NCBI GenBank assembly: GCA_021825365.1
Contig: JAKAHR010000003.1
Coordinates: forward strand, 1 to 64,000
Source: Nitrospirota bacterium
Lineage (GTDB): Bacteria; Nitrospirota; Thermodesulfovibrionia; Thermodesulfovibrionales; UBA6898
Length of the DNA: 64,000 nt
Direction: 5' to 3'
The notes under the pieces were generated by a model. It had not been told where the DNA came from, searched no databases, and worked only from the letters and a program-made list of their open reading frames with translations. This document shows, in pieces, positions 1 through 64,000 of the stretch. Numbering within the stretch: the stretch's first letter is position 1; each line of letters begins with the position of its first letter. A program made the translations under genes and the position numbers.

Positions 1-126
1 CCCAGAAAAGAAGAAAGGCATAGGGTTGATTCTGCTTAACCCGATGTGCTAAAAAATCAGAACAGGGTGCTACACCTGGGGAATGACCCTGAAAAAGGAA
101 CTGGGGAATGCAGCTGAAAAATGACA
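1..126 (+). mobile_element. IS21-family insertion sequence, terminal end (partial)
   Basis: Two imperfect 21-bp direct repeats lie at 76-96 and 101-121; both start CTGGGGAATG and end CTGAAAAA, and the element seems to stop at the TGACA ending at 126. Read from the other strand this gives a TGTCATTTTTCAG-type terminus with internal repeats, the arrangement known for IS21-family ends. A short reading frame closing at 49-51 could be the tail of istB, but too little is visible to name it. The integrase-like reading frame on the other side is cut at 126, which supports an insertion boundary there. The family assignment rests on end structure only. Confidence 0.6.
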
Positions 127-394
127 TGAACATCTTATTGATAACATAAGTCTTTGATTCTGATGAACGGTGTCTGCCGTTCATCCACGGTATATAACTT
201 TCAATTAACTCCTTGAACGTGGCATTTTTTGCTATCTTTACAGCATCAGGCTGGTTTCCTTCTTGAACGGCTCTTCTACGCTGAATAAGTATTTCCTCTG
301 CTTCTTTGAATTTGGTCTTTCCAGTAGATTCAAATATTATTTTTCCGTCAACACCCGAATATCTCAACCAATATCGCAATCCACGTTTATAAAT
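127..394 (-). pseudogene. Tyrosine recombinase (integrase) N-terminal fragment, cut by the IS
   Basis: The minus-strand frame from 394 to 127 reads IYKRGLRYWLRYSGVDGK, then an ESTGKTKFKEAEEIL segment and a TFKELIESYIPW segment. This is the arm-type DNA-binding domain followed by the start of the SAM-like core-binding domain of phage and island integrases. The frame has a stop codon just upstream (395-397) and no ATG, only TTG at 377-379, so its 5' end is also lost or altered. At 126 it runs into the IS21-type end, and the catalytic domain with its R-H-R-Y residues is absent. It is therefore a dead fragment of the integrase that probably placed this element in the tRNA gene. It overlaps the end of the secreted-protein gene by 31 bases. 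Confidence 0.72.
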
Positions 395-594
395 TCACCC
401 TGCAACACTTCAATAACTTCACTCTTTGGCATGCAGATTTCCCCGGTATTATAGGTGCAGTAATTGCCGTCCTGTTCATAGAAGTCATCCCAGTGATACC
501 AGATTCCATCTCTTGTTTTAAATGCGATCTTCTCGGCTGCCAAAGCCGATGCGCTCATCGTCAATAAACACAGTAAAATGAGAAGTGGTTTCAT
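364..594 (-). CDS. Small secreted protein of unknown function
   Basis: 76 residues starting MKPLLILLCLLTMSASALAA, a clear Sec signal peptide with likely cleavage after ALA, leaving a mature protein of about 56 residues with three cysteines (NYCTYN, GEICMP, VDCDIG). The ATG at 594 is preferred over the in-frame ATG at 606 because a GGAGGGG Shine-Dalgarno sequence sits just before it and overlaps the earlier ATG. I do not recognise the family. It lies between the integrase fragment and the phage-like genes and may be a cargo gene of the integrated element. The stop codon overlaps the open frame of the integrase remnant. Confidence 0.6.
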   Translation of the reverse strand: MKPLLILLCLLTMSASALAAEKIAFKTRDGIWYHWDDFYEQDGNYCTYNTGEICMPKSEVIEVLQGEFINVDCDIG

Positions 595-661
595 GGTCCC
601 CTCCATGGTGGTTGATACCCATTAGACTACTCCGCAGGCCGCCACCGGTCAATAGAAAAGA

Positions 662-685
662 AGGCCCCAGGCTGCCCCAGGGCCT
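662..685 (-). terminator. Rho-independent terminator of the phage-like gene block
   Basis: AGGCCC and GGGCCT arms at 662-667 and 680-685 form a GC hairpin. On the minus strand the hairpin is followed by TCTTTTCTATTG. It lies directly after the stop codon of the baseplate-like gene at 695. Confidence 0.6.
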
Positions 686-694
686 CCCTCCGGT

Positions 695-2593
695 TCACAG
701 GTATGCCACCCCCGTTATCTCCTGGATGTAGGACTTCTCCCCGCGCTGATACCGCGACGAGGTGATCAGAAAGACAAACTGTGACATATCAAGGGAGTTC
801 CCCCGGCCATCGGTGAGGCTCCCGGTAAGCTGCAGGCCGTCACCCTTCTTTATCCACGGCAGGGGCAGGCAGGTCATGGTGAGTTCATACTTCTTCTTCG
901 CCGCCAGCTTCTCGGCCTCCACCTTGCGCTCCCGGGCGAGCGGTCGGAGTAGGGTCAGCGGCAGGGCGGTGGATTCGATCTCCAGGTCCTTTTCCTTTTG
1001 GTCTTCGGGTTCCTCGTCGGCCACGTCCGTCGCCACCTTCTCGTAATCCTCCGCCGCGACCTTCACCGGCCCCACCCTCCGGGGACCCGGGAGCTGCCCC
1101 GCGCTCGTCTGTTCAAACCTCGTCACAAACTTGTCATCCATATAGAGGGTCTTACAGGTACGGATCAGGTCTTGCGTCAATCTCTCGTGGATAATGGTCT
1201 CCTGCTGCCGGAATACCAGAGGCTTACCGTAATTCGGATTCTCCACGCCGTTTATCTTCTCTTGTGTGTCAATCCTGTACATGCCGTCGGGGTTCCGTTC
1301 CTTGCTGATGAGAATGGTATCTTCCATCACGAGGGCGTCTTTATCAGCCGGGGAAACATCGAGGTTGACCAGATACTCTGCTCCTCCATAACTGAAGGAA
1401 GTGGTTGCGACGATCTCCACCGCGAGATAGATAGAGTTATTCCCGTCCACTTTGCGGATATTGTGCGCGACCGTCTTCTTCAGCAACTTCTGATAGGGTG
1501 AGGGGGTCCCGCCCACGTACTCGTAGAGGGTCGTCTCATCCTCCATGAGCTGCAGGAGGTCGTTGAAGGCTCCGGCGTACCCGGGGATGTACTTCCAGAT
1601 GTTTTTCTCTTCTTTAATGACTATGCTGTTGATAGTGTATTTCTTCTCAATCACACGGGTCAGGACATTGCCGTGTGAATCCTTCGTCTCGATAACATCT
1701 TCCTTCACCGTCGGCGGATCGCCCCATGTCATGCCTTCGGCGTCATCGGAGGGCGGAGGCGGGGTTGTCGAGTCCTCATCCGAGGCCGAAGGGGGTTCCG
1801 CCGCGTCTTCCTCCGCCGGTACCGTACTCCGCATGTAGACATTCTTTATCGGCACCTGATCATTCACCGTGTCGGCGCTCTTGGGCAGATTGTAGTTGAT
1901 GCGCTTCAGGGTGAAGTCCTTGATCATCGCATCATCTATGGACATGCTGTGGTTGATCAGATAGGGATAGACGCGCTTCTTCACATAAACGGTGTCCCCC
2001 CGGACGAAGAGATCCACCTTCCCGATCTCGCTTATCTGCATGGGTTCGATGAGTTTCTTCAGCACCTCGGCAACAGACCCCTGAAAGCATACCGTCTTGT
2101 CCTCGGCATTGACCACCGGGTAGTCCGGCGCCTGCCATACGCACTTCAGGCCGGCCTTCAGGCACGCCTCCGCCGCAACCTCCGAGGCCAGGGCGGTTGC
2201 CATGGCAAAAGGGATGCGCCTCCCCATGGGGGTATACATGGCTGCGGTCAGCTTTGCCTTCTCATCCTCCTGGTTGATAAAGGACCGCTCGATGTTTGAT
2301 ATCACCTGCGGGGTGTTGGAGGGGACATAGAAATACGTCTTGCTGAAATAGGTCTCCAGGGCGAGCTTCATGTTGTCCCGCCCACGTAAGGACACCACCA
2401 TTTCATTCTGACTGCGGGTGATCATCCATTCGTCAATGAGGAACGCCACGGTAACGTGCTTGCCTCCGTACCCGTGCTCGATCGTCACGGTATCCTGTCC
2501 GGAGAGAAAGGCGGTCATGTCGGCCACGTCCGCCGTGAAATCGGAACTCAGCAGGTCCAGGTCTTCGCGTATGGTCAAATATTTTGCGTCCAC
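695..2593 (-). CDS. Phage baseplate hub / tail protein-like
   Basis: 632 residues. The N-terminal part (about 1-90) has a VTIEHGYGG strand and VVSLRGRDNMKLALE, followed (about 140-200) by an EVAAEACLKAGL helix and GSVAEVLKKLIEPM. This order matches the gp27/Mu gp44/gpD-type baseplate hub, where a V-GRD strand is followed by a small domain that reads tail-fibre partners. A Pro/Ser/Asp-rich linker spans about residues 268-290, and a long Lys/Glu-rich segment lies near 530-580. The start is GTG with GGAGAAAAG seven bases upstream. It follows four small overlapping genes on the same strand and is closed by a hairpin at 662-685. A tail role is inferred from fold-like motifs; no catalytic motif is seen. 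Confidence 0.5.
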   Translation of the reverse strand: MDAKYLTIREDLDLLSSDFTADVADMTAFLSGQDTVTIEHGYGGKHVTVAFLIDEWMITRSQNEMVVSLRGRDNMKLALETYFSKTYFYVPSNTPQVISNIERSFINQEDEKAKLTAAMYTPMGRRIPFAMATALASEVAAEACLKAGLKCVWQAPDYPVVNAEDKTVCFQGSVAEVLKKLIEPMQISEIGKVDLFVRGDTVYVKKRVYPYLINHSMSIDDAMIKDFTLKRINYNLPKSADTVNDQVPIKNVYMRSTVPAEEDAAEPPSASDEDSTTPPPPSDDAEGMTWGDPPTVKEDVIETKDSHGNVLTRVIEKKYTINSIVIKEEKNIWKYIPGYAGAFNDLLQLMEDETTLYEYVGGTPSPYQKLLKKTVAHNIRKVDGNNSIYLAVEIVATTSFSYGGAEYLVNLDVSPADKDALVMEDTILISKERNPDGMYRIDTQEKINGVENPNYGKPLVFRQQETIIHERLTQDLIRTCKTLYMDDKFVTRFEQTSAGQLPGPRRVGPVKVAAEDYEKVATDVADEEPEDQKEKDLEIESTALPLTLLRPLARERKVEAEKLAAKKKYELTMTCLPLPWIKKGDGLQLTGSLTDGRGNSLDMSQFVFLITSSRYQRGEKSYIQEITGVAYL

Positions 2594-2657
2594 GTTATTC
2601 TTTTCTCCTTTCTCAAAGGTCCCAGGGGATGCTACTCCCCCGGGACTTCCCTTGTTA

Positions 2658-2948
2658 TCACGCCGCCTTCAGGAAGGGCCGGAGTTCTTCCAATGCCTCT
2701 TCAAGGAGTTGGTCCCACCCTGCACCTTCAAACGTAGTGTCGTACGTTGCCCGGCACAGCCGCGAAAGCACCTCCCGGACAGCGGGAAGGGGCTGATTGC
2801 TCCCCGTGGCTTCACCAGAGGCCGCAGGCGCCACGATCTCAGTCGGAGGCGATACCTCCTCTATGCCCACGCTTCCACATTTCAAACAGGCGGATGCTTG
2901 AGCCGCCTGAAATTCAGTCTCGCAGTTCTGGCAATGATAGGACTTCAT
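2658..2948 (-). CDS. Small zinc-ribbon protein
   Basis: 96 residues. The N-terminus carries CQNC and, 15 residues later, CLKC, a four-cysteine zinc ribbon (MKSYHCQNCETEF...ACLKCG). An Ala/Pro/Thr linker and a helical, acidic C-terminal half (about 55-95, VREVLSRLCRATYD) follow. The ATG overlaps the stop of the preceding gene as ATGA, so translation is probably coupled. Function is unknown; small zinc-ribbon proteins are common in phage late regions and may be structural or regulatory. Confidence 0.6.
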   Translation of the reverse strand: MKSYHCQNCETEFQAAQASACLKCGSVGIEEVSPPTEIVAPAASGEATGSNQPLPAVREVLSRLCRATYDTTFEGAGWDQLLEEALEELRPFLKAA

Positions 2949-3154
2949 GATGTGACCCCCTTATCCTCCCCATTGAAGGCCGCCTTTGCTGCGTCAATAT
3001 GTTCTATGGCGACATTGCAACTCCACCCCAGGGTTTCGCCTTTGATAGCCGAAGGGTCTCCCACGCTCCCTAACAGGTCAAGAACGGCCCGTGCAATACC
3101 TAAAGCCTTATTGATGCGGTCTGCATCATCCATCGTAAAATGATAGGTCTTCAT
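2945..3154 (-). CDS. Hypothetical protein of the phage-like block
   Basis: 69 residues, mostly helical and mildly acidic, starting MKTYHFTMDDADRINKALG. No recognised domain. Both ends overlap their neighbours by four bases (ATGA), so this is a middle gene of a tightly coupled four-gene run. The coupling and a reading frame uninterrupted over its whole length are the main reasons to call it a gene. Confidence 0.5.
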   Translation of the reverse strand: MKTYHFTMDDADRINKALGIARAVLDLLGSVGDPSAIKGETLGWSCNVAIEHIDAAKAAFNGEDKGVTS

Positions 3155-3378
3155 GATATATTTTCCTTTCTGGTTACATGTGATAGTAGATAATCAAGGC
3201 CGTCCTCCACGTCCAGGGCGGCCCTGAGCGCCTTCTCCAGGCCCTCTGTCTCATTCAGCATGGCCCCGGCGGCCTTCTCTGCTGCCTTCGAAGTGCCAGC
3301 CGTCAACATGAATTCATCGAGCCGTCGGGCCTTCTCCGCGATTCGGGCGAGGACCTCTGAATACTGCACTGTCAGCAC
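3151..3378 (-). CDS. Hypothetical helical protein of the phage-like block
   Basis: 75 residues, Ala/Glu/Leu-rich and predicted all-helical. It starts at a GTG that overlaps the end of the upstream gene by seven bases, and its stop overlaps the next ATG. The segment RIAEKARRLDEFMLTAG resembles RVRQKAIRLDAVLTKLG in the gene just upstream, and both continue into a SKAA...EKA helix, so the two may be diverged duplicates. Function unknown. Confidence 0.5.
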   Translation of the reverse strand: MLTVQYSEVLARIAEKARRLDEFMLTAGTSKAAEKAAGAMLNETEGLEKALRAALDVEDGLDYLLSHVTRKENIS

Positions 3379-3713
3379 AGGCCCAAGGTCCGCCTTTCCT
3401 CTGACAGCCTGGATAACAGGCCCGGTCCTTCCATCTCCTTGATAATCGGATCAAGGACCGCCTTTTCTATCTGCCGGGCGGTGGCTGCGGCCTTCGATAC
3501 CTTGCCCGGACAAAGAGACTTCTGCAGCGTTCTCAGAAATACAGGCTCCTTCCCCAGCTTCGTCAAGACCGCGTCGAGCCTGATAGCCTTTTGACGGACC
3601 CTGATAATGTCCTCACCGTCCAGGATTGCCCGGGCAACGTCCGGCTGCTTTAAGTCGATACAGGCGTCGCCGCCGACGCATACATGACCGGGTCTGCATC
3701 TGCATTCACTCAT
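3372..3713 (-). CDS. Hypothetical Cys-rich helical protein, first gene of the phage-like block
   Basis: 113 residues. The N-terminus MSECRCRPGHVCVGGDACI holds four cysteines in 17 residues and could bind a metal; the rest is helical and resembles the next protein (RQKAIRLDAVL, SKAAATARQIEKA). The ATG has a strong GGAGG Shine-Dalgarno sequence ten bases upstream, and a 13-bp hairpin sits just before it. It leads a run of four genes joined by 4-7 base overlaps that ends in the baseplate-like gene. No known family is recognised. Confidence 0.55.
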   Translation of the reverse strand: MSECRCRPGHVCVGGDACIDLKQPDVARAILDGEDIIRVRQKAIRLDAVLTKLGKEPVFLRTLQKSLCPGKVSKAAATARQIEKAVLDPIIKEMEGPGLLSRLSEERRTLGLC

Positions 3714-3728
3714 GAGTGATACCTCCTT

Positions 3729-3759
3729 CCGGCCCTCTCCCGAAAACGGGAGGGACCGG
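3729..3759 (-). other. Hairpin in the leader of the phage-like gene block
   Basis: CTCCCG and CGGGAG pair across an AAAA loop (TTTT on the minus strand), extended by CCGG/CCGG outer arms with one bulged base, for about 13 pairs. There is no T tract, so it is not a classic terminator. It lies within the 5' leader just before the Shine-Dalgarno sequence of the gene starting at 3713 and could protect or regulate the mRNA. The rest of 3760-3919 shows no gene that I can support. Confidence 0.4.
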
Positions 3760-3919
3760 GACTGTGCACTTGCTGTGCTCTAAATTTTTGTAGAAGGCTT
3801 TCCCGGCTGTTACTATGGAGGGGAATGAGGAGGCCCGAAAGAGGCCCGAAAGCCTCTCCGGGATTGAGTTTGAGGGAAGAAACGGAAACGGATGTAAACA
3901 GACAGAAAAGCCCTTGATA

Positions 3920-3967
3920 CCCTTCACACGGGAGGGGTCACTGGTTCAATCCCAGTATCGCCCACCA
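3920..3967 (+). other. 3' fragment of a tRNA-Val(CAC) gene: attachment-site scar
   Basis: The bases spell the 3' half of a tRNA: CCC, anticodon loop TTCACAC (anticodon CAC), GGGAG, a GGGTC variable region, a perfect T-arm (ACTGG, loop TTCAATC, CCAGT at 3940-3956), acceptor strand ATCGCCC (3957-3963) and ACCA (3964-3967). The matching 5' acceptor strand GGGCGAT and a D-arm are not present upstream, and the anticodon stem is broken after three pairs. A bare 3' tRNA half beside an integrase remnant is the expected att direct repeat of an integrated element. The intact tRNA-Val should lie to the left of this window. Confidence 0.8.
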
Positions 3968-3971
3968 TATA

Positions 3972-4015
3972 AAGGCCGGAAGAACAACGGAAGCATGCGG
4001 TTTTCTTCCGGCCTT
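3972..4015. terminator. Hairpin terminator between the element end and the SulP gene
   Basis: Perfect 13-bp inverted repeat: AAGGCCGGAAGAA (3972-3984) and its complement (4003-4015) around an 18-base loop, followed on the plus strand by CTGTTT. It probably ended the original tRNA-Val transcript. Read from the minus strand it lies about 90 bases beyond the SulP stop codon and could serve that gene too. Confidence 0.55.
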
Positions 4016-4103
4016 CTGTTTACTCCCCTTTGCTCCTCCATCACGGGTATTCCAAAACAAGAGCGGAAATCCGCCGTTGATCAAGCCGTGCATCCGCCGC
4101 GGT

Positions 4104-5846
4104 TCATGCTCCCGGCATCTGCTCACATTCATGGAATATCCGCACCTTGCAGCGCCGGCACCGTTCAGGGTCCAGTCTCGGCACGATACTCTTTATCGCC
4201 GCCATCTTTGACTGGAAGACATTTTCTTCTCCGATGCTCTTGTTGCAGCCCCCCCGTTTCATGACCTCTATTACCTCTCCCTTAAGCTTGCAGAGGTATA
4301 ATTGCCTGCCGTTGACACGCAGACGATGGGCCTCCTGGCTCAGTGTCTGGCACCCCGCGACATCGATGAAGTTGATCCCGCTTCCCTCAACCAGTATATG
4401 GGCCTGCTCCGGGTAATTTTTTATTATATAGTCCATCTGTTCTGCCACATGATTGACGGCGCCAAAAAATATGGAGCCGTCAATCCTGATTACCTTCAGC
4501 TGTGGACATTCGGGCAAAGGCTTCTTCTGCACGTTGATAAAGCTCCTCCTCCTGCTGTCAGGGTCAGGGGCGAGGGTCACAAAGGTCGGATGGGATGTCC
4601 GGTTAAGGTACAGCAGCAGTGAAAGGAGCACGCCCACATAGATGGCGAATTCAAGCTCGACAAACAGGGTGGACAGGAAGGTCGCCATGAGTATCCCGGC
4701 CTCCGGCCTGCTTGTCCTCACAATGGAGGAGATATGGTGCGCGTCGACAAGATTATAGGCGACCAGAAACAGGATGCCGGCCATCGATGCTATGGGGAGA
4801 TAGGCGGTAAGGGGGGCGATGAGCAGTACGATGCCTGCCAGAGTTATGGCGGCAAAGGCAGCGGCCAGGGGTGTCCTGGCCCCGGCTTCATGGTTCACTC
4901 CTGTGCGGGTGAATGATCCGGATGAGGCGTAGCTCGAAAAGAAACTCCCGATGATATTGGAGAGTCCCTGACCGATGAATTCCTGGTTGCTGTCAATGCG
5001 CTGCTCGGTCTTTGTTGCTATCGACCGGGCAATGGAGACCGCCTCGGCCAGCCCCAGCATCGCCACAGCCAATGCAGGAGGCGCAAGCTCGCGCAGTGAA
5101 GCGGTCGTTATGTAGGGATGCGACAAGGGCGGAAGATGGGCGGGAAGAGAGCCGACAAGCCTGATGCCGTGTTCGGTACCCTTCAGGAGGACGGCGATAA
5201 CGCTGCCTGCAATCATTGCGATGAGCATTCCCGGCCACCGGGGCTTCAGGCGCCTGAACAATAATGCGATCGCCACCGTGCAGAGACCTATGAAAAGGGC
5301 ATACAGGTTGGTATGGGAAAGGTTCGACAGTATGTCCGCCCACACATGGATAAACGAGTGTTTCCCGGGCGCCGTGATGCCCAGGATATTGCTCAGCTGG
5401 CTTGTTGCGATGAGTATCGAAGCGCCGGCGGTGAACCCCACCACCACAGAGTGGGACACGAAATTCACGAGCGTGCCGAGACGGGCGACACCCAAGGCGA
5501 GCTGGAAAAACCCGGCGAGAAAGGTAAGGGTCAATGCCATCTGGATATACTCGATGCTTGAAGGAGGCGCCAGGGGGCTGAGGGCGGTAAAGATCACGAT
5601 CGATATCGCGGTCGTCGGCCCGGAGATGAGGTGATGGGATGACCCGAACAGGGCAGCGATAATGGCCGGAACGATCGCCGAATAGAGACCGTATTCAGGG
5701 GGCAGTCCGGCGATGATCGCAAAAGCGACTCCCTGCGGAAGAACGATAACAGCCCCGGTTATTCCTGCGATGATGTCGGCCCGCATGCTGCGCCGGCTGA
5801 CCGTTGGCCACCACTGCAGGAGGGGAAAGAACTTCTTTATCCGCAT
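4104..5846 (-). CDS. SulP-family (SLC26) anion transporter with STAS domain
   Basis: 580 residues, the normal length for a bacterial SulP protein. The N-terminus DIIAGITGAVIVLPQGVAFA followed by GLPPEYGLYSAIVP is the family signature. About 10-14 hydrophobic segments fill residues 25-420, and a STAS domain follows at about 445-545 (IRIDGSIFFGAVNH, INFIDVAGCQTL). It imports sulfate or another anion such as bicarbonate across the inner membrane; the substrate cannot be read from sequence. Unusual is the C-terminal tail with three cysteines (CRRC, then a C seven residues later). The ATG has AGGAGG upstream. It stands alone, but sulfate import would suit the PAPS-making genes about 20 kb away. 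Confidence 0.9.
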   Translation of the reverse strand: MRIKKFFPLLQWWPTVSRRSMRADIIAGITGAVIVLPQGVAFAIIAGLPPEYGLYSAIVPAIIAALFGSSHHLISGPTTAISIVIFTALSPLAPPSSIEYIQMALTLTFLAGFFQLALGVARLGTLVNFVSHSVVVGFTAGASILIATSQLSNILGITAPGKHSFIHVWADILSNLSHTNLYALFIGLCTVAIALLFRRLKPRWPGMLIAMIAGSVIAVLLKGTEHGIRLVGSLPAHLPPLSHPYITTASLRELAPPALAVAMLGLAEAVSIARSIATKTEQRIDSNQEFIGQGLSNIIGSFFSSYASSGSFTRTGVNHEAGARTPLAAAFAAITLAGIVLLIAPLTAYLPIASMAGILFLVAYNLVDAHHISSIVRTSRPEAGILMATFLSTLFVELEFAIYVGVLLSLLLYLNRTSHPTFVTLAPDPDSRRRSFINVQKKPLPECPQLKVIRIDGSIFFGAVNHVAEQMDYIIKNYPEQAHILVEGSGINFIDVAGCQTLSQEAHRLRVNGRQLYLCKLKGEVIEVMKRGGCNKSIGEENVFQSKMAAIKSIVPRLDPERCRRCKVRIFHECEQMPGA

Positions 5847-6013
5847 TTTTTTCCTCCTGATGTCGCCTCTTCACGGTTCTTCATTGTCCTGTCCGCTCTT
5901 TTTCGCTTTCTTACGTAGAGTATAGCACCGGCCGCTTATTCCCCTAACCGGCCCGGGGAGATAGCCTCGGGTCAGGCAGATGCCGCGATACCTGCTTCGG
6001 CACAACGCCGGAA

Positions 6014-7153
6014 TCAGTCGAGGGTTCTGCGGTAGACCGCAAGGCCTATCCCGATCACCGCAAAAGTGAACAGGACGATCGGCCAGATGTCAGGCCAGAG
6101 TGCGGGAAAGGTGTTTCCCTTGAGCATGATGCCCCTCACCAGCCGCAGAAAGTGCGTCAGCGGCAGGACCGTGCCGACCCACTGCGCCCACTCCGGCATG
6201 CCGCGGAAGGGGAACATGAACCCTGAAAGAAGGATCGACGGCAGGAAGAAGAAGAAGGTCATCTGCATCGCCTGCAGCTGGTTGCGGGCGATGGAGGAAA
6301 AAGTTATCCCCAGCGTAAGGTTCGCTGCGATGAAGATAAAGACCGACAGATACAGGAGAGCTGCGCTGCCCAGCATCGGCACCCCGAATATCAGCAGCGC
6401 CGCAGCCAGCAGCAGCGTCACCTGGATCAGTCCGATCATGATATAGGGCACGATCTTCCCGGTCATCACCTCAACCGGCAGGGCCGGGGTCGCCAGCAGG
6501 TTCTCGAAGGTGCCGCGCTCCCGCTCGCGCGTCATGGCGAGGCCGGTCATCAGGATCATGGTCATCGTGAGGATCGTGCCGAGAAGTCCGGGCACGATGT
6601 TGTTGGCGGTCACCGCCTCGGGATTATACCGCCGGTGGATACGCACATCAACAGGGTCGGCCGGGGGTATGAGCCTCCCGAGCGTGCCCTGCAGGTCACG
6701 GCTGAGAGAGGTGCGCAGGACACCGGACAGGGCGGCGATGGCGTTGCCGGTTGCGCTGGGGTCGGTTGCGTCCGCCTCGATCAGCAGGGTGGGACGGTCG
6801 CCCCTGGCCAGCTTCCTGCCGAAGTCCTCCGGTATCGTCACCGCGAACTGCACCTCGCCGTGGGCGATCAGTTCCTCCACATCGGCAGCGGAAGCTGCCA
6901 CGCGGTCGATTCTGAAATACTCGCTGTTCTTCAGCCCCTGCAGCACGGTGCGTCCGTACAGGCTGCTGTCGCCCAGGAGGACGGCGGTGGGAAGATGCTT
7001 CGGATCGGTGTTGATGGCATACCCGAAGAGGATCAGCTGGAGGATCGGGATGCCGACGATCATGCCGAAGGTGAGCCGGTCGCGCTTCAGCTGGATGAAC
7101 TCCTTCACGATGATGCCGTACCACCGGGACCAGGACAGCCTCATCCGTTGCAT
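6014..7153 (-). CDS. ABC-2 type transporter permease
   Basis: 379 residues. One N-terminal membrane helix (about 28-46, FGMIVGIPILQLILFGYAI) is followed by a roughly 140-residue extracytoplasmic region and five hydrophobic segments at 175-370, with the EFxRGTxE-like motif RERERGTFENLLATP. This is the YhhJ/YbhS-type permease of ABC-2 exporters. It starts seven bases after the ATPase stop and is the third gene of an adaptor-ATPase-permease operon. The partner half-permease found in ybhFSR-like systems is missing, so it probably works as a homodimer. Substrate unknown; such pumps export drugs, dyes or lipids. Confidence 0.87.
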   Translation of the reverse strand: MQRMRLSWSRWYGIIVKEFIQLKRDRLTFGMIVGIPILQLILFGYAINTDPKHLPTAVLLGDSSLYGRTVLQGLKNSEYFRIDRVAASAADVEELIAHGEVQFAVTIPEDFGRKLARGDRPTLLIEADATDPSATGNAIAALSGVLRTSLSRDLQGTLGRLIPPADPVDVRIHRRYNPEAVTANNIVPGLLGTILTMTMILMTGLAMTRERERGTFENLLATPALPVEVMTGKIVPYIMIGLIQVTLLLAAALLIFGVPMLGSAALLYLSVFIFIAANLTLGITFSSIARNQLQAMQMTFFFFLPSILLSGFMFPFRGMPEWAQWVGTVLPLTHFLRLVRGIMLKGNTFPALWPDIWPIVLFTFAVIGIGLAVYRRTLD

Positions 7154-7160
7154 ACCCCCT

Positions 7161-8087
7161 TCACCGGTAGTTGTCCTCAGCAGACTCCATCAGCCCGATG
7201 AAGACGTCCTCGAGGCCGGGGCGGATCCGCGTCCATCGGTGAACGCCCCCTCCAGCCATGCGCTCCGCTGTCGCCTGCAGTGCGCGGGCATCCCTGCCGA
7301 TGACATGAAGCGTCTCTCCAAAGGCGGTCACCTGGTCGACTCCCTCCAGGCCGCGGAGTGATCGGGCATACAAGATCAGGTCCGGCCCGGAGACCTCGAA
7401 CCCGGTCAGGGACTGGGCGTCAACCACTTCCCGGCTGGTGCCGGAGGCGAGTAGTCGGCCGTAAGCGAGATAGGCGAGCCGGTGGCACCTCTCCGCCTCG
7501 TCCATATAATGGGTCGAGACGAGCACCGTGATCCCGCCTGCGGCGAGTTCGTTGATCTCCTCCCAGAAGTCGCGCCGGGCCTTGGGGTCAACACCGGCAG
7601 TCGGCTCATCCAGGAGCAGGAGCCGCGGACGGTGCAGCATACAGGCGGCGAGGGAGAGGCGCTGTTTCCACCCGCCCGAAAGCGTGCCTGCCAGCTGGTC
7701 CTGTCGTCCGGTGAGGCCGAGATTATCGAGTGCCGATGCAACCGCCTGCCGGTGGTCCTCCATGCCGTACATGCGCGCGATGAACTCGAGGTTCTCGCGG
7801 ATGGTCAGGTCCTCCCACAGCGAGAACCGCTGCGTCATGTAGCCGACCTCCCGCTTGATCGAGGCGGCCTCGTTCAGGATGTCGTAACCCAGACAGGTGC
7901 CCCTGCCAGAATCGGGCCTCAGGAGGCCGCAGAGGATGCGGATGGAGGTGGTCTTGCCGCTGCCGTTAGGGCCAAGGAACCCGAATATCTCCCCCCGCCG
8001 CACCTGCAGCGAAAGGTCCCTCACCGCGTGCTTGTCGCCGAAATGCTTGTTCAGCCCGGTGACGTCGATGGCGAGATCAGCGTCCAC
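7161..8087 (-). CDS. ABC transporter ATP-binding protein
   Basis: 308 residues. Walker A GPNGSGKTT (39-47), Q-loop YMTQRFSLWEDLT, signature LSGGWKQRLSLA (about 138), Walker B LLLLDEPTAGVD and a switch His in VSTHYMDEAERC. The domain layout with a C-terminal extension of about 90 residues matches the CcmA/DrrA/YbhF class that pairs with ABC-2 permeases. It lies six bases downstream of the HlyD-like gene and seven bases upstream of the permease gene. It should drive export through the permease at the inner membrane. Confidence 0.92.
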   Translation of the reverse strand: MDADLAIDVTGLNKHFGDKHAVRDLSLQVRRGEIFGFLGPNGSGKTTSIRILCGLLRPDSGRGTCLGYDILNEAASIKREVGYMTQRFSLWEDLTIRENLEFIARMYGMEDHRQAVASALDNLGLTGRQDQLAGTLSGGWKQRLSLAACMLHRPRLLLLDEPTAGVDPKARRDFWEEINELAAGGITVLVSTHYMDEAERCHRLAYLAYGRLLASGTSREVVDAQSLTGFEVSGPDLILYARSLRGLEGVDQVTAFGETLHVIGRDARALQATAERMAGGGVHRWTRIRPGLEDVFIGLMESAEDNYR

Positions 8088-8093
8088 GGCAGC

Positions 8094-9065
8094 TCACTTC
8101 AACCTGACATCCACCGGCTGGCCCGGATGCAGCCGCATCGCATCAGCAGGCGCCGGCCGCGCCTCGATCAGGAAGACGAGCCTCGTGCGCTGGTCCCTGC
8201 TGTAGATGACCGGGGGCGTATACTCTGCCTGCGGCGAGACGAAGCTCACCTTCGCGGGGATGGGATCTCCGCATCCATCGCACCGGACTTCCACCGGCTG
8301 CCCGGTCTTTACGGACCCCACGACCGCCTCGGGGACGAAGAAGCGGAGCTTTACATTGGCAGGCGGCAGCAGGCTGACTACCGGACCTCCTGCCTGTACC
8401 CACTCGCCTTCAGAATAGAGGGTGTCCTGCACCAGCGCCTTTTCCGTCGCCCTGACGGCCCGCTGCTGCAGACGCCAGTCGCTCTGCTCCAGCGAGGCGC
8501 GGGCAGCCTCCGCCTCGGCACGGGCGGCTGCGATCTCCCTGTCGCGGCCGATCGCCTGCCTGGCCGTCTGAAGCTGCGCCTGTGCCGCGGCAACGCGCTC
8601 CCGGTCCCGGGCATGGTTCGTCCGCGCCTCGTCGAGATCTGCGCGGGCCACATAGCCTGAGGCAAAAAGCCGCTCCATACGCTGATGCTGCAAGGCCGAA
8701 AGTTTCAGCGCCTCCTCAGCCTGTGACAACTCAGCCTTCGCCGCGTCTACCTCCGAAGGCCTGCGGCCGACCATGAGATTCGCCAGGCCCGCCTCCGCGG
8801 TGCGCAGGCGGGCCTCAGCCTCGCGGCGGTTCGCCTTCTCGTTCTCCTGCTCGAGGGTGAAGAGCGGGTCTCCGGCCTTCACCTCCTGGCCCCGCTGCAC
8901 CCACCTCTTTTCAAGACGGCCGGCGGCAGGGGCAGCCGCGAGCACGAATTCGCCTTCAGCATAACCCTGATAATAGTCGGTCGCCTTTCCGGAGCAACCC
9001 GATGCCGCGAGGAAAACACACCATGATACCAGCAGCAGCCGCATCGTACCATATCGCGCGATCAT
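8094..9065 (-). CDS. HlyD-family periplasmic adaptor, lipoprotein
   Basis: 323 residues. The N-terminus MRLLLVSWCVFLAASGC ends in a lipobox-like LAASGC, so the mature protein is probably a lipoprotein. A lipoyl-like beta domain (GRLEKRWVQRGQEVKAGDPL), a long alpha-helical hairpin rich in Ala/Glu/Arg (about 70-200) and a return beta-barrel domain (EGEWVQAGGPVVSLLPP) follow, the classic membrane-fusion-protein order (YbhG/HlyD). It would link the ABC-2 pump to an outer-membrane channel, which is not encoded here. First gene of the three-gene exporter; GGAGG precedes the ATG closely. Confidence 0.88.
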   Translation of the reverse strand: MIARYGTMRLLLVSWCVFLAASGCSGKATDYYQGYAEGEFVLAAAPAAGRLEKRWVQRGQEVKAGDPLFTLEQENEKANRREAEARLRTAEAGLANLMVGRRPSEVDAAKAELSQAEEALKLSALQHQRMERLFASGYVARADLDEARTNHARDRERVAAAQAQLQTARQAIGRDREIAAARAEAEAARASLEQSDWRLQQRAVRATEKALVQDTLYSEGEWVQAGGPVVSLLPPANVKLRFFVPEAVVGSVKTGQPVEVRCDGCGDPIPAKVSFVSPQAEYTPPVIYSRDQRTRLVFLIEARPAPADAMRLHPGQPVDVRLK

Positions 9066-9145
9066 ACTCCTCCATTGGCAATAACCTTTGTTGCTGTCAG
9101 TTTCAGTCCTGCCTTCTACTATTCTTTGTCATATCGGCCGCGAGG

Positions 9146-9583
9146 TCAAGCGGACCGGCCGCAGCGATGCCTCAGAAAGAGCAGGGCCTGGGAGAAGAGG
9201 CCCCCCGCAGCATCGATCGCAACGTCGATGACAGAGGCGGTGCGGGAGGGGGCGAAGGACTGGTGAAACTCATCCGTAGCGGCATAGGCGAGGACAGCGA
9301 GGACGGAAAGGGCGGCCCACCTGCCCTGCCAGCGCACCGGGGACCCGCCGCGGAATGCGCGGAAGTAGAGCAGGCCGAGGACAAAATATTCGATAACATG
9401 CCCGGCCTTCCTGAGCGCCCCATGGACCATCTGCACCGTGCCGGCGGATGCGGCCGGAAACAGCAGCCTGATGAGCGGTTCGATGACCGATGAGGTGTTC
9501 GGCGCGGAAAAGGAGTCAGTCGACATCAGGAAGATCATGACCATCCAGAGGACGGCAGGGGACCAGTATTTCACGCGGGGCAT
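9146..9583 (-). CDS. VanZ-like family membrane protein
   Basis: 145 residues with four hydrophobic segments. Family marks are WMVMIFLMSTDSFSA near the N-terminus, RKAGHVIEYFVLGLLYFRA in the middle and YAATDEFHQSFAPSRTASVIDVAIDAAGG near the end; the last, with D-E-x-x-Q and R-x-x-x-x-x-D, is the VanZ core. In many bacteria such proteins occur near exopolysaccharide or exosortase genes, but the role is unknown. No Shine-Dalgarno sequence precedes the ATG, and a promoter -10 lies only eight bases upstream, so the mRNA may be leaderless. Confidence 0.85.
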   Translation of the reverse strand: MPRVKYWSPAVLWMVMIFLMSTDSFSAPNTSSVIEPLIRLLFPAASAGTVQMVHGALRKAGHVIEYFVLGLLYFRAFRGGSPVRWQGRWAALSVLAVLAYAATDEFHQSFAPSRTASVIDVAIDAAGGLFSQALLFLRHRCGRSA

Positions 9584-9590
9584 ACGGGAT

Positions 9591-9619
9591 ATTGTATAAC
9601 CCTCTTTTCATTATTGCCA
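9591..9619 (-). promoter_or_regulatory. Putative promoter of the VanZ-like gene
   Basis: On the minus strand TGGCAA (9614-9619), 17 bases, then TACAAT (9591-9596). Transcription would begin about at the ATG (9583), consistent with a leaderless message. The -35 is weak. Confidence 0.4.
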
Positions 9620-9708
9620 GGATTATCCTGACCGAGTCTCACGGTGGAAGGATGCACGGCACCGGGCTGAAGTGATGCGGACCCTGCAACCGGCCCTGTT
9701 GCGGGAGG

Positions 9709-10071
9709 TCAGACCCCGTCCCAGGGGACTGCATTGATCGTCTCGGAGGCAAGACCCTCGTCCGTGAGGAACTCGATCACGCCCTGCAGCGCAACCCCGA
9801 GCGGAAAACCCTTTTCGCCGTCTTCATCCATCGCCTGCGCGATCGTCGAATGCAGATCCAGGATGTCGTCTTTTCCCATTTCAGGGAAATAGGATATCCT
9901 GCCGCATACGTGGGCATCGTCCCCGGCAGCGCCTTCGTCCCCCTTTACGATAAGCGTAGCAAGAGGACTGAACAGCCCGTCCCGCTTTGTGCTGACCGTA
10001 CACGTAAAAGAAGAGGTACGGATGACTGTTGTCTTCCCCCCGAAAAAAGTGCTGCTGCTGCGTATTATCAT
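9709..10071 (-). CDS. Hypothetical protein
   Basis: 120 residues. No known domain is recognised. A basic, Ser/Thr-rich beta-like start (about 1-45) precedes an acidic helical half (EMGKDDILDLHSTIAQAMDE, FLTDEGLASETI). The ATG has a good AGGGGA Shine-Dalgarno sequence at the right distance, which is the main support for a real gene. It stands alone between the VanZ-like gene and the ATPase remnant. It could be a small intracellular protein; nothing indicates its role. Confidence 0.5.
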   Translation of the reverse strand: MIIRSSSTFFGGKTTVIRTSSFTCTVSTKRDGLFSPLATLIVKGDEGAAGDDAHVCGRISYFPEMGKDDILDLHSTIAQAMDEDGEKGFPLGVALQGVIEFLTDEGLASETINAVPWDGV

Positions 10072-10190
10072 TTCCCCTCCCGGCTCACCCGATGGTCCGG
10101 CCGCAGAACAGACTGCGGCAACGGTCCGGTTTACGATAATCCCTCGATGATCCCCGAGCAGTTCTCCGATCCCACTCAGCGATCCCCGCC

Positions 10191-10366
10191 CTATGCGGCT
10201 ATATTGTAGAAAAGGGTCAGGAGAATGTAAAGAAAAAAGTATCCTTCGCTGCTTATGCTGACATCCCGACCTTCCGGCGAGGCATACGGCTTGTCGGTCA
10301 AGACGGCCCTGGCAAGCGCGGTCCTGCCGGATTGACGAGGCCCGGTAATGCTTATCACCGGGACGC
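10191..10366 (-). pseudogene. Remnant of a DUF4143-type AAA ATPase gene
   Basis: The minus-strand frame reads VISITGPRQSGRTALARAV and then LTDKPYASPEGRDV. GPRQSGRT is a Walker A loop, and the whole block matches the start of DUF4143-type ATPases (TGPRQ-GKTTL-R--F-DKPYVSLE). After about 35 matching residues the similarity stops and the frame ends at 10191, far short of the roughly 400 residues expected. There is no start codon of its own; the frame simply runs out of the 3' end of the sugar-transferase gene. It looks like a deletion relic at the edge of the EPS locus. Confidence 0.55.
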
Positions 10367-10369
10367 CTT

Positions 10370-11794
10370 CTACGCCGCGCCCTTGCGGAAGAGTACCGCG
10401 GGGATGGTCTTGAGGAAGATCTTCATGTCCAGCTCCAGCGACCAGGTGTCGATATACTCCAGGTCCATCTTCGCCCATTCGTCGAACCTCGTGACGGTGT
10501 TGCGTCCGTTGACCTGCCACAGACAGGTAATGCCCGGCCTCATGCTCAGCCTGCGCCGCTGCCACCGCTGGTACTGCTGGACCTCGTGGGGGATGGGCGG
10601 CCGGGGGCCGACAATGCTCATATCACCCCTCAGGACATTCCAGAGCTGGGGCAGCTCGTCGATACTCGTCTTGCGGATGAAACGGCCCACCGGCGTTATC
10701 CGCGGATCGTCCCTGATCTTGAAGACAGGCCCTTTCATCTCGTTCAGCGCAGCCAGTTCGTCTTTGCGCTCCTCAGCGTCCTCATACATGGACCGGAATT
10801 TCAGGAGCGTAAATATCCTGCCGTTGAGCCCCGCACGTTTCTGCTTAAAGAATACGGGACCGGGAGACGTCATCCTGACGGCAGCGGCGGCGGCGGCCAT
10901 AAAGGGCAATGCCCCGAGGAGCAGAACAAGAGATGCCGCGATGTCGAAGAGGCGTTTGACTTTCAGCGCAAATATGTTCGACGGCCCTGTCGTAAACGTG
11001 AGGAGCGGGATGTTGTCCAGCTCGTCGAGCCTGACCCGCGCAATGAGGTGCGGGAAGAAGTTCGCAACGATCCGCGTGTTGATCCCCAGGTCCTCAAGCA
11101 TCAGGAATGTCTCCTCATACTGCCTCATCCTCTTTCCCATCAGGGAGAAGACGACCTCATCGACGACATGCCTCTTGACTATCTCCTCCATATCATCGAT
11201 GCAGCCGAGCACCGGATGACTCCCTACAAGCACCCGCTGCACCTTCGGACACTCTGTCACGAAACCGATCAACCGGAAGCCCCATTGACGGTACTTCAGG
11301 AGGCTGTCGGCTACCTGAAGGGCAGCCTCATCCGTGCCGACGATGATCACGTTTCGAAAGTTGAAGCCCCGCTTCCTCACGCCCCAGGAGAATGACCGCA
11401 CAAGGAGACGAACTGCGGTGAGCGACACCAGGGCAACCGCGATAAAGGTGACGATGAAGGACCTGCTGATATAGGTGGATTTGGACGCAAAGGCGACTGC
11501 GCCGATCGCAAGGCCTCCGCAGAGCACCGCCTTCCAGATATCGCTCATCTCCGCGATGAAGGAGGTGGTCCGGTGAGAGCGGTAGGCCCCGAACCGGAAC
11601 AGAAAAAAGCTGAATGACAGGATAAAGACGGGCAGGAGCCAGTAGTATTGGCCGATAGGAGCAAGCACCCTTTTTTCTGTCAGGATAGGATAGGTGACCC
11701 GCAGCCAGTAGGCGACCTCAAACGAGAGGACCGCTACCGCCAGGTCCAGCAGGAAGAGCATCCGGGAGACGATGCGCGCATGCTGCTTAAGCAT
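10370..11794 (-). CDS. Polyprenyl-phosphate hexose-1-phosphate transferase (WbaP/WcaJ-like)
   Basis: 474 residues from the ATG at 11794 (GGAAGG upstream). Four N-terminal membrane helices (about 15-125), a Rossmann-like CoA-binding-fold region (GFNFRNVIIVGTDEAALQVA), a re-entrant helix (RLFDIAASLVLLLGALPF) and the catalytic domain with KFRSMYEDAEE, TSIDELPQLWNVLRGDMS and GPRPPIP, then RPGITCLWQVNGR. It transfers a hexose-1-phosphate, usually glucose or galactose, from UDP-sugar to undecaprenyl phosphate and so starts repeat-unit synthesis at the inner membrane. It lies at one edge of the EPS locus, divergent from galU, which makes UDP-glucose. A second initiating enzyme of another family lies at 41254. 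Confidence 0.93.
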   Translation of the reverse strand: MLKQHARIVSRMLFLLDLAVAVLSFEVAYWLRVTYPILTEKRVLAPIGQYYWLLPVFILSFSFFLFRFGAYRSHRTTSFIAEMSDIWKAVLCGGLAIGAVAFASKSTYISRSFIVTFIAVALVSLTAVRLLVRSFSWGVRKRGFNFRNVIIVGTDEAALQVADSLLKYRQWGFRLIGFVTECPKVQRVLVGSHPVLGCIDDMEEIVKRHVVDEVVFSLMGKRMRQYEETFLMLEDLGINTRIVANFFPHLIARVRLDELDNIPLLTFTTGPSNIFALKVKRLFDIAASLVLLLGALPFMAAAAAAVRMTSPGPVFFKQKRAGLNGRIFTLLKFRSMYEDAEERKDELAALNEMKGPVFKIRDDPRITPVGRFIRKTSIDELPQLWNVLRGDMSIVGPRPPIPHEVQQYQRWQRRRLSMRPGITCLWQVNGRNTVTRFDEWAKMDLEYIDTWSLELDMKIFLKTIPAVLFRKGAA

Positions 11795-12011
11795 CGAACG
11801 GCCTTCCGGAGGGAACTCGCCGCACGAACCCGGCGCGTAGGATGCCCGACCTTTCAACGCAGGGAAAAGACACTATGGAGAAAGTCTTTGCCTGACGGCA
11901 ACTGCCTGAATCCCGATCCGCCTTTTCCAGCAAAATCCCCGACCGATCCCTTCGAAAATATTCTTGCCCGAATCCTTCGAATCAGGCATGCGGTATATTA
12001 AAAAAAGGGCC

Positions 12012-12040
12012 TTTCTTTGTCAATGAAAAAATGATATAAT
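12012..12040 (+). promoter_or_regulatory. Putative galU promoter
   Basis: A perfect TATAAT at 12035-12040 lies 27 bases before the galU ATG; the -35 position (12012-12017) is weak. The 12001-12067 stretch is AT-rich and contains nothing else notable. Confidence 0.5.
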
Positions 12041-12067
12041 CGAGCGATTTTTCATTGGGGGGTAGAT

Positions 12068-12946
12068 ATGCCAGATATCATCAGGAAGGCCGTATTTCCG
12101 GCGGCGGGATTGGGGACGAGATTTCTTCCGGCAACCAAGGCATCACCCAAAGAAATGCTCCCCATTGTGGACAAGCCGATGATCCAGTACGGGGTCGAGG
12201 AGGCGGTCTCCTGCGGCCTCAGGGAGATCGTCATCGTCACCGGGAAGCACAAGCGGAACATCGAGGATCATTTCGATTATGCCTTCGAACTGGAGCACAA
12301 GCTCAGGAAGAGCGGCAAGCACACGCTGCTCGAGGAGATCAACCGGTTGTGCCGGGTCAACATAGCCTACATACGTCAGGGCTACGCCCTGGGACTCGGC
12401 CATGCCATTTCCTGCGCCCGGCCCTGTGTAAACAATGAGCCCTTCGCGGTTATCCTGAGCGACGACATCATCGACACGGACGATACGCTCCTGAAGGACA
12501 TGGTGTCGCTCTACAAAAAGCTGAAGGCGCCAATTCTTGCGCTGGAACGGGTACCCAGGCAGGCGGTCCACCGCTACGGCGTCATAGACGGCACGCCGGT
12601 GGGCAAGGGCGTCTACAGGCTTAACGGCGTGGTGGAGAAACCTGCGCCTGAGAGGGCGCCCTCGAATATGGCGATTATCGGGCGGTATATCCTCACTCCC
12701 GACATCTTCGACATCCTCGCGAAGGCGAAGCCGGGCAAAGGGGGAGAGATCCAGCTGACCGACGCCATCGGAGGGCTGCTGAAGAAACGGCCGGTGTACG
12801 GCTATCTGTTTAAGGGCAAGCGGTACGACGCGGGGGACAAACTTGGATACCTCAAGGCCACGGTGGACTTCGCTCTCAGGAACCCTGAGCTTGCAGGGCC
12901 GTTTCGCTCCTTCGTCCTGGATGCGGCGAGGGGGCTGAAACATTAG
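12068..12946 (+). CDS. galU: UTP-glucose-1-phosphate uridylyltransferase
   Basis: 292 residues, the normal size for GalU. The N-terminal nucleotide-binding loop FPAAGLGTRFLPATKASPKE, IVDKPMIQYGVEEA, the ILSDDIIDTD metal site, GVVEKPAPERAPSNMAIIGRY and a late GKRYDAGDKLGYLKA are all present. It makes UDP-glucose from UTP and glucose-1-phosphate in the cytoplasm, feeding the sugar transferase next door, GalE and the UDP-GlcA branch. ATG preceded by a G-run (GGGGGGTAGAT). Divergent from the WbaP-like gene with its own promoter. Confidence 0.96.
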   Translation: MPDIIRKAVFPAAGLGTRFLPATKASPKEMLPIVDKPMIQYGVEEAVSCGLREIVIVTGKHKRNIEDHFDYAFELEHKLRKSGKHTLLEEINRLCRVNIAYIRQGYALGLGHAISCARPCVNNEPFAVILSDDIIDTDDTLLKDMVSLYKKLKAPILALERVPRQAVHRYGVIDGTPVGKGVYRLNGVVEKPAPERAPSNMAIIGRYILTPDIFDILAKAKPGKGGEIQLTDAIGGLLKKRPVYGYLFKGKRYDAGDKLGYLKATVDFALRNPELAGPFRSFVLDAARGLKH

Positions 12947-12979
12947 AGGTAGGTCAGCTGCTTAGAACACAAGGCCAAT

Positions 12980-13300
12980 ATGCAGGAAATTGAATATCTC
13001 TTTTATTTGACAGCCGAAAGAACCGACCGGCTGCGGGTAACGGCACAAAAGGATAGGAACGAGGTCCTGCAGTTTGTCGTTCAGTATGAGGCTGAGTTCT
13101 CCGGAGAATGGCGGCCGGTGGTCCGCTACGATACCGCCCACGGTTTTGCGCACAGGGATGTAATAAGGGCAAATGGCGAGGTGGTTAAACAGCCGCTCTT
13201 CTTTGATACGTACAATCTGGCCTTCACCCACGCCACACTTGATTTAAAGCTGAATTGGAGGCATTATAAAGAAGATATTGCAAGGGAGCTGGAGAAATGA
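12980..13300 (+). CDS. DUF7718-like small protein
   Basis: 106 residues, beta-rich at first (IEYLFYLTAERTDRLRV), then RYDTAHGFAHRDVIRANGEV and LTFTHATLD-like LAFTHATLDLKLNW. RYDTAHGFAHRD is the conserved core I associate with DUF7718. Its stop overlaps the next ATG (ATGA), and that gene encodes a DUF5647-like protein; this two-gene pairing suggests joint function, possibly a toxin-antitoxin-like or mobile accessory pair, but that is inference. No catalytic motif identified. Confidence 0.62.
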   Translation: MQEIEYLFYLTAERTDRLRVTAQKDRNEVLQFVVQYEAEFSGEWRPVVRYDTAHGFAHRDVIRANGEVVKQPLFFDTYNLAFTHATLDLKLNWRHYKEDIARELEK

Positions 13301-13554
13301 CCAGAGAAGAAGTCACGAAGAAGAACCTGGACCTGCACGCTGAGTGGATGAGGTACGCCTTCGAAAACCCCGATGTCCTCGACAGGATTCCCAAGGGGGC
13401 GGTGCTGGTGATCCTCCCCGAAGACGATAAAGAGCTATATGACGAGAACTACAAGGTGCTTCAGGAGAACAAGCGGAAGGGGCTGCCCGTATTTGTTGTT
13501 ACCATGAAGACGCCGAAGCCCCAGGTATCGAGCATCGAGATCATCGCAGCGTGA
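13297..13554 (+). CDS. DUF5647-like small protein
   Basis: 85 residues. The pattern KKNLDLHAEWMRYAFENPD, LDRIPKGAVLVILPEDDKEL and VFVVTMKTPKP is what I recall for DUF5647. It has an alpha/beta layout with an acidic loop. Translation is probably coupled to the previous gene through the ATGA overlap. Function unknown. It is the last gene before a repeat-rich spacer and a convergent gene. Confidence 0.65.
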   Translation: MTREEVTKKNLDLHAEWMRYAFENPDVLDRIPKGAVLVILPEDDKELYDENYKVLQENKRKGLPVFVVTMKTPKPQVSSIEIIAA

Positions 13555-13636
13555 CCGGCTAGCCGCAGAAAGTCATTCGGTCGAGAGTCTTAAGAAGTCA
13601 ACAGTCTCAGAGGCACTATCAATATAATCACCCTGG

Positions 13637-13680
13637 CCTTCCGACTCCCGACTTGTCTTTTCGACGCCGTGACTATCGAC
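13637..13680. repeat. CGACT-rich degenerate repeat, left copy
   Basis: The 24 bases at 13637-13660 (starting CCTTCCGACTCCCGACTTG) recur exactly at 14097-14120. They are followed here by further CGACT-type words (GACTATCGACTAGTCACTCGACTACC at 13670-13695 with small gaps). The repeat runs into the 3' end of the four-helix-bundle gene and supplies its last residues. Confidence 0.7.
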
Positions 13681-14083
13681 TAGTCACTCGACTACCAACC
13701 GTTCTTTCGTTTCCAGACTTTGATCGCCTGAGATAATTCATAAATCCTGTCAGGAGCCGGCCTGTCTCATCAGCCAGAGAATATAGTGACTCAAACGATG
13801 CCGCTTCAATATACTTTAGATCAAGCGCCACGTAAAGCTGACTCTGGACCTCCGCGATGGAGCCGCCTGCGATGTTAAGAAAATTCGTCATCTCCTTGTC
13901 AGTGTAGCGGCCAAAGCCTTCCGCGATGTTGGACATGGCCGAGACGGCAGCCCGGCGAATCTGTTCTCGAAGTCCGACGTCCCTCCTGAATGAAGCTGAA
14001 GCATTGGTCATTCTGTAAACTTCTGCAACCAGAGTCCTGGCCTTCTGCCATGCGATAATCTCTTCAAACCTCTGTATCTTCAT
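13673..14083 (-). CDS. Four-helix-bundle protein (23S rRNA intervening-sequence type)
   Basis: 136 residues. IQRFEEIIAWQKARTLVAEVY, FRRDVGLREQIRRAAVSAMSNIAEGFGR and FLNIAGGSIAEVQSQLYVA are the hallmarks of the S23/four-helix-bundle family first seen in rRNA intervening sequences and now known as scattered intergenic genes. It assembles as a pentamer of helical bundles; the cellular role is unknown. ATG with GGGAGGGGATC upstream. The last residues (about 122-136) come from the flanking repeat. Nearly identical CGACT-rich repeats on both sides suggest it was inserted or moved as a unit. Confidence 0.88.
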   Translation of the reverse strand: MKIQRFEEIIAWQKARTLVAEVYRMTNASASFRRDVGLREQIRRAAVSAMSNIAEGFGRYTDKEMTNFLNIAGGSIAEVQSQLYVALDLKYIEAASFESLYSLADETGRLLTGFMNYLRRSKSGNERTVGSRVTSR

Positions 14084-14096
14084 GATCCCCTCCCAG

Positions 14097-14160
14097 CCTT
14101 CCGACTCCCGACTTGTCTTTCCGACTTTCGACTCACCGACCCCCGACTTGTCCCCTGTCT
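14097..14160. repeat. CGACT-rich degenerate repeat, right copy
   Basis: Begins with the same 24 bases as 13637-13660 and continues with variants (CCGACTTTCGACTCACCGAC, CCCGACTTGTCCCCTGTCTC). The pair brackets the four-helix-bundle gene in direct orientation. Confidence 0.7.
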
Positions 14161-14165
14161 CCCGA

Positions 14166-15326
14166 CTATTGCCTCACCACTTCTTCATAAACCCTAATCG
14201 TCTGCTCGGCGATCCTGTCCCAGTTGTAGGTTTCGCGCAGCAGCTTGTCATATGATTCCTTTTCATCAGCAGATATCCCGGTGGAAAAGACTGCCCGCAT
14301 CACTTCTGCCATGCCGGCGGCATCACCAACGGGGAAGTACCTCTTGTCTGCCAGGGGGATTTCCCTGTGCTGGGGGATGTCGCTGACCGCCACCGGCAGG
14401 CCGTAGCTCAGGGCCTCCAGGAGTGCTATGGGCAGACCCTCGTAGTATGAAGGCAGGACGAAGAAGGCTGCGTTGGAAAAAAGCTCCGCAAGGGGCTGGC
14501 CGGATATGAAGCCGGTCAGCACTACACCCTTGGTTTCAGCAGCCGCTTTTTTCAGGTTTCGACTGTAGTCTGTCTCATGATCCGCGTCACCCGCGATCAC
14601 CAGCTTGAACTGTGGATTCTCAATGCTGCCGTATGACTTGATCAGATCGTGCAGGCCTTTCTCTGGTACGAATCTACAGGCGGTAAAGGCGTACCGGCCG
14701 GGTTCCAGTACCCACTGCTTCACGATTGCGCCTGGCTCAGTTGTCTGCGGGACGGTTACGCCGTTTGGAATATATGAGGCGGTCTTCCCGAAGAGCTTCG
14801 CCGCGTGCTGTTGAATTCCTTTTGATATGGCTATAACCCTGTTACTGTAGAGAACGCCCATCCTTTCGCCCAACCGTAGGGCAAGCCTGGCTGCGGCACC
14901 CCACTTCTCACGCTGATAATCCGGGCCGTGGTGGGTCATCATTACCTTCATTCCCATGATCCTTGCCATGGGAGCCAGCAGCGAAGGGCCGATGGAGTGG
15001 ATGTGAAGGACGTCAGGAGATAATATCCGGGCCTTCAGAATGCCGTAAAAGGTATGCAGGATCGCTTCGAGCGATTTCTTCCTCGGACACCAGAGGTGGA
15101 CGAACTTCACCCCCTTCCATGCCGCCTGCCTCTGTCCCTCGGGGATGTAGGGTGTGCGTGTGAAGACCGTGACGTCGCAGCCAAGATCGACGAGGCGGGG
15201 ATAGAGTTCCTCGCAGTGTTTCTCGACCCCGCCCTGGACATGCGGGAACCCGCGTGTGCCGAGGACCGCGACCTTCAGTTGCTTCTCAGCCACCGGACTT
15301 GCCGAGGCCGAGTTTCTGCCGGACAA
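14166..15326 (-). CDS. Glycosyltransferase family 4 protein
   Basis: 386 residues. A GT-B fold with KVAVLGTRGFPHVQGGVEKH at the start, VLHIHSIGPSLLAP, YIPNGV, CRFVPEKGLHDLIKSY and the donor site SYYEGLPIALLEALSYGLPV (E-x7-E). VLGTRGFP-x-x-x-GGVE is typical of rhamnosyl- and other GT4 enzymes of O-antigen clusters. It adds one sugar of the repeat unit at the cytoplasmic face. A GTG at 15293, overlapping the upstream stop, may be the real start and would remove a 41-base overlap with the radical SAM gene. Confidence 0.9.
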   Translation of the reverse strand: MSGRNSASASPVAEKQLKVAVLGTRGFPHVQGGVEKHCEELYPRLVDLGCDVTVFTRTPYIPEGQRQAAWKGVKFVHLWCPRKKSLEAILHTFYGILKARILSPDVLHIHSIGPSLLAPMARIMGMKVMMTHHGPDYQREKWGAAARLALRLGERMGVLYSNRVIAISKGIQQHAAKLFGKTASYIPNGVTVPQTTEPGAIVKQWVLEPGRYAFTACRFVPEKGLHDLIKSYGSIENPQFKLVIAGDADHETDYSRNLKKAAAETKGVVLTGFISGQPLAELFSNAAFFVLPSYYEGLPIALLEALSYGLPVAVSDIPQHREIPLADKRYFPVGDAAGMAEVMRAVFSTGISADEKESYDKLLRETYNWDRIAEQTIRVYEEVVRQ

Positions 15327-16251
15327 TCCACTTGACCGGCGTGAGCAGATCCTTCTTCATCGCCGGGGCAACGCTGCCGATCATCCAGCAGGCCTTCTGG
15401 CAGTCCTTCACGGCTGCACGCACCTTGTCGGCTTCTCTGCTTTTCCAGATCTCGTCGAAAGTCTGCTTCGTCAGATCGCCCATATGCATTTCGGTATCCG
15501 TACCGTTGCAGGGCATGACCTTGCCGAAGGGATCGACGAAGAACATATCGGTGCCCACCTCGCAGGGCAGCAGCCGCTTTCCGCCGCGGACGTAGTTGGC
15601 CATGCCGTGATTGAAATAGGCGCGGAACCAGTTCTTGACCCTTCTAGTCTTCAGCAGCTCGCAAGATATCTTTGCAAACTCCCGTGCGATCATCTCCGGG
15701 TCGTTGAACTTATTGTCGTGCTTGTGGAAATAGTACGAGTTGTGGGTCGATGCCGTGGCGAATTCGAGGCCCATACTTTCGGCCAAGCGGTACAGCTCGA
15801 TCATGTCCTTCGCATTACGGTCCGAGGCCGTTATACCAAAGCCGATGTCTTTCACGCCCAGGGCCTTTAGTGCCAATAGACTCCTGATGCCGTGATCGAA
15901 GCCGTCCTTCAATCCGCGCAGGGCGTCGTTCGCGGCCGGCAGGCCCTCAATGGAGATCCGCACGCCGATATTCGGGAATTTTTGCGCAAGGGAAACCATC
16001 CGGTCGGTGAAGTAGCCGTTGGAAGAGATCACGAGCCGCTCGGCCTTGGTGAGGGCAACCCGTACGATCTCATCAAGATCAGTTCTCAAGAACGGCTCAC
16101 CGCCGGTGATATTGATGAACTTGAGACCGGTCGGCATCTTCTCGACAATGGCAGGAGTGATCTCCTCCTGCGGCTTCGACGGATATTGCCACGTATTGCA
16201 CATGTGGCACCGTGCGTTACAGCGGTATGTGACGATTATGCATGCTTCCAT
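15286..16251 (-). CDS. Radical SAM protein with SPASM-like C-terminus
   Basis: 321 residues. The [4Fe-4S] motif CNARCHMC (C-x3-C-x2-C) is at about 12-19, then NITGGEPFLRTDL (SAM-binding GGE) and a C-terminal Cys set (LLPCEVGTDMF, VMPCNGTD, DCQKACWM) of SPASM type for extra iron-sulfur clusters. Such proteins often sit in polysaccharide and O-antigen clusters, where they may alter sugars or lipid carriers; the substrate is unknown. It lies between a methyltransferase and a GT4 gene on the same strand, so a role in EPS building-block modification is likely. Confidence 0.88.
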   Translation of the reverse strand: MEACIIVTYRCNARCHMCNTWQYPSKPQEEITPAIVEKMPTGLKFINITGGEPFLRTDLDEIVRVALTKAERLVISSNGYFTDRMVSLAQKFPNIGVRISIEGLPAANDALRGLKDGFDHGIRSLLALKALGVKDIGFGITASDRNAKDMIELYRLAESMGLEFATASTHNSYYFHKHDNKFNDPEMIAREFAKISCELLKTRRVKNWFRAYFNHGMANYVRGGKRLLPCEVGTDMFFVDPFGKVMPCNGTDTEMHMGDLTKQTFDEIWKSREADKVRAAVKDCQKACWMIGSVAPAMKKDLLTPVKWIVRQKLGLGKSGG

Positions 16252-16292
16252 GAATTATGGGTTCCTTTGGATACAGACTAGAGTTGCAATAC

Positions 16293-16937
16293 CTACTTCC
16301 CGCCCACTACATAGTAATGCAATGGCAGCCCCAAGAAACGTTTAGTAAAAATCTGGCTATCTCCGACCTGCGCAGCCCGGAGTATCCTGATCAAGTCGCC
16401 GCCTGTGAGTAAATGCATATAATCTCCGGCTGCCCATTCTTTGCCGATCATCTTCAACATATTATCAAACTGCCTTTTGGGTAAATAATGCATGAATGGC
16501 AAATTTGTATGTGTTTCAAATGGAAAATACCGCGACGGTGTCGTAATAAAGAATTTCCTGCCCACCCTGCCTATCTCCCTAATAAAGTCAACTTGCTTTT
16601 CAAATCCACCCACATGCTCAATCACAGCATTACAGTGAATTACCTCAAATGCTTTGTCTTCAAAGGGCATTTTGCCACCACTATAGACGACAGGCTTTAT
16701 AGCCGGATATCTCATCTTGAAGTGCTCAAGAGGATAAATTGATAGAGCAGTGATATTTTCTGGGCACGGACAGTTCTTTTCTAAGAAGTTGTCGAAAGGA
16801 GAATGCTCATTATCAGCCACACCGACATCCAAAATAGTTGGCCATCGCCCGCCGCAGATATCGTTGAAGAAGTAATCCAACTTTTTCTTCCTCGATGACC
16901 ACATTAATCTATGTTTCACATCTCTCATATAAGACAT
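16293..16937 (-). CDS. SAM-dependent methyltransferase
   Basis: 214 residues. Motif I is ILDVGVADNEHSPFDNFL; the class I core continues with MPFEDKAFEVIHCNAVIEHVGG (motif IV-type, D-x-V-x-x-x-x-V-I-E-H). It probably methylates a sugar hydroxyl of the EPS or a lipid-linked precursor. Coding sequence here is visibly AT-richer than the genes before 16 kb. It follows the GT4 gene at 16956 by 18 bases. Confidence 0.82.
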   Translation of the reverse strand: MSYMRDVKHRLMWSSRKKKLDYFFNDICGGRWPTILDVGVADNEHSPFDNFLEKNCPCPENITALSIYPLEHFKMRYPAIKPVVYSGGKMPFEDKAFEVIHCNAVIEHVGGFEKQVDFIREIGRVGRKFFITTPSRYFPFETHTNLPFMHYLPKRQFDNMLKMIGKEWAAGDYMHLLTGGDLIRILRAAQVGDSQIFTKRFLGLPLHYYVVGGK

Positions 16938-16955
16938 AATATCTCCGGTGTATAA

Positions 16956-18215
16956 CTAGACTCTGGCCTTCTTTGAATATGCCACCTTGTTGTACTGCTG
17001 CCTACTTAATACAGCTTCATAGACAGCCAAGAGCTGCTCGTAATGCACTTCAGGATTGTAGTCTCGCTCCACCTTAACCCTCCCAGCCTTGCCCATGGAT
17101 TTTCTCTTCTCCGGGGCATTCCATAATTCCATCATCTTCGCACACAGGTCCTCGGCGTTCCCAGGCTCGAACGTCAACCCATCCACTCCTTCATTGATCA
17201 ACTCAGGGACTCCGCCGATGCGGGAACCGATAACCGGCTTACCCATCGCAAAAGATTCCAGCACAGACATGGGACAGTTCTCGTACCACTCGGAGGGAAT
17301 AACGGTAAAACTCGCTTCCGCGATCAACTTCTTAAGTTCATCGCCGGTCTTGAATCCGGCAAACGCGATGTTCCGCAGATCCAGTTCGGCGGCCATTTGT
17401 TTCATGCCGGCTTCCATGGGGCCGCTGCCGACGATGAAGAATGGGAGATGGGGAACTCTACTGAGTGCCCCGAGGAGCGTCATTACCCCCTTCTCCTCGG
17501 ACAACCTTCCGAAATAGATGCCATATCCCTTGTCGGTCTCAGACACTGTAAATTGTGATGCATCGATGAAGTTGGGAATATGAACCACCTGAGTCGGCGG
17601 GAAGCCGAACTCTATCATCTTGTCACGGTAAAAGCGGCTGACTGCGATGTATTTATCAACACCCTGATAATATCCCATGGCATAGTGAAAATACATCTCG
17701 ACTGTATTGACCAGGCTATGAAGCGATGAGCCCTTCGAACACCTGTGTATCATACATTTATAGAACTTTTTCCCCTTGCAACGCTCACAGATGCCATCAT
17801 GCGTCAGCATCTTGTAATTGGGACAGATTGGTTTCAGGTCGTGGAGGGTTAAAATGATAGGTATACCTTTTCTTCTTAAAGGACCAAAGACGGAAGGAGA
17901 AATCTGGTGCTGAAAAATGTGGAAATGCGCAATTGCTGGGTTAGCCTCTCGCAACAGCCTCTCCATTTTCCTTTTTGCCTCAAAGGAATAGATGACCTTT
18001 CCAGCAGCAGAAAGCTTGTTGCCCAGTCCTCCCTTCGCATAATCAACAGTTTCGACAAAATAGCTTCTATATGGTGAAGGCAAATTATTCCGGTGCTTCA
18101 TCGAAAAAAGGATCACGTTATGATTGTATCTTTCTAGGAGTTCTTTCTCCTCGAAGAACACCACCTCGCTTCCGCCTTTTCGCCAGCAAAACTTATTAAT
18201 CGACAAAATTCGCAT
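16956..18215 (-). CDS. Glycosyltransferase family 4 protein with cysteine insert
   Basis: 419 residues. N-terminal acceptor half starts NKFCWRKGGSEVVFFEEKEL; donor half has GIYFGRLSEEKGVMTLLGAL and the E-x7-E site PSEWYENCPMSVLESFAMGKPV. Between them lies a cysteine-rich loop (CPNYKML, CERCKGKKFYKCMIHRC) that recurs in the GT4 gene at 46854 (CPNGLFM, CEACSGG, CILRNC) and may bind a metal. The two proteins are paralogues. Sugar and linkage are unknown. Confidence 0.9.
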   Translation of the reverse strand: MRILSINKFCWRKGGSEVVFFEEKELLERYNHNVILFSMKHRNNLPSPYRSYFVETVDYAKGGLGNKLSAAGKVIYSFEAKRKMERLLREANPAIAHFHIFQHQISPSVFGPLRRKGIPIILTLHDLKPICPNYKMLTHDGICERCKGKKFYKCMIHRCSKGSSLHSLVNTVEMYFHYAMGYYQGVDKYIAVSRFYRDKMIEFGFPPTQVVHIPNFIDASQFTVSETDKGYGIYFGRLSEEKGVMTLLGALSRVPHLPFFIVGSGPMEAGMKQMAAELDLRNIAFAGFKTGDELKKLIAEASFTVIPSEWYENCPMSVLESFAMGKPVIGSRIGGVPELINEGVDGLTFEPGNAEDLCAKMMELWNAPEKRKSMGKAGRVKVERDYNPEVHYEQLLAVYEAVLSRQQYNKVAYSKKARV

Positions 18216-18269
18216 ATATCACCCATTGCCGTAACGCAACAACCAAAGTACCAGAAGCTATAAGCACTA

Positions 18270-19694
18270 TTATTCGCTCACTTGAAGATTTGGGTTTGGC
18301 TCAAAATCATACTTCTTCATATTACCATCGCCAAAATCGTTAAGCGCTATTTTCCCCCGAACGGCTGCCCCAATGCCTTTTGTAATCCTTATCCCTACAC
18401 CCCTATTTCTTGCTCCTGGATTCATTACAAGTATGTTTTGCGAAATAACTACCCGACAGGTCCTCAATCCAGCGACCTCCACCTCAATACCAATTTGGTT
18501 TGCAACGTCAGGCAATGTAAGTCTATTACTAGTTATCAAAAAAGGAATGCCAGCTCCAGTCGTCCATTTAAAATAAGTGCCACCCTCCAGATAGTTAGCG
18601 TTGAGAGTAAAATTTGTAGCGTTGGCATGAATCTCAACCGTCCTTTTGGGCTTACCCGAAGACGTTAGCTTATTCGGGCCAGAATAGATGTGATTACTGG
18701 CAATCAGCCATCCAGGTGCTTGGGATGAAGAGCCAAAATATATTCCGCAGTGCCCGTAATTATAAATAACATTGGACTCGATAAAACTATCGTATGCAGT
18801 TCGACCCTGCACCTGTATGCCATATTGTCTCTGTCCTTCAATAGCGCATCCCGCAATTCTGTGTTCGCCATTCCAGGCGCTATTTTTTCCTGAATCGAGA
18901 TATATGCCCACATCTCCACCCTTTATCACGCAGTCGATCCACCGACCGCGAACTGTCTTCATATTGAAAACTCGCGAACAACTTCTTCCATTTACATTGA
19001 GCCCTACAAAAGTCATCCCTACTGCATCGGTTTCATTAGACAGACTGATAAAATCTCTGCCACTCGGGCCGCTATAAACAAGGTCATGTCTTGCCGTCGC
19101 AAGTTGCTGATGATTATTATAATGACCCTGAAGGGTAATGCCGGGCTTGCCGATAATTGTATCGGCAATCTCCAAACTTCCTTGTGGCAGAATAACACTA
19201 TCGCCAGCTGCGCAGGCGGCTATTGCTCGATTTAGTGCCTGAGCATTTTCTTCAGCCGCTACCGACGGAGAGGCGCCGAACCACTCGGCGCGCAACGCTC
19301 CATCATAAATCCTGACCCAACGTCCTTTCTTGACATCTAGCGGCTGAATAACGGTGCCACCGTTGTCAGGAATCATTTTCCCCGGATCCCAAAAGAAAAG
19401 CCCAGCCCCGCCGTCAGCAGGCAATCGGAAACAACTCAGTATTACTATTTGGTAATTAGATTCACCGACAGAATTACGAAGATCCCGCATAGTACGAACA
19501 GCTAGGACAGGGTTGTCATTATTAACTAACTTTCCGCGATTAGATGGCGCCGCGTTGGGACCCTGTGCTGATATACTTTGGGCAGCGACGTGAACGCCCG
19601 ACTTTGGCTTTTCATGTAACTTATCAACCGGCCGAAGCAGCTCACCGCCAAAGTATAGGCCAGTCATGCCTCTTATGAAATTGCGACGATTCAT
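18270..19694 (-). CDS. Right-handed beta-helix protein with Tat-like signal
   Basis: 474 residues from the ATG that overlaps the upstream stop (ATGA). The N-terminus MNRRNFIRGMTG resembles a twin-arginine signal (RR-x-F-x-R) but lacks a long hydrophobic stretch. A pectate-lyase-3/tailspike entry motif (LRAEWFGASPSVAAEENAQALNRAI, then VILPQGSLEIADTI) leads into a parallel beta-helix with repeated short turns (SNHIYSG, LNANYLEGG, ISQNILV). The fold suits a polysaccharide lyase, epimerase or hydrolase acting on the polymer outside the cytoplasm. Being translationally coupled to the polymerase-like gene suggests both act on the same polymer. Confidence 0.78.
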   Translation of the reverse strand: MNRRNFIRGMTGLYFGGELLRPVDKLHEKPKSGVHVAAQSISAQGPNAAPSNRGKLVNNDNPVLAVRTMRDLRNSVGESNYQIVILSCFRLPADGGAGLFFWDPGKMIPDNGGTVIQPLDVKKGRWVRIYDGALRAEWFGASPSVAAEENAQALNRAIAACAAGDSVILPQGSLEIADTIIGKPGITLQGHYNNHQQLATARHDLVYSGPSGRDFISLSNETDAVGMTFVGLNVNGRSCSRVFNMKTVRGRWIDCVIKGGDVGIYLDSGKNSAWNGEHRIAGCAIEGQRQYGIQVQGRTAYDSFIESNVIYNYGHCGIYFGSSSQAPGWLIASNHIYSGPNKLTSSGKPKRTVEIHANATNFTLNANYLEGGTYFKWTTGAGIPFLITSNRLTLPDVANQIGIEVEVAGLRTCRVVISQNILVMNPGARNRGVGIRITKGIGAAVRGKIALNDFGDGNMKKYDFEPNPNLQVSE

Positions 19695-21037
19695 TTGGCA
19701 TTCCATGATCTGCTTGCACATCCATTCTTAGCGGGCACAGTATCACCACCACTTTGATCTCGAGCTCGATCCAAATAGCAATGACCTAACCCTAACATGA
19801 CAGGAAGTAGCCATGATGTTGAGCTATAACCGTCGACATTCTCCGTCAACCCTCCTATATACAGCGAGCCAATTACTCCGCATAGCAGATATAACGGTTC
19901 GACACTCCCTTTGCTGGAGTCCCTAATAAGAGCGGCCATTACAAAACCACGATATAGCAAAAAACCTACAAGACCCAACAACCCCGTGTCAAAGAAGACA
20001 GTAATATAATCACTTTGAGATGATGCAAATCGTGTATTTGGCAGGTAAGAAAGATCCCAAGCCCGCCACCCCAAGCCAGTATATAACTGATCGGCAGCAC
20101 TAACTTTATTGACCATGTATCGCCACACCTTGGTCCTTGTATGCAGAGAGTTAATACTATAACCTGAATTATCATGCAGATAAGTGCTCATGCGCACAGA
20201 AAGAATCTTGTCGAATTGCTCACTAACAGGACTTTTTACAACTACCAGGCCCATGATTAGCAACGCCAAAATACCCCCAACTAACCCTGACCAGCTTCGA
20301 AAATGACTGACAATGATAGTCAACACCAAGCTGACGCAATAAACCACTACCCCAATCCTTGTACCCGAATAGATCAAGGCTACTGGTAAGCCAGCATAAA
20401 CCAATATAAAATTAGCCCGCCTTAGCCGCCCATCAAGAATAAATTTATAATACAGCGGCAACAGCGCCGCGCTTACGATCGCTGCGCTATGCGGGAACTC
20501 AAACAATATAAACGCAAATTCATGATTTAGTTTCGCAGCCATCGTCACGGAGAAATCAACATAGTAAGCATGGATTAGACCGCTTACGGCAATAAAACCA
20601 AAATAAGTAGACAGCGCTCTAGACAATGTTCGGTCAAGATCATGACGACTCGACCAATAAAGCTGCGCCAAATAAAAGACAGCTACAAGTGAGCCAACTG
20701 TGGTAGCAAACGCAACATGAGATCTGAGATTTGCATTAGCTACCAGTGATGGCAGAGCCGAAGATACAAAGACCGCAATAAAGAGAAGATAGTCATGCCT
20801 TTTGGAAACCACTCGCTTGAGAAATACCGGATGACAAATCACTAGCATAAATAATAAAATGGTAGCCAAGTTGACTAGACCTGTTAAACTAAAAGCGCCA
20901 AGGGACAATTTGAATGTATTAGTAATGACACCTGAAAGAAAATGCAGAATAAATAGCAAAACAAAACCACCGCTGAAAAGTATAGATAGTTCTTCTTTGG
21001 AATATCTTTTACGGGTATTCTGATTTGCAGCTTCCAT
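19691..21037 (-). CDS. O-antigen ligase / polymerase (Wzy-like) membrane protein
   Basis: 448 residues with about 11 hydrophobic segments and a larger periplasmic loop near 290-330 (YSINSLHTRTKVWRYMVNKV), the Wzy_C layout. SGTRIGVVVYCVSLVLTIIV, with an arginine in a helix, is also typical. It would join repeat units on their lipid carrier or ligate a glycan in the periplasmic face of the inner membrane. Sequence alone cannot separate polymerase from ligase. AT-rich, as expected for serotype-specific genes; ends overlapping the beta-helix gene. Confidence 0.82.
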   Translation of the reverse strand: MEAANQNTRKRYSKEELSILFSGGFVLLFILHFLSGVITNTFKLSLGAFSLTGLVNLATILLFMLVICHPVFLKRVVSKRHDYLLFIAVFVSSALPSLVANANLRSHVAFATTVGSLVAVFYLAQLYWSSRHDLDRTLSRALSTYFGFIAVSGLIHAYYVDFSVTMAAKLNHEFAFILFEFPHSAAIVSAALLPLYYKFILDGRLRRANFILVYAGLPVALIYSGTRIGVVVYCVSLVLTIIVSHFRSWSGLVGGILALLIMGLVVVKSPVSEQFDKILSVRMSTYLHDNSGYSINSLHTRTKVWRYMVNKVSAADQLYTGLGWRAWDLSYLPNTRFASSQSDYITVFFDTGLLGLVGFLLYRGFVMAALIRDSSKGSVEPLYLLCGVIGSLYIGGLTENVDGYSSTSWLLPVMLGLGHCYLDRARDQSGGDTVPAKNGCASRSWNAK

Positions 21038-21074
21038 ATTCTATATGATCATTGTGCCGCCAAGCCCATAAGTC

Positions 21075-22298
21075 TCAGCCTAGTATTTCTCGATATTTTG
21101 CAGCCAGGTCACGGGCAATAATGTGGTATCCTCGAAAGTCAGCGACTCGCTCTCGTCCATTAGCTGACAGTCGATAGCAGAGCGTTTCGTCCCTAAATAG
21201 AAGGTCAATTGCATTAGCGATCTTATCGGCATCCTGTTCTACACATATGCCGTTCTCCAGCGTGGCTAAAACCAACTTCTGATCCGGAACATCTGTGGCA
21301 ACACACGGTACACCTATCGCTGCATATTCTAAAACTTTTGTCGGTGACGACATGTCGAGGATAGAATTTCGTGGCAAAATGCTTATTGCAACTCTAACTT
21401 CAGAAATTCTGCTCAGCGCCTCGGCAGTAGATAGCCACTCTGTGATTTTGAATCTTCCTGCTAAATGCCGGTTATTCATTTCAGTGGCTAGCCAGTCACT
21501 GTCACCCTCAAGGAGACCCCCGCCCACAAATATTATACTTGCCTCCGGATGACGTGCCAGAACAATACCTATTGCGTCGAAAAAGAACTCCTTCATACGC
21601 AAGCGATTTATGACCCCAAGATAGCCAATTTCCAGTGTCTTGCAACTTTTTACAATTGCTTTGGAGCTCCCGAGTATATCAGCTACTTCCTCTGTATCAA
21701 CACCCATAGGCATAACCGCAATCTTCTTTTCATCAGCACTTAGCTTTCGCAACAACCATTCTTTCATGTTGTCACTTTGCGCAAAGACATAGTCAGATTG
21801 CGGAATGACAACGTTATATAATAGATGCTGCTGCAAATAACCACGAATCAAATAGAAACAACGCCACAGAACTCCATGCGTGCTTTTTAAGTAATGATAT
21901 TTATCTATATCATCCTCAGCATATGGATAAGACATCCAGTAGAAAAAACTTTTATTGCTTGCCCTCGCAATAATTAGTGAGACTAGTCCAATAAAGGCCT
22001 GATCTCGTACTTGAATCGCATCATGAGCACTAGCATGGCGTGCAATCAAGGCCAGCACACGTACTGCCGATGTGAATCTGCCAACAACAGAAGCTACATG
22101 TTGTTTTACGAGATAGACATTACCACCGCTCCACGTTGTGGCATCTCCGTAACTCCCCTTTGCAATAACTGACGTCATAATGCCATGTCGAGGGAGGTAA
22201 TGGCCGAATAGAGCCTTAATATCCGGTCGAAAGGTAGGAAATTCCTCCCGTAACACATATAAAATTTTAATAATACCACCCATAAATAGAACAACCAC
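21075..22298 (-). CDS. Glycosyltransferase family 4 protein
   Basis: 407 residues. The acceptor half holds FYWMSYPYAEDD and VFAQSDNMKEWL; the donor half has AVMPMGVDTEEV, IGYLGVINRLRMKEFFFDAI and SSPTKVLEYAAIGVP (the E-x7-type donor site is shortened). It matches GT4 enzymes of surface polysaccharide clusters. It lies 37 bases upstream of the polymerase-like gene. Donor sugar unknown. Confidence 0.85.
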   Translation of the reverse strand: MVVLFMGGIIKILYVLREEFPTFRPDIKALFGHYLPRHGIMTSVIAKGSYGDATTWSGGNVYLVKQHVASVVGRFTSAVRVLALIARHASAHDAIQVRDQAFIGLVSLIIARASNKSFFYWMSYPYAEDDIDKYHYLKSTHGVLWRCFYLIRGYLQQHLLYNVVIPQSDYVFAQSDNMKEWLLRKLSADEKKIAVMPMGVDTEEVADILGSSKAIVKSCKTLEIGYLGVINRLRMKEFFFDAIGIVLARHPEASIIFVGGGLLEGDSDWLATEMNNRHLAGRFKITEWLSTAEALSRISEVRVAISILPRNSILDMSSPTKVLEYAAIGVPCVATDVPDQKLVLATLENGICVEQDADKIANAIDLLFRDETLCYRLSANGRERVADFRGYHIIARDLAAKYREILG

Positions 22299-22420
22299 CG
22301 CTTAAAGGTAATAGCCGTATGACTAACATCACGTTCTCACGCACCTTCCCTTGAAAACGAATCCACTATCAACGCAGAATACCTGCCAGCTCTGGGGATC
22401 AAATACCCTTCCAGCTCATT

Positions 22421-23365
22421 TTATGACAGGTTACATCTGTAGCCATATCTCAACAGCAAAGGCAAGGTTAATCCTGTTACTAATGCACGTTTAGGGCGGG
22501 ACATTTTATGCCGCCATTCATCGTCCTCCCGCAAGCATATTTCTCCACTCTTAAACCGCATAGGATTACCCGAAGGAATATGATTTGAACCCAACATTAC
22601 AGTAGCCCCTGCAAGCCCATGCACCGCACGGTCATGAAGACCAAACTCATAGAGGAGAGCATGGACCGTCGCACTTGGGTGGCTCATGAGATCTTCGTAC
22701 CGTACCACAACACCCTTCTTAGCATAACGAGTCAGTACTTCGGAAAGGATATTTTCTTTCATCCACTGTACAGCGCTAGATAGTGCAGACATGGTCGGCA
22801 TATATTCAACCCTCTCGATTATCTCGCTACGAACCCGCTTTCTCTGCCATGAATAAGTTACTGCATTACTATTTCTAACTAAGTGGACAGCATTAACATC
22901 GAACACTCCGGTGGCAGCAAGCAGCAACCCGTAAAGTGGCATCTTTGATGAATCAATTATGACATCAGCCCCAGCCTCTGCAAGCACAGCCGAATACAAT
23001 ATCTTGATGGTTTTCGCAAATGCAGACAACTTTTCTCTGTACCATTGCGGTTGCAGGCGAGGACTTAAAAGCCACGGAATATAACGCAGTCTCATTATGC
23101 TCTTTTGCACTTCAAGTGCATGACCGAGCTCCGGATATTCTAATTGAGAGACAGTCCGCGCAATAACTTTGGACCAGAAGAAACACTCTCTGAACGGATG
23201 GCCACAACCACATAATTGGTTTTCTTCATATCCCCGTTCCCATAGCAGCCACATTTCTCCGCAAGAAACAAATCCATCGGCCTGTCCGAGGATGCGATCC
23301 AGCAACGTGCTTCCGCTACGCCCCTCGCCTGTTATGTATATGATGCGAAGACTCTCTTTATCCAT
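22421..23365 (-). CDS. PAPS-dependent sulfotransferase
   Basis: 314 residues. The 5'-phosphosulfate loop IIYITGEGRSGSTLLDRIL is at about 8-26; the 3'-phosphate site appears as VHLVRNSNAVTYSWQRKR (R and S after a short gap) and late FKSGEICLREDDEW. Both match the sulfotransferase_1/3 family that moves sulfate from PAPS to a sugar hydroxyl. It follows the flippase gene by six bases, which in turn overlaps cysQ, so sulfation and repeat-unit export are in one transcript. A sulfated EPS is the simplest reading. Confidence 0.85.
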   Translation of the reverse strand: MDKESLRIIYITGEGRSGSTLLDRILGQADGFVSCGEMWLLWERGYEENQLCGCGHPFRECFFWSKVIARTVSQLEYPELGHALEVQKSIMRLRYIPWLLSPRLQPQWYREKLSAFAKTIKILYSAVLAEAGADVIIDSSKMPLYGLLLAATGVFDVNAVHLVRNSNAVTYSWQRKRVRSEIIERVEYMPTMSALSSAVQWMKENILSEVLTRYAKKGVVVRYEDLMSHPSATVHALLYEFGLHDRAVHGLAGATVMLGSNHIPSGNPMRFKSGEICLREDDEWRHKMSRPKRALVTGLTLPLLLRYGYRCNLS

Positions 23366-23371
23366 TGATTA

Positions 23372-24733
23372 CTACCTGCTCCTATTTAAACTACAGAAAC
23401 GATCGATATAAGGGAAATAATATGTACGCAAACCTAATAATTTTTTTATACTAAATACTGCAGCGAGATTCCAAAATATCATACTTATCATGCTTGACAC
23501 TGCAGCTCCATTAATTCCATATCTTTGGATCAGCAGAGCATTAAGCGCAATATTGATAACCACAGCAATAAGAATGATATTACGGAACAGTTTCTGGTTA
23601 CCGGTCATTTGGAGAAGATACCCCACTGACCCTGATATCGCATTAACAAACTGGCCCGCCGCCAGCAAAAGCAGCGCGTATACACCCGCCTCGAATTCCT
23701 CCCCAAAAATACCCAATATAATCTTTGGAAATAGAAGGATGCAAAGTAGCACCGGAACTGACGTCCAAAAGATCATTCTTGTGGACTGCCTCACAATGCC
23801 TTGCAGTCCATCCATATCCCCCTTGCTATAGAGCTCCGCAAACTTCGGGGCGGCAATAGAATTTATCGCCATGAGGGTCAGGCTCGTAACAGTAGAAATC
23901 TTCAGCGCGACACTAAAAATACCAACCTCACGCTCGCTCCTGAATATGCCGAGCATGATGGTGTCAGCCCAGCCCATGACCAGAAACATCGAGCTGGACA
24001 AGAGCATCGGCATGGAGATATCGAAAAGCTCACGGTAACCCATGTGAGGTGAAGCTGAGGAGGCCTGAACATCAGCCTTCTTCACAAACATAATGCTGCC
24101 GATCGTTGCCACGATCACGGACGCCGCAAGATAGGCGATCAGGGGCAGGCGATTGTCCTCCCAAATCGTAAGCGCAGTGCCCAGAAGCAGGGCCCCGAAG
24201 AGAAAGACACCGGTTAACTGAAGAAAGGCATAATCCCTTATCTCCTTGAGCCCCCTGAGACTTTCCGAATTAAGAAATATCAACACGGTTGGTATAATGC
24301 CGAAAGACGCAAGTCGCAGGAAGGGAACAAGGCCCTCCTTATGAAACACGTACGTCGCTATGGGCGGAGAACAGAAGAACAGCAGCACCGACAACAGGAA
24401 GGATAAGGGCAGAGACATCCTGAGGGCCTTTGAGTGGATGCTTCTCACCGTATCCCATCTGCCTTGAGAGGAATGCTCCGAGATCAGTTTCAGCAGGGCA
24501 GTGTCGAGCCCGAGCCTGCCTACAACGGAGAAGATGGTAATTACTGTAAGCGACAGCGCGAAGGTCCCCATCGCCGAGGCACCGAAATTCCTGGTTACAA
24601 GGAGGGTGAACACATAACTCGACAGCGCTCCCACTATCTTAAGAATCAGCGTCACCGAACTTCCCTTCAGTAGAACCTTGAAGTGGCTATCCCCGGTAAG
24701 TCCAGAGTTCAGCTTCAGGATGAGACTCTTCAT
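23372..24733 (-). CDS. Oligosaccharide flippase (Wzx-like, MOP superfamily)
   Basis: 453 residues with 12-14 hydrophobic segments. LVTRNFGASAMGTFALSLTV near the start and LSSSMFLVMGWADTIMLGIF in the middle are typical of PST/Wzx exporters. It moves lipid-linked repeat units across the inner membrane. Its ATG overlaps the cysQ stop and its stop lies six bases before the sulfotransferase, making a coupled cysQ-flippase-sulfotransferase run. A second flippase lies at 56121. Confidence 0.9.
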   Translation of the reverse strand: MKSLILKLNSGLTGDSHFKVLLKGSSVTLILKIVGALSSYVFTLLVTRNFGASAMGTFALSLTVITIFSVVGRLGLDTALLKLISEHSSQGRWDTVRSIHSKALRMSLPLSFLLSVLLFFCSPPIATYVFHKEGLVPFLRLASFGIIPTVLIFLNSESLRGLKEIRDYAFLQLTGVFLFGALLLGTALTIWEDNRLPLIAYLAASVIVATIGSIMFVKKADVQASSASPHMGYRELFDISMPMLLSSSMFLVMGWADTIMLGIFRSEREVGIFSVALKISTVTSLTLMAINSIAAPKFAELYSKGDMDGLQGIVRQSTRMIFWTSVPVLLCILLFPKIILGIFGEEFEAGVYALLLLAAGQFVNAISGSVGYLLQMTGNQKLFRNIILIAVVINIALNALLIQRYGINGAAVSSMISMIFWNLAAVFSIKKLLGLRTYYFPYIDRFCSLNRSR

Positions 24734-25686
24734 CGCGCTGCTTCCAAACGCACCATAAACCAGGGGTTGTGCAGATCCGGCTTGTTGTATGCAAGATGGT
24801 ACTGATGCGGCACTGCGACAACGTCACCCCCGGCCCCCTCCACCACCGCCTGCCCGGCAGCCGTGTCCCACTCCATGGTCGGCCCGAAGCGGGGGTATTC
24901 GTCAGCAAGCCCTTCAGCCACAAGGCAAAACTTTAGCGAACTGCCGGCAGAGATGATCTCGACCTCGCCGTGTTCGGCCCTCAGCTTATCGAGATACTCC
25001 TCTGTCTCCTTCGACATGTGCGACCGGCTGGCGATGACGGTGTAGGGGCGATCGGACTCTTTCAGAAGCGGGAGTTTCCGTGAAGACTTCAGAAGGGTAT
25101 CACAGAAGGATTCCGGACAAGCCGGAATGACAGCGTTCAGTCCGACCGGCTCAGTAAACGGCTCACGTCTTACGTCTGACGTCTTACGGGCATTTGTCTG
25201 CTTGTACGCGCCCAGCCCTTCGCCTCCGAAATAGAGAACGTCCTTCACCGGCACATAGACCACGCCCATTACAGGCCTCGTCTTATGGATCAGGGCGATA
25301 TTCACCGTGAATTCGCCATTGCGCTTGATGAACTCCTTAGTTCCATCCAGAGGATCCACCAGCCAGAAATATTCCCAGTGTCTCCGCTCTTCATAGGGAA
25401 TGTCCCTGCCCTCTTCGCTCAGGATCGGCAGGCCCGTCTCCTTCAGTGCGGAGGCGATTACCTCATGCGACCGCCGATCCGCCAGGGTGAGGGGAGACTT
25501 ATCATCCTTATGCTCCACCGCGAAGTCGGACCGGTAGACATCGAGGATCGCAGCGCCGGCCTTGAGGGAAGCGGAAATGGCAAGTGCCGCAAGAGGCGTG
25601 AAGCGTGCAGCGCAAGACGTGGGACCCGAAGCAACTGCCGCGCCGTCGCCTGTCCTCCCCACTTTATTCACTGCGCACGTCCTCAT
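24730..25686 (-). CDS. cysQ: 3'(2'),5'-bisphosphate nucleotidase
   Basis: 318 residues from the ATG at 25686 (AGGGGA close upstream). Inositol-monophosphatase fold: KDDKSPLTLADRRSHE (metal-binding D), LPILSEEGRDIPYEE, VDPLDGTKEFIKRNGEFTVNIAL (D-P-x-D-G-T-K-E-F) and MEWDTAAGQAVVEGAGG (W-D). It hydrolyses PAP left after sulfotransfer. Compared with typical CysQ (about 250-280 residues) it has a longer N-terminus and an insert containing ARKTSDVRRE, encoded by a 7-base tandem repeat (25165-25188). The catalytic residues are intact. Confidence 0.9.
   Translation of the reverse strand: MRTCAVNKVGRTGDGAAVASGPTSCAARFTPLAALAISASLKAGAAILDVYRSDFAVEHKDDKSPLTLADRRSHEVIASALKETGLPILSEEGRDIPYEERRHWEYFWLVDPLDGTKEFIKRNGEFTVNIALIHKTRPVMGVVYVPVKDVLYFGGEGLGAYKQTNARKTSDVRREPFTEPVGLNAVIPACPESFCDTLLKSSRKLPLLKESDRPYTVIASRSHMSKETEEYLDKLRAEHGEVEIISAGSSLKFCLVAEGLADEYPRFGPTMEWDTAAGQAVVEGAGGDVVAVPHQYHLAYNKPDLHNPWFMVRLEAAR
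25165..25188. repeat. 7-base tandem repeat inside cysQ
   Basis: ACGTCTT, ACGTCTG, ACGTCTT and ACG follow each other without gaps. It is in frame within the nucleotidase gene and belongs to the same ACGTCT-type word family as the repeats in the spacers at 27222, 29585 and 30540. Confidence 0.75.
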
Positions 25687-25697
25687 TTCCCCTGCGA

Positions 25698-26009
25698 TCA
25701 GGCCCCGCGCCGCAAGGTCCTCTGACGAAGCCACTTCTTAAAAGATTCCTGGCTTTCTCCGGACGGTCTGCCCGCCAGCAACCCTTCCACGCTGATATCC
25801 TCATCCAGGTCTTCCCAATGGATACCCTGCCCTCTGCCAATAAGTCGCCAATGCTTCCTCTCCTGCTGCGTGGCCTGCATCAGCCTCGGGAACCATGCCA
25901 GCGGCACGGCAATGGTCCTGCCGTCGCTGAGATCAACAGTGAGCGTGTCTTTAGTAACAGTGACCCGTTGTGCCGCCGGAACCGATAGCTCAACTTCCGA
26001 AATAGTCAT
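25698..26009 (-). CDS. DUF2442 domain protein
   Basis: 103 residues from the MTISEVE start. The pattern TVDLSDGRTIAVPLAWFPRL, RKHWRLIGRGQGIHWEDLDEDISVEGLL is diagnostic of DUF2442. It overlaps the end of the upstream DUF4160 gene by 20 bases; the two families often occur as a pair, which is why a toxin-antitoxin-like role has been suspected, although no activity is known to me. It sits inside the sulfation module, between cysC and cysQ. Confidence 0.88.
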   Translation of the reverse strand: MTISEVELSVPAAQRVTVTKDTLTVDLSDGRTIAVPLAWFPRLMQATQQERKHWRLIGRGQGIHWEDLDEDISVEGLLAGRPSGESQESFKKWLRQRTLRRGA

Positions 26010-26271
26010 TCCACGCCTCCTGGAAACTGCCCTGATGTTCTTCAATGATTTTCAATATTCTACCTATTTCAGCCCTGTTAAATCCCCCACTGCTATGCAT
26101 TCTGAGCGGCTCTAGCCAGAATTTGGCTGTCTTATCGTCGCGCTCACAATGGACGTGAGCTGGCTCATCCTTGTCGCCGGCGTAGAAAAAAAACCGGTAG
26201 GGCCCCGTTTTCAGTATCGTCGGCAAGCAATCCGTCCTATCTTCAAGTCGATGCTGATACAAACCAGCCAT
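25990..26271 (-). CDS. DUF4160 domain protein
   Basis: 93 residues. PTILKTGPYRFFFYAGDKDEP, AHVHCERDDKTAKFWLEPL and FNRAEIGRILKIIEEHQ define DUF4160. The family usually begins at MPTI; here that position is TTG, so the start may be the TTG about 16 codons in or the ATG at 26271. The C-terminal end reads WNDYFGS. Pairs with the DUF2442 gene just downstream. Function unknown. Confidence 0.87.
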   Translation of the reverse strand: MAGLYQHRLEDRTDCLPTILKTGPYRFFFYAGDKDEPAHVHCERDDKTAKFWLEPLRMHSSGGFNRAEIGRILKIIEEHQGSFQEAWNDYFGS

Positions 26272-26337
26272 TGGGGGAGCGAGAGTCCCACTATAACCTT
26301 ACTCAAAAGAGCACGGACCGATAAATGTTGAGGCACT

Positions 26338-26970
26338 CTAGGCACCCCGCCGCAGCGCCTGCGCGTTCTGCACACCGCCCAGATAATTATTCTCCTTCAG
26401 GTAGTCCACCATGACCGCCACGCATTCCTCGACGCTCATCCGTCCGGTGTGAAGCGTAATCTCCGGGGACGCGGGCACTTCGTAAGGATCGGAGACGCCG
26501 GTGAAGAAGGGGATCTCTCCCCTCCGCGCCTTCTTGTACAAGCCTTTGGGATCCCTGGCCTCGCAGACCGACAGGTCGCAGTCGAGGTAGACTTCTATGA
26601 ACTCCCCGGATTCGAAGAGAGACCGCACACTTTTGCGCTCGGCCTCATACGGCGAAATGAAGGCGGCGATGGTGAGGACGCCCGCCTCAACCAGGAGCTT
26701 CGCCACCTCGCCGACGCGCCGGAGGTTCTCCCGCCGGTCCTCGTGGCTGAAACCCAGGTCCTTGCTCAGGCCGTGGCGGACATTATCGCCATCGAGGATG
26801 AAGGTATTAATGTCGTCCTGGTGAAGCCTGCGCTCCAGTTCCGTGGCTATGGTGGATTTGCCCGAGGCGGAAAGTCCGGTTATCCAGATCAGCGCAGAAC
26901 GATGGCTGTTCTTCATCCACCGGTCTTTCTTGCTGATCTTGGCCTTGTGCCAGGTTACGTTGTTATTCAC
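26338..26970 (-). CDS. cysC: Adenylyl-sulfate kinase (APS kinase)
   Basis: 210 residues from a GTG start with GGAG six bases upstream; this start gives the usual NNNVTWHKAKISKKDR leader of the family. P-loop GLSASGKST, DGDNVRHGLSKDLGFSHEDR and the ENLRRVGEVAKLL and FISPYEAER motifs are all present. It phosphorylates adenylyl sulfate to PAPS, the sulfate donor. It is the promoter-side gene of the cysC-DUF4160-DUF2442-cysQ-flippase-sulfotransferase run. No ATP sulfurylase gene is visible, so APS must come from elsewhere in the genome. Confidence 0.95.
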   Translation of the reverse strand: MNNNVTWHKAKISKKDRWMKNSHRSALIWITGLSASGKSTIATELERRLHQDDINTFILDGDNVRHGLSKDLGFSHEDRRENLRRVGEVAKLLVEAGVLTIAAFISPYEAERKSVRSLFESGEFIEVYLDCDLSVCEARDPKGLYKKARRGEIPFFTGVSDPYEVPASPEITLHTGRMSVEECVAVMVDYLKENNYLGGVQNAQALRRGA

Positions 26971-26983
26971 TGAAGCTCCAGAC

Positions 26984-27105
26984 CAGCTGGCAAGCCGACA
27001 AGCCTGCAAGCTGGATAACTGAATAGCTGGATAGCCTGCCCGCTTGTTATCTTCTTTCGCTGGTTAGCTTGATGGCCGGTTAGCCTGATAGCTGCTTGTG
27101 ATCCC
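26984..27105. repeat. Degenerate quasi-tandem repeat, AGCTGGATAGCC type
   Basis: Words of 7-9 bases such as AGCTGG, CAAGCC, GATAGC, GGTTAGC and CTGGATA follow each other with constant small changes, on a roughly 8-base beat. No codon structure is apparent. This and the stretch at 27222 fill the 337-base gap between cysC and the next gene; 27106-27221 in between is AT-rich with no feature that I can name. Confidence 0.7.
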
Positions 27106-27221
27106 ACTTCTGCAAATGACAACCTGCTCCCTCCAAATACCCCAATATATCTCTTTAGCAAAAAGTGAAATATTATAGAAAAATCAAGGGGGAAAGGCAA
27201 GAAAAATCGTCATGAAAAATA

Positions 27222-27306
27222 GTCATGAAGCCGTAAGGCGTAAGGCAGGAGGAGGCAGGAGGTAAAATAAAGACGTGAAACGGGAGGCCTGCGTCTCACG
27301 TCATCC
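27222..27306. repeat. Degenerate quasi-tandem repeat, ACGTGA/GGCAGGAGG type
   Basis: Words GCCGTAAG-GCGTAAG, GCAGGAG-GAGGCAGGAGG and AGACGTGAAACGGGAGG follow each other, ending at the stop codon of the next gene. It shares the ACGTGA/GACGGGAGG vocabulary with 29585-29660 and 30540-30617. Confidence 0.65.
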
Positions 27307-27307
27307 C

Positions 27308-29560
27308 TTATTCAATCCCCCTATGCTCCATGAAGAGCTTCACCACTTCCTGAGCCTCACGGTTGTCCGGGGCGATGCCCTTCACCACGCCCGCATCGCG
27401 AGAGGCGCGCCAGGCGATCTCGATCGCCCTGAAGAGGTAGCTGTTGAAGAGCATCGCGCGGTAGCCGTCTTCCCTTCGTTCGATTATCTGTGTCTTCCGG
27501 GGGGAATCCGGAAGGATATAGCTGTCATCCAGGCCTGCCAGCATCCGGGCCTGCTCAAGGGCGTCGCCGCTGCGGCCTGTGTTAAGGTAGTGGGCAGCAA
27601 GCGCATGCCTGAGGGGAGTACTGGCGGGATATGCCTGCACCGCCCTCCTGAATTCCCCTTCCGCGCGCCGGACGTCGCCGCGGACGGTGTCGTAGAGCTG
27701 GCCGAGCGCGAGATGAAAGTCAGGGTTGGTCGGCTGCAGCCTGACAGCCTGTTCGAGCCCCTCTATCGCCCTGTTAAAGGCCTCTTCCTTCTTCACAACG
27801 GACTGCGGAACCCCTGCCCTGAGCGCCTCCATCGTCTCTGCCCATCGCCCCATGCGGGCATGGAGCTCGGACAGGGCTTTTGCATACTGGGGATTGGCGG
27901 GAGCCAGCCTGCGGGCCATTTCGAGGGAATCAAGCGCTGCCCGGTACTCAGGCGCGGAATCGGCGGACAGGGGCTTCAGGTCAAGGCCCTCGGTCATCTC
28001 GTCGTCAAGCATGGCGGCGACCCTTCCGTAGTAGTGATCGGCAACAAGGTCCCTGACAGGGAAATATGAAAGACATAAAAATAATGAAAAGAGGGCAAGA
28101 CGCAAGACGGGAGACCCTCCTGCAATTCCCCCCTTGGCAAGGGGGGGAAAAAAGGGGCCTTCTTCCGGTTCCGGTGGGCCGTTCCTCTCTGACACGTTGA
28201 ACACGGCCGCATACGCGATTCCGCAGACCACGGCAAGGAGCAGGGCATTTGCGGGGATATGCAGGTTAAAGTCAGTCACGCTGTGCACGGCGATGGCAAC
28301 GATGGAGGCCAGGCCCCCTGCGCCGAGGCACTTTCCGAACATGCCGTGCTTCCTCCTCCATGCCCTGTAGAGGGCTGAGAAAAAAAGCGCAGCAGCTCCG
28401 CAGCCGAGCAGCAGGCCGGGGACCCCGGTATCTGTCAGGAGTTCGAGGTAATCGTTATGTGCGTGGTCGAACAGGATAGCAGGCCTGGTCTTCTGGTAGC
28501 GCATGTACGTCTGTTCGTACGAGCCGAGGCCGCTTCCCAGGAGCGGGAAATCGCTGATCATCGGCAGGGACTCCTGCCATATCTTCAGTCGTATCACATC
28601 CTGCTCCTGCCTGATGTCTTCGAAACGCTCCGTTATCCTCTCCCAGGCCGCAAACAGGAGCAGAAGCGCCAGGGCAAAGGCCGAGGCAGCGATGAGACCG
28701 GACCTCATCTTCAGGGACCTTCTCTTATGCGTGATCCAGAGGAAATAGAGGCCTGACAGCCCGAAGGCAGCGATACCGCCGCGGGAGAGCGACGCCAGCA
28801 GGGTGGCGGACATAGCCAGGACGAGCAGAAAGACGAGGGTGAAAGGCACCAGGTTGCTGCTCGCAAAGAAGCGGGCGAGCCTCCTGGCAAAGGGAACCCC
28901 CGGCAGGGAGGCTGCGCCGGGAGCCGCATAGGCGAGCATGCCGAGGCCGAGCGGTATCGCCATCTCCAGGTATCCCGCGAAGTGATTGTGATTAATATAG
29001 GGCCCCCAGATGTGGAACGCATCCGACCGGATATAGGATTCAACGGGATAGATCCAGTACAGTCTGCCGTTCCATGTCAGCTTTTGGAACACCGCAAAGA
29101 TCGCTACGAACCCGCCCACGTAGAGTATCGTCCTTGCCAATGACTGGATCTGCTCCTTTGTCCGGTAGTGGCTGATGATGACATAAAATACAGAGGCATA
29201 GGCGAGGAACTTGAGCAGTTCCTGGGCCGTTTCATACGGATTCAGGCTCACCGGATGCAGGCCTGCGGCAGCATCGATCCCCAACTCCCCGTAAGTCTTG
29301 AGAGCGGAAGGGGAGAGGAGGGCAAGAAGGCCCTCCGGCAGCGGAGCCAGCTGCAGGAGGATGAGGGCGGCGAACACCAGAAAAAGGGACGATGCGATAG
29401 TCATATCCCGGGGGATACCCCTCTCCCCCGCGGGGTAAGGGTCTAAAGAGGCCCTTGCCAGGCGCAGACACAGGATACCGAAGGCGATGATCTCCATGAG
29501 GGAGATGGACCACTGCTGGACCGTGCCGAATGCAAGGGGGGTGAAGATGAGGAGAAGCAT
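27308..29560 (-). CDS. O-antigen ligase family protein with C-terminal TPR repeats
   Basis: About 750 residues from the ATG at 29560 (AAGGGG five bases upstream). An open frame reaches a GTG at 29671, but those 37 extra codons come mainly from a repeat. Eleven or so membrane segments begin LLIFTPLAFGTVQQWS; a Wzy_C core has GSGLGSYEQTYMRYQ and HAHNDYLELLTDTGVPG. After it, helix-turn-helix TPR-like repeats (YRAALDSLEMARRLAPANPQ, GLEQAVRLQPTNPDFHLALG) fill the last 200 residues. It probably polymerises or ligates glycan on the periplasmic side. An in-frame stretch FFPPLAKGGIAGGSP (about 28126-28160) is a translated dispersed repeat. Confidence 0.87.
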   Translation of the reverse strand: MLLLIFTPLAFGTVQQWSISLMEIIAFGILCLRLARASLDPYPAGERGIPRDMTIASSLFLVFAALILLQLAPLPEGLLALLSPSALKTYGELGIDAAAGLHPVSLNPYETAQELLKFLAYASVFYVIISHYRTKEQIQSLARTILYVGGFVAIFAVFQKLTWNGRLYWIYPVESYIRSDAFHIWGPYINHNHFAGYLEMAIPLGLGMLAYAAPGAASLPGVPFARRLARFFASSNLVPFTLVFLLVLAMSATLLASLSRGGIAAFGLSGLYFLWITHKRRSLKMRSGLIAASAFALALLLLFAAWERITERFEDIRQEQDVIRLKIWQESLPMISDFPLLGSGLGSYEQTYMRYQKTRPAILFDHAHNDYLELLTDTGVPGLLLGCGAAALFFSALYRAWRRKHGMFGKCLGAGGLASIVAIAVHSVTDFNLHIPANALLLAVVCGIAYAAVFNVSERNGPPEPEEGPFFPPLAKGGIAGGSPVLRLALFSLFLCLSYFPVRDLVADHYYGRVAAMLDDEMTEGLDLKPLSADSAPEYRAALDSLEMARRLAPANPQYAKALSELHARMGRWAETMEALRAGVPQSVVKKEEAFNRAIEGLEQAVRLQPTNPDFHLALGQLYDTVRGDVRRAEGEFRRAVQAYPASTPLRHALAAHYLNTGRSGDALEQARMLAGLDDSYILPDSPRKTQIIERREDGYRAMLFNSYLFRAIEIAWRASRDAGVVKGIAPDNREAQEVVKLFMEHRGIE
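28095..28149. repeat. Two dispersed repeats inside the Wzy/TPR gene
   Basis: GCAAGACGCAAGACGGGAG (28095-28113) is an ACG-type word repeat; next to it 28126-28149 is a near-perfect palindrome, TTCCCCCCTTG / CAAGGGGGGGAA, of a kind known as scattered intergenic repeats in several phyla. Together they encode a loop just after the main membrane region and keep the frame open. Confidence 0.7.
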
Positions 29561-29584
29561 GATCCCCTTTTCAATAATAGAGTC

Positions 29585-29660
29585 AAGAATAACGGTGAGA
29601 CGGGAGGCGGGAGGCGTCAGACGTGAATCGTTATACACGAGACGGGAGGTGTACGGAGTT
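29585..29660. repeat. Degenerate quasi-tandem repeat upstream of the Wzy/TPR gene
   Basis: GAGACGGGAGGCGGGAGGCG, CAGACGTGAATCG and ACGAGACGGGAGGTG run on in sequence. It lies between the CpsB-like gene and the Shine-Dalgarno sequence of the Wzy/TPR gene and can be read through in frame as SRLTPPASRLT. Confidence 0.65.
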
Positions 29661-29724
29661 TCCTCCCTCACCTTTTAGGCCTCTTTCTGGTCATTTCCTG
29701 ATTCATCCCTTTGTTGGTTTTAGG

Positions 29725-30537
29725 CTATGAGTTTCTTTTGCACGTCTTGCGTCGTACAAGCCTTTCAAGCCATCCCCTGTTTGGGCCGTCCGTGGGGGCA
29801 TATCCCTTCGATTCCGGGAGATGGATTCTCCTGCCTGCGATCACGGCAGCGGGGGTGGTCGTGACCATGGCATGCGCCTTTTCCGTTCCGATGAGGTCGG
29901 CTGCAAGACTGACCGCATCCGCGAGAAGGGGAGGCCTCAGGTCAGGGCTGTGCGCATCAGAGGCGATGATGTGGACCATGTCGTGGCTGAGGAGACGGAC
30001 GCTGAAGGCCCGCACTTCGGGCCCCAGGCCGCCGGTAATGCCTGCTGCGGTGATCTGAACCATGACACCCCTGCGCACCGCGGACATGAGTGCACCGGGA
30101 TGGGACATGAACCAGGCGTTCCTCTCCGGATGGGCGATGATCGGGACCATGCCCGCGTCGAGGAATGACTGCAGGAACGCCTCCCATGCCGCAGGCACCG
30201 CATACGGCCTGAACTCCAGGAGGAAATAGATGCTGTTGTTTATGGTGAGGAACCTCTCCCGGGCAAGGACTGACAACAGTTCAGGGAATACCGCAACCTC
30301 TGCGGCAGGGAGTATTCCGACAGGTATCCCCCGGCTTCGGAGCTCGCTGTTGAGGAGTTCGACCGCCCTGGAAAGATCATCGCCTGTCCACTGATGCGTA
30401 CCCGGCTTGAAATGGGGAGTGGCGACTATCGTCCTGATTCCGTCTGCTGCTGCTGCGCGGCACATCGCCAGGGCCTCCTCGGTGGTAGCCGGCCCGTCGT
30501 CCATACCCGGGAGGATGTGACAGTGGAGGTCGATCAT
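29725..30537 (-). CDS. CpsB/YwqE-type PHP-domain tyrosine phosphatase
   Basis: 270 residues. MIDLHCHILPGMDDGPATTEEAL is the metal-binding HxH start of the family, followed by VATPHFKPGTHQW, VPIIAHPERN and IIASDAHSPDLRPP. These PHP-type phosphatases dephosphorylate the tyrosine tail of their cognate Wzc/CpsD kinase. It lies immediately downstream of that kinase gene, the standard arrangement, and should set chain length and export together with it. Starts at MIDLHCH. Confidence 0.93.
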   Translation of the reverse strand: MIDLHCHILPGMDDGPATTEEALAMCRAAAADGIRTIVATPHFKPGTHQWTGDDLSRAVELLNSELRSRGIPVGILPAAEVAVFPELLSVLARERFLTINNSIYFLLEFRPYAVPAAWEAFLQSFLDAGMVPIIAHPERNAWFMSHPGALMSAVRRGVMVQITAAGITGGLGPEVRAFSVRLLSHDMVHIIASDAHSPDLRPPLLADAVSLAADLIGTEKAHAMVTTTPAAVIAGRRIHLPESKGYAPTDGPNRGWLERLVRRKTCKRNS

Positions 30538-30539
30538 TC

Positions 30540-30617
30540 CTTATCGTGAGTCGCAAGACGTAAGACGCAAAAAGCACGATCGTGAGCCGTACGACAGTAG
30601 ACGTCTCACGTTTCACG
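30540..30617. repeat. Degenerate quasi-tandem repeat between kinase and phosphatase genes
   Basis: GTGAGTCGCAAGACGTAAG, ACGCAAAAAGCACGATCGTGAG, CCGTACGACAGTAGACG and TCTCACGTTTCACGCC follow each other, all variants of an ACGTNAGACG-like word. The kinase stop codon lies within it. Confidence 0.65.
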
Positions 30618-32820
30618 CCTTCCGTTTTGCGTGCTTCTTCTGTGTCCCCTTCTTGTCCGCATTGTAGTAGGAATAATAGGGATAATAGTAATAGTTCTTT
30701 TTCGAGGTGTCGATCTTGTTCAGTACGACGCCGAGCACCTTTACGCTGATGCCTTTCAAGGCCTGGACAGACTGCTGAATCACGTTCCTGCCGGTCTTTC
30801 CTCCCCATATCACCATAATCACACCGTCGGCCATCTTCGCCAGCACCAGCGCGTCGGAGAAGGCGAGGAGCGGCGGGGAGTCGAGGATGACGCGGTCATA
30901 CCTGCCGGCGACCCGGGCGATGAACTCGGTCATGCCTATTGACCCGAGGAGCTCAGAGGGGTTCGGCGCGAGCGTGCCCCCGGTAACCACATCGAGATTG
31001 GGCTGGCCCTCGACCGGCTTGATGGCTGCGGGGAGCTTGCCCGGGTCGACGATCACGTCGCTGATGCCCGTTGCATTGGAAAGCCCGAAGATCTCATGGA
31101 GGTTGTGCCGCCTCATGTCAGCATCGACGATCAGCACCTTTTCGCCCATCTGGGCCATCGCGACCGCGATGTTCGCCGCTGTCGTCGTCTTGCCCTCGTT
31201 AGGCGTTGCGCTGGTGACGAGGATCACCTTCAGGGGCCTTTCGGAAGGCGAGAGCATCAGGCCGGTGCGTATGGTGCGGTACGCCTCTGCTGTCGCTGAC
31301 CGGGGATCAGAGACGAGGAAGATCGGCCCCTTCTTCTCGTCCGTGAGGGGGACCATATCGAGAAACGGCAGGGCGAGGCTGTTGTTCACGTCCTCGGCGC
31401 TCCTGATGGTATCGTCCATATACTCGGTAAAAAAGGCGGCAAAGACACCGCCGAAGAGTCCGACCATCATCGCCAGGACCAGGTTCAGGGCCCTCTTCGG
31501 CTTGACCGGATCCTCGGGGATGACCGCGTAGTCGACGATCTGGGCGTTCGAGACAGACATGCCGCTTGAGAGGGACGCCTCCTGGAGCTTCTTGAGGAGC
31601 AGCTCGTAGAACTGCTTGTTGCTGCCCGCCTCCCCTGCGATGACGTTGAAGTCAATCGCCTTGCGGGTGAGGTCGAGCACCTCCTGTTTCTGCTGGTCGA
31701 TCGCCCGCCTCAGGGACGTCTCGCGGCTCCTTGCCACCTCGTAGTCGGCCTTTGCGGCATTCAGCATCTTGCGCGCCTCGCTGATGACGTTCTTCTGCAC
31801 CATATCGAGCTGGGAGTTCGCCTTGATGATCTGGGGATGGCGGGATCCGAACTTCTCGGAGAGCTCGGAGAGCTGCTTCTTGAGATTCAGCTCCTCTGTC
31901 CTGAGGTTCTGGATCACGAGGTTGTTCATGATGTCAGGCACCGTCGCCAGGAGGTCCGGCCTGTCGATGACCGACCTGATCTGGTTGTACTTGATCTCGG
32001 ATTCCGCCCTCTTTCCCTCGGTCTGCACCAGTTGGGTCATCAGTTCCTGGAGCTTCTGGTTCAGGACGGACTCCTTCGTCTCAAAGGAGACGACCCCCTT
32101 GCCCTCGCGGTACTGCTGGAGCATCTTCTCGGTGTCTTCCACCTTGGACTTCGACTCGGTCAGGCGGGCGGAGAGCCACTCCGCGGCGTCACGGTAGGGC
32201 TTTACCCGTATGTTGAGATTGTGCTCGATAAACGCCTCGGCAACGCCGTTGGCCATGACAGCCGCTGCGGTGGCATTGTCGGCCTGGTAGGTGATCTTCA
32301 TCAGGTTGGTCTGCTTGCCCGGCTGCAGGTCTACGTTTTCGAGGACAATGTCGGTGAGGTCAGGGTCAAGCTCGTCCTTGAACTTGAAGTCAGGGAAGGG
32401 GCTAGCGGGCTTTGCCTTCTCCGGGAAGATCGACTTGACCGTCTTTACGGCGGTCTTGAGCAGGCTGTTGGTTTTCTTGTCCTTCAGCTCCATGAAGTAG
32501 GGGTTCTTCGTCAGCAGGAGTTTCCGGACGACCCTGTCGCCGAAGGCCCTGCTGTGGACGATCTCCTTCTGCGTGTTGAAATACTCCGCAGCGTCCTTCA
32601 TCTGGATGACCGCTGCCCCGGCCTCCGCGAAGTTGAGGGTCTGGTTCTTCTCGAGGTCGATCAGCACCTGCGCAGCGCCCTCATAATACGGGGTTGCCGC
32701 AAAGGAGTAGACAGCCACGATGCCGACGACGACGGCAAAGAAAGTGGCAGCGACCTGGCGCCTCTTTGACAGGACCCTCCAGTAGTCCAGCAAATGTATC
32801 TCTTCATTAGGAGACTTCAT
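30613..32820 (-). CDS. Wzc-like polysaccharide co-polymerase and tyrosine autokinase
   Basis: 735 residues. Wzz domain at the N-terminus (HLLDYWRVLSKRRQVAATFF, first membrane helix about 18-35), a long coiled coil at about 210-400, GNVR-like GxxD loop, second membrane helix near 455-475 (ALNLVLAMMVGLFGGVFAAF), and a BY-kinase domain with Walker A PNEGKTTTAANIA, Walker A' VLIVDADMRRH and Walker B RVILDSPPLLAFSDA. The C-terminal tail NYYYYPYYSYYNADKK is the autophosphorylated tyrosine cluster. It controls chain length and opens the Wza channel. It lies between the wza-like and cpsB-like genes. Confidence 0.94.
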   Translation of the reverse strand: MKSPNEEIHLLDYWRVLSKRRQVAATFFAVVVGIVAVYSFAATPYYEGAAQVLIDLEKNQTLNFAEAGAAVIQMKDAAEYFNTQKEIVHSRAFGDRVVRKLLLTKNPYFMELKDKKTNSLLKTAVKTVKSIFPEKAKPASPFPDFKFKDELDPDLTDIVLENVDLQPGKQTNLMKITYQADNATAAAVMANGVAEAFIEHNLNIRVKPYRDAAEWLSARLTESKSKVEDTEKMLQQYREGKGVVSFETKESVLNQKLQELMTQLVQTEGKRAESEIKYNQIRSVIDRPDLLATVPDIMNNLVIQNLRTEELNLKKQLSELSEKFGSRHPQIIKANSQLDMVQKNVISEARKMLNAAKADYEVARSRETSLRRAIDQQKQEVLDLTRKAIDFNVIAGEAGSNKQFYELLLKKLQEASLSSGMSVSNAQIVDYAVIPEDPVKPKRALNLVLAMMVGLFGGVFAAFFTEYMDDTIRSAEDVNNSLALPFLDMVPLTDEKKGPIFLVSDPRSATAEAYRTIRTGLMLSPSERPLKVILVTSATPNEGKTTTAANIAVAMAQMGEKVLIVDADMRRHNLHEIFGLSNATGISDVIVDPGKLPAAIKPVEGQPNLDVVTGGTLAPNPSELLGSIGMTEFIARVAGRYDRVILDSPPLLAFSDALVLAKMADGVIMVIWGGKTGRNVIQQSVQALKGISVKVLGVVLNKIDTSKKNYYYYPYYSYYNADKKGTQKKHAKRKA

Positions 32821-32837
32821 ATCAGCGACAACCTCCG

Positions 32838-32910
32838 TGTTTCAAGTTCTAGGTTTCAGGTGGTATGTTTCAAGTGCCCCAACACCTAACTCATTACACT
32901 TGACACTTCC
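32838..32910. repeat. Degenerate quasi-tandem repeat, TTTCAAGT type
   Basis: GTTTCAAGTTCTAGGTTTCAG, GTGGTATGTTTCAAGTG and later TCATTACACTTGACACTTCC are variants of a TTCAAGT/ACTTGA word. It fills the spacer between the Wza- and Wzc-like genes. Confidence 0.6.
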
Positions 32911-32918
32911 ATTTCTTC

Positions 32919-33803
32919 TTAAAAGAAACTCTCCGGGACCATGATCACATCATCCGGAAGCACGAAGTCGTCCATCTTCACGTCGATGGTCGTCTCGCCG
33001 CCTTCGGCCTTGCGGATGATCTTGGTCCTGCCCTTCCAGGCCCTTTGGGTAAAACCTCCTGCAAGGGTAATGGACCGTAGCACCGTGAGGCCCCGGGTGA
33101 TCTTGTACGCCCCGGGTATCTTCACCTCGCCGGAGACATAGACAAAGGCCGCCCTCGGCACGTAGATGCTGTCACCGTCCATGACCATCACATTCGCCGC
33201 CATATTCCCCTTTTCGAGGAGCTTGTCCAGCTCGACGGTGATCGTGACGTCCTCTTTCCGCTCTGCGCCCTGTTTCAGGATCTTCCTCTGGATGAAGAGC
33301 GTGTCAGAGGCGTTCGGCGTGATCCCGCCTGCATTGGATATCACCTCCATGAGGGTCGCATTCCCGCGGAGTTCGACGAGGCCCGGCTTGATGAACTCGC
33401 CGAGCGTCGTCACCTTCTTTGACTTGTATTCCGTGATGAAGACCGCCACCTGCGGCTTCCTGATGAACCCGTTCTGGAGCATGACGCCGATCTTCTTCTG
33501 GGCCTCGGGGGTCGTCAGTCCGTTCACCTCCACCTCGCCTACGAGGGGGAAGGTGATCTTGCCGTCCCCGCCGACGCGCGATTCGGTGGTGAGGTCGGGA
33601 TTGTCATAGACGGTAATCTTGAGGAGGTCTCCCTCCCCGATCACATACTCCTGTGCCGCTGCCGGGCAGGGGACCAGGGGCAAGACCAACACAAATAGCA
33701 GCACCAGCAAAGAGCAGAGCACAACAGGGATCCCTGAGGCAGCTTCCCATCCTCTGCGGGGATATCGGCACGCGGTCTCGCTTTCCAGCATATTAATAGA
33801 CAT
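32919..33803 (-). CDS. Polysaccharide export protein (Wza-like, outer membrane)
   Basis: 294 residues. A signal peptide (about 25-50, VVLCSLLVLLFVLVLPLVPC then AAAQ) is followed by the PES domain (EYVIGEGDLLKITVYDNPDLT, SRVGGDGKITFPLVGEVEVNG) and two SLBB domains (TTLGEFIKPGLVEL, VYVSGEVKIPGAYKITRG). It forms the outer-membrane and periplasmic channel for the finished polymer. No lipobox is seen where the signal peptide ends, apart from the PC of LVPC, so lipidation is uncertain. It overlaps the FecR-domain gene by 11 bases at ATG 33803; a second ATG at 33791 is a possible start. Confidence 0.92.
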   Translation of the reverse strand: MSINMLESETACRYPRRGWEAASGIPVVLCSLLVLLFVLVLPLVPCPAAAQEYVIGEGDLLKITVYDNPDLTTESRVGGDGKITFPLVGEVEVNGLTTPEAQKKIGVMLQNGFIRKPQVAVFITEYKSKKVTTLGEFIKPGLVELRGNATLMEVISNAGGITPNASDTLFIQRKILKQGAERKEDVTITVELDKLLEKGNMAANVMVMDGDSIYVPRAAFVYVSGEVKIPGAYKITRGLTVLRSITLAGGFTQRAWKGRTKIIRKAEGGETTIDVKMDDFVLPDDVIMVPESFF

Positions 33804-34467
33804 CTTTGGTATACATCCTCCTCTGCTGCTCGGTAATAATCGAAGGGACGGAAGGAGAGGCCTTCTCTTTCACCACGGTCATCTGATTGTCCGCCACTAT
33901 GACCTCGCCCACCGTCAGATACGACCTGTTCTTCACGCTCACCCTTCCGTCAAGAACAGCCAGGGATGTCCCGTCAGTGCCGGCGATGGCGACCACATCA
34001 GCAAGATCGAACGCTGCAACCGCCTGGCCTGTCAGGATCCTGAACCCGGACTCCCTGTTGCGCTCCCTGGAGACGATGACCCGCACCCTCCCCTGCACCA
34101 CGTTGACAACAGCCGCCCTTCTGTTTGTTCCTGCGTCAAATGCATATTGATTAACCCTTGCCGCCGACCGCGGGGACAGAGTGATGACAGACTCATCCGA
34201 AAGAACGACCTGCGCCCAGGAGTCATTCCCGGTACCGAGGAGGTCTCCGACAAAGACGGCATCGCCTGCCCGGATGACCCGGGCATCACCCGCACCCGGT
34301 CTCTTGCATGTCACCGTACCCTTCGCGATGGTCAGCCTTCCGGAGGGCTGGTCCGCCGCGAGCGCCTCCCGGAAGGGAACTGCAAGGAGCAAAAGCAGGA
34401 GCAGGACTATTTTTTCAGGCGAGGGTCTTCCAGACCGCCCACAAAAAGCATCACCAACAGACTGCAT
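33793..34467 (-). CDS. FecR-domain periplasmic protein
   Basis: 224 residues. After a signal-like hydrophobic segment (about 20-38, IVLLLLLLLAVPFREALA) comes a FecR-type domain: GDAVFVGDLLGTGNDSWAQVVLSDESVITL and VVQGRVRVIVSR, and GTDGTSLAVLDGRVSVKN. These domains are beta-rich and bind other envelope proteins or glycans. It is the gene just upstream of the Wza-like gene (11-base overlap), so it probably supports the export channel rather than iron sensing; no sigma factor gene lies nearby. Confidence 0.85.
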   Translation of the reverse strand: MQSVGDAFCGRSGRPSPEKIVLLLLLLLAVPFREALAADQPSGRLTIAKGTVTCKRPGAGDARVIRAGDAVFVGDLLGTGNDSWAQVVLSDESVITLSPRSAARVNQYAFDAGTNRRAAVVNVVQGRVRVIVSRERNRESGFRILTGQAVAAFDLADVVAIAGTDGTSLAVLDGRVSVKNRSYLTVGEVIVADNQMTVVKEKASPSVPSIITEQQRRMYTKDVY

Positions 34468-34528
34468 GATCCCGTAACCACCCCGAATACGTCTATTTTA
34501 TTGCACAACAACTACACCCTCCGCCCCC

Positions 34529-35836
34529 TCAGAAAGAGGCGTTCATGGTCAGGCTGAAGGCGTTCTCCGTATATTTATAAATGTCGATGTTCGAATCCCG
34601 TTTCCGGTAATTATAGTCGAGCACAAACTCGAGCCACCGCTGGAGATAATATCTCATCCCCGCGCCGACCGCCACTGTCTTGTCCTTCCTCATTTCCGTG
34701 TCTCCGGGGATGATATCGGAATACTTGTCCTCGCCGTACGAAGCCCTTACCACGCCCGCCAGCCTGTCGAGAAACTTGCGCGTCAGCTCGCCGTACAGGC
34801 CGGTGGTGATGAAATACCGCGTCCCCAGGAGGCTGGACTCGTTCACGTCCCTTTTGGCGAGCAGCTTGATGGAGGTGAAGTCCGAAAAATCATGGCTGAC
34901 ATCAGCTGCTGCTGTCCACGTCTTGAGGCTCCCGCGGGAGGGATCGTCAAAATCCTTCTGCAAATACCCTGCCTTGACCGTGCCCTTTGACCTCTCGGTA
35001 ACCTCCCAGGTGAGACCCAGAAGCCCGGTGAAAACCTTGTTGTCAAGCCCATTGGTCTTGTCGTTGAAACGCACCTGCTTGAAGTCATACTCCACAAAGG
35101 CGGAGGTCTTCGGCAGCATCCGGTAGTAGAGGTATGCTGATAGCAGGTCTTCATGCCTCGACCGGAATTCGCTCGTCTGGTAGTTCCAGGTGGTGCGCGT
35201 GTAATCGAGCTGCACCTTCGAAACATTGGCCAGAAGGTACGTCAGTGATACGGCGGCGGCATTTGTCCGGAACTTCTCGATGATGCCGGACGAAGAGGAA
35301 CTCCTCGGCTCATGCCCCTTTGCATAGGCATCGGAGATATTCAGGGTTACGAGGCTGCCCAGGAGAAAATTGCCGAGACCGCCGAGTGCATAGTCGGTCG
35401 TGTTTTCGGACGAATACTTCGAGTATCTGGTGAATGTCGTATTGGCATTGAATGAAAGCGTATGCATTCTGAACGGGACCTGCAGCACGATACCCGGGGT
35501 GAGAGAGGTGATAAAGTCGCTTTTCTTGTCGTCAGACGTAAAAAAAACGTTGTCGCTGTATGTCTCTTTTACGGTCAGGTACGGATGGAGTTCTACCGGG
35601 CCGAGCCGCAGCGGTCCAGGCTCTTTCCTGACACCCAGGGGCCTTTCCGGTTCAGGGGGAGGCGTCACCAGCGGCATCTGCACCCTCAGCTGCTGCTTCG
35701 TCTCATCCGCGGCGATCGCAGATCCCGCAAAAATAGCCGCAGCAGCAAGAACAAACAGCGCTATCCCTGCATTGACGGCCAGACCTCTGCCATATCTTTC
35801 ATTCCTCTGTAAACGATCAGTCATCGGCTGTCTCAT
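34529..35836 (-). CDS. Outer-membrane beta-barrel protein of the EPS operon
   Basis: 435 residues. A signal peptide (about 25-43) is followed by a Pro-rich linker (PLVTPPPEPERPLG) and then alternating strands of aromatic and polar residues to the end (HPYLTVKETYSDNVFF, FVLDYNYRKRDSNIDIY, final AFSLTMNASF with terminal F). This is the BBP2-type outer-membrane protein repeatedly found next to wza and wzc genes in EPS loci. It likely forms an additional outer-membrane pore or anchor for the polymer. It is coupled by ATGA to the upstream small secreted protein gene. Confidence 0.86.
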   Translation of the reverse strand: MRQPMTDRLQRNERYGRGLAVNAGIALFVLAAAAIFAGSAIAADETKQQLRVQMPLVTPPPEPERPLGVRKEPGPLRLGPVELHPYLTVKETYSDNVFFTSDDKKSDFITSLTPGIVLQVPFRMHTLSFNANTTFTRYSKYSSENTTDYALGGLGNFLLGSLVTLNISDAYAKGHEPRSSSSSGIIEKFRTNAAAVSLTYLLANVSKVQLDYTRTTWNYQTSEFRSRHEDLLSAYLYYRMLPKTSAFVEYDFKQVRFNDKTNGLDNKVFTGLLGLTWEVTERSKGTVKAGYLQKDFDDPSRGSLKTWTAAADVSHDFSDFTSIKLLAKRDVNESSLLGTRYFITTGLYGELTRKFLDRLAGVVRASYGEDKYSDIIPGDTEMRKDKTVAVGAGMRYYLQRWLEFVLDYNYRKRDSNIDIYKYTENAFSLTMNASF

Positions 35837-36474
35837 TTCCCGGACTTTGGTTTGTAGGGGCTGGCGGGTTTGCTGCCCCCTCCTCCGCCTCCGCCTCCTA
35901 TGACGACGGGAGCAGCGGGATTATACATTGCAGGAGCGGCAGCAGGCGCAGGGGCCGAATAGCCGTAGACAGGCTCGCTCGGAGCTCCGGCGCCGGAAGA
36001 GGCATAGGCGTTTGCGACCGCTTCATCCGAAAATCCTGATTCTTTTGCAGCGCCGATTATCGTCTCGCGCTCACATCCGCCTGACCGTGCCGCTGATACG
36101 ACCGGCACAAGTTCTCCGCCCGACTTGAGGCATGCCTTGATCGTGTCCGCCATGGAGCAGCCTTCTGTTGCAGCGGCGTACACGATCGCCTCCGGCTTGA
36201 CACCAGCCTTTACCAGTGTCTCGACAATCGCCTTCATGCTCAGGCCGGAAGCGCATGCGTCTCTCATGATATGTCTCATCGGCCTCTTGGCGGCAGCCTG
36301 CGCCGAGATCTTCGCCTTCTGGACATCATCAGTCGTGCCGTTGCCCGTTGACGAATCGGCAGACGACGGCAAAGCCGGGGCGAAGACGATGAGAGATGAG
36401 ATGAGAAAAAGTAAGATGCACGATACAGGGTGCTTCGGGACAGCTGCCTTGATAAACGACAAAGAATTAGTCAT
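35833..36474 (-). CDS. Secreted protein with short alpha repeats and glycine tail
   Basis: 213 residues from the ATG at 36474, which has GGAGGGCGTT upstream (an earlier in-frame ATG at 36489 overlaps that site). A signal peptide (about 15-38) is followed by roughly 22-residue helical units, MKAIVETLVKAGVKPEAIV, MADTIKACLKSGGELVPVV and ETIIGAAKESGFSDEAV, with cysteines at matching places (ACASG, EGCS, KACLK, GGCE). A Pro/Ala tail with a run of eight glycines ends in KPKSGK. It is the first gene of the export operon. I know no assigned function; the repeats suggest a protein-protein scaffold. Confidence 0.72.
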   Translation of the reverse strand: MTNSLSFIKAAVPKHPVSCILLFLISSLIVFAPALPSSADSSTGNGTTDDVQKAKISAQAAAKRPMRHIMRDACASGLSMKAIVETLVKAGVKPEAIVYAAATEGCSMADTIKACLKSGGELVPVVSAARSGGCERETIIGAAKESGFSDEAVANAYASSGAGAPSEPVYGYSAPAPAAAPAMYNPAAPVVIGGGGGGGGSKPASPYKPKSGK

Positions 36475-36527
36475 AACGCCCTCCATCATGATGACCTGGA
36501 ATTCTGGCTATTTGAAAATTGCGCTAT

Positions 36528-36555
36528 TTTATATTCTATATTGTAGGTTTGTCAA
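36528..36555 (-). promoter_or_regulatory. Promoter of the EPS export operon
   Basis: On the minus strand TTGACA (36550-36555), 16 bases, TATAAA (36528-36533), among the best sigma-70 matches in the window. Transcription would start about 40 bases before the first ATG (36474). Confidence 0.7.
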
Positions 36556-36661
36556 TGCTGGTTGCACTAAATCGCAACTACTACAAAACTATATCGTTAT
36601 GTAGCTTGCCCCGGCACTTCATCTGATCGGCTCATGCCACAGCGTCCCGCCATGCTGACTT

Positions 36662-36689
36662 TTGTCTGCCGGCATATCTGCGTTACAAT
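36662..36689 (+). promoter_or_regulatory. Putative promoter of the PPC-domain gene
   Basis: TTGTCT (36662-36667), 16 bases, TACAAT (36684-36689). A perfect 10-base palindrome TGAACGTTCA lies downstream at 36742-36751, just before the Shine-Dalgarno sequence, and could be an operator. Confidence 0.5.
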
Positions 36690-36771
36690 AAAGCCGGGCC
36701 GGGGCTTACATCGCCCCTCTGTCCGCAACACATTGTAGTGATGAACGTTCATTGTTTATTGAGGAGGAGAC

Positions 36772-37206
36772 ATGAAATATCAGGTCGGCAGGCAGGGCAG
36801 GGTTGTGGTGGTGAGGTTTGAGGACAGGGACGATGTTCTCGCAAACCTGGTCGCCCTCGCAAGGAAAGAGGAGATCAGGGCAGCGGCATTCTATCTTGTG
36901 GGCGGCATGAGGGAAGGGAGCATCGTCGTCGGCCCGGAGAAGGACGAATTTCCCCCTGTGCCGGTCTGGAGGCAGCTGGGCGAAGTCCACGAGGTGGTCG
37001 GTTTCGGCACGATCTTCTGGCAGGGGGATGAGCCAAAGGTGCATTTCCACGGCGCCTTCGGCAAGAAGGACATGGTAAAGATGGGGTGTCTCAGGGAGAA
37101 GTCGGAAACATTTCTGGTGCTCGAGGCGGTGATCACCGAGATCGAGGGTGTCACCGCGGAGCGGGTTCTCGATCCCGCATCCGGCATAGTGCTGCTGAAG
37201 TTATAA
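36772..37206 (+). CDS. PPC (DUF296) domain protein
   Basis: 144 residues, a single PPC/DUF296 domain: LARKEEIRAAAFYLVGGMREGSIVVG, EVHEVVGFGTIFW, HFHGAFGKKDM and VLEAVITEIEGVTAERVLD. The H-x-H (VHFH) and E residues form the usual metal-binding and trimer site. In bacteria such proteins have been linked to DNA binding, but single-domain forms are often of unknown role. ATG preceded by GAGGAGGAGAC. It is the only plus-strand gene in the middle of the EPS locus, divergent from the export operon. Confidence 0.9.
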   Translation: MKYQVGRQGRVVVVRFEDRDDVLANLVALARKEEIRAAAFYLVGGMREGSIVVGPEKDEFPPVPVWRQLGEVHEVVGFGTIFWQGDEPKVHFHGAFGKKDMVKMGCLREKSETFLVLEAVITEIEGVTAERVLDPASGIVLLKL

Positions 37207-37278
37207 CGGCCGGAAAAGGCGACAGGCAGCGGGCCTCAGGCATACCGTGGAACCTCAGGCGATGGTCCTGGTCGGCCC

Positions 37279-38283
<1,005 letters not shown>

Positions 38284-38362
38284 TCAGGCAAAGGGCATTT
38301 GGCCTGGGGCATTGTACTGTTACCTTTGTGCCCTCAGCCTTGCGCCCGGCGCCTGCCCCTGC

Positions 38363-39733
38363 CTATTTTGCCAATTCCTTCATAATCCCGCCGAGCTTCT
38401 CTTCCACGGAAAACTTGATGCGCGCCAGCGCTTCTTCATCCCCCGCCTCGAACCGCAGCACCAGGGCGGGCTGGGTGTTCGAGGCCCTCACCAGCGCCCA
38501 TCCTTCGCTGAACCGTATCCTCGCGCCGTCGGTCGTGTTCACCTCATATCCCGTAAAGGCATCCCTGATCCTCTCGACCACGCGGAACTTCAGGGTGTCG
38601 CTGCAGTCGAAGCGTATCTCCGGAGTCGAGAAGACCTGCGGAAGATCGCCCAGCATTTCACTGACGCGGAAAGGCCCCCCTCTTTTCTTGAGTATCTCGA
38701 GCAGCCTGAGAGTGGCGTATATCGCGTCGTCATATCCGAAATACCGGTCAGCGAAAAAGATGTGGCCGCTCATCTCCCCTGCGATGAGGGCGCCGGTCTC
38801 CTTCATCTTCGACTTGATCAGGGAGTGGCCTGTCTTCCACATGACCGGGACGCCGCCGCGCCTTCTTATATCATCATAGAGGAGCTGGGAGCACTTCACC
38901 TCCCCGATTATCGATGCTCCGGGCGATTCCCTGAGTATCTCCCTGCTGAAGATGATCATCAGGCGATCGCCCCAGACTATCTCGCCGTCTGCGTCGACGA
39001 CCCCGATCCTGTCGGCGTCTCCGTCATAGGCGATGCCGAGGTCGGCTCCGGTCTCCCTGACGGTCTGGATCAGTTTTTCGATGTTCTCCGGAAGGACCGG
39101 GTCAGGATGGTGGTTGGGGAACCTGCCGTCAGGCTCGCAGTAGAGGCGAATAACCCTCGCCCCCAGCCCCTCCGCTATCTCCGGGGCGCAGAGGCCTGCG
39201 GTGCCGTTTCCCGCATCGAGGACGACCGTTATCCCCGACAGGCTCGAAAAGGAGGACAGGAGATGGGCGATGTAGTCCCTGATAACGGGATATTCCCGGG
39301 ATGCGCCGCTGCCCTGTCTGAATGATCCCGCGCCGATGATCTCCCTGATCCTCTGGATGCCCTCGCTGTGGATCGTCCCGGTCCCCACGCTCATCTTGAA
39401 GCCGTTATACTCGGGCGGGTTGTGGCTCCCGGTCACCATGACGCCGCCGTCCAGGCCCATATGGTGGATCGAGAAATACTGCACGGGAGTAGGACAGGCG
39501 CCGATATCAACCACATTCACGCCGGTCGATATGATGCCCCTGATCAGGCTGTGGCTGATGGCGGGTGAACTGAGCCGTACGTCCCTTCCGACCGAGACCT
39601 CGATCCGCTCCTTCTTCAGGGTCTCCGTGATGAGGGTGCCGAAGGCCCTGCCGATAAGCCCGGAGACCTCTTCCGTGAGGTCTTTTCCCCAGACTCCTCG
39701 TATGTCGTACTGCCTGAATATCTCCTTGTTCAC
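38363..39733 (-). CDS. Phosphomannomutase / phosphoglucomutase
   Basis: 456 residues. FRQYDIRGVWGKDLTEEV, phosphoserine loop VTGSHNPPEYNGFK, metal site AYDGDADRIGVVD and sugar loop GEMSGHIFFADRY, then the C-terminal TTDGARIRFSEGWALVRASNTQP. These are the four domains of the AlgC/ManB type, which converts mannose-6-P to mannose-1-P (and glucose phosphates). It lies seven bases after the GDP-mannose synthesis gene and should feed it. Confidence 0.93.
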   Translation of the reverse strand: MNKEIFRQYDIRGVWGKDLTEEVSGLIGRAFGTLITETLKKERIEVSVGRDVRLSSPAISHSLIRGIISTGVNVVDIGACPTPVQYFSIHHMGLDGGVMVTGSHNPPEYNGFKMSVGTGTIHSEGIQRIREIIGAGSFRQGSGASREYPVIRDYIAHLLSSFSSLSGITVVLDAGNGTAGLCAPEIAEGLGARVIRLYCEPDGRFPNHHPDPVLPENIEKLIQTVRETGADLGIAYDGDADRIGVVDADGEIVWGDRLMIIFSREILRESPGASIIGEVKCSQLLYDDIRRRGGVPVMWKTGHSLIKSKMKETGALIAGEMSGHIFFADRYFGYDDAIYATLRLLEILKKRGGPFRVSEMLGDLPQVFSTPEIRFDCSDTLKFRVVERIRDAFTGYEVNTTDGARIRFSEGWALVRASNTQPALVLRFEAGDEEALARIKFSVEEKLGGIMKELAK

Positions 39734-39739
39734 CCGGCC

Positions 39740-41152
39740 CTACCTGCCGTAGTCGTCCTCAAGACGGATGATGTCGTCCTCTGCGGTGTAGTCGCCGTTC
39801 TGGACCTCGATGAGATGGAGGGGGACCTTGCCCGGGTTTTCGAGACGGTGGCCTGTCGACAGGGGCACATAGGTGGATTCATTCGGATGGACGTTGTAGG
39901 TCTTGTCGCCGACCGTCACCCGGGCGGTGCCGGATACCACGACCCAATGCTCGGAGCGGTGGTGGTGGAGCTGATGGCTCAGCTTTGCGCCGGGGTTCAC
40001 CACGATCCGCTTGATCTTGTACCGGTTGCCGACCTCAAGGACGGTGTAGGAGCCCCACGGCCGGACAACGGTGACGTGTTCGAGCAGCTCCTCGGCCCCC
40101 TTCTTCTTCAGCTCGACCACCACCTTGCGGACGTCCTGTGTGTGCTCCTTGCCGCAGATGAGCGTCGCGTCGGGGGTGTCGACCACAACCGTGCCCTTCA
40201 GACCGATCGTGGCGATGAGCCTGCTGCCCGCATAGATGATCGAGTCCTTTGAACCGATGTCGATGACATTGCCGGTGATCACGTTGCCGACCGCGTCCTT
40301 TGGAGAGACCTCGGCGAGAGCTATCCAACTGCCCATATCGCACCATCCGATGTCAGCCGAAACCACCGCAACCCTGGCCGCCTTTTCCATCACCCCGTAG
40401 TCGATCGAGACCGGCCTGATGCCGCTGAATACCTCCCGGGTCACCTCTTCTTCCTTTTTCGTGCCGATAGCCTTTTCAATGCTGGCGAGGCCCTTGTGCA
40501 GTTCCGGCATCTGCCTCCTGATCTCCGCCAGGATGTCCTTCGCCCTCCAGACAAAGATGCCGCTGTTCCAGAGATAGTCTCCTGACTTCAGGTATTTGCG
40601 GGCGGTGGCGGCATCCGGCTTCTCGACGAACCGCTGCACCTTGAAGCCCTCGATGCCGTCAGTCTTTGTCAGGGATGCGCCCTTCTGGATATACCCGTAG
40701 CCCGTCTCAGGCCTGTCCGGCAGCACGCCGATGGTCGTGAGATAACCCTTCCGGGCTATCTCCGCCGCCTTCTTCAGGACCTTCCGGAATGCGTCGTCCT
40801 TCGTGATCACATGGTCTGACGGCATGACCGCCATCACGGCGTCGGCCGACCGCCTCCTGATATAGAGGGCCGCAAGACCGATGGCCGGAGCAGTGTTCCT
40901 CGCCTCAGGCTCGGTCACGATCTTCAGCCCCGCGCCTGCCACCGCCTCGACCTGGCTCCGTATATCAGGGACATACTTCCTGCCGGTGATGATATAGATG
41001 TTGCCCGCAGGGAGGGTGTCCCGCAGCCGCGAGACCGTCTGCTGGATCATCGTCTTTTCCCCGAATACCCGCAGCAGCTGCTTGGGGGTCGCCTCCCTGC
41101 TTAAGGGCCAAAATCTCGTGCCGCTGCCGCCGGCAAGTATCACTGCATACAT
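39740..41152 (-). CDS. manC: Mannose-1-phosphate guanylyltransferase / mannose-6-phosphate isomerase
   Basis: 470 residues from ATG 41152, which has GGAGGAG upstream and begins the usual MYAVILAGGSGTRFWPLSR. Pyrophosphorylase domain: GSGTRFWPLSREATPKQ, MPSDHVI, GYGYIQKG, FVEKPDAATA. C-terminal cupin isomerase domain: RPWGSYTVLEVGNRYKIKR, GAKLSHQLHHHRSEHWVVVSG. Both active halves are present, so it makes GDP-mannose from fructose-6-P together with the mutase. GDP-mannose is also the substrate of the epimerase at 44444. Confidence 0.94.
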   Translation of the reverse strand: MYAVILAGGSGTRFWPLSREATPKQLLRVFGEKTMIQQTVSRLRDTLPAGNIYIITGRKYVPDIRSQVEAVAGAGLKIVTEPEARNTAPAIGLAALYIRRRSADAVMAVMPSDHVITKDDAFRKVLKKAAEIARKGYLTTIGVLPDRPETGYGYIQKGASLTKTDGIEGFKVQRFVEKPDAATARKYLKSGDYLWNSGIFVWRAKDILAEIRRQMPELHKGLASIEKAIGTKKEEEVTREVFSGIRPVSIDYGVMEKAARVAVVSADIGWCDMGSWIALAEVSPKDAVGNVITGNVIDIGSKDSIIYAGSRLIATIGLKGTVVVDTPDATLICGKEHTQDVRKVVVELKKKGAEELLEHVTVVRPWGSYTVLEVGNRYKIKRIVVNPGAKLSHQLHHHRSEHWVVVSGTARVTVGDKTYNVHPNESTYVPLSTGHRLENPGKVPLHLIEVQNGDYTAEDDIIRLEDDYGR

Positions 41153-41253
41153 GGTGTCTCCTCCGTCAACCGACCGATACCCGGTCGCAAGCAATTATAT
41201 CAGTTTTGCGGCCTCTTTCGTCCAGAGAAGGGCCTGGACCGGCCTGACGGTCA

Positions 41254-42675
41254 TCACGCAAACCGCGCTACCTCGGCCGAGATGGCGCGCACCATCTCTG
41301 CAGCGCAGAGGAGATAATCGTCATCCATCTCCCGGGTCAGGTGGGCAAGCCCCAGGTGTGCATCTTCCCTGACCACGGCAAAGGTGAGCATGAGCGGCTT
41401 CCCGGTGGCCGGCTTTTCCACGGGGTTGTAGTCATAGAAGGGCTCCTTCTCGCTGTATGAGTGGAGGAATATCAGGACCCGGGTGAATTTGTATTCTCTC
41501 ATCAGCTCATCCAGTCTCCGCCTGAGTTCCTCGGGGGTCTGTGCCGATCCGGCGTCGCGCCTGAAACGCTTGATGACGTAATTGAAATACTTGCTCCTCC
41601 GGCTTATCTCGAAACTCCTCACCCGCTCTTTCACAAAGGGGACAAATTCCACATACCCGAAGAGGCGCAGGCCGATCACCGCGACCACGACGACGAGTAT
41701 CAGTCCGATGAACTCGACGTTGAGCTGCTGCCTGACGAGCAGAAGCACCAGGACCATCACCGCGACATTCACGAGGGAGATGAGGAGGAGCACCTTCTTC
41801 TTCGAGAGCCCCATTGCCAGGAGCTTGTGATGGATATGCTCCCTGTCCGCCTCTCCGAGCGGGACGCCCCGGTAATACCTCCTGATCACCGCATAGAACA
41901 TGTCCATGAGCGGGAACATGAAGGCAACGATCGGGATCATGAGGGTAGCGAGGGCCGTCGCCTTCCGGGCGGACAGGATCGAGGTCGAGGCGAGGAAGAA
42001 GCCGAGGAAGAGGCTCCCCGCATCGCCCATGAAGATGGACGCAGGCGGGAAATTGTAGATGAGAAAACCGGCCAGGCTGCCGGCGAGGATTATATAGATG
42101 AGCTGGAGGTGAAAGTCCGTGCCCGGAAGCAGGGTGAAGGTGGCGGCGACGAGGATGCCCGTGCCTGCCGCAAGGCCGTCGAGGCCGTCGATGAGGTTCA
42201 CCGCGTTGGTGATCACGATGATCCAGAGGATGGTCACCGGCAGGCTGAACAGACCAAGGGGTATATGTCCGCCGAAGGGGCTCGATACGTCGGTGATGCG
42301 GATGCCCCACGCATAGATGATGCCTGCTGCCAGGACTTCTGCGATGAGTTTATTGCGGACAGTCGCGCCCTTCAGGTCGTCGCAGATGCCGATCACCAGG
42401 ACGACGGCGGATGCGACGAGGATTCCCAGCATCTTCACGTGGAGGTCGTCCCATGCGCCGCGGGTCAGGGAAAAGGCCATGGGTAGGGCGAAGGCGAGGA
42501 AGATGGCGATGCCTCCGAGCCTCGGGATGATCCCTGAATGCGCCCTTCGGCCGGTGCCGGTGTCGACCGCGCCCACGGAAAAGGCAAGCGGGCGGAGCAG
42601 AGGCGTAATGCAGAGCGCAAGGATAAACGCTGCCGTGAAGTACGAGATGAAATAGTAGACAAGGCTTACGGTCAT
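41254..42675 (-). CDS. Polyprenyl-phosphate N-acetylhexosamine-1-P transferase (WecA/TagO type)
   Basis: 473 residues. MraY/WecA family: 10-11 membrane segments with the metal site NAVNLIDGLDGLAAG, SIFMGDAGSLFLGFFLA and the cytoplasmic EHIHHKLLAMGLSKK loop. It transfers GlcNAc-1-P or a related sugar phosphate to undecaprenyl phosphate, a second way to start repeat units besides the WbaP-like enzyme. Unlike plain WecA it has about 130 extra C-terminal residues (ELRRRLDELMREYKF, LTFAVVREDAHLG, EMVRAISAEVARF) predicted cytoplasmic and of unknown role. No good Shine-Dalgarno sequence; the ATG overlaps the end of a 24-codon ORF. Confidence 0.9.
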   Translation of the reverse strand: MTVSLVYYFISYFTAAFILALCITPLLRPLAFSVGAVDTGTGRRAHSGIIPRLGGIAIFLAFALPMAFSLTRGAWDDLHVKMLGILVASAVVLVIGICDDLKGATVRNKLIAEVLAAGIIYAWGIRITDVSSPFGGHIPLGLFSLPVTILWIIVITNAVNLIDGLDGLAAGTGILVAATFTLLPGTDFHLQLIYIILAGSLAGFLIYNFPPASIFMGDAGSLFLGFFLASTSILSARKATALATLMIPIVAFMFPLMDMFYAVIRRYYRGVPLGEADREHIHHKLLAMGLSKKKVLLLISLVNVAVMVLVLLLVRQQLNVEFIGLILVVVVAVIGLRLFGYVEFVPFVKERVRSFEISRRSKYFNYVIKRFRRDAGSAQTPEELRRRLDELMREYKFTRVLIFLHSYSEKEPFYDYNPVEKPATGKPLMLTFAVVREDAHLGLAHLTREMDDDYLLCAAEMVRAISAEVARFA

Positions 42676-42746
42676 CTGTTCAGCACCGTCACGACCATTC
42701 CGGTTTCAGCATAGCCAGGCATGTCCTTTCTGATAAAGCCGTGCAT
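42672..42746 (-). CDS. Possible 24-residue coupling ORF
   Basis: ATG at 42746, 24 codons (MHGFIRKDMPGYAETGMVV and five more residues), with its TGA overlapping the ATG of the WecA-like gene. It lies in the spacer after the nucleotidyltransferase gene. A weak GGTAGGG lies upstream. It may only serve to bring ribosomes to the next start, or may be chance. Confidence 0.25.
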   Translation of the reverse strand: MHGFIRKDMPGYAETGMVVTVLNR

Positions 42747-42754
42747 CTTCTGCC

Positions 42755-44419
42755 CTACCCGCTGCCGATCCAGGCCTTCACCCGCCACGCCGCAAACTTC
42801 AGGTAGTACAGGGGCAGGGTCCAGCCCCTCCGGACCGCATAGAGACCCCTGATCGCCTCGCGCGGCGGCAGCAGGGACCGTACGTAGGAACAGGCGATCA
42901 CGGACCACCCATCCAGCACAAGACGGGCGACGAGTTTATCCCGGTAGATCCGGTGAGGGGCCCTGCGCTCCGGCTCGATCCAAAAGTAGGTGCAAAGAAA
43001 CCGGGGCGCCTTCCCTCCCCCAGCCTCCAGGTGTTGCTTCAGCAGCCTGACGGACTCTGTCTGTCCGGAAGCATCAGGCCAGAGGCCCTCCAGTTGCCTC
43101 AACGTGATCAGGGCCGTCCGGCCGAGCCCCCTGCCGGCGAGCATGCCAGCACATGCCTGCCAGTCGACAGAGGCGTCATGCGCATGCAGTGTCCAGTAGA
43201 TATCGACAAGTATCTTCAGCTCCCTGAAAGAATGAGAGTGGTGGTGGATGAGGAGCATCACCAGCTGCATTTCAGGAGACAGCCTCGGCCCGCCTGAATC
43301 CGCGGGGGCAACCGAGGCCCAGATGTCGTCAGAGGTCAGCCTGAAGAAGCCCGGCACGCCGAAGAGCCAGTGCACTTCGATGTGGGTATGTGTCTGAGGG
43401 TCACGATACTCCGCGTGGTGCAGCCGGTACAGGCAATACGTTACCGGCATCCTCTCGCACGGCTCATACCCGGCTTCCCTCAGGATAGAATCCGCTGAAA
43501 GGACGTCACGCTGCCGCACCAGGATATCGACGTCCGCCGACGTCCGGCAGTTCGGATCGCCATAGAGGTCCCTCGCTATCGCATTGCCCCTGATTACCAG
43601 GGATTCGATCCCTCTTTTTTGCAGGACGGCCAGCACCCTCTTCTCCGTCGCCTCCTGTTTGACGGAACGGAAGACGCCTCCGGCATATCGCTGTTTCAGA
43701 TCCCCGAGGGACGGGACAACGCCTGCGGTGTCTTCTCTGAGGCAACGGGCCAGGCGGGTGTAGAGGAGCGCGGCAAGATTGTTGCGCAAAGCCATATCCG
43801 TGAGTAAAGACACATCGCCGGCAGCAAGTTCAGGACAGCGGGTCAGGCCGGCCGGAGAAACGACGCTGAGGAAGATATCCCTTGCGCGCCCCCCTTTGCC
43901 TCCGGGAGTACGCCGGCCTTCCTCCTCCCGCTCCCTGACGACATTCCTGAGGGCAGACAGAATAAGCAGGAAACCCACAATCTCGAAGAGGAGATAGTGG
44001 CCGCTGGAGAATCGGTAGCCGATGATGCCCGGCAACGAGCTCATGAAACCCTCTATCCGGGTCCGCACGACCGGCAGATGTGCTGTTGAGGCCTCCGAGT
44101 AGAAAGGATACAAGAGTGACTCCGGGTTCACGTTAAGGAGGTCCAGCAAGACGCTGAAGGCAACGAGGACCGGATATACCATCAACTCTTTGCGCACCAC
44201 GGAAAGGGCACTAACCAGAAGGACGTACAGGGGGAGCGAGTGGAAGATCCCGTGGAGGGGATAGGAAGGGACCAGCAGGTGGATCGCCCGGTCGAAGACA
44301 TCGGGGAGAAGCGCAAGGGAGGCGATTGCGGCAAACCTCTTCCAGGGGGATAAGGCCTTCCCCGCACCCAGGACACGGGAGAGCCCGAGGGTAAAGCCCA
44401 TGTGACCGGCGATGTGCAT
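42755..44419 (-). CDS. Fusion: membrane hydrolase-like domain and nucleotidyltransferase (PF14907-like)
   Basis: 554 residues. The first part (1-160) has three or four membrane segments and scattered His/Asp (MHIAGHMGFTLG, LLPDVFDRAIHLL, GIFHSLPLYV) like YdjM-type metal-dependent membrane hydrolases. The second half carries an uncharacterised nucleotidyltransferase motif: VLQKRGIESLVIRGNAI, DPNCRTSADVDILV and HIEVHWLFG. Proteins of the latter type occur in EPS and exosortase-linked loci. What it acts on is unknown; the joint presence suggests nucleotidyl transfer near the membrane. It precedes the GDP-sugar epimerase gene's stop by 24 bases. Confidence 0.75.
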   Translation of the reverse strand: MHIAGHMGFTLGLSRVLGAGKALSPWKRFAAIASLALLPDVFDRAIHLLVPSYPLHGIFHSLPLYVLLVSALSVVRKELMVYPVLVAFSVLLDLLNVNPESLLYPFYSEASTAHLPVVRTRIEGFMSSLPGIIGYRFSSGHYLLFEIVGFLLILSALRNVVREREEEGRRTPGGKGGRARDIFLSVVSPAGLTRCPELAAGDVSLLTDMALRNNLAALLYTRLARCLREDTAGVVPSLGDLKQRYAGGVFRSVKQEATEKRVLAVLQKRGIESLVIRGNAIARDLYGDPNCRTSADVDILVRQRDVLSADSILREAGYEPCERMPVTYCLYRLHHAEYRDPQTHTHIEVHWLFGVPGFFRLTSDDIWASVAPADSGGPRLSPEMQLVMLLIHHHSHSFRELKILVDIYWTLHAHDASVDWQACAGMLAGRGLGRTALITLRQLEGLWPDASGQTESVRLLKQHLEAGGGKAPRFLCTYFWIEPERRAPHRIYRDKLVARLVLDGWSVIACSYVRSLLPPREAIRGLYAVRRGWTLPLYYLKFAAWRVKAWIGSG

Positions 44420-44443
44420 ATCAGAAACAGGCCCGGAGAATAA

Positions 44444-45433
44444 TCAGCGGCCGGCCCCGCCCGCGGCCTTCACCTGCTCCGCAATCCAGGCATAGGTCAC
44501 CTTCAATCCCTCCCGCAGGGGCTGCGAGGGAGCCCATCCCAGTTTCTCCCGGATCAGGCGGTTGTCGGATCTCCTCCCCCTGACGCCGAGGGGGCCGGGG
44601 ATATGCCTGATGCCCACCTTCTTGCCGGCGATCTCCATGATCATCTCGGCAAGGCGGTTGATCGTCACCATCTCTTCAGATCCGATATTCAGGGGACCCA
44701 TCACATCCGACCGTATCAGTCTCTGCGTCGCCTCGAGGCATTCACTTATGTACAGGAATGACCGTGTCTGCTTCCCGTCGCCCCAGATTTCGATCTCGCC
44801 TCCGTCGGGAGTCTCGGCGACCTTCCGGCTGAGGGCTGCCGGTGATTTCTCTCTCCCGCCGGTCCATGTGCCTTCTTCGCCGAAGATATTGTGATACCGC
44901 GCGATGTGGACATCCATGCCGTAATTCCTCGCATACGCCATGTAGAGCCGCTCGCTGAAGAGTTTCTCCCATCCGTAATCGCTGTCCGGCGCGGCAGGGT
45001 ATGCCGAGTCCTCGGAGCAGTTGGGGTTATCGGGGTCCATCTGGTTGTACTCGGGGTAGATGCAGGCTGATGAAGAATAAAAGATCCTGCGTATCCTGGC
45101 ATGCCTCCCCGCTTCGAGGATATTGAGATTGATCATCGCGGAGTTGTGCATGATCGCCGCGTCATTCTCGCCGGTAAAGACAAAGCCAGCGCCGCCCATA
45201 TCAGCGGCAAACTGATATACCTCGTCGAAGGGCTGGTCCGTTACCTTCGCGCACACCACCGGGTCCCGCAGGTCGCTCATGACGAAATCGTCCGCCTTCG
45301 TCTCCCCGAACTCCGGAGCCTTCAGGTCAACGCCGCGCACCCAGAAGCCCTGCGCCTTCAGCTTCTTGACCATATGAGAACCGATGAATCCTCCCGCACC
45401 ACAGACCAACGCCCTCTTCTGACTGACCATCAC
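44444..45433 (-). CDS. NAD-dependent epimerase, GDP-mannose 3,5-epimerase-like
   Basis: 329 residues. GAGGFIGSHMVKKLKAQGFWVRGV, FAADMGGAGFV, SSSACIYPEYNQ and the catalytic SDYGWEKLFSERLY (Y-x3-K) give close resemblance to the plant/bacterial GDP-mannose 3',5'-epimerase, which makes GDP-L-galactose or GDP-L-gulose. The donor GDP-mannose is made by local genes, so the reaction is plausible here. Other extended-SDR activities (dehydratase, other epimerase) remain possible. It is 11 bases from the next gene's region and on the same strand. Confidence 0.82.
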   Translation of the reverse strand: MMVSQKRALVCGAGGFIGSHMVKKLKAQGFWVRGVDLKAPEFGETKADDFVMSDLRDPVVCAKVTDQPFDEVYQFAADMGGAGFVFTGENDAAIMHNSAMINLNILEAGRHARIRRIFYSSSACIYPEYNQMDPDNPNCSEDSAYPAAPDSDYGWEKLFSERLYMAYARNYGMDVHIARYHNIFGEEGTWTGGREKSPAALSRKVAETPDGGEIEIWGDGKQTRSFLYISECLEATQRLIRSDVMGPLNIGSEEMVTINRLAEMIMEIAGKKVGIRHIPGPLGVRGRRSDNRLIREKLGWAPSQPLREGLKVTYAWIAEQVKAAGGAGR

Positions 45434-45464
45434 ATTCTCCTCTCATAGTTCGAGCGATAGACTT

Positions 45465-46793
45465 CTACCACTTTATCTTTATCCTCTTCCTCTTCTTTGT
45501 ACTGTCGAGTCCCAGGCGCCGTGCAAGAAGGCTGATATACGTGATGACCGGCACCATGACCATATAGTCTACCGCGAACAGGGAACCGCAGACCTCCGTG
45601 ATGCTCCGCACCGTAAAGAAGGCGAGGATGCCTCCTGCAAGTATGAAGTGGGTCTTCTGGCCGAGGTCGTCGACAAGACCGCTCCGAAAGATCTTCAGAA
45701 AGAGGAGCCATGTCATGCCCATGCCTGCGACAAAGGCCGCTGCCCCGAATATGCCTCCTGTCAGCATCGCATAGAGATAGGTATTGTGGACATGCTCTCC
45801 TGTGAGAAGACGGTCCGCCTGAAAACCCCAGCCGATCAGGGGCGACTCCCAAAAGACCGCGAGTCCCTTCTCCCATGCCCGCGTCCTGCCTGTAAGGGTT
45901 CTTAACTCTTCCGGGTCCTGACCTCGAGTGATAAAACTGGTGATGTCCTGGATCGTCTCGCTTGGAATATAGTGCACCACGATCAATAGTCCGAAGAGAA
46001 TCATGAGGGCGAGACCGATACGTCTCGAACGCGGCCCGAGAAAATACATCAAGAAAGAGAGTGCAAAGAAAAATCCGAACAGGGCACCGCGTGACTGCAT
46101 CAGGTAGATGAGGCTCGCCGATGAGATAAACGTTGCGGTCCATACGAGACGCTTCCATCCCCTGCTCTGCCACAGGAGCACAAAGGAGATGATACCCGGC
46201 ACCGCGGCGAACCGCGACATGCCCGAGGAGCGCGACATCGCCATCCCGCCGATCGTCTCCATCCTCCCTTCAATGCCGTAACCGGTAAGACCAGCATCTG
46301 TTCTGACAAAGAGCGCATCCCGCGCGAAGAAGACAAGGACGAGGAGAAAGACAGTCGTGACAAACCAGCTTAGGTAGTTGAGATAGATCGCCTGTTCGAG
46401 GGCATCCTTTCCGTTGATGTACGTCTTCAGGGCAGCCAGGACGGCCAGATACGTGACAGCCCAATAGGCGGCCTGAAGCGGCTCAGGGGAGAGGAGACAT
46501 GCAACAAGTCCCACCACGCCATAAAAGAACCACAGCTTGACGGACAGGGGCATCGGTGTCTTTTCCCTCTGCATGCCCAGAAAAAAGACAGCAGCAGCAA
46601 TGACTGCAAAGGGAAAGAGCGCACGGACATAATGCAGCCATCCGACAAAGGTATCCGGTTCCTGCTCCAGTACCCAGGGACCGGTGTTGATGCTGAACCA
46701 GAGCATGAGCCACAGAATCGCCGGCAAAGAATGATATTGTATTAGCAATCCCTTGGATTTTTGACGACTGCGGATAAGAGGGGCCCCAATCAT
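45465..46793 (-). CDS. O-antigen ligase family (Wzy-like) membrane protein
   Basis: 442 residues, 10-12 hydrophobic segments, periplasmic Wzy_C-type loop with LTGRTRAWEKGLAVFWESPLIGWGF and HVHNTYLYAMLTGG. The H-x-x-N and R-x-x-x-W pattern is that of O-antigen polymerases and ligases. It is the third such protein in the window. It belongs to the second glycan cassette and lies next to the AT-rich stretch. Confidence 0.87.
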   Translation of the reverse strand: MIGAPLIRSRQKSKGLLIQYHSLPAILWLMLWFSINTGPWVLEQEPDTFVGWLHYVRALFPFAVIAAAVFFLGMQREKTPMPLSVKLWFFYGVVGLVACLLSPEPLQAAYWAVTYLAVLAALKTYINGKDALEQAIYLNYLSWFVTTVFLLVLVFFARDALFVRTDAGLTGYGIEGRMETIGGMAMSRSSGMSRFAAVPGIISFVLLWQSRGWKRLVWTATFISSASLIYLMQSRGALFGFFFALSFLMYFLGPRSRRIGLALMILFGLLIVVHYIPSETIQDITSFITRGQDPEELRTLTGRTRAWEKGLAVFWESPLIGWGFQADRLLTGEHVHNTYLYAMLTGGIFGAAAFVAGMGMTWLLFLKIFRSGLVDDLGQKTHFILAGGILAFFTVRSITEVCGSLFAVDYMVMVPVITYISLLARRLGLDSTKKRKRIKIKW

Positions 46794-46853
46794 GACTTCC
46801 TTCCGACTGACCTGAGGGGTAGCACGTGACGAATTACTCTAGTCAACCTTTTT

Positions 46854-48035
46854 TCACCTGGCCTTCTCTCTATTTCTCAAGAGAGCAGCCTTCCTATATG
46901 CCATCAGTAGTCTGTCATAATATTTTGATGCCGAGTATTCGTGACTTGCTTTTTCCTTACCAGCCTTACCCATTCTTCGGCATATATCAGGATTGCCCCA
47001 CAGATATCTGATCTTTTCTGCCAGGCATGTCGAGTCACCAGGCTCAAACATCAGGCCGGTCATACCATCGTCAACGATCTCCGGAAAACCACCAATTCGG
47101 GAGACAATAACTGCCTTTCCATAAGACATGGCCTCCGCAATCACCATGGGAAAGCCTTCGTACCAAATACTGGGCAAAACTATGATACGGCTTTTCGCAT
47201 AGAAGGCACCTACCACGTCCGGATCTAGATGACCAACAAATTCGAGATTCGAGGGTGCCAAAGACCGCAGTTCATTCATCCTGTCGCAGGCCCCCGCCAC
47301 CTTAAACGGGATCTCAGGGCATCTTCTTGCCGCTTCCAGCAAGACCGATATCCCCTTTTCGGGGCTAACCCTGCCGATATAACCAACATAGGCGCCAACC
47401 TCATCATTTGTCCCAAACTCTCCAGACGTGCTAACCGCATTCGGAATAATCTGAATTCGCTCGGGCGGGTAAGATGCTTCGATAAGTTTCTGTCGTTGAA
47501 ATTTGGTTAAAGTAGCAAATAGGTTAACGTTCTTAAGAAATAGTTGTAGGGTTCTGGCAGTATAATTTCTCAATGCATAACCAAGACTTTTGCTAAAGCT
47601 TTTTTCACAGTTTCTTAATATGCACCAATACTCTTTCCCGCCGGAACAGGCTTCGCAAATGTCTCCCTTAGTCATAAATAATCCGTTTGGACAAATCAGG
47701 CGATAATTGTGTACCGTCATCACAACAGGAATCGCGGCCTTCCGACATTCACCTAAAATTGATGGCGAAATCAATGGAAACAGATTGTGGATATGCACTA
47801 TGTCAGGCTTACGCTCGTTTAACAATCCTCGAAAAGTCTTTCTTGAGGAGAAACTATAAACTCCGCTGAAGAAAGCTTTAACTCGCCCAAAGTGCATTTG
47901 CTCGATTTCATCACTGCTTCGAAAAAAAGGGATGACGTCATGTCCGCGCTCCTGAAGAAGCCGTTGAATATTATTGACAACTATCTCTTCCCCGCTTAAC
48001 TTTCCGTAGGAATTATGAACAATACAGATTTTCAT
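46854..48035 (-). CDS. Glycosyltransferase family 4 protein with cysteine insert
   Basis: 393 residues. Start HNSYGKLSGEEIVVNNIQRLL, cysteine loop CPNGLFMTKGDICEACSGG then CILRNC, and donor site VGYIGRVSPEKGISVLLEAA, SIWYEGFPMVIAEAMSYGKAV (E-x7-E). It is paralogous to the GT4 at 16956, sharing the cysteine loop. Donor and acceptor are unknown. Its DNA is clearly AT-richer than the genes at 37-46 kb, suggesting a separate origin. Confidence 0.9.
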   Translation of the reverse strand: MKICIVHNSYGKLSGEEIVVNNIQRLLQERGHDVIPFFRSSDEIEQMHFGRVKAFFSGVYSFSSRKTFRGLLNERKPDIVHIHNLFPLISPSILGECRKAAIPVVMTVHNYRLICPNGLFMTKGDICEACSGGKEYWCILRNCEKSFSKSLGYALRNYTARTLQLFLKNVNLFATLTKFQRQKLIEASYPPERIQIIPNAVSTSGEFGTNDEVGAYVGYIGRVSPEKGISVLLEAARRCPEIPFKVAGACDRMNELRSLAPSNLEFVGHLDPDVVGAFYAKSRIIVLPSIWYEGFPMVIAEAMSYGKAVIVSRIGGFPEIVDDGMTGLMFEPGDSTCLAEKIRYLWGNPDICRRMGKAGKEKASHEYSASKYYDRLLMAYRKAALLRNREKAR

Positions 48036-48046
48036 TCACGCAAACG

Positions 48047-48751
48047 CTATTTTTTAATAAGTCTGGCTATTATTCCTTCGCCTAAGTTAGGCGAAATAAG
48101 ACAGGCAAAGCGCTCAACAATATACGGAAACAGTGGACGACTATTGGGTAATCTGTACGAACATTGCTCTTCTATCTGGTATTCGAACAACTGAGCCAGT
48201 CTGTAAAGTGTACTGTGCGAATAATACGCTACGTGGTCCTCATGCACAGACTCTCGCCCGCGTGCGACCTGCAATAGCTTACGAAGACAAAAAGCGTTTG
48301 GCCCAGTTATGATAAGGGAGCCGTTCTCTTCCAAGACACGCCTTGCCGAAGCAAGAAAACTGCCAGGGCAAGGAAGATGTTCTATAATCTCTCCGGCGAC
48401 GATTACATCAAATAATCCTTTATCGAGCAGATCCAAGCGTTCCGCATCGCCAACATATATGCCTTTTACGCCAAATTCGGCTTTTAGCTGCTCAACTGCC
48501 GCACTTGCACTGTCGAGTCCTATGAGCTCCCCCGCTACCGTCTGTATTTTTCTGTGTAGCCACCCACTACTATTGACTGCAACCTCCAGATCTCCGGTTG
48601 AGCTGAAATCTGCAAAGCCGACATGCAGTACTCTTTTGTTTACACAATGAGACAAAATGTAATCTTGACGATCCACCAAACGCCTTGGCAGAGGATAGTG
48701 CTTAACAGGACTAGCAAGAAGTCGGTTCTTTCTCTGATTGTTTATTCTCAT
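48047..48751 (-). CDS. SAM-dependent methyltransferase
   Basis: 234 residues. Class I core with VLHVGFADFSSTGDLEVAV (motif I), GDAERLDLLDKGLFDVIVAGEIIEHLPCPGSFL and NGSLIITGPNAFCLRKLL. It probably methylates a sugar hydroxyl. Lies 11 bases after the GT4 gene at 46854 in the AT-rich stretch. Confidence 0.85.
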   Translation of the reverse strand: MRINNQRKNRLLASPVKHYPLPRRLVDRQDYILSHCVNKRVLHVGFADFSSTGDLEVAVNSSGWLHRKIQTVAGELIGLDSASAAVEQLKAEFGVKGIYVGDAERLDLLDKGLFDVIVAGEIIEHLPCPGSFLASARRVLEENGSLIITGPNAFCLRKLLQVARGRESVHEDHVAYYSHSTLYRLAQLFEYQIEEQCSYRLPNSRPLFPYIVERFACLISPNLGEGIIARLIKK

Positions 48752-48786
48752 TCCCCTTACGCTTTGATGGTCAGCATAGCTAACTG

Positions 48787-49515
48787 TTATTTTAGCGCCT
48801 CAACATATAGGGAGCCTTTTTTATATTCCCTGCCGAATTCATCGACTTCTAACCCATACCTGCTCCAATCAGATATAGCGCTAGAATTGAATTGACGGAT
48901 TAAACAATTACGATATCCCAAACTCGTCAACAATGCGCAGAGACTGACTCTATCATACATCCACTGATGAGTTTCTCCTCTTTTTCGCGCATCCCCGAAA
49001 ACCACATTTTCAACAAATTTTCTTAAGCATTTTTGCTGGCTTGTCCCGTACGACTCTTTTCGAACAGATTGTTCAATGATTGTACCGAGTATGTTATCGT
49101 GATTCCCGACTTCCTCCGGATTTTGTTCACAAAGTGCAATATGAGCAATATATGTCCTGCAAAGTTTTTCGAAGTCAGGCACAACTATTCGCTGGACACC
49201 TCCCTCCTTCAGTACCCGCTTAACTTCCAGTAGAAATTGCTTCGCCGCTTTACGATCCAAATGCTCTAGCAAATGAGAATGATATACCACATCAACGGAA
49301 TTGGCCTCAAAAGGAATCCCTTTCGAAAGATCATAAACCATGATGTTATCAGGGATAGAATTCAATTGGGCCAGCCGTTGCCCTCTTACGAACACTGGTG
49401 CAACTGCTCGTAACAAGCGATTGCTCCTTATTCTCAAATAGATGGACCAATCAATATTTATAACGTCCGGGATGGCGCTGACCTTAGTGCCACAGCCAAG
49501 ATTCAATATTTTCAT
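48787..49515 (-). CDS. SAM-dependent methyltransferase
   Basis: 242 residues. Starts MKILNLGCGTKVSAI (motif I), then NSVDVVYHSHLLEHLDRKAAKQFL and RVLKEGGVQRIVVPDFEKL. The layout is typical of the small methyltransferases beside glycosyltransferases in O-antigen regions. Substrate unknown. Confidence 0.85.
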   Translation of the reverse strand: MKILNLGCGTKVSAIPDVINIDWSIYLRIRSNRLLRAVAPVFVRGQRLAQLNSIPDNIMVYDLSKGIPFEANSVDVVYHSHLLEHLDRKAAKQFLLEVKRVLKEGGVQRIVVPDFEKLCRTYIAHIALCEQNPEEVGNHDNILGTIIEQSVRKESYGTSQQKCLRKFVENVVFGDARKRGETHQWMYDRVSLCALLTSLGYRNCLIRQFNSSAISDWSRYGLEVDEFGREYKKGSLYVEALK

Positions 49516-49569
49516 GGTCGTCCTAGAGCTAGAGATGACTCGAGTACATGTATAGCTAGAAAGATCATG

Positions 49570-51768
49570 TCACAGACGAGTTGTCTTACTCAATACCCTT
49601 TTATACAGAGAACTTATCTCATCGGCTTTATTGTCCCAAGCAAACTTCCCTGTCTGTTGTAGCGCACTTGCGGCAAGATGTCGCCGATGACCCTCATTTT
49701 CTGCCAGAGATGTTATGGCAATTGCAATATCATTTTCTAACTGCCTCGTTTCTGTCACTGGTACCTTAATCCCGCAACTACGATCTACGATATCACCGAA
49801 TCCACAGTGATCAGGACAGACTACAGGAACACCCTGCGAAAGCGCTTCCAGCAACACGGTCGAGGTCAGGTCCTTGAGACTGGTGATAACAAAAATGTGT
49901 GACTGGTGGACAATGTCTATCGCCTCGGATCGTGGTATTAATCCGTGCCACGTGCATTTGGTATTAATGCCCAGCTTCAGTGCCAGACGCTGCCACTTCT
50001 TCCGGCAGGGGCCATCACCCAGAATATCCAAATGCCATCTCATATCCTTTGGCAATCTCGCGAGAGCTCCCAGAAGAAGTGGGAGGGCTTTGCCGGGCAA
50101 GTGCTGACCGCTCCAGGAAAGTTTCAACGGCTCACCAGCAGTACGAATGGAATGATCAATGGCAAGCGTTGATGGAGGCCCGATCTCGCAAATTACCTGA
50201 CTTTCCTCCCCGTACCAACATCTTATCTCCTTTCGAATGCCTTCGGTTGCCGCGATAATCCCACCTCGCGCTTTCCGGAAGGCTTTCTTGGGAGCTGACA
50301 GAAACAGCTTGTGAAGAGTATTTATAATATTCCGTCCTGCATAGTACATACACCCGCTCACGCCCATCCCGGGAAGAAACTTCCACGGTGTGTTCTCCAG
50401 CCCACCGATGGGGCCCCACACAAACGGAGCTTTTATCTTCCAGAAAAGACCAGGGAAACGAAAGCCAACCAATGTAACGAGATGCATAAGATCAAAGGAT
50501 TCATTCATGTGCAATCTCACAGCCATTTTGTAGGCATCTCGTTGCCAAAGTCTGTAAGACAAATTTACCAACGGTTTCAAGAATGACCGTTCTACAAGAA
50601 GCCAGCCTTTTGACGGACTATAATGCCACGGCTTCGGAGGTACATAAAAAAAGTGAAGATTCTTAGGATGTGCCGGCATTTCAACAAAGTATTTTTCTAT
50701 ATCTTCTCGATGGAACTCTGCAGTAATTATATATGCGTCATGATATTTCGCAATTGCATTTACCCAACCCCACCCCACACCTGACTCCGAACCCAGGTAA
50801 GGACTGCAGGCATAGGCGACAACAAGCACTTTGAGTCTCCTGTTCATTTTCCGATCATTGAGGCGCAGCTTTACCTTGCTGGTAATGGATTGCAGCAACG
50901 CTACCCAATTCCCCGCAGCACGCTTGAATTCAGTCCGGTCGGCATATGCCATGCCACGACCTACCGTCATGAGAGACCTTATCAGAAGACCTAAATAGCA
51001 GCGAGCTACCGAGAGCCGATGTTTCCTGACAAAGAAGAGCCTGTTTCTTACTTCTATCTTGCCGAACATGTAGCGCCCTATTCTGCCCGCAGGCGAATGA
51101 TAATGATAGAACCCCGCTCCTGCCACGACAGCCAGTCTGTATTGCCTGCTTACGCTATAACTGAAGTCGAGGTCTTCGAGGTAACTGTACCCGTCAAAAT
51201 GTTCTTCAAATTTGAAGTGGTCAAGAATCGATCTTCGCCACACAGCGGCAGTGCTCGGAATCCACTGAACGAAAGTTGTCTCGAACACTTCTCCTATCAT
51301 CGTCTGCCATCCCGATGGCATCACGATCCCCTTGTCAGGACTATAGAGACCAAGGCGCCGGGCCACAGATGAATGTTTCAGTTGTGCCATGCCTGTCGGC
51401 TCAAAATTCTTCAAGTTAAACCCGCATCCACCCATATCTGCCGGAGCGCTTTCCCAGAAACGAATCATCGCTGCCATAGCTCCCGGCTCCAAAATAACAT
51501 CGTCATCCAGGAAACCTATCAAATCAATTTCGGCATCGACCACCCCGATGCCCTTGTTTCTCTGGGCGGAAGCGGACGGCTGAGAATGATATATATATCT
51601 GATGTTGAGAGAAGCAAAGTCATCAACCAGGCTATCGTCAGCTGCTGTGCTTGCATCTACTATTATCACCTGGTCGGGCCGCACGGATTGTCCGGACAGG
51701 TTTCGTAGAAGTTTCCAGAGATCGACCTGACGATCCTTTGTTGCAATAATAAAGGCAATCTTACACAT
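49570..51768 (-). CDS. Fused GT2-GT4 glycosyltransferase
   Basis: 732 residues. GT2 domain at about 1-250: IAFIIATKDRQVDLWKLLRN, VIIVDAS, DLIGFLDDDVILEPGAM (DDD) and LEDLDFSYSV (the ED motif). From about 310 a GT4 domain begins (LKVLVVAYACSPYLGSESGVGWGW) with donor site TSTVLLEALSQGVPVVCPD. Two active transferase domains in one chain could add two successive sugars. Both sets of motifs appear intact. GT2-GT4 fusions of this kind are uncommon but known in EPS loci. Confidence 0.88.
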   Translation of the reverse strand: MCKIAFIIATKDRQVDLWKLLRNLSGQSVRPDQVIIVDASTAADDSLVDDFASLNIRYIYHSQPSASAQRNKGIGVVDAEIDLIGFLDDDVILEPGAMAAMIRFWESAPADMGGCGFNLKNFEPTGMAQLKHSSVARRLGLYSPDKGIVMPSGWQTMIGEVFETTFVQWIPSTAAVWRRSILDHFKFEEHFDGYSYLEDLDFSYSVSRQYRLAVVAGAGFYHYHSPAGRIGRYMFGKIEVRNRLFFVRKHRLSVARCYLGLLIRSLMTVGRGMAYADRTEFKRAAGNWVALLQSITSKVKLRLNDRKMNRRLKVLVVAYACSPYLGSESGVGWGWVNAIAKYHDAYIITAEFHREDIEKYFVEMPAHPKNLHFFYVPPKPWHYSPSKGWLLVERSFLKPLVNLSYRLWQRDAYKMAVRLHMNESFDLMHLVTLVGFRFPGLFWKIKAPFVWGPIGGLENTPWKFLPGMGVSGCMYYAGRNIINTLHKLFLSAPKKAFRKARGGIIAATEGIRKEIRCWYGEESQVICEIGPPSTLAIDHSIRTAGEPLKLSWSGQHLPGKALPLLLGALARLPKDMRWHLDILGDGPCRKKWQRLALKLGINTKCTWHGLIPRSEAIDIVHQSHIFVITSLKDLTSTVLLEALSQGVPVVCPDHCGFGDIVDRSCGIKVPVTETRQLENDIAIAITSLAENEGHRRHLAASALQQTGKFAWDNKADEISSLYKRVLSKTTRL

Positions 51769-51833
51769 AATGTCTTCAGTTATAAGAGCCGAGCAGCATT
51801 GACCTCGTCAGACTTTGTGACCCACTACCCGAT

Positions 51834-52916
51834 CTATCTGACCTTTCCGATCAGATTGTGCGCAAAGCAGATCATGCCTTCTTTCAACTTCTTGCAGTAG
51901 GCTGAAAGCCACATGATAGCGCAATCTCCTATCTTATATCGAAAGAGGCGTACAAGATACAATCCAGCTACAGCTCGTATCAATCTTCCAACGATTATCT
52001 TCTTATGATCGATATCGACACCGCTCAGCATCTTTTGAAAGGCAGGATTGACAGCTTGCGTGCTCAACTTCTCGCCAAATTCGCTCGCACACGTAAGCGT
52101 CCTTTCAAACCAGGCTCTGAATTCATTACCGTACATCGCTGCGAGCCCCCGATCCTCTAATATTGCAAAGGCATTTTCTCGAACTCTTGTGGTAGCCTGC
52201 ATCTGCTTCAGCAATAATCCTTCTCGTCGCAAGGAACTCACGTGAGTTCCAAAATGACGACGATAAAAGACAAGGCCTTCCGGAACATAAAGGAATTTAC
52301 AGCCGTTGAGCAGCATACGAATGAGATAATCCGTGTCATCTTCTACGACGAGATCAAAGGACCAAGGGCCAACATCCAAAACCGCCCTTCTCACGAACAG
52401 GTACGCGTGTAAAGGCACAAACCAACTGCCAGCCAAATAGCCCCTCAGCATCGAATCTTCCGATTGTTCGGCTTCTTTCTGTCGGAGAGGGCCATATTCT
52501 ATGATGCTCGCGTCAAATAATGACCGCCAAGAACAATATGCACCTTGATACTCCGGATGCGCCCGTAATGCTCGCACTTGCGCAGCGAGCTTTCCACCGG
52601 CAAGAAGATCATCTGAATCCAAAAATTGGATAAACTCCCCTCTGGATTCAGGCAAACCGATATTCCTCGCTGCTGCCGCACCCTTATTAGTCTGGAAAAG
52701 ATACTTAACAATAAATGTCAGCTGCAGGGATCGGCTATCAGCCCATTTCTGAACTGTTTCCCCTGTATTGTCCGTAGAACCGTCATCAACTACGATAACT
52801 TCGATCGGTCGATAATCCTGTGCGTATATAGACTCCAAAGCCTTTAGCAAAACAGGTCCCCGATTATAAGTAGGTACAATTACAGACACCAATCCATTTT
52901 GATATTCAACAGCCAT
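51834..52916 (-). CDS. Glycosyltransferase family 2 protein
   Basis: 360 residues from the ATG at 52916 (an open frame reaches a TTG at 52949). Motifs VSVIVPTYNRGPVLLKALES, VIVVDDGSTDNTGE, FIQFLDSDDLL (D-x-D) and VVEDDTDYLIRML. A GT-A enzyme working on UDP- or GDP-sugars at the cytoplasmic side. C-terminal part (about 260-360) has no clear domain. It closes the AT-rich stretch. Confidence 0.9.
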   Translation of the reverse strand: MAVEYQNGLVSVIVPTYNRGPVLLKALESIYAQDYRPIEVIVVDDGSTDNTGETVQKWADSRSLQLTFIVKYLFQTNKGAAAARNIGLPESRGEFIQFLDSDDLLAGGKLAAQVRALRAHPEYQGAYCSWRSLFDASIIEYGPLRQKEAEQSEDSMLRGYLAGSWFVPLHAYLFVRRAVLDVGPWSFDLVVEDDTDYLIRMLLNGCKFLYVPEGLVFYRRHFGTHVSSLRREGLLLKQMQATTRVRENAFAILEDRGLAAMYGNEFRAWFERTLTCASEFGEKLSTQAVNPAFQKMLSGVDIDHKKIIVGRLIRAVAGLYLVRLFRYKIGDCAIMWLSAYCKKLKEGMICFAHNLIGKVR

Positions 52917-53016
52917 TATTGATTCGAACGGCACTAATAAGAACCCCAAATATCCGCCCGGTCGATTTTCACCTCAAATCAGGTATTGATTGCAGGACCT
53001 GTTGATTTGCATCCGT

Positions 53017-53796
53017 CTAGTCATATTTCTTAATACCACTCAACTCCAACAGGACGTGCCACACAAACCGCGGCCCGTCGATAAGATCCCGTCTCCACAG
53101 CTTCTTCGGTTCCTGGAGAAAACGCCACAGCCACTCCAAGCCGCTTCTGCCTACCCATTCGGGGACCCGTTTCACCCTGCCGCTGAGAAACAGGAAGGCA
53201 GCCCCTACTCCGGCAGCAACAGGAATGCGAAGTCTGTCTTTATGTTCATAGATCCACCGGTCCTGCTTGGGCAACCCAAGTCCGACCCACAAGACATCCG
53301 GCTTGGCATCATTGATCATCTTGACGACCGCTTCGTCCTCCTCCGGAGTAAGCGGTCTGAAAGGCGGAGAGTAAGTCCCGGCAACCTTGTGCCCCGGGTA
53401 TTTCTTTTCAAGGTTTTCCTTCAGGGCAGCCAGTGTCTCGTCCGTATCGCCGTAAAAGAAACTACTATAGCCTTTCTTATCGGCCAACTCGAAAAACGCC
53501 TGCATGATCTCGGCGCCAGGTGTTCTTGAAACGTTGCGCATCCCCCTGATCCGAGCTATCCACACGGGAGCGATGCCGTCAGGCACCCACAAGTCTGCCG
53601 AGTTGAGAATCGCCTTGAAATCCGGCTTTTTATGCGACTCCCATATGCCGTGAAAACCGGTGACTACCAACTGTCTGCATGCCGCATTGTATTCAGGGAA
53701 GGAGATCCAACGCTCAATCAGGAGCATTATCTCGGCAAGACCGAGAAGACTGACCTGGGAACCCAGTATGTTCACCTGCCGATTATGCTGCGCCAT
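53017..53796 (-). CDS. WecG/TagA/CpsF-family glycosyltransferase
   Basis: 259 residues. VVTGFHGIWESHKKPDF, ILNSADLWVPDGIAPVWIAR, FFYGDTDETL, PDVLWVGLGLPKQDRWI and VGAAFLFLSGRVKRVPEWVGRSGLEW are the standard marks of the WecG/TagA family. They usually transfer N-acetylmannosamine (or the uronic form) to a lipid-linked GlcNAc. This matches a WecA-type start, so it may use the product of the 41254 enzyme. Confidence 0.93.
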   Translation of the reverse strand: MAQHNRQVNILGSQVSLLGLAEIMLLIERWISFPEYNAACRQLVVTGFHGIWESHKKPDFKAILNSADLWVPDGIAPVWIARIRGMRNVSRTPGAEIMQAFFELADKKGYSSFFYGDTDETLAALKENLEKKYPGHKVAGTYSPPFRPLTPEEDEAVVKMINDAKPDVLWVGLGLPKQDRWIYEHKDRLRIPVAAGVGAAFLFLSGRVKRVPEWVGRSGLEWLWRFLQEPKKLWRRDLIDGPRFVWHVLLELSGIKKYD

Positions 53797-53827
53797 GATT
53801 CACCAAGAGTTATGAACCAGAAGATTG

Positions 53828-55096
53828 TTAATGCCCTTGATCCGCTCTCTTTTTCATCAAGCGCTCAAAGATCTTCATGTATTCCCCCATCACATATTCC
53901 TCGCTAAATAGGGGATAGAGGCGGCCTGATCCATAAGATTCCTCAAGGGTTCCGGACTTCCACTGAGCGTAGAGAGTTTCCAGCGCCGCAGCGATGGAAT
54001 CAGGCGAATTGACATCCGCAGCGATGCCTCCTCCGCAGCGCGACAAGATATCGTTAAGGGTTCCCACCTTGGGGGAAACTGCCAGAATAGGCCGGCCAGT
54101 CTGAACATAGTCTACAAATTTCGATGGGAGATAGATACCTATTTCGCATGGCACTTCTATCACAACAAGGATAGCTGCCTTGCCCTGATATTTCATTGCA
54201 TCAGGATAGGACATACTCCCTCTATATGTGGAACAGCCGTCAAGTCCGTGGGACAATATCTGCTCTTTGACCTTATCGTCAATCTTTCCAACCCAATGCA
54301 ACTCTAGAGGCATCCCCTCGTTATTGCGCCTGGCCTTATTTGTCCCTATGAGGAAATTTTCCAGGTTCCTTTCTTCATCGAGGCTACCCGAATGCAATAC
54401 AACGAATTTCTCATCGTGAGGAACCGATGGCATTTGCCATCTCAAGCTGACGTGGGGTATCACCGCACTTTTTGAAGCTGTTCCCCCTGGAAGATATGAG
54501 CACATATAATCCAATAGCCGCTCAGTTGGGAATATATTGATATCTGCGTTTCGACAGACAGCATTCATGTATCTTTTCAACAAAAAGGGGATTGTCGCAG
54601 CAGTGCCTCTGCCGTATGGGGGTGGCTCCTTTGCCTTAGGAACGGGATCATTCCAGACTGCAAGCCACGGTAGCCTCGCCAAACGGGCAACTGTCAGCGC
54701 TGGTAGATGACCCCAGTAAGGGTGCGAGCGAGATATGATGATATCATAATGTTTTCTGCCGATAAGCTTTTTTGCAAGCTTTATCGCCCGATCCGCCCAA
54801 ATCAAGCCCGACGTCAAGTGACCAGTGTTTATGGCTGCGAAGACCAATTTGGGAATATTCTTAACCCTTCTCCGGTTCTCATCGCAAATTGAAAAAACTT
54901 CACCATTGACTTCATACCATCTTTCTTCAAGTTTCTCCGGATAATAGAGGGCCGAATTTGTCCAAGTGATGACATCAATTCCCCAACCCAGTCGTGAAGC
55001 TGCAGTAACAAATTTCGCCGCTACAATCTGCTCTGCACCGCTAGGGGGGATGCACATGGGCGCAAACATGAGGATGCTGGGCATTGCCGAAGTCAT
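53828..55096 (-). CDS. Glycosyltransferase family 4-like protein
   Basis: 422 residues. The start ILMFAPMCIPPSGAEQIVAAKF resembles the N-terminal half of GT4 enzymes, and LPSKFVDYVQTGRPILAVSPK and VLHSGSLDEERNLENFLIG form the donor half. The E-x7-E motif is weak, replaced by LPSKFVDYVQ. It is a probable glycosyltransferase of the second cassette; donor unknown. Confidence 0.8.
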   Translation of the reverse strand: MTSAMPSILMFAPMCIPPSGAEQIVAAKFVTAASRLGWGIDVITWTNSALYYPEKLEERWYEVNGEVFSICDENRRRVKNIPKLVFAAINTGHLTSGLIWADRAIKLAKKLIGRKHYDIIISRSHPYWGHLPALTVARLARLPWLAVWNDPVPKAKEPPPYGRGTAATIPFLLKRYMNAVCRNADINIFPTERLLDYMCSYLPGGTASKSAVIPHVSLRWQMPSVPHDEKFVVLHSGSLDEERNLENFLIGTNKARRNNEGMPLELHWVGKIDDKVKEQILSHGLDGCSTYRGSMSYPDAMKYQGKAAILVVIEVPCEIGIYLPSKFVDYVQTGRPILAVSPKVGTLNDILSRCGGGIAADVNSPDSIAAALETLYAQWKSGTLEESYGSGRLYPLFSEEYVMGEYMKIFERLMKKRADQGH

Positions 55097-55165
55097 TTTT
55101 GTTATTTCATCGCATGGGCATTCTTAGCTGTTTCTTGAGATCATCGCTTTATCGGCATATGCAGC

Positions 55166-56137
55166 TTAGGAAATATGCCTCCGGGCCTGACCTCCCCATT
55201 GAAAAACAACGACAAGCTGATGGCCTATTGCCGAAGCAAGAAACCCTCTGCGCATGTTGCCAATTTCGCCCATAGTCCCCAGAAGTCCGATTTCGTTAAC
55301 TATCTCAAGGAGCTTCTTCAGCCTCTGATACCGTCTGGCCAACCGGTTTGATGAATTATTCCGACAATCTCCCAAGAACCTTGATGATTCTGAATATGCA
55401 ACTGAAAGGCCAGCATCTCGTGCAAGACGAGATAAGACCGGGAGGGAAAAATAGTACAGATGCTCAAAACTTGTTTGAAAACCAAACCACTCTTCTCGAT
55501 AGCGTTTGGTGCACAAATAATTCGGGGTACTGAGCACGAGCAAACCGCCCTCCCGCAGCAACTCAGATACATGATCGAGAAAGCGTAGGGGGCTTGTCAC
55601 GTGTTCGATGACTTCCATTCCTATGACGATATCAAATCTTTGAGAAGTTGACTTAACATATTCTTCAATTCTGCCCGTCGATACGTCCAAACCCCGCTGT
55701 CTCGCCACATCAGCCGCAAACTCAGAAATCTCAAGCCCCTTGACGCTTGCCCCCTGGCTCTTGAGTAGCGCAAGAAGATCGCCTGTGGCGCATCCTATTT
55801 CGAGTATGCTCTTCTTCTGGAAGCCCCCGAACTTTTCATTTATTATCTCAACCACACGCGGGATGGACTTAGCCTCTTCCGACACTTCAGTGGGTCCGGC
55901 GGAAACATTGCATCTCAGGCCGCCGACGCCCTCATCCGCGCGAACCCCGGTAAAGTAATCTGCCTCGTAAAACCGGGAGATAAAATCCGCTAAGGGTCGC
56001 GGACTGAGGTATGCCAGACCGCACACTGCACATTCGACCACGAGCATGCCGTCAGCCCGGACGAAGCTCTGTCTCGCTTCTCGCCCACCGCAAGAATCGC
56101 AGGGGACTTTTTCGAGTTCATCAGGATTCCAGGTCAT
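55166..56137 (-). CDS. SAM-dependent methyltransferase with N-terminal zinc ribbon
   Basis: 323 residues. The N-terminus carries CDSC and CAVCGLAYLSPRP (four-cysteine ribbon), then the class I core: ILEIGCATGDLLALLKSQGA, GLEISEFAADVARQRGLDV and FDIVIGMEVIEHVTSPLRFL. This is the Methyltransf_13/14-type architecture of sugar C-methyltransferases and related enzymes in O-antigen clusters, so it may act on a nucleotide-sugar. Overlaps the flippase gene by 17 bases. Confidence 0.87.
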   Translation of the reverse strand: MTWNPDELEKVPCDSCGGREARQSFVRADGMLVVECAVCGLAYLSPRPLADFISRFYEADYFTGVRADEGVGGLRCNVSAGPTEVSEEAKSIPRVVEIINEKFGGFQKKSILEIGCATGDLLALLKSQGASVKGLEISEFAADVARQRGLDVSTGRIEEYVKSTSQRFDIVIGMEVIEHVTSPLRFLDHVSELLREGGLLVLSTPNYLCTKRYREEWFGFQTSFEHLYYFSLPVLSRLARDAGLSVAYSESSRFLGDCRNNSSNRLARRYQRLKKLLEIVNEIGLLGTMGEIGNMRRGFLASAIGHQLVVVFQWGGQARRHIS

Positions 56138-57467
56138 TTGTGTACCATGAGATTCTCTTACTGAAAAGTATGAAATATGCGAAAGAGACCACCCCTATCA
56201 GATGAACGCCGTAGGCTATCACGTTGGCAAAGGCAAGCCCCATCGCTCCCCTGTCAATGAGCATCCAGCAAGAAAATATTAGGACAATCCCCCAAATGAA
56301 ATTTAAGATAAAAGCCCACCACATCCTGTCTCTGCTCGCAATGGCCTGCCCGATAACCGACACGCTTGCAGACAAGACCGCCGAGACCGCCAACAACACA
56401 AGCACACCCCTCCCGGACGAAAACTCCTGTCCGTAACTTGACATGATGATCGCCGCCGCGAGCGAGATGATGAGGGCTACCACGGCAGCAATGCCTGTAT
56501 TAAGAGCCCAGTTATACCAGAGGACCTTCTTGTAGCTCCTGCTGTCATTATTGCTATAGAGGCTTGAGAGCATGGGCAAGACAATGGCGCTCATACTGCC
56601 CGGCAGAAACAGTATCGCATTGCGCCATTGATTAGCAGCATTGAATACCCCCATTTCCGCGTACCCATTCGGTTGATTGACAAGCAGCGCTCCGCAGACC
56701 CAGTTGACCGGTCCGACCATCATCCCGCTCAGGAAGGCGGGGACACTGAACCGCCACAAGACCGGCCACTCTTTCTTGCCGTGGACATAATCGATCGGTA
56801 TATTTTCACTGCCAAGACGATTGTTCAGGGCAACGTGATTTAATACGCAATTGACCGCCATGGAGATAACCAGACCCCACACCGCGCCCTGCAAGCCCGC
56901 GACGTACACGCCGCCGACCATAAGCGGAAAAGACAACAGGCCTGAGGCCAGATTGATATTGGCTACCGCCCTGAAGGCCTCGAAACCGGACAATGCCCCT
57001 GTCTGGACGCCGTTGATTGCAGAGAAGAATAGAAGACCAGCCCCAATCTGCAATAAAGGTGCAAGATGAGGAGCCGCCAGCGTATGCGTCGCAAGCCATG
57101 GAGCAAACATAATGAGTGCAAGGGAGATCAGCCCGCCCGTCCCGAGGGCAACAAGAACGGAAAGACCGATGATACGACCCGTCTTTTCAGGGTCCTTCTG
57201 CCTGAATTCCGCAACATATTTTGTGGCTGTCACGCCCAGCCCGAGACCGGCAAACAGCCCAAACATCCCGACAGTGCTCTGGATAATTCCCAGCTCGCCA
57301 AACCCGGTCTTCCCCAGAAACCGTGCGACAACAATAGAGGCCAGCAGGGCAAGGCCGCGGGATATGACCGCGCCTGCAACAGACCAGAAGGTCCCCAGGG
57401 CGAATCGTGCCCTGACAGATCCTTCGGGAAGATGACTCTTCTGTAACTCTTTTATCCTTGCTAACAA
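56121..57467 (-). CDS. Oligosaccharide flippase (Wzx-like)
   Basis: 448 residues, 12-14 membrane segments. SVAGAVISRGLALLASIVVARFLG and FGELGIIQSTVGMFGLFAGLGLG are the PST/MATE-like start. It flips lipid-linked repeat units. The second flippase of the window (the first is at 23372), which supports two distinct repeat units. Overlaps the downstream methyltransferase gene by 17 bases. Confidence 0.9.
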   Translation of the reverse strand: MLARIKELQKSHLPEGSVRARFALGTFWSVAGAVISRGLALLASIVVARFLGKTGFGELGIIQSTVGMFGLFAGLGLGVTATKYVAEFRQKDPEKTGRIIGLSVLVALGTGGLISLALIMFAPWLATHTLAAPHLAPLLQIGAGLLFFSAINGVQTGALSGFEAFRAVANINLASGLLSFPLMVGGVYVAGLQGAVWGLVISMAVNCVLNHVALNNRLGSENIPIDYVHGKKEWPVLWRFSVPAFLSGMMVGPVNWVCGALLVNQPNGYAEMGVFNAANQWRNAILFLPGSMSAIVLPMLSSLYSNNDSRSYKKVLWYNWALNTGIAAVVALIISLAAAIIMSSYGQEFSSGRGVLVLLAVSAVLSASVSVIGQAIASRDRMWWAFILNFIWGIVLIFSCWMLIDRGAMGLAFANVIAYGVHLIGVVSFAYFILFSKRISWYTNDLES

Positions 57468-57486
57468 CGAAGGCCTTTCCCTGTCT

Positions 57487-58344
57487 TCATCTTTTCCTCA
57501 GACAAAACCCCTGCACCGCCAGCTCCAGGTGTTCGAGGCCAAGCTGTTTCTTCTCGCCTGTCAGGGCCTTCAGCACGTGGTGTTTCACCGCATAGGCGGC
57601 GAGCCGGCCGCCTTCCCTGTGCTTTGCCGGATACGGGCCGTTGTTCATGGTCAGCAGGTCGGAGGGATGCACGCTCCGGTCAGGTGCCGCATAGGCGAAG
57701 TGATCGTCGAGGGCCGCCTGCAGCCTCTTGTGGCGGTCTATGTCCTCCGGGTCTTTCAGGTCAACGTCCACCGTCAGCAGGAGCATGCCGCCAGGCCTGA
57801 GCACCCGCGCCATCCCGGCAACAGCATGCTCGAAGTCGGGGACATGTTCCAGCACGCTGATGCAGTAGATCGCATCGAGGCTGCTGCGGTCAAAAGGCAG
57901 GTTCCTGCCGTCTGTCAGCAGTACATCAACCGAACCCGGAGACTGCGGCACATGGCCGATCGCCCTGCCGAGGTCCTCCATGCATACGGGATCGATATCA
58001 GCGCAGGTGACGTGGCAGCCGAGGCGGGCGACGACAAAGGGGAAGAAGGTCACCCCGCTTCCCATGTCGAGCACCCGGGGAGTCGCCCCGTCGGGAAGGA
58101 GTCCGCGCCATTCCTTCAGATGGTGATATACATACGGATACTCCCAGACGCGGCTCCAGGCATGGAGCGCATCAGCCGGCCACTTATACCCGGCGCTCCG
58201 AAACGATGCCTCCTTTGACAGGAAATCCACCTGGGCCTTTTCGAGGAAGGCGAAATCCTCCCGCCAGGCGCCGCTTTCGAGGTCAGACAATGCAGCCAGG
58301 CCGCTGCGGTTGAAAACAGAGTAGCTAGGACGCTCTATGCTCAT
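57487..58344 (-). CDS. SAM-dependent methyltransferase
   Basis: 285 residues. Class I core [46 protein letters not shown] and [18 protein letters not shown]-terminal helical part of unknown fold ([19 protein letters not shown]). Its ATG overlaps the stop of the epimerase gene (ATGA). Possibly modifies the glucuronate-type sugar made by that enzyme. Confidence 0.86.
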
Positions 58345-59351
58345 TGCTTATAGTATCCCCGGTACCAGTCGACAAACTTCCGGAGCCCCTCTTCGAGCGG
58401 CGTGGAAGGCCTGAACCCCACGTCCTTCGTCAGGTCGTCGACGTCCGCATACGTGGCAGGCACGTCTCCCGGCTGCATCGGCAGGAGGTTCTTCTCCGCC
58501 TTTTTCCCGAGGCAGTCCTCGAGGACCCCGATAAAACGCAGGAGTTCGACCGGATTGTTATTGCCTATGTTGTAGAGGCGGTACGGGGCGTAACTGGTGG
58601 CGGTATCCGGGCTCTCCCCGGACCATCCGGCATCAGGCGCGGGGATGCGGTCCATCACGCGCACCACGCCTTCGATGATATCGTCGATGTAGGTGAAGTC
58701 CCGCTGCATCCTGCCGTTGTTGAAGACGTCGATCGGACGTCCGTCGAGGATGGCCCGGGTGAAGAGGAAATATGCCATGTCCGGCCTTCCCCACGGCCCG
58801 TAGACCGTGAAGAACCGCAGGCCCGTACAGGGGATGCCGTAGAGGCTCGCATACGTGTGGGCCATGAGTTCGCCCGCCTTCTTCGTCGCCGCATACAGGG
58901 AGACGGGGTGGTCGACGTTATGATGGACTGAAAAAGGCATCTTCGTATTCGCCCCGTAGACCGAACTCGACGAGGCGAAGACCAGGTGTCCCACCTTCGT
59001 ATGCCTGCAGCCCTCGAGGACATTGAGGAAGCCCTGTATGTTGCTGTCGATGTAGGCGTGCGGGTTGGTGAGGGAGTACCGGACGCCCGCCTGCGCCGCG
59101 AGGTTCACGACGGCGCCGAAGCGCTCCTCGGCGAAGAGGCGTTCCATCGCCTCCCGGTCCGCAAGGTCGATCCGCATCGGCCTGAAGTTGCGGCTGAAGG
59201 CGAGTTCCTTTATCCGCGCAAGCTTCAGGTTGACGTCGTAATAGTCGTTGAGGCTGTCGAGGCCGACCACCTCGTGCCCTTCGTCAAGGAGCCTCCTGCA
59301 GAGGTGAAATCCGATGAACCCGGCAGCGCCGGTGACGAGTACCTTTTTCAC
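58341..59351 (-). CDS. UDP-glucuronate 4-epimerase-like NAD-dependent epimerase
   Basis: 336 residues. [42 protein letters not shown] (the LpsL/GAE signature), [17 protein letters not shown], catalytic [14 protein letters not shown] (Y-x3-K) and [22 protein letters not shown]. These mark the UDP-GlcA/UDP-GalA epimerase subfamily. It would provide UDP-galacturonate for an acidic polymer. First structural gene after the regulators, and the probable start of the long minus-strand run. Confidence 0.92.
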
Positions 59352-59415
59352 TTTTTCATCTCCTTATCCTGCATCTCCCTGTGCGTGCGGCAGGGCATGT
59401 CTCCCGGCTCCCCGC

Positions 59416-59736
59416 TCACTGCCCTTTGCCCTGTTCCATCCGCAGGGCGTCGATTTCCTGTTTCAGCCTCTCATATTCCTCTGTCTTGCGCCGGAGGAAG
59501 GCGTACGTCTGCGTCATCTTCGTCCGCACCCCCTGCGGCGTGAGGATATACCGGTAGGCGATCTTGTTGTTGGCGTTCTTGAAGCGCATCGCCTTGATGT
59601 ACCCCTTTTCAAGGAGTGCGTTGACGATATAGTTCATCTTGCCGAGGCTCAGCCCCATGCGCCGGGAAAGCTCCCGCTGGGAGATGGCGCCGTCCCTGGC
59701 TAATTCGCGGAGCGTCTTGAAATGGGATTCATCCAT
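59416..59736 (-). CDS. MarR-type EPS-associated transcriptional regulator
   Basis: 106 residues. A winged-helix of MarR type (ISQRELSRRMGLSLGKMNYIVNALLEKGYI, then NNKIAYRYILTPQGVRTK) followed by a basic coiled-coil-like tail (LRRKTEEYERLKQEIDALR). It matches the small group annotated as EPS-associated MarR-family regulators. It lies between the NusG-like gene and the epimerase gene at the head of the EPS locus and probably controls it. Confidence 0.9.
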   Translation of the reverse strand: MDESHFKTLRELARDGAISQRELSRRMGLSLGKMNYIVNALLEKGYIKAMRFKNANNKIAYRYILTPQGVRTKMTQTYAFLRRKTEEYERLKQEIDALRMEQGKGQ

Positions 59737-59832
59737 GAGCCGATTTCGGGCAGGCTACCGCCGAATCCTGTCAAGAGGACCGCCGGGCAAGAAGATGTTG
59801 AGCCATGCGTTCATGCACTGAACTAATGTTTA

Positions 59833-59862
59833 AGTATAAAAGAAAGTCTCCCGAAGGCGCAA
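59833..59862 (-). promoter_or_regulatory. Putative promoter of the MarR-type regulator
   Basis: On the minus strand TTGCGC (59857-59862), 18 bases, TATACT (59833-59838). A TTGACA further downstream in the leader has no good -10. Confidence 0.4.
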
Positions 59863-59870
59863 GAGAATAA

Positions 59871-60356
59871 TCAGGCCTTGCGCACGGAACGCTGCTCTAT
59901 CTCCACCCTGCTGTGAAGGGCATCGAGAAGGATCAGGACCCGTTCCCTGCCGGGGATGTCCCGCTCGAAGACTCCGTAGAAATCCTTGAAAGGTCCTTCC
60001 TCCACGAGGACCGCCTCGCCCGGCCTGAACTGCCTCGCCGCCACCCGGACGATGTCGCCGTCGAGCCGCTCGCGGATCGCCGCGATGATCTCGTCGTGAA
60101 CGGGCAGCGGATATTCCCTGCCGACGATATATTTCACCCCCCGCGTATACTTCACCATCCTGCAGTCTTCGCCGCAGTCGAGGAAGGCGAAGATATAGCA
60201 GGGAAAGAGCTGTTCGATCACCTCTTCGTACTTCGATCGCCGGAACTTATTCCGGAGGATCTTCGGGAACAGCGTCTCGATACCCGCGTTATTGAGGAGC
60301 CTGACCGTCGACTCCTCTGCATTGGGCTTCGTATAAACGGCATACCACTGCCTCAT
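59871..60356 (-). CDS. NusG/RfaH-like transcription antiterminator
   Basis: 161 residues from the ATG at 60356 (GGGGAG upstream); a longer open frame to the right is not supported. NGN domain starts MRQWYAVYTKPNAEE with IETLFPKILR, YIFAFLDCGED and YTRGVKYIVGREYPLPVHDE; a KOW motif follows at about 115-140 (FRPGEAVLVEEGPFKDFYGVF). This is the RfaH/LoaP/UpxY type that binds RNA polymerase and lets it read long operons. It is the first gene of the minus-strand EPS locus and fits the unusual length of the transcripts. Confidence 0.93.
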   Translation of the reverse strand: MRQWYAVYTKPNAEESTVRLLNNAGIETLFPKILRNKFRRSKYEEVIEQLFPCYIFAFLDCGEDCRMVKYTRGVKYIVGREYPLPVHDEIIAAIRERLDGDIVRVAARQFRPGEAVLVEEGPFKDFYGVFERDIPGRERVLILLDALHSRVEIEQRSVRKA

Positions 60357-60452
60357 GGCCGCATCTCCCCGTGCGCGGCGCCGGCAAGGCCGTCTCCCGA
60401 CTGTAGGTGGCAATTGATGTCCGGCATGGATCAGCTCATTTCCTCTGCAGCT

Positions 60453-60482
60453 ATTGTAACAGCCGCGGGGAAGGTGCAACAA
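60453..60482 (-). promoter_or_regulatory. Promoter of the NusG-like gene and EPS locus
   Basis: On the minus strand TTGTTG (60477-60482), 18 bases, TACAAT (60453-60458), giving a leader of about 90 bases before the ATG. The spacer contains no other gene. A pausing (ops-like) site is expected in this leader but I cannot point to one. Confidence 0.5.
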
Positions 60483-60533
60483 CACGTCTCTGCACATCCG
60501 CCTGCCCGCTGCCACATTGGTGCAAACGTCAGA

Positions 60534-60563
60534 TTGACTTGCCCGCAGCCCAATGGTTATCGT
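60534..60563 (+). promoter_or_regulatory. Putative promoter of the HAD phosphatase gene
   Basis: TTGACT (60534-60539), 17 bases, TTATCG (60557-60562), only eight bases before the ATG at 60571. The message may be leaderless, as seen for the VanZ-like gene. Confidence 0.45.
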
Positions 60564-60570
60564 AAAAAGT

Positions 60571-61254
60571 ATGAAACTGATCCTCTTCGATATCGACGGG
60601 ACGCTTATGGACTCGGGCGGCGCCGGCACGCGCGCCCTCAGCCTCGCCTTTGAAGAGCTGTTCTCGATCCGGGACGCCTTCCATGACATCTCCCTGGCCG
60701 GCAAGACCGATCCCCAGATCCTGCGGGAGGGGCTGAAGCGCCACGGGCTCGACGACTCAAATGGCGTTGTTCCGGGGTTTTTCGACGCGTACCTGAGGCA
60801 CCTCAGCCTGCACATCGATAACGCGAAGGGCCACCTCAAGCCCGGCATCAGGGAGGCGCTCGCAGTCCTCGCAAGCCGGAAAGATTATGTGCTCGGGCTC
60901 CTCACCGGGAACATCGAGAAAGGGGCGGGCATCAAGCTCGATCACTATGGCATCAGCCGCTATTTCCGCGTCGGCGCCTATGGCAGCGACGCCGAGGACA
61001 GGAACGTCCTGCTGCCGGTCGCGGTCGAAAAGCTTCGCAGGGACCATGCCTTCAACGTTGCATTCAAAGACTGCGTCGTCATCGGTGACACGCCCCGCGA
61101 TGTGGAGTGCTCAAAGCCATATGGCGCCCGCGCTGTCGCGGTTGCAACCGGCCCCTATTCGCGTGAGGATCTCGTCAAGGCCGGCGCTGATGTCGTCTTC
61201 GACGACCTCTCCGACACGCAAAGGCTCCTGTCGGTGCTGAATAGCAGTCACTGA
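60571..61254 (+). CDS. HAD-family phosphatase
   Basis: 227 residues from MKLILFDIDGTLMDSGG (D-x-D-G-T nucleophile motif). The helical cap starts around 18-90, then VLGLLTGNIEKGAGIKL (motif II T) and FKDCVVIGDTPRDVECSKPYG (motif III/IV K and GD-x3-D). It resembles phosphoglycolate phosphatase or beta-phosphoglucomutase-like HADs. No substrate can be fixed from sequence. Divergent from the NusG-like gene with its own promoter. Confidence 0.88.
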   Translation: MKLILFDIDGTLMDSGGAGTRALSLAFEELFSIRDAFHDISLAGKTDPQILREGLKRHGLDDSNGVVPGFFDAYLRHLSLHIDNAKGHLKPGIREALAVLASRKDYVLGLLTGNIEKGAGIKLDHYGISRYFRVGAYGSDAEDRNVLLPVAVEKLRRDHAFNVAFKDCVVIGDTPRDVECSKPYGARAVAVATGPYSREDLVKAGADVVFDDLSDTQRLLSVLNSSH

Positions 61255-61312
61255 AAAAAGGCCCAATCCTTTTTGTATTCCGGAAATATACAAGCAGGAG
61301 GAGAGAATCGCC

Positions 61313-61420
61313 ATGAGCGAAATTGGATGTCCTTCGGTAACGGTTCCAGCAGAAATGAAGCGGCAGCAGCCTCGGGTGTATGAGCCCGCCAGGGCGAGTT
61401 CCGGGGATGCAGCGGAATGA
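61313..61420 (+). CDS. Hypothetical 35-residue peptide
   Basis: ATG at 61313 with a strong GGAGGAG Shine-Dalgarno sequence ten bases upstream. Reads MSEIGCPSVTVPAEMKRQQP and 15 more residues to a TGA at 61420. It lies between the HAD and uvrB genes. The strong ribosome site is the only support; the peptide could also be a leader regulating uvrB. The 61421-61500 stretch has no feature I can name. Confidence 0.35.
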   Translation: MSEIGCPSVTVPAEMKRQQPRVYEPARASSGDAAE

Positions 61421-61500
61421 GCCGTGGAACTGTCGAAGGATATCTGCAGACGCGAATGCCGGTTCTCTCTGTAGATCGTATCACTCGTTAGGCCAGGGAT

Positions 61501-63504
61501 ATGTCACTCTTTAAACTCACCTCTCCCTTTGAGCCCAAGGGCGACCAGCCTGAGGCGATCAGGAAACTCTCCGAAGGCCTGCTGAAGGGAAAGCGCCACC
61601 AGGTGCTCCTCGGGGTCACCGGCTCGGGCAAGACCTTCACCATCGCCAACGTGATCGAGAAGACGGACCGGCCGACCCTCGTCATCGCCCATAACAAGAC
61701 GCTGGCGGCGCAGCTCTACGGGGAGTTCAGGGAGCTCTTTCCGGAAAACGCGGTCGAGTTCTTCGTCAGCTACTATGATTATTACCAGCCTGAGGCGTAC
61801 CTGCCGACAACGGACACCTACATCGAGAAGGACGCGATGATCAATGATGAGATCGACCGTCTGCGCCACTCCGCGACCCGGGCGGTGCTCGAACGGAGGG
61901 ACGTGATCATCGTCGCCTCGGTCTCGTGCATCTACGGCATCGGCTCGCCGGAAGACTACGAGGCACTGCACCTGCTGCTGGAGGAGGGGATGAAGGCGGA
62001 GAGGGACGAGATTCTCGAACGGCTCGTCGAGATCCAGTACATACGGACTGACACGGAGTTCAAGCGGGGCAATTTCAGGGTGAGGGGCGACATCGTGGAG
62101 GTCTACCCCTCCTTTTCGCAGGACCGTGTCGTGCGGATCGAGTTTTTCGGGGACACGATAGACAGACTGAGCGAGAACGACCCGCTCACCGGGGCGAAGA
62201 TCAAGAAGCTCGACAAGATCGCCCTCTTCCCCAACAGCCACTGGCTGACGCCGCGGGACAGGCTTGAGACCGCGCTGAAGTCGATCGAGGAGGAGATGAA
62301 GGTCTGCGTTGAGAAGCTTCTCCGGCAGGGCAAGATAGTCGAGGCGAGGAGGCTCGAAGAGCGGACGCGGTTCGATATGGAGATGCTGAAGGAGTTCAAC
62401 TATTGCCATGGCATCGAGAATTACTCCCGCCATCTCAGCGGCCGCCTTCCGGGCGAGCCGCCGTACACCCTCATCAACTATTTCCCCGATGACTTCCTCA
62501 TCGTCATCGACGAGTCCCATGCAACCGTGCCCCAGATCAGGGGCATGTACGAGGGCGACCGCTCCCGGAAACAGACCCTCATCGAATACGGCTTCAGGCT
62601 GCCCTCCGCCCTGGACAACAGGCCCCTCACGTTCGTCGAGTTCGAGCAGAGGGTGCACCAGGCGATCTACGTGTCGGCGACCCCCTCGCAGTACGAGATC
62701 GAGAAGTCCGGCGGAAGGGTTATCGACCAGATCATCCGGCCGACCGGCCTGATCGATCCAAAGCCGACGGTCCGGCCGGTGGCGGGCCAGGTGGACGATC
62801 TCCTCGGCGAGATCAGGAAGCGCGCGGAGCGGACCGAACGGGTCCTCGTGACGACCCTCACCAAGAAGATGGCGGAGGACCTGACCGACTATTATACGGA
62901 GCTGGGGATACGGGCTCGCTATCTCCATTCAGACATCGACACCCTCGAGAGGATCGAGATCATCAGGGACCTGCGGCTCGGCGCATTCGATGTGCTCGTC
63001 GGCGTCAACCTCCTCCGGGAGGGCCTCGACATACCCGAGGTCTCGCTCGTGGCCATACTCGATGCGGACAAGGAAGGCTTCCTGCGGTCCGAGAGATCGC
63101 TGATACAGACGACCGGCAGGGCGGCCCGGAACGTCAACGGCGAGGTGATCTTCTACGCGGACGTGATCACCGGATCGCTGAAGAGGGCGATCGACGAGAC
63201 GAACCGGAGACGCCGCATCCAGGAGGACTACAACACGAAGATGGGCATCACCCCCACGACGATACAGAGCAACATCAAGGACATCGTCGGCTCGATCTAT
63301 GAATCCGACTACTGGACCGTGCCTGCTGCGGCAGAGGAAGAGGCGGAGTATGCGCCGGATGACGCGACGCTGAAGCGGCTCGAAGAGGAGATGCGCGAGG
63401 CGGCGAAGAAACTGGAGTTCGAGCGCGCGGCCGCGCTGCGGGACAGGATCAGGGAGGTCAAGAGGAAGATGATCGAGCGGGGCACGAAGGTTAACCCCGT
63501 ATAA
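61501..63504 (+). CDS. uvrB: Excinuclease ABC subunit B
   Basis: 667 residues, normal for UvrB. Walker [16 protein letters not shown], beta-hairpin region with [35 protein letters not shown] (Walker B), helicase motifs [14 protein letters not shown] and [31 protein letters not shown], and the C-terminal UvrC-binding domain ([24 protein letters not shown]). Part of nucleotide-excision repair; loads damage and recruits UvrC. A standard housekeeping gene that marks the edge of the EPS locus. AGGGAT precedes the ATG. Confidence 0.98.
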
Positions 63505-63833
63505 TAGGCCGGAACGGTCAAGCAGAAATGTCCAGACCGCCTGGTACATCCAACTTTATATTGACAAAACCAGTCACAATTTCTATTCTTGTGCAACGGC
63601 AATAGGGAGAGAATTTCTCTTTTCTGTTCCATCCGATCTCTTTTCTTCCTATATTCGTTTTCCCCAGGATAAGGACGAACCGAAATAATACAGGCCTCCG
63701 TGCCGGCGCTTCGGCACTCGGGGAATTAAACGATTGTTTCCACCCCTCAGAGATGGTGTATGTCGCAGTGTCATCACCTGCGGGGCGGCAGTCTTGAGTA
63801 ACGCGACGGTAACGAGACTCATCGGGAGGGAAC
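63505..63833. other. Intergenic region after uvrB
   Basis: 329 bases with no gene that I can support. A 6-bp hairpin GTGCCG / CGGCAC sits at 63700-63717 and could end a transcript or be part of a leader structure. A GGGAGGGAAC ribosome site precedes the next ATG. No known riboswitch consensus is recognised. Confidence 0.5.
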
Positions 63834-64000
63834 ATGGCGCGACTTCTTCAGCACGGATACCTGCTGTTTATCTTTGCCTTCTGTATCGTTCTGGGTGGAT
63901 TGTCCGCACTGGGCGGCTGCAGCGACGGAGGGTCTTCAACCGCCACGGACGGCGGGACACCCCCGGCTGGCGGCTCGCCAACGCCTCCTCCCGGAGGGCC
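63834..64000 (+). CDS. Lipoprotein, N-terminal part (runs off the window)
   Basis: 55 codons visible. The signal peptide GYLLFIFAFCIVLGGLSAL ends in a lipobox LGGC, followed by SDGGSSTATDGG and a Gly/Pro/Ser linker. GGGAGGGAAC lies upstream. The linker and lipobox suggest an exported envelope protein tethered by a flexible segment; the functional domain lies outside the window. Confidence 0.75.
   Translation, partial: MARLLQHGYLLFIFAFCIVLGGLSALGGCSDGGSSTATDGGTPPAGGSPTPPPGG

Follow-up and report, generated by a model that had tools for sequence, protein, structure and literature searches.

Several gaps in this Nitrospirota locus are filled with short, slightly varied words, which raises the question of what these spacers are and how they came to lie between genes. 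The original prediction, made on the same 64,000-nucleotide stretch (hereafter the window), described words of 7-9 bases repeated within gaps and proposed a slippage or template-driven process acting on the spacers. We consider it likely that the word spacers come from widespread mobile elements resembling rRNA intervening sequences (IVSs), either as their ends or as derivatives lacking the IVP gene. These elements are about 0.2-0.6 kb in size, and their sole gene encodes the 23S rRNA intervening-sequence protein (IVP; four-helix bundle, S23, PF05635).

Word arrays in the window

Repeated 5-mers, either direct (lag 6-40 bp) or inverted, were counted per interval and compared with 2,000 dinucleotide-preserving shuffles. 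Gap-wise shuffles were used instead of plain lag autocorrelation over crude spacers, which was confounded by missed low-GC genes. All six gaps named in the original prediction exceeded the shuffles in direct repeats (p 0.0005-0.026), which is the shuffled-sequence control that it had called for. The quoted words were found in the gaps, and the vocabulary does differ between gaps. The arrays are indeed neither CRISPRs nor ordinary satellites: the words are contiguous and degenerate, with no constant-length unique spacers between identical repeats. The description had overlooked the partly head-to-head layout of several gaps (words, then reverse-complement words) and two further arrays, a stronger one at 14084-14170 and one at 25135-25195 inside cysQ. 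The arrays that stand without an IVP gene (solo arrays) and the cysQ array are listed here, with repeat counts given as observed versus shuffled:

26984..27110, minus strand: solo array of AGCTGGATAGC words between wzy and the APS-kinase gene (direct 25 versus 5.9, p = 0.0005; inverted p = 0.039)
27222..27306, minus strand: solo array of ACGTGAGACG words after wzy (direct 16 versus 2.5, p = 0.0005; inverted p = 0.0045)
29585..29665, minus strand: solo array between cpsB and wzy (direct 10 versus 3.5, p = 0.017)
30540..30620, minus strand: solo array between wzz and cpsB (direct 9 versus 3.2, p = 0.026; inverted p = 0.017)
32836..32912, minus strand: solo array of TTTCAAGT words between wza and wzz (direct 12 versus 2.4, p = 0.0005; inverted p = 0.022)
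25135..25195, minus strand: in-frame array of GTAAGACGT words in cysQ (direct 14 versus 1.4, p = 0.0005)

The array at 26984..27110 extends over the TTG that is annotated as the start codon of the APS-kinase ORF. Scanning 290 kb sampled elsewhere in the 3.26-Mb genome yielded 4 weak arrays, compared with 4 in the 64-kb window; the arrays are thus concentrated in this window and sparse in the sampled remainder. A candidate outer inverted array at 13565-13612 was not above shuffles (p = 0.56). An Rfam search of the 64-kb window gave no match, no rRNA lies in the window, and RNA folding of the window arrays revealed nothing special (z −1.4 to 0.0).

In cysQ (24730-25734, minus strand), the array at 25135-25195 is in frame and is followed by a CATTCCGGCTTGTCCGGAATCC palindrome. 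It sits in a loop longer than that in the solved CysQ 3b8b, and non-coding repeats have apparently been absorbed into the protein. The surface-polysaccharide region also contains two low-GC blocks (42-50% versus ~58%) at ~16000-24000 and ~46000-57000, which probably represent acquired genes.

The IVP gene of the window and its two arrays

The remaining named gap, around 13637, and the stronger array at 14084-14170 lie on either side of one gene:

13673..14083, minus strand: IVP gene (23S rRNA intervening-sequence protein, four-helix bundle; PF05635, E = 8.8e-34; TIGR02436; solved relative 2gsc, E = 1e-16)
14084..14170, minus strand: upstream word array of the IVP element, with AGTCGGGAGTCGG words on the gene strand (direct 35 versus 10.8, p = 0.0005)
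13637..13700, minus strand: downstream word array of the IVP element, overlapping the C-terminal codons (direct 12 versus 3.6, p = 0.008)

The upstream and downstream arrays have a near-identical stretch of ~30 bp in common. The occurrence of the same words just before the IVP start and just after its stop suggests that the words belong to the IVP gene and not to the gap. The element is located between protein genes, not inside 23S rRNA. Its only profile matches were PF05635 and TIGR02436, and it encodes no Y1 (HUH) transposase; the Avd match of the IVP was weak.

Word arrays flank IVP genes in general

PF05635 genes were collected from relatives and the rest of the phylum, from other named genomes and from plasmids. 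The family was above the cut-off in 171 of the 296 Nitrospirota genomes searched, and IVP also occurs in several other phyla; a search of a phage collection found none. A word array was present on at least one flank in 151 of 156 distinct IVP genes, mostly from Nitrospirota, and on both flanks in 106, usually with a period of 7. For 138 genes, paired control flanks were taken at a distance of 600-750 bp within the same locus; these carried far fewer arrays, both upstream (IVP 111 versus control 21) and downstream (116 versus 28). Under a stricter threshold, IVP genes were likewise enriched over other genes of the same loci (upstream, 52/67 versus 50/227; downstream, 46/67 versus 36/227). Of 229 arrays, 157 had a dominant lag of 7, 14 or 21; multiples of 8 and 9 came next in frequency, which corresponds to the "7-9 bases" of the original prediction.

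The same pattern was found at 18 of 20 IVP genes from other named genomes and, judged by eye, at 10 of 10 plasmid cases from cyanobacteria and Azospirillum. Two loci (L225 and L241) lie inside 23S rRNA according to Rfam and are therefore classical IVSs; they have arrays of the same kind. PF05635 is present in all collected elements, and solo arrays are without it. On cyanobacterial plasmids, two IVP elements are situated between CRISPR genes (L379, cas6/cas4; L380, cas10/cmr3).

Matched ends and a vocabulary that follows the protein

In a full element, the IVP gene follows an array of degenerate words of ~7 bp and precedes a second array, in which the same words recur mostly as reverse complements. 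In this typical order, 6-mers of the upstream array matched the reverse complement of their own downstream flank over a mean of 40 bp, compared with 18.5 bp for mismatched loci (0/5,000 permutations). The own downstream flank also outperformed those of other loci of the same IVP subfamily (40 versus 27.3 bp, p = 2e-11), indicating that each element maintains the match between its two ends. The flanks of the window IVP depart from this pattern: the words that they have in common run mostly in the same direction (inverted 13, direct 69).

The vocabulary is gap-specific, as predicted, but is not arbitrary for each gap, because it follows the lineage of the associated IVP. Non-syntenic IVP pairs at 60-85% identity shared words at 0.119, compared with 0.067 when permuted (maximum 0.079; 0/5,000) and 0.064 for control flanks. 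Over all pairs, a Mantel test gave no correlation between protein identity and words (0.02), the signal being confined to pairs above ~55-60% identity. For example, IVPs ending in VKRMLT pair with CAGCTATCAGC words, those ending in ERVDRML with GTGAAACG/GTGAGACG words, and those ending in REIERML with GGCACAAAGG words; AGTCGGG and CTGATAGC are words of two IVP lineages. AGTCGGGAGTCG words occur both at the window IVP and at L188, a relative with ~80% identity to it. A grammar with a fixed core and variable positions in the heptamer was rejected, since it was indistinguishable from randomly scattered mismatches.

Words turn over fast. Two IVP copies in G036 (L202 and L203), whose genes are 99.4% identical, differ at 11 of 98 array sites compared with 2 of 300 gene sites (p = 6e-6), leaving room for slippage or word-to-word copying after insertion. 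Each of these copies has an in-frame stop and lies beside duplicated ...AGGGATTGCGAC... repeats, a second repeat family that surrounds several IVP genes (L164, L166).

Arrays were added at operon junctions

The operon ...wza-wzz-cpsB-wzy is conserved in relatives (L002-L009), and the window arrays are missing from the tight orthologous junctions. The wza-wzz gap is 98 bp in the window and 10-27 bp in five relatives; in the closest relative it is 280 bp with a different vocabulary. Between wzz and cpsB, the window has 75 bp, whereas the genes overlap by 4 bp in four relatives. Junctions this tight in four to five relatives indicate that the array DNA was added. After wzy, the window holds two solo arrays and the relative L006 a complete IVP element.

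Three of the five window solo arrays matched the vocabulary of a sampled IVP beyond the shuffle maximum: 26984 (best match L186, 70 versus 60 bp), 29585 (L313, 49 versus 43 bp) and 30540 (L306, 54 versus 44 bp). The other two, 27222 and 32836, matched no single sampled IVP vocabulary beyond shuffles. When the words of all IVPs were pooled, the fraction of the window gaps covered by their 7-mers was saturated and hence uninformative. For the window, we infer that the solo arrays are IVP-less elements or remnants.

Elements insert as units in Nostoc plasmids

Two Nostoc plasmids (L374 and L375) have an operon in common (91-99.7% DNA identity) in which their IVP elements occupy different junctions, and each plasmid thus provides the empty site of the other. 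Site B reads GGTTCTAGGTTATGCAAATC when empty and GGTTCTA-AATCAGGAGTCAGGAGTCAG ... IVP ... CTGACTTCTGGATTCTGATT-ATGCAAATC when occupied. This site is empty in five copies (L374, L385, L386, L388 and L389), and L384 and L387 carry the same element as L375. At a ribonucleotide-reductase (RNR) junction, L376 carries an element and L392 has none. The occupied and empty junctions are exact at sites A and B and at the RNR site, and the inserted DNA terminates in the arrays on both sides. No consistent target-site duplication was found at the plasmid sites examined, and no recombinase or catalytic motif was seen.

In L387 (580-765), an IVP-less element of ~180 bp with the same words interrupts the IVP gene. 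Its relatives (TTGAAGAAGAATTCAG ... GAATTCTGTTTGATAA; ~180-230 bp, non-coding; L393-L396 among others) occur at 97 places in 43 Nostoc-group plasmids and belong to no Rfam family. The four inspected among these 97 places have the same ends and unrelated flanks. Together, the occupied and empty sites and this mini-element show that insertion as a unit applies to IVP elements and also to their counterparts that have the same words but no IVP gene, an observation made in cyanobacterial plasmids and not in the Nitrospirota lineage of the window.

Solo arrays in other genomes

By raw counts, 38 arrays were detected in 600 kb of seven IVP-bearing genomes and 10 in 600 kb of eight IVP-free genomes. 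Solo counts were very uneven, with 21 in G036 and 7 in G037. Solo arrays were clearly present in the IVP-free genomes G003 and G011, so that their persistence does not strictly require an IVP gene in the genome. In four genomes taken together, solo arrays shared more words with IVPs of their own genome than with those of others (2350 versus 2125 ± 89 bp; 3/1,000), mainly because of G037; within G036 alone, the matching was not significant.

Proposed mechanism and alternative explanations

The nearest worked example is the rRNA IVS, which favours an IVS-like element. The window solo arrays would derive from IVP elements whose words may be recognised by the IVP or its RNA. An inserted element may be transcribed with the host operon, like an rRNA IVS; the IVP gene is in sense in 102 of 105 gaps between co-directional neighbours, and is antisense in two cyanobacterial plasmid cases (L376 and L377). 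At the RNA level, the inverted ends might pair and undergo RNase III-like processing, by which the insertion would be tolerated. After insertion, words may change by slippage or word-to-word copying.

Alternatively, arrays might be built de novo in spacers, by slippage during local replication or by copying from a hairpin template, and IVP genes would merely tend to sit in such spacers. Fast word turnover and copy-number change, including that among Coxiella strains, would fit such a process, as would the solo arrays of IVP-free genomes and the general over-representation of period 7 in bacterial repeats (PMC4692102). However, the junctions of relatives offer no spacer to slip on, and the exact occupied and empty sites in the Nostoc plasmids are bounded by arrays. 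Two separated arrays are also matched inversely across a gene, and related IVPs at non-syntenic loci have words in common. We therefore regard de novo slippage as unlikely. The process proposed in the original prediction is not supported as the origin of the arrays; given the turnover seen in L202 and L203, it may act on the words after insertion.

Less probable still is an origin from a Y1 (RAYT) transposase that spreads REP/BIME-type repeats, or from a reverse transcriptase with DGR-like products, the IVP being a passenger. The organisation is RAYT-like (PMC2817692), 33 of 41 relatives, the genome of the window included, have a Y1 transposase domain, and Avd resembles IVP, to which it gave the weak match. 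Nevertheless, the vocabulary follows the IVP, and the Y1 transposase is absent from the IVP-bearing genomes G005 and G019. Reverse transcriptase (PF00078) is absent from the genome of the window and from the IVP-rich genomes G004, G022, G030, G031 and G037; it is not needed for movement of the element, and a reverse-transcriptase origin was rejected on these grounds. A regulatory role, with arrays as protein- or RNA-binding sites acting on transcription or translation and a secondary link to IVP, appears marginally less probable again. Arrays do lie directly before starts and after stops, and translational regulation was proposed for TAACTGA in Beggiatoaceae (PMC4679880). However, vocabularies differ within one operon, the same operon lacks arrays in relatives, three of the five window solo arrays match IVP-element ends, and one of the TAACTGA arrays is itself next to a remnant of an IVP gene (L246).

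Relation to known systems

Short rRNA IVSs are not known to contain an S23p/IVP reading frame. Heptamer repeats, rRNA IVSs and RAYT/REP systems are all already known. The 23S rRNA IVSs with an S23p/IVP ORF (Coxiella, Leptospira; PMC4990558) have the same protein family and, family-wide, complementary ends, which in rRNA are cut by RNase III (PMC4990558). The Coxiella IVS also carries tandem GACAGAT heptamers in strain-variable number before the S23p start, similar to the arrays before IVP start codons. Unlike these IVSs, the present elements lie between (once inside) protein genes and are far more numerous. Their vocabularies are specific to the locus, and they have derivatives without the IVP; processing by RNase III would apply to them by analogy.

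In RAYT systems, inverted REPs flank the gene and follow the protein lineage, and non-autonomous solo REPs or REPINs have the same words (PMC2817692). However, IVP is a four-helix bundle and not a Y1/HUH transposase, and the ends described here are degenerate heptamer arrays instead of palindromes with a tetranucleotide head. Diversity-generating retroelements are similar through the weak relation of Avd to IVP, whereas neither a reverse transcriptase nor a template/variable repeat is present here.

Tandem 7-bp units between genes have been reported as TAACTGA in Beggiatoaceae (PMC4679880), GGGNATC in Xanthomonas and Nostoc (PMC4692102) and GGGACCG in Geobacter (PMC2700814), and include the cyanobacterial STRRs. 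Those repeats are single consensus words with no linked gene, whereas the present arrays have many vocabularies paired inversely around an IVP gene. In a literature search to which most subscription journals were inaccessible, no paper apart from the note on Coxiella heptamers connected IVP genes with word arrays between genes, and none described word arrays as element ends or a vocabulary following the IVP lineage; earlier notice is possible.

More tentatively, and with somewhat less than even confidence, the IVP might be the mobility or targeting protein of an undescribed class of mobile elements with evolving heptamer-array recognition ends, each lineage reading its own vocabulary. Many heptamer repeats (STRR, TAACTGA) would then be solo derivatives, and 23S rRNA IVSs would be members that landed in rRNA. 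The heptamer repeats of cyanobacteria, Beggiatoaceae, Xanthomonas and Geobacter have so far been described case by case, with no cause assigned to them, and rRNA intervening sequences have stood apart as a curiosity whose protein has no known function. A link of both to one protein family would merge two open questions into one with a common, testable origin. If true, this would define a new class of selfish element without a recognisable recombinase and would explain sudden non-coding insertions in operons and even inside genes.

At one locus (L246, 1400-1470), the TAACTGA heptamer array of Candidatus Parabeggiatoa adjoins a truncated IVP gene, a single case hinting that the TAACTGA repeats of Beggiatoaceae may originate from IVP elements.
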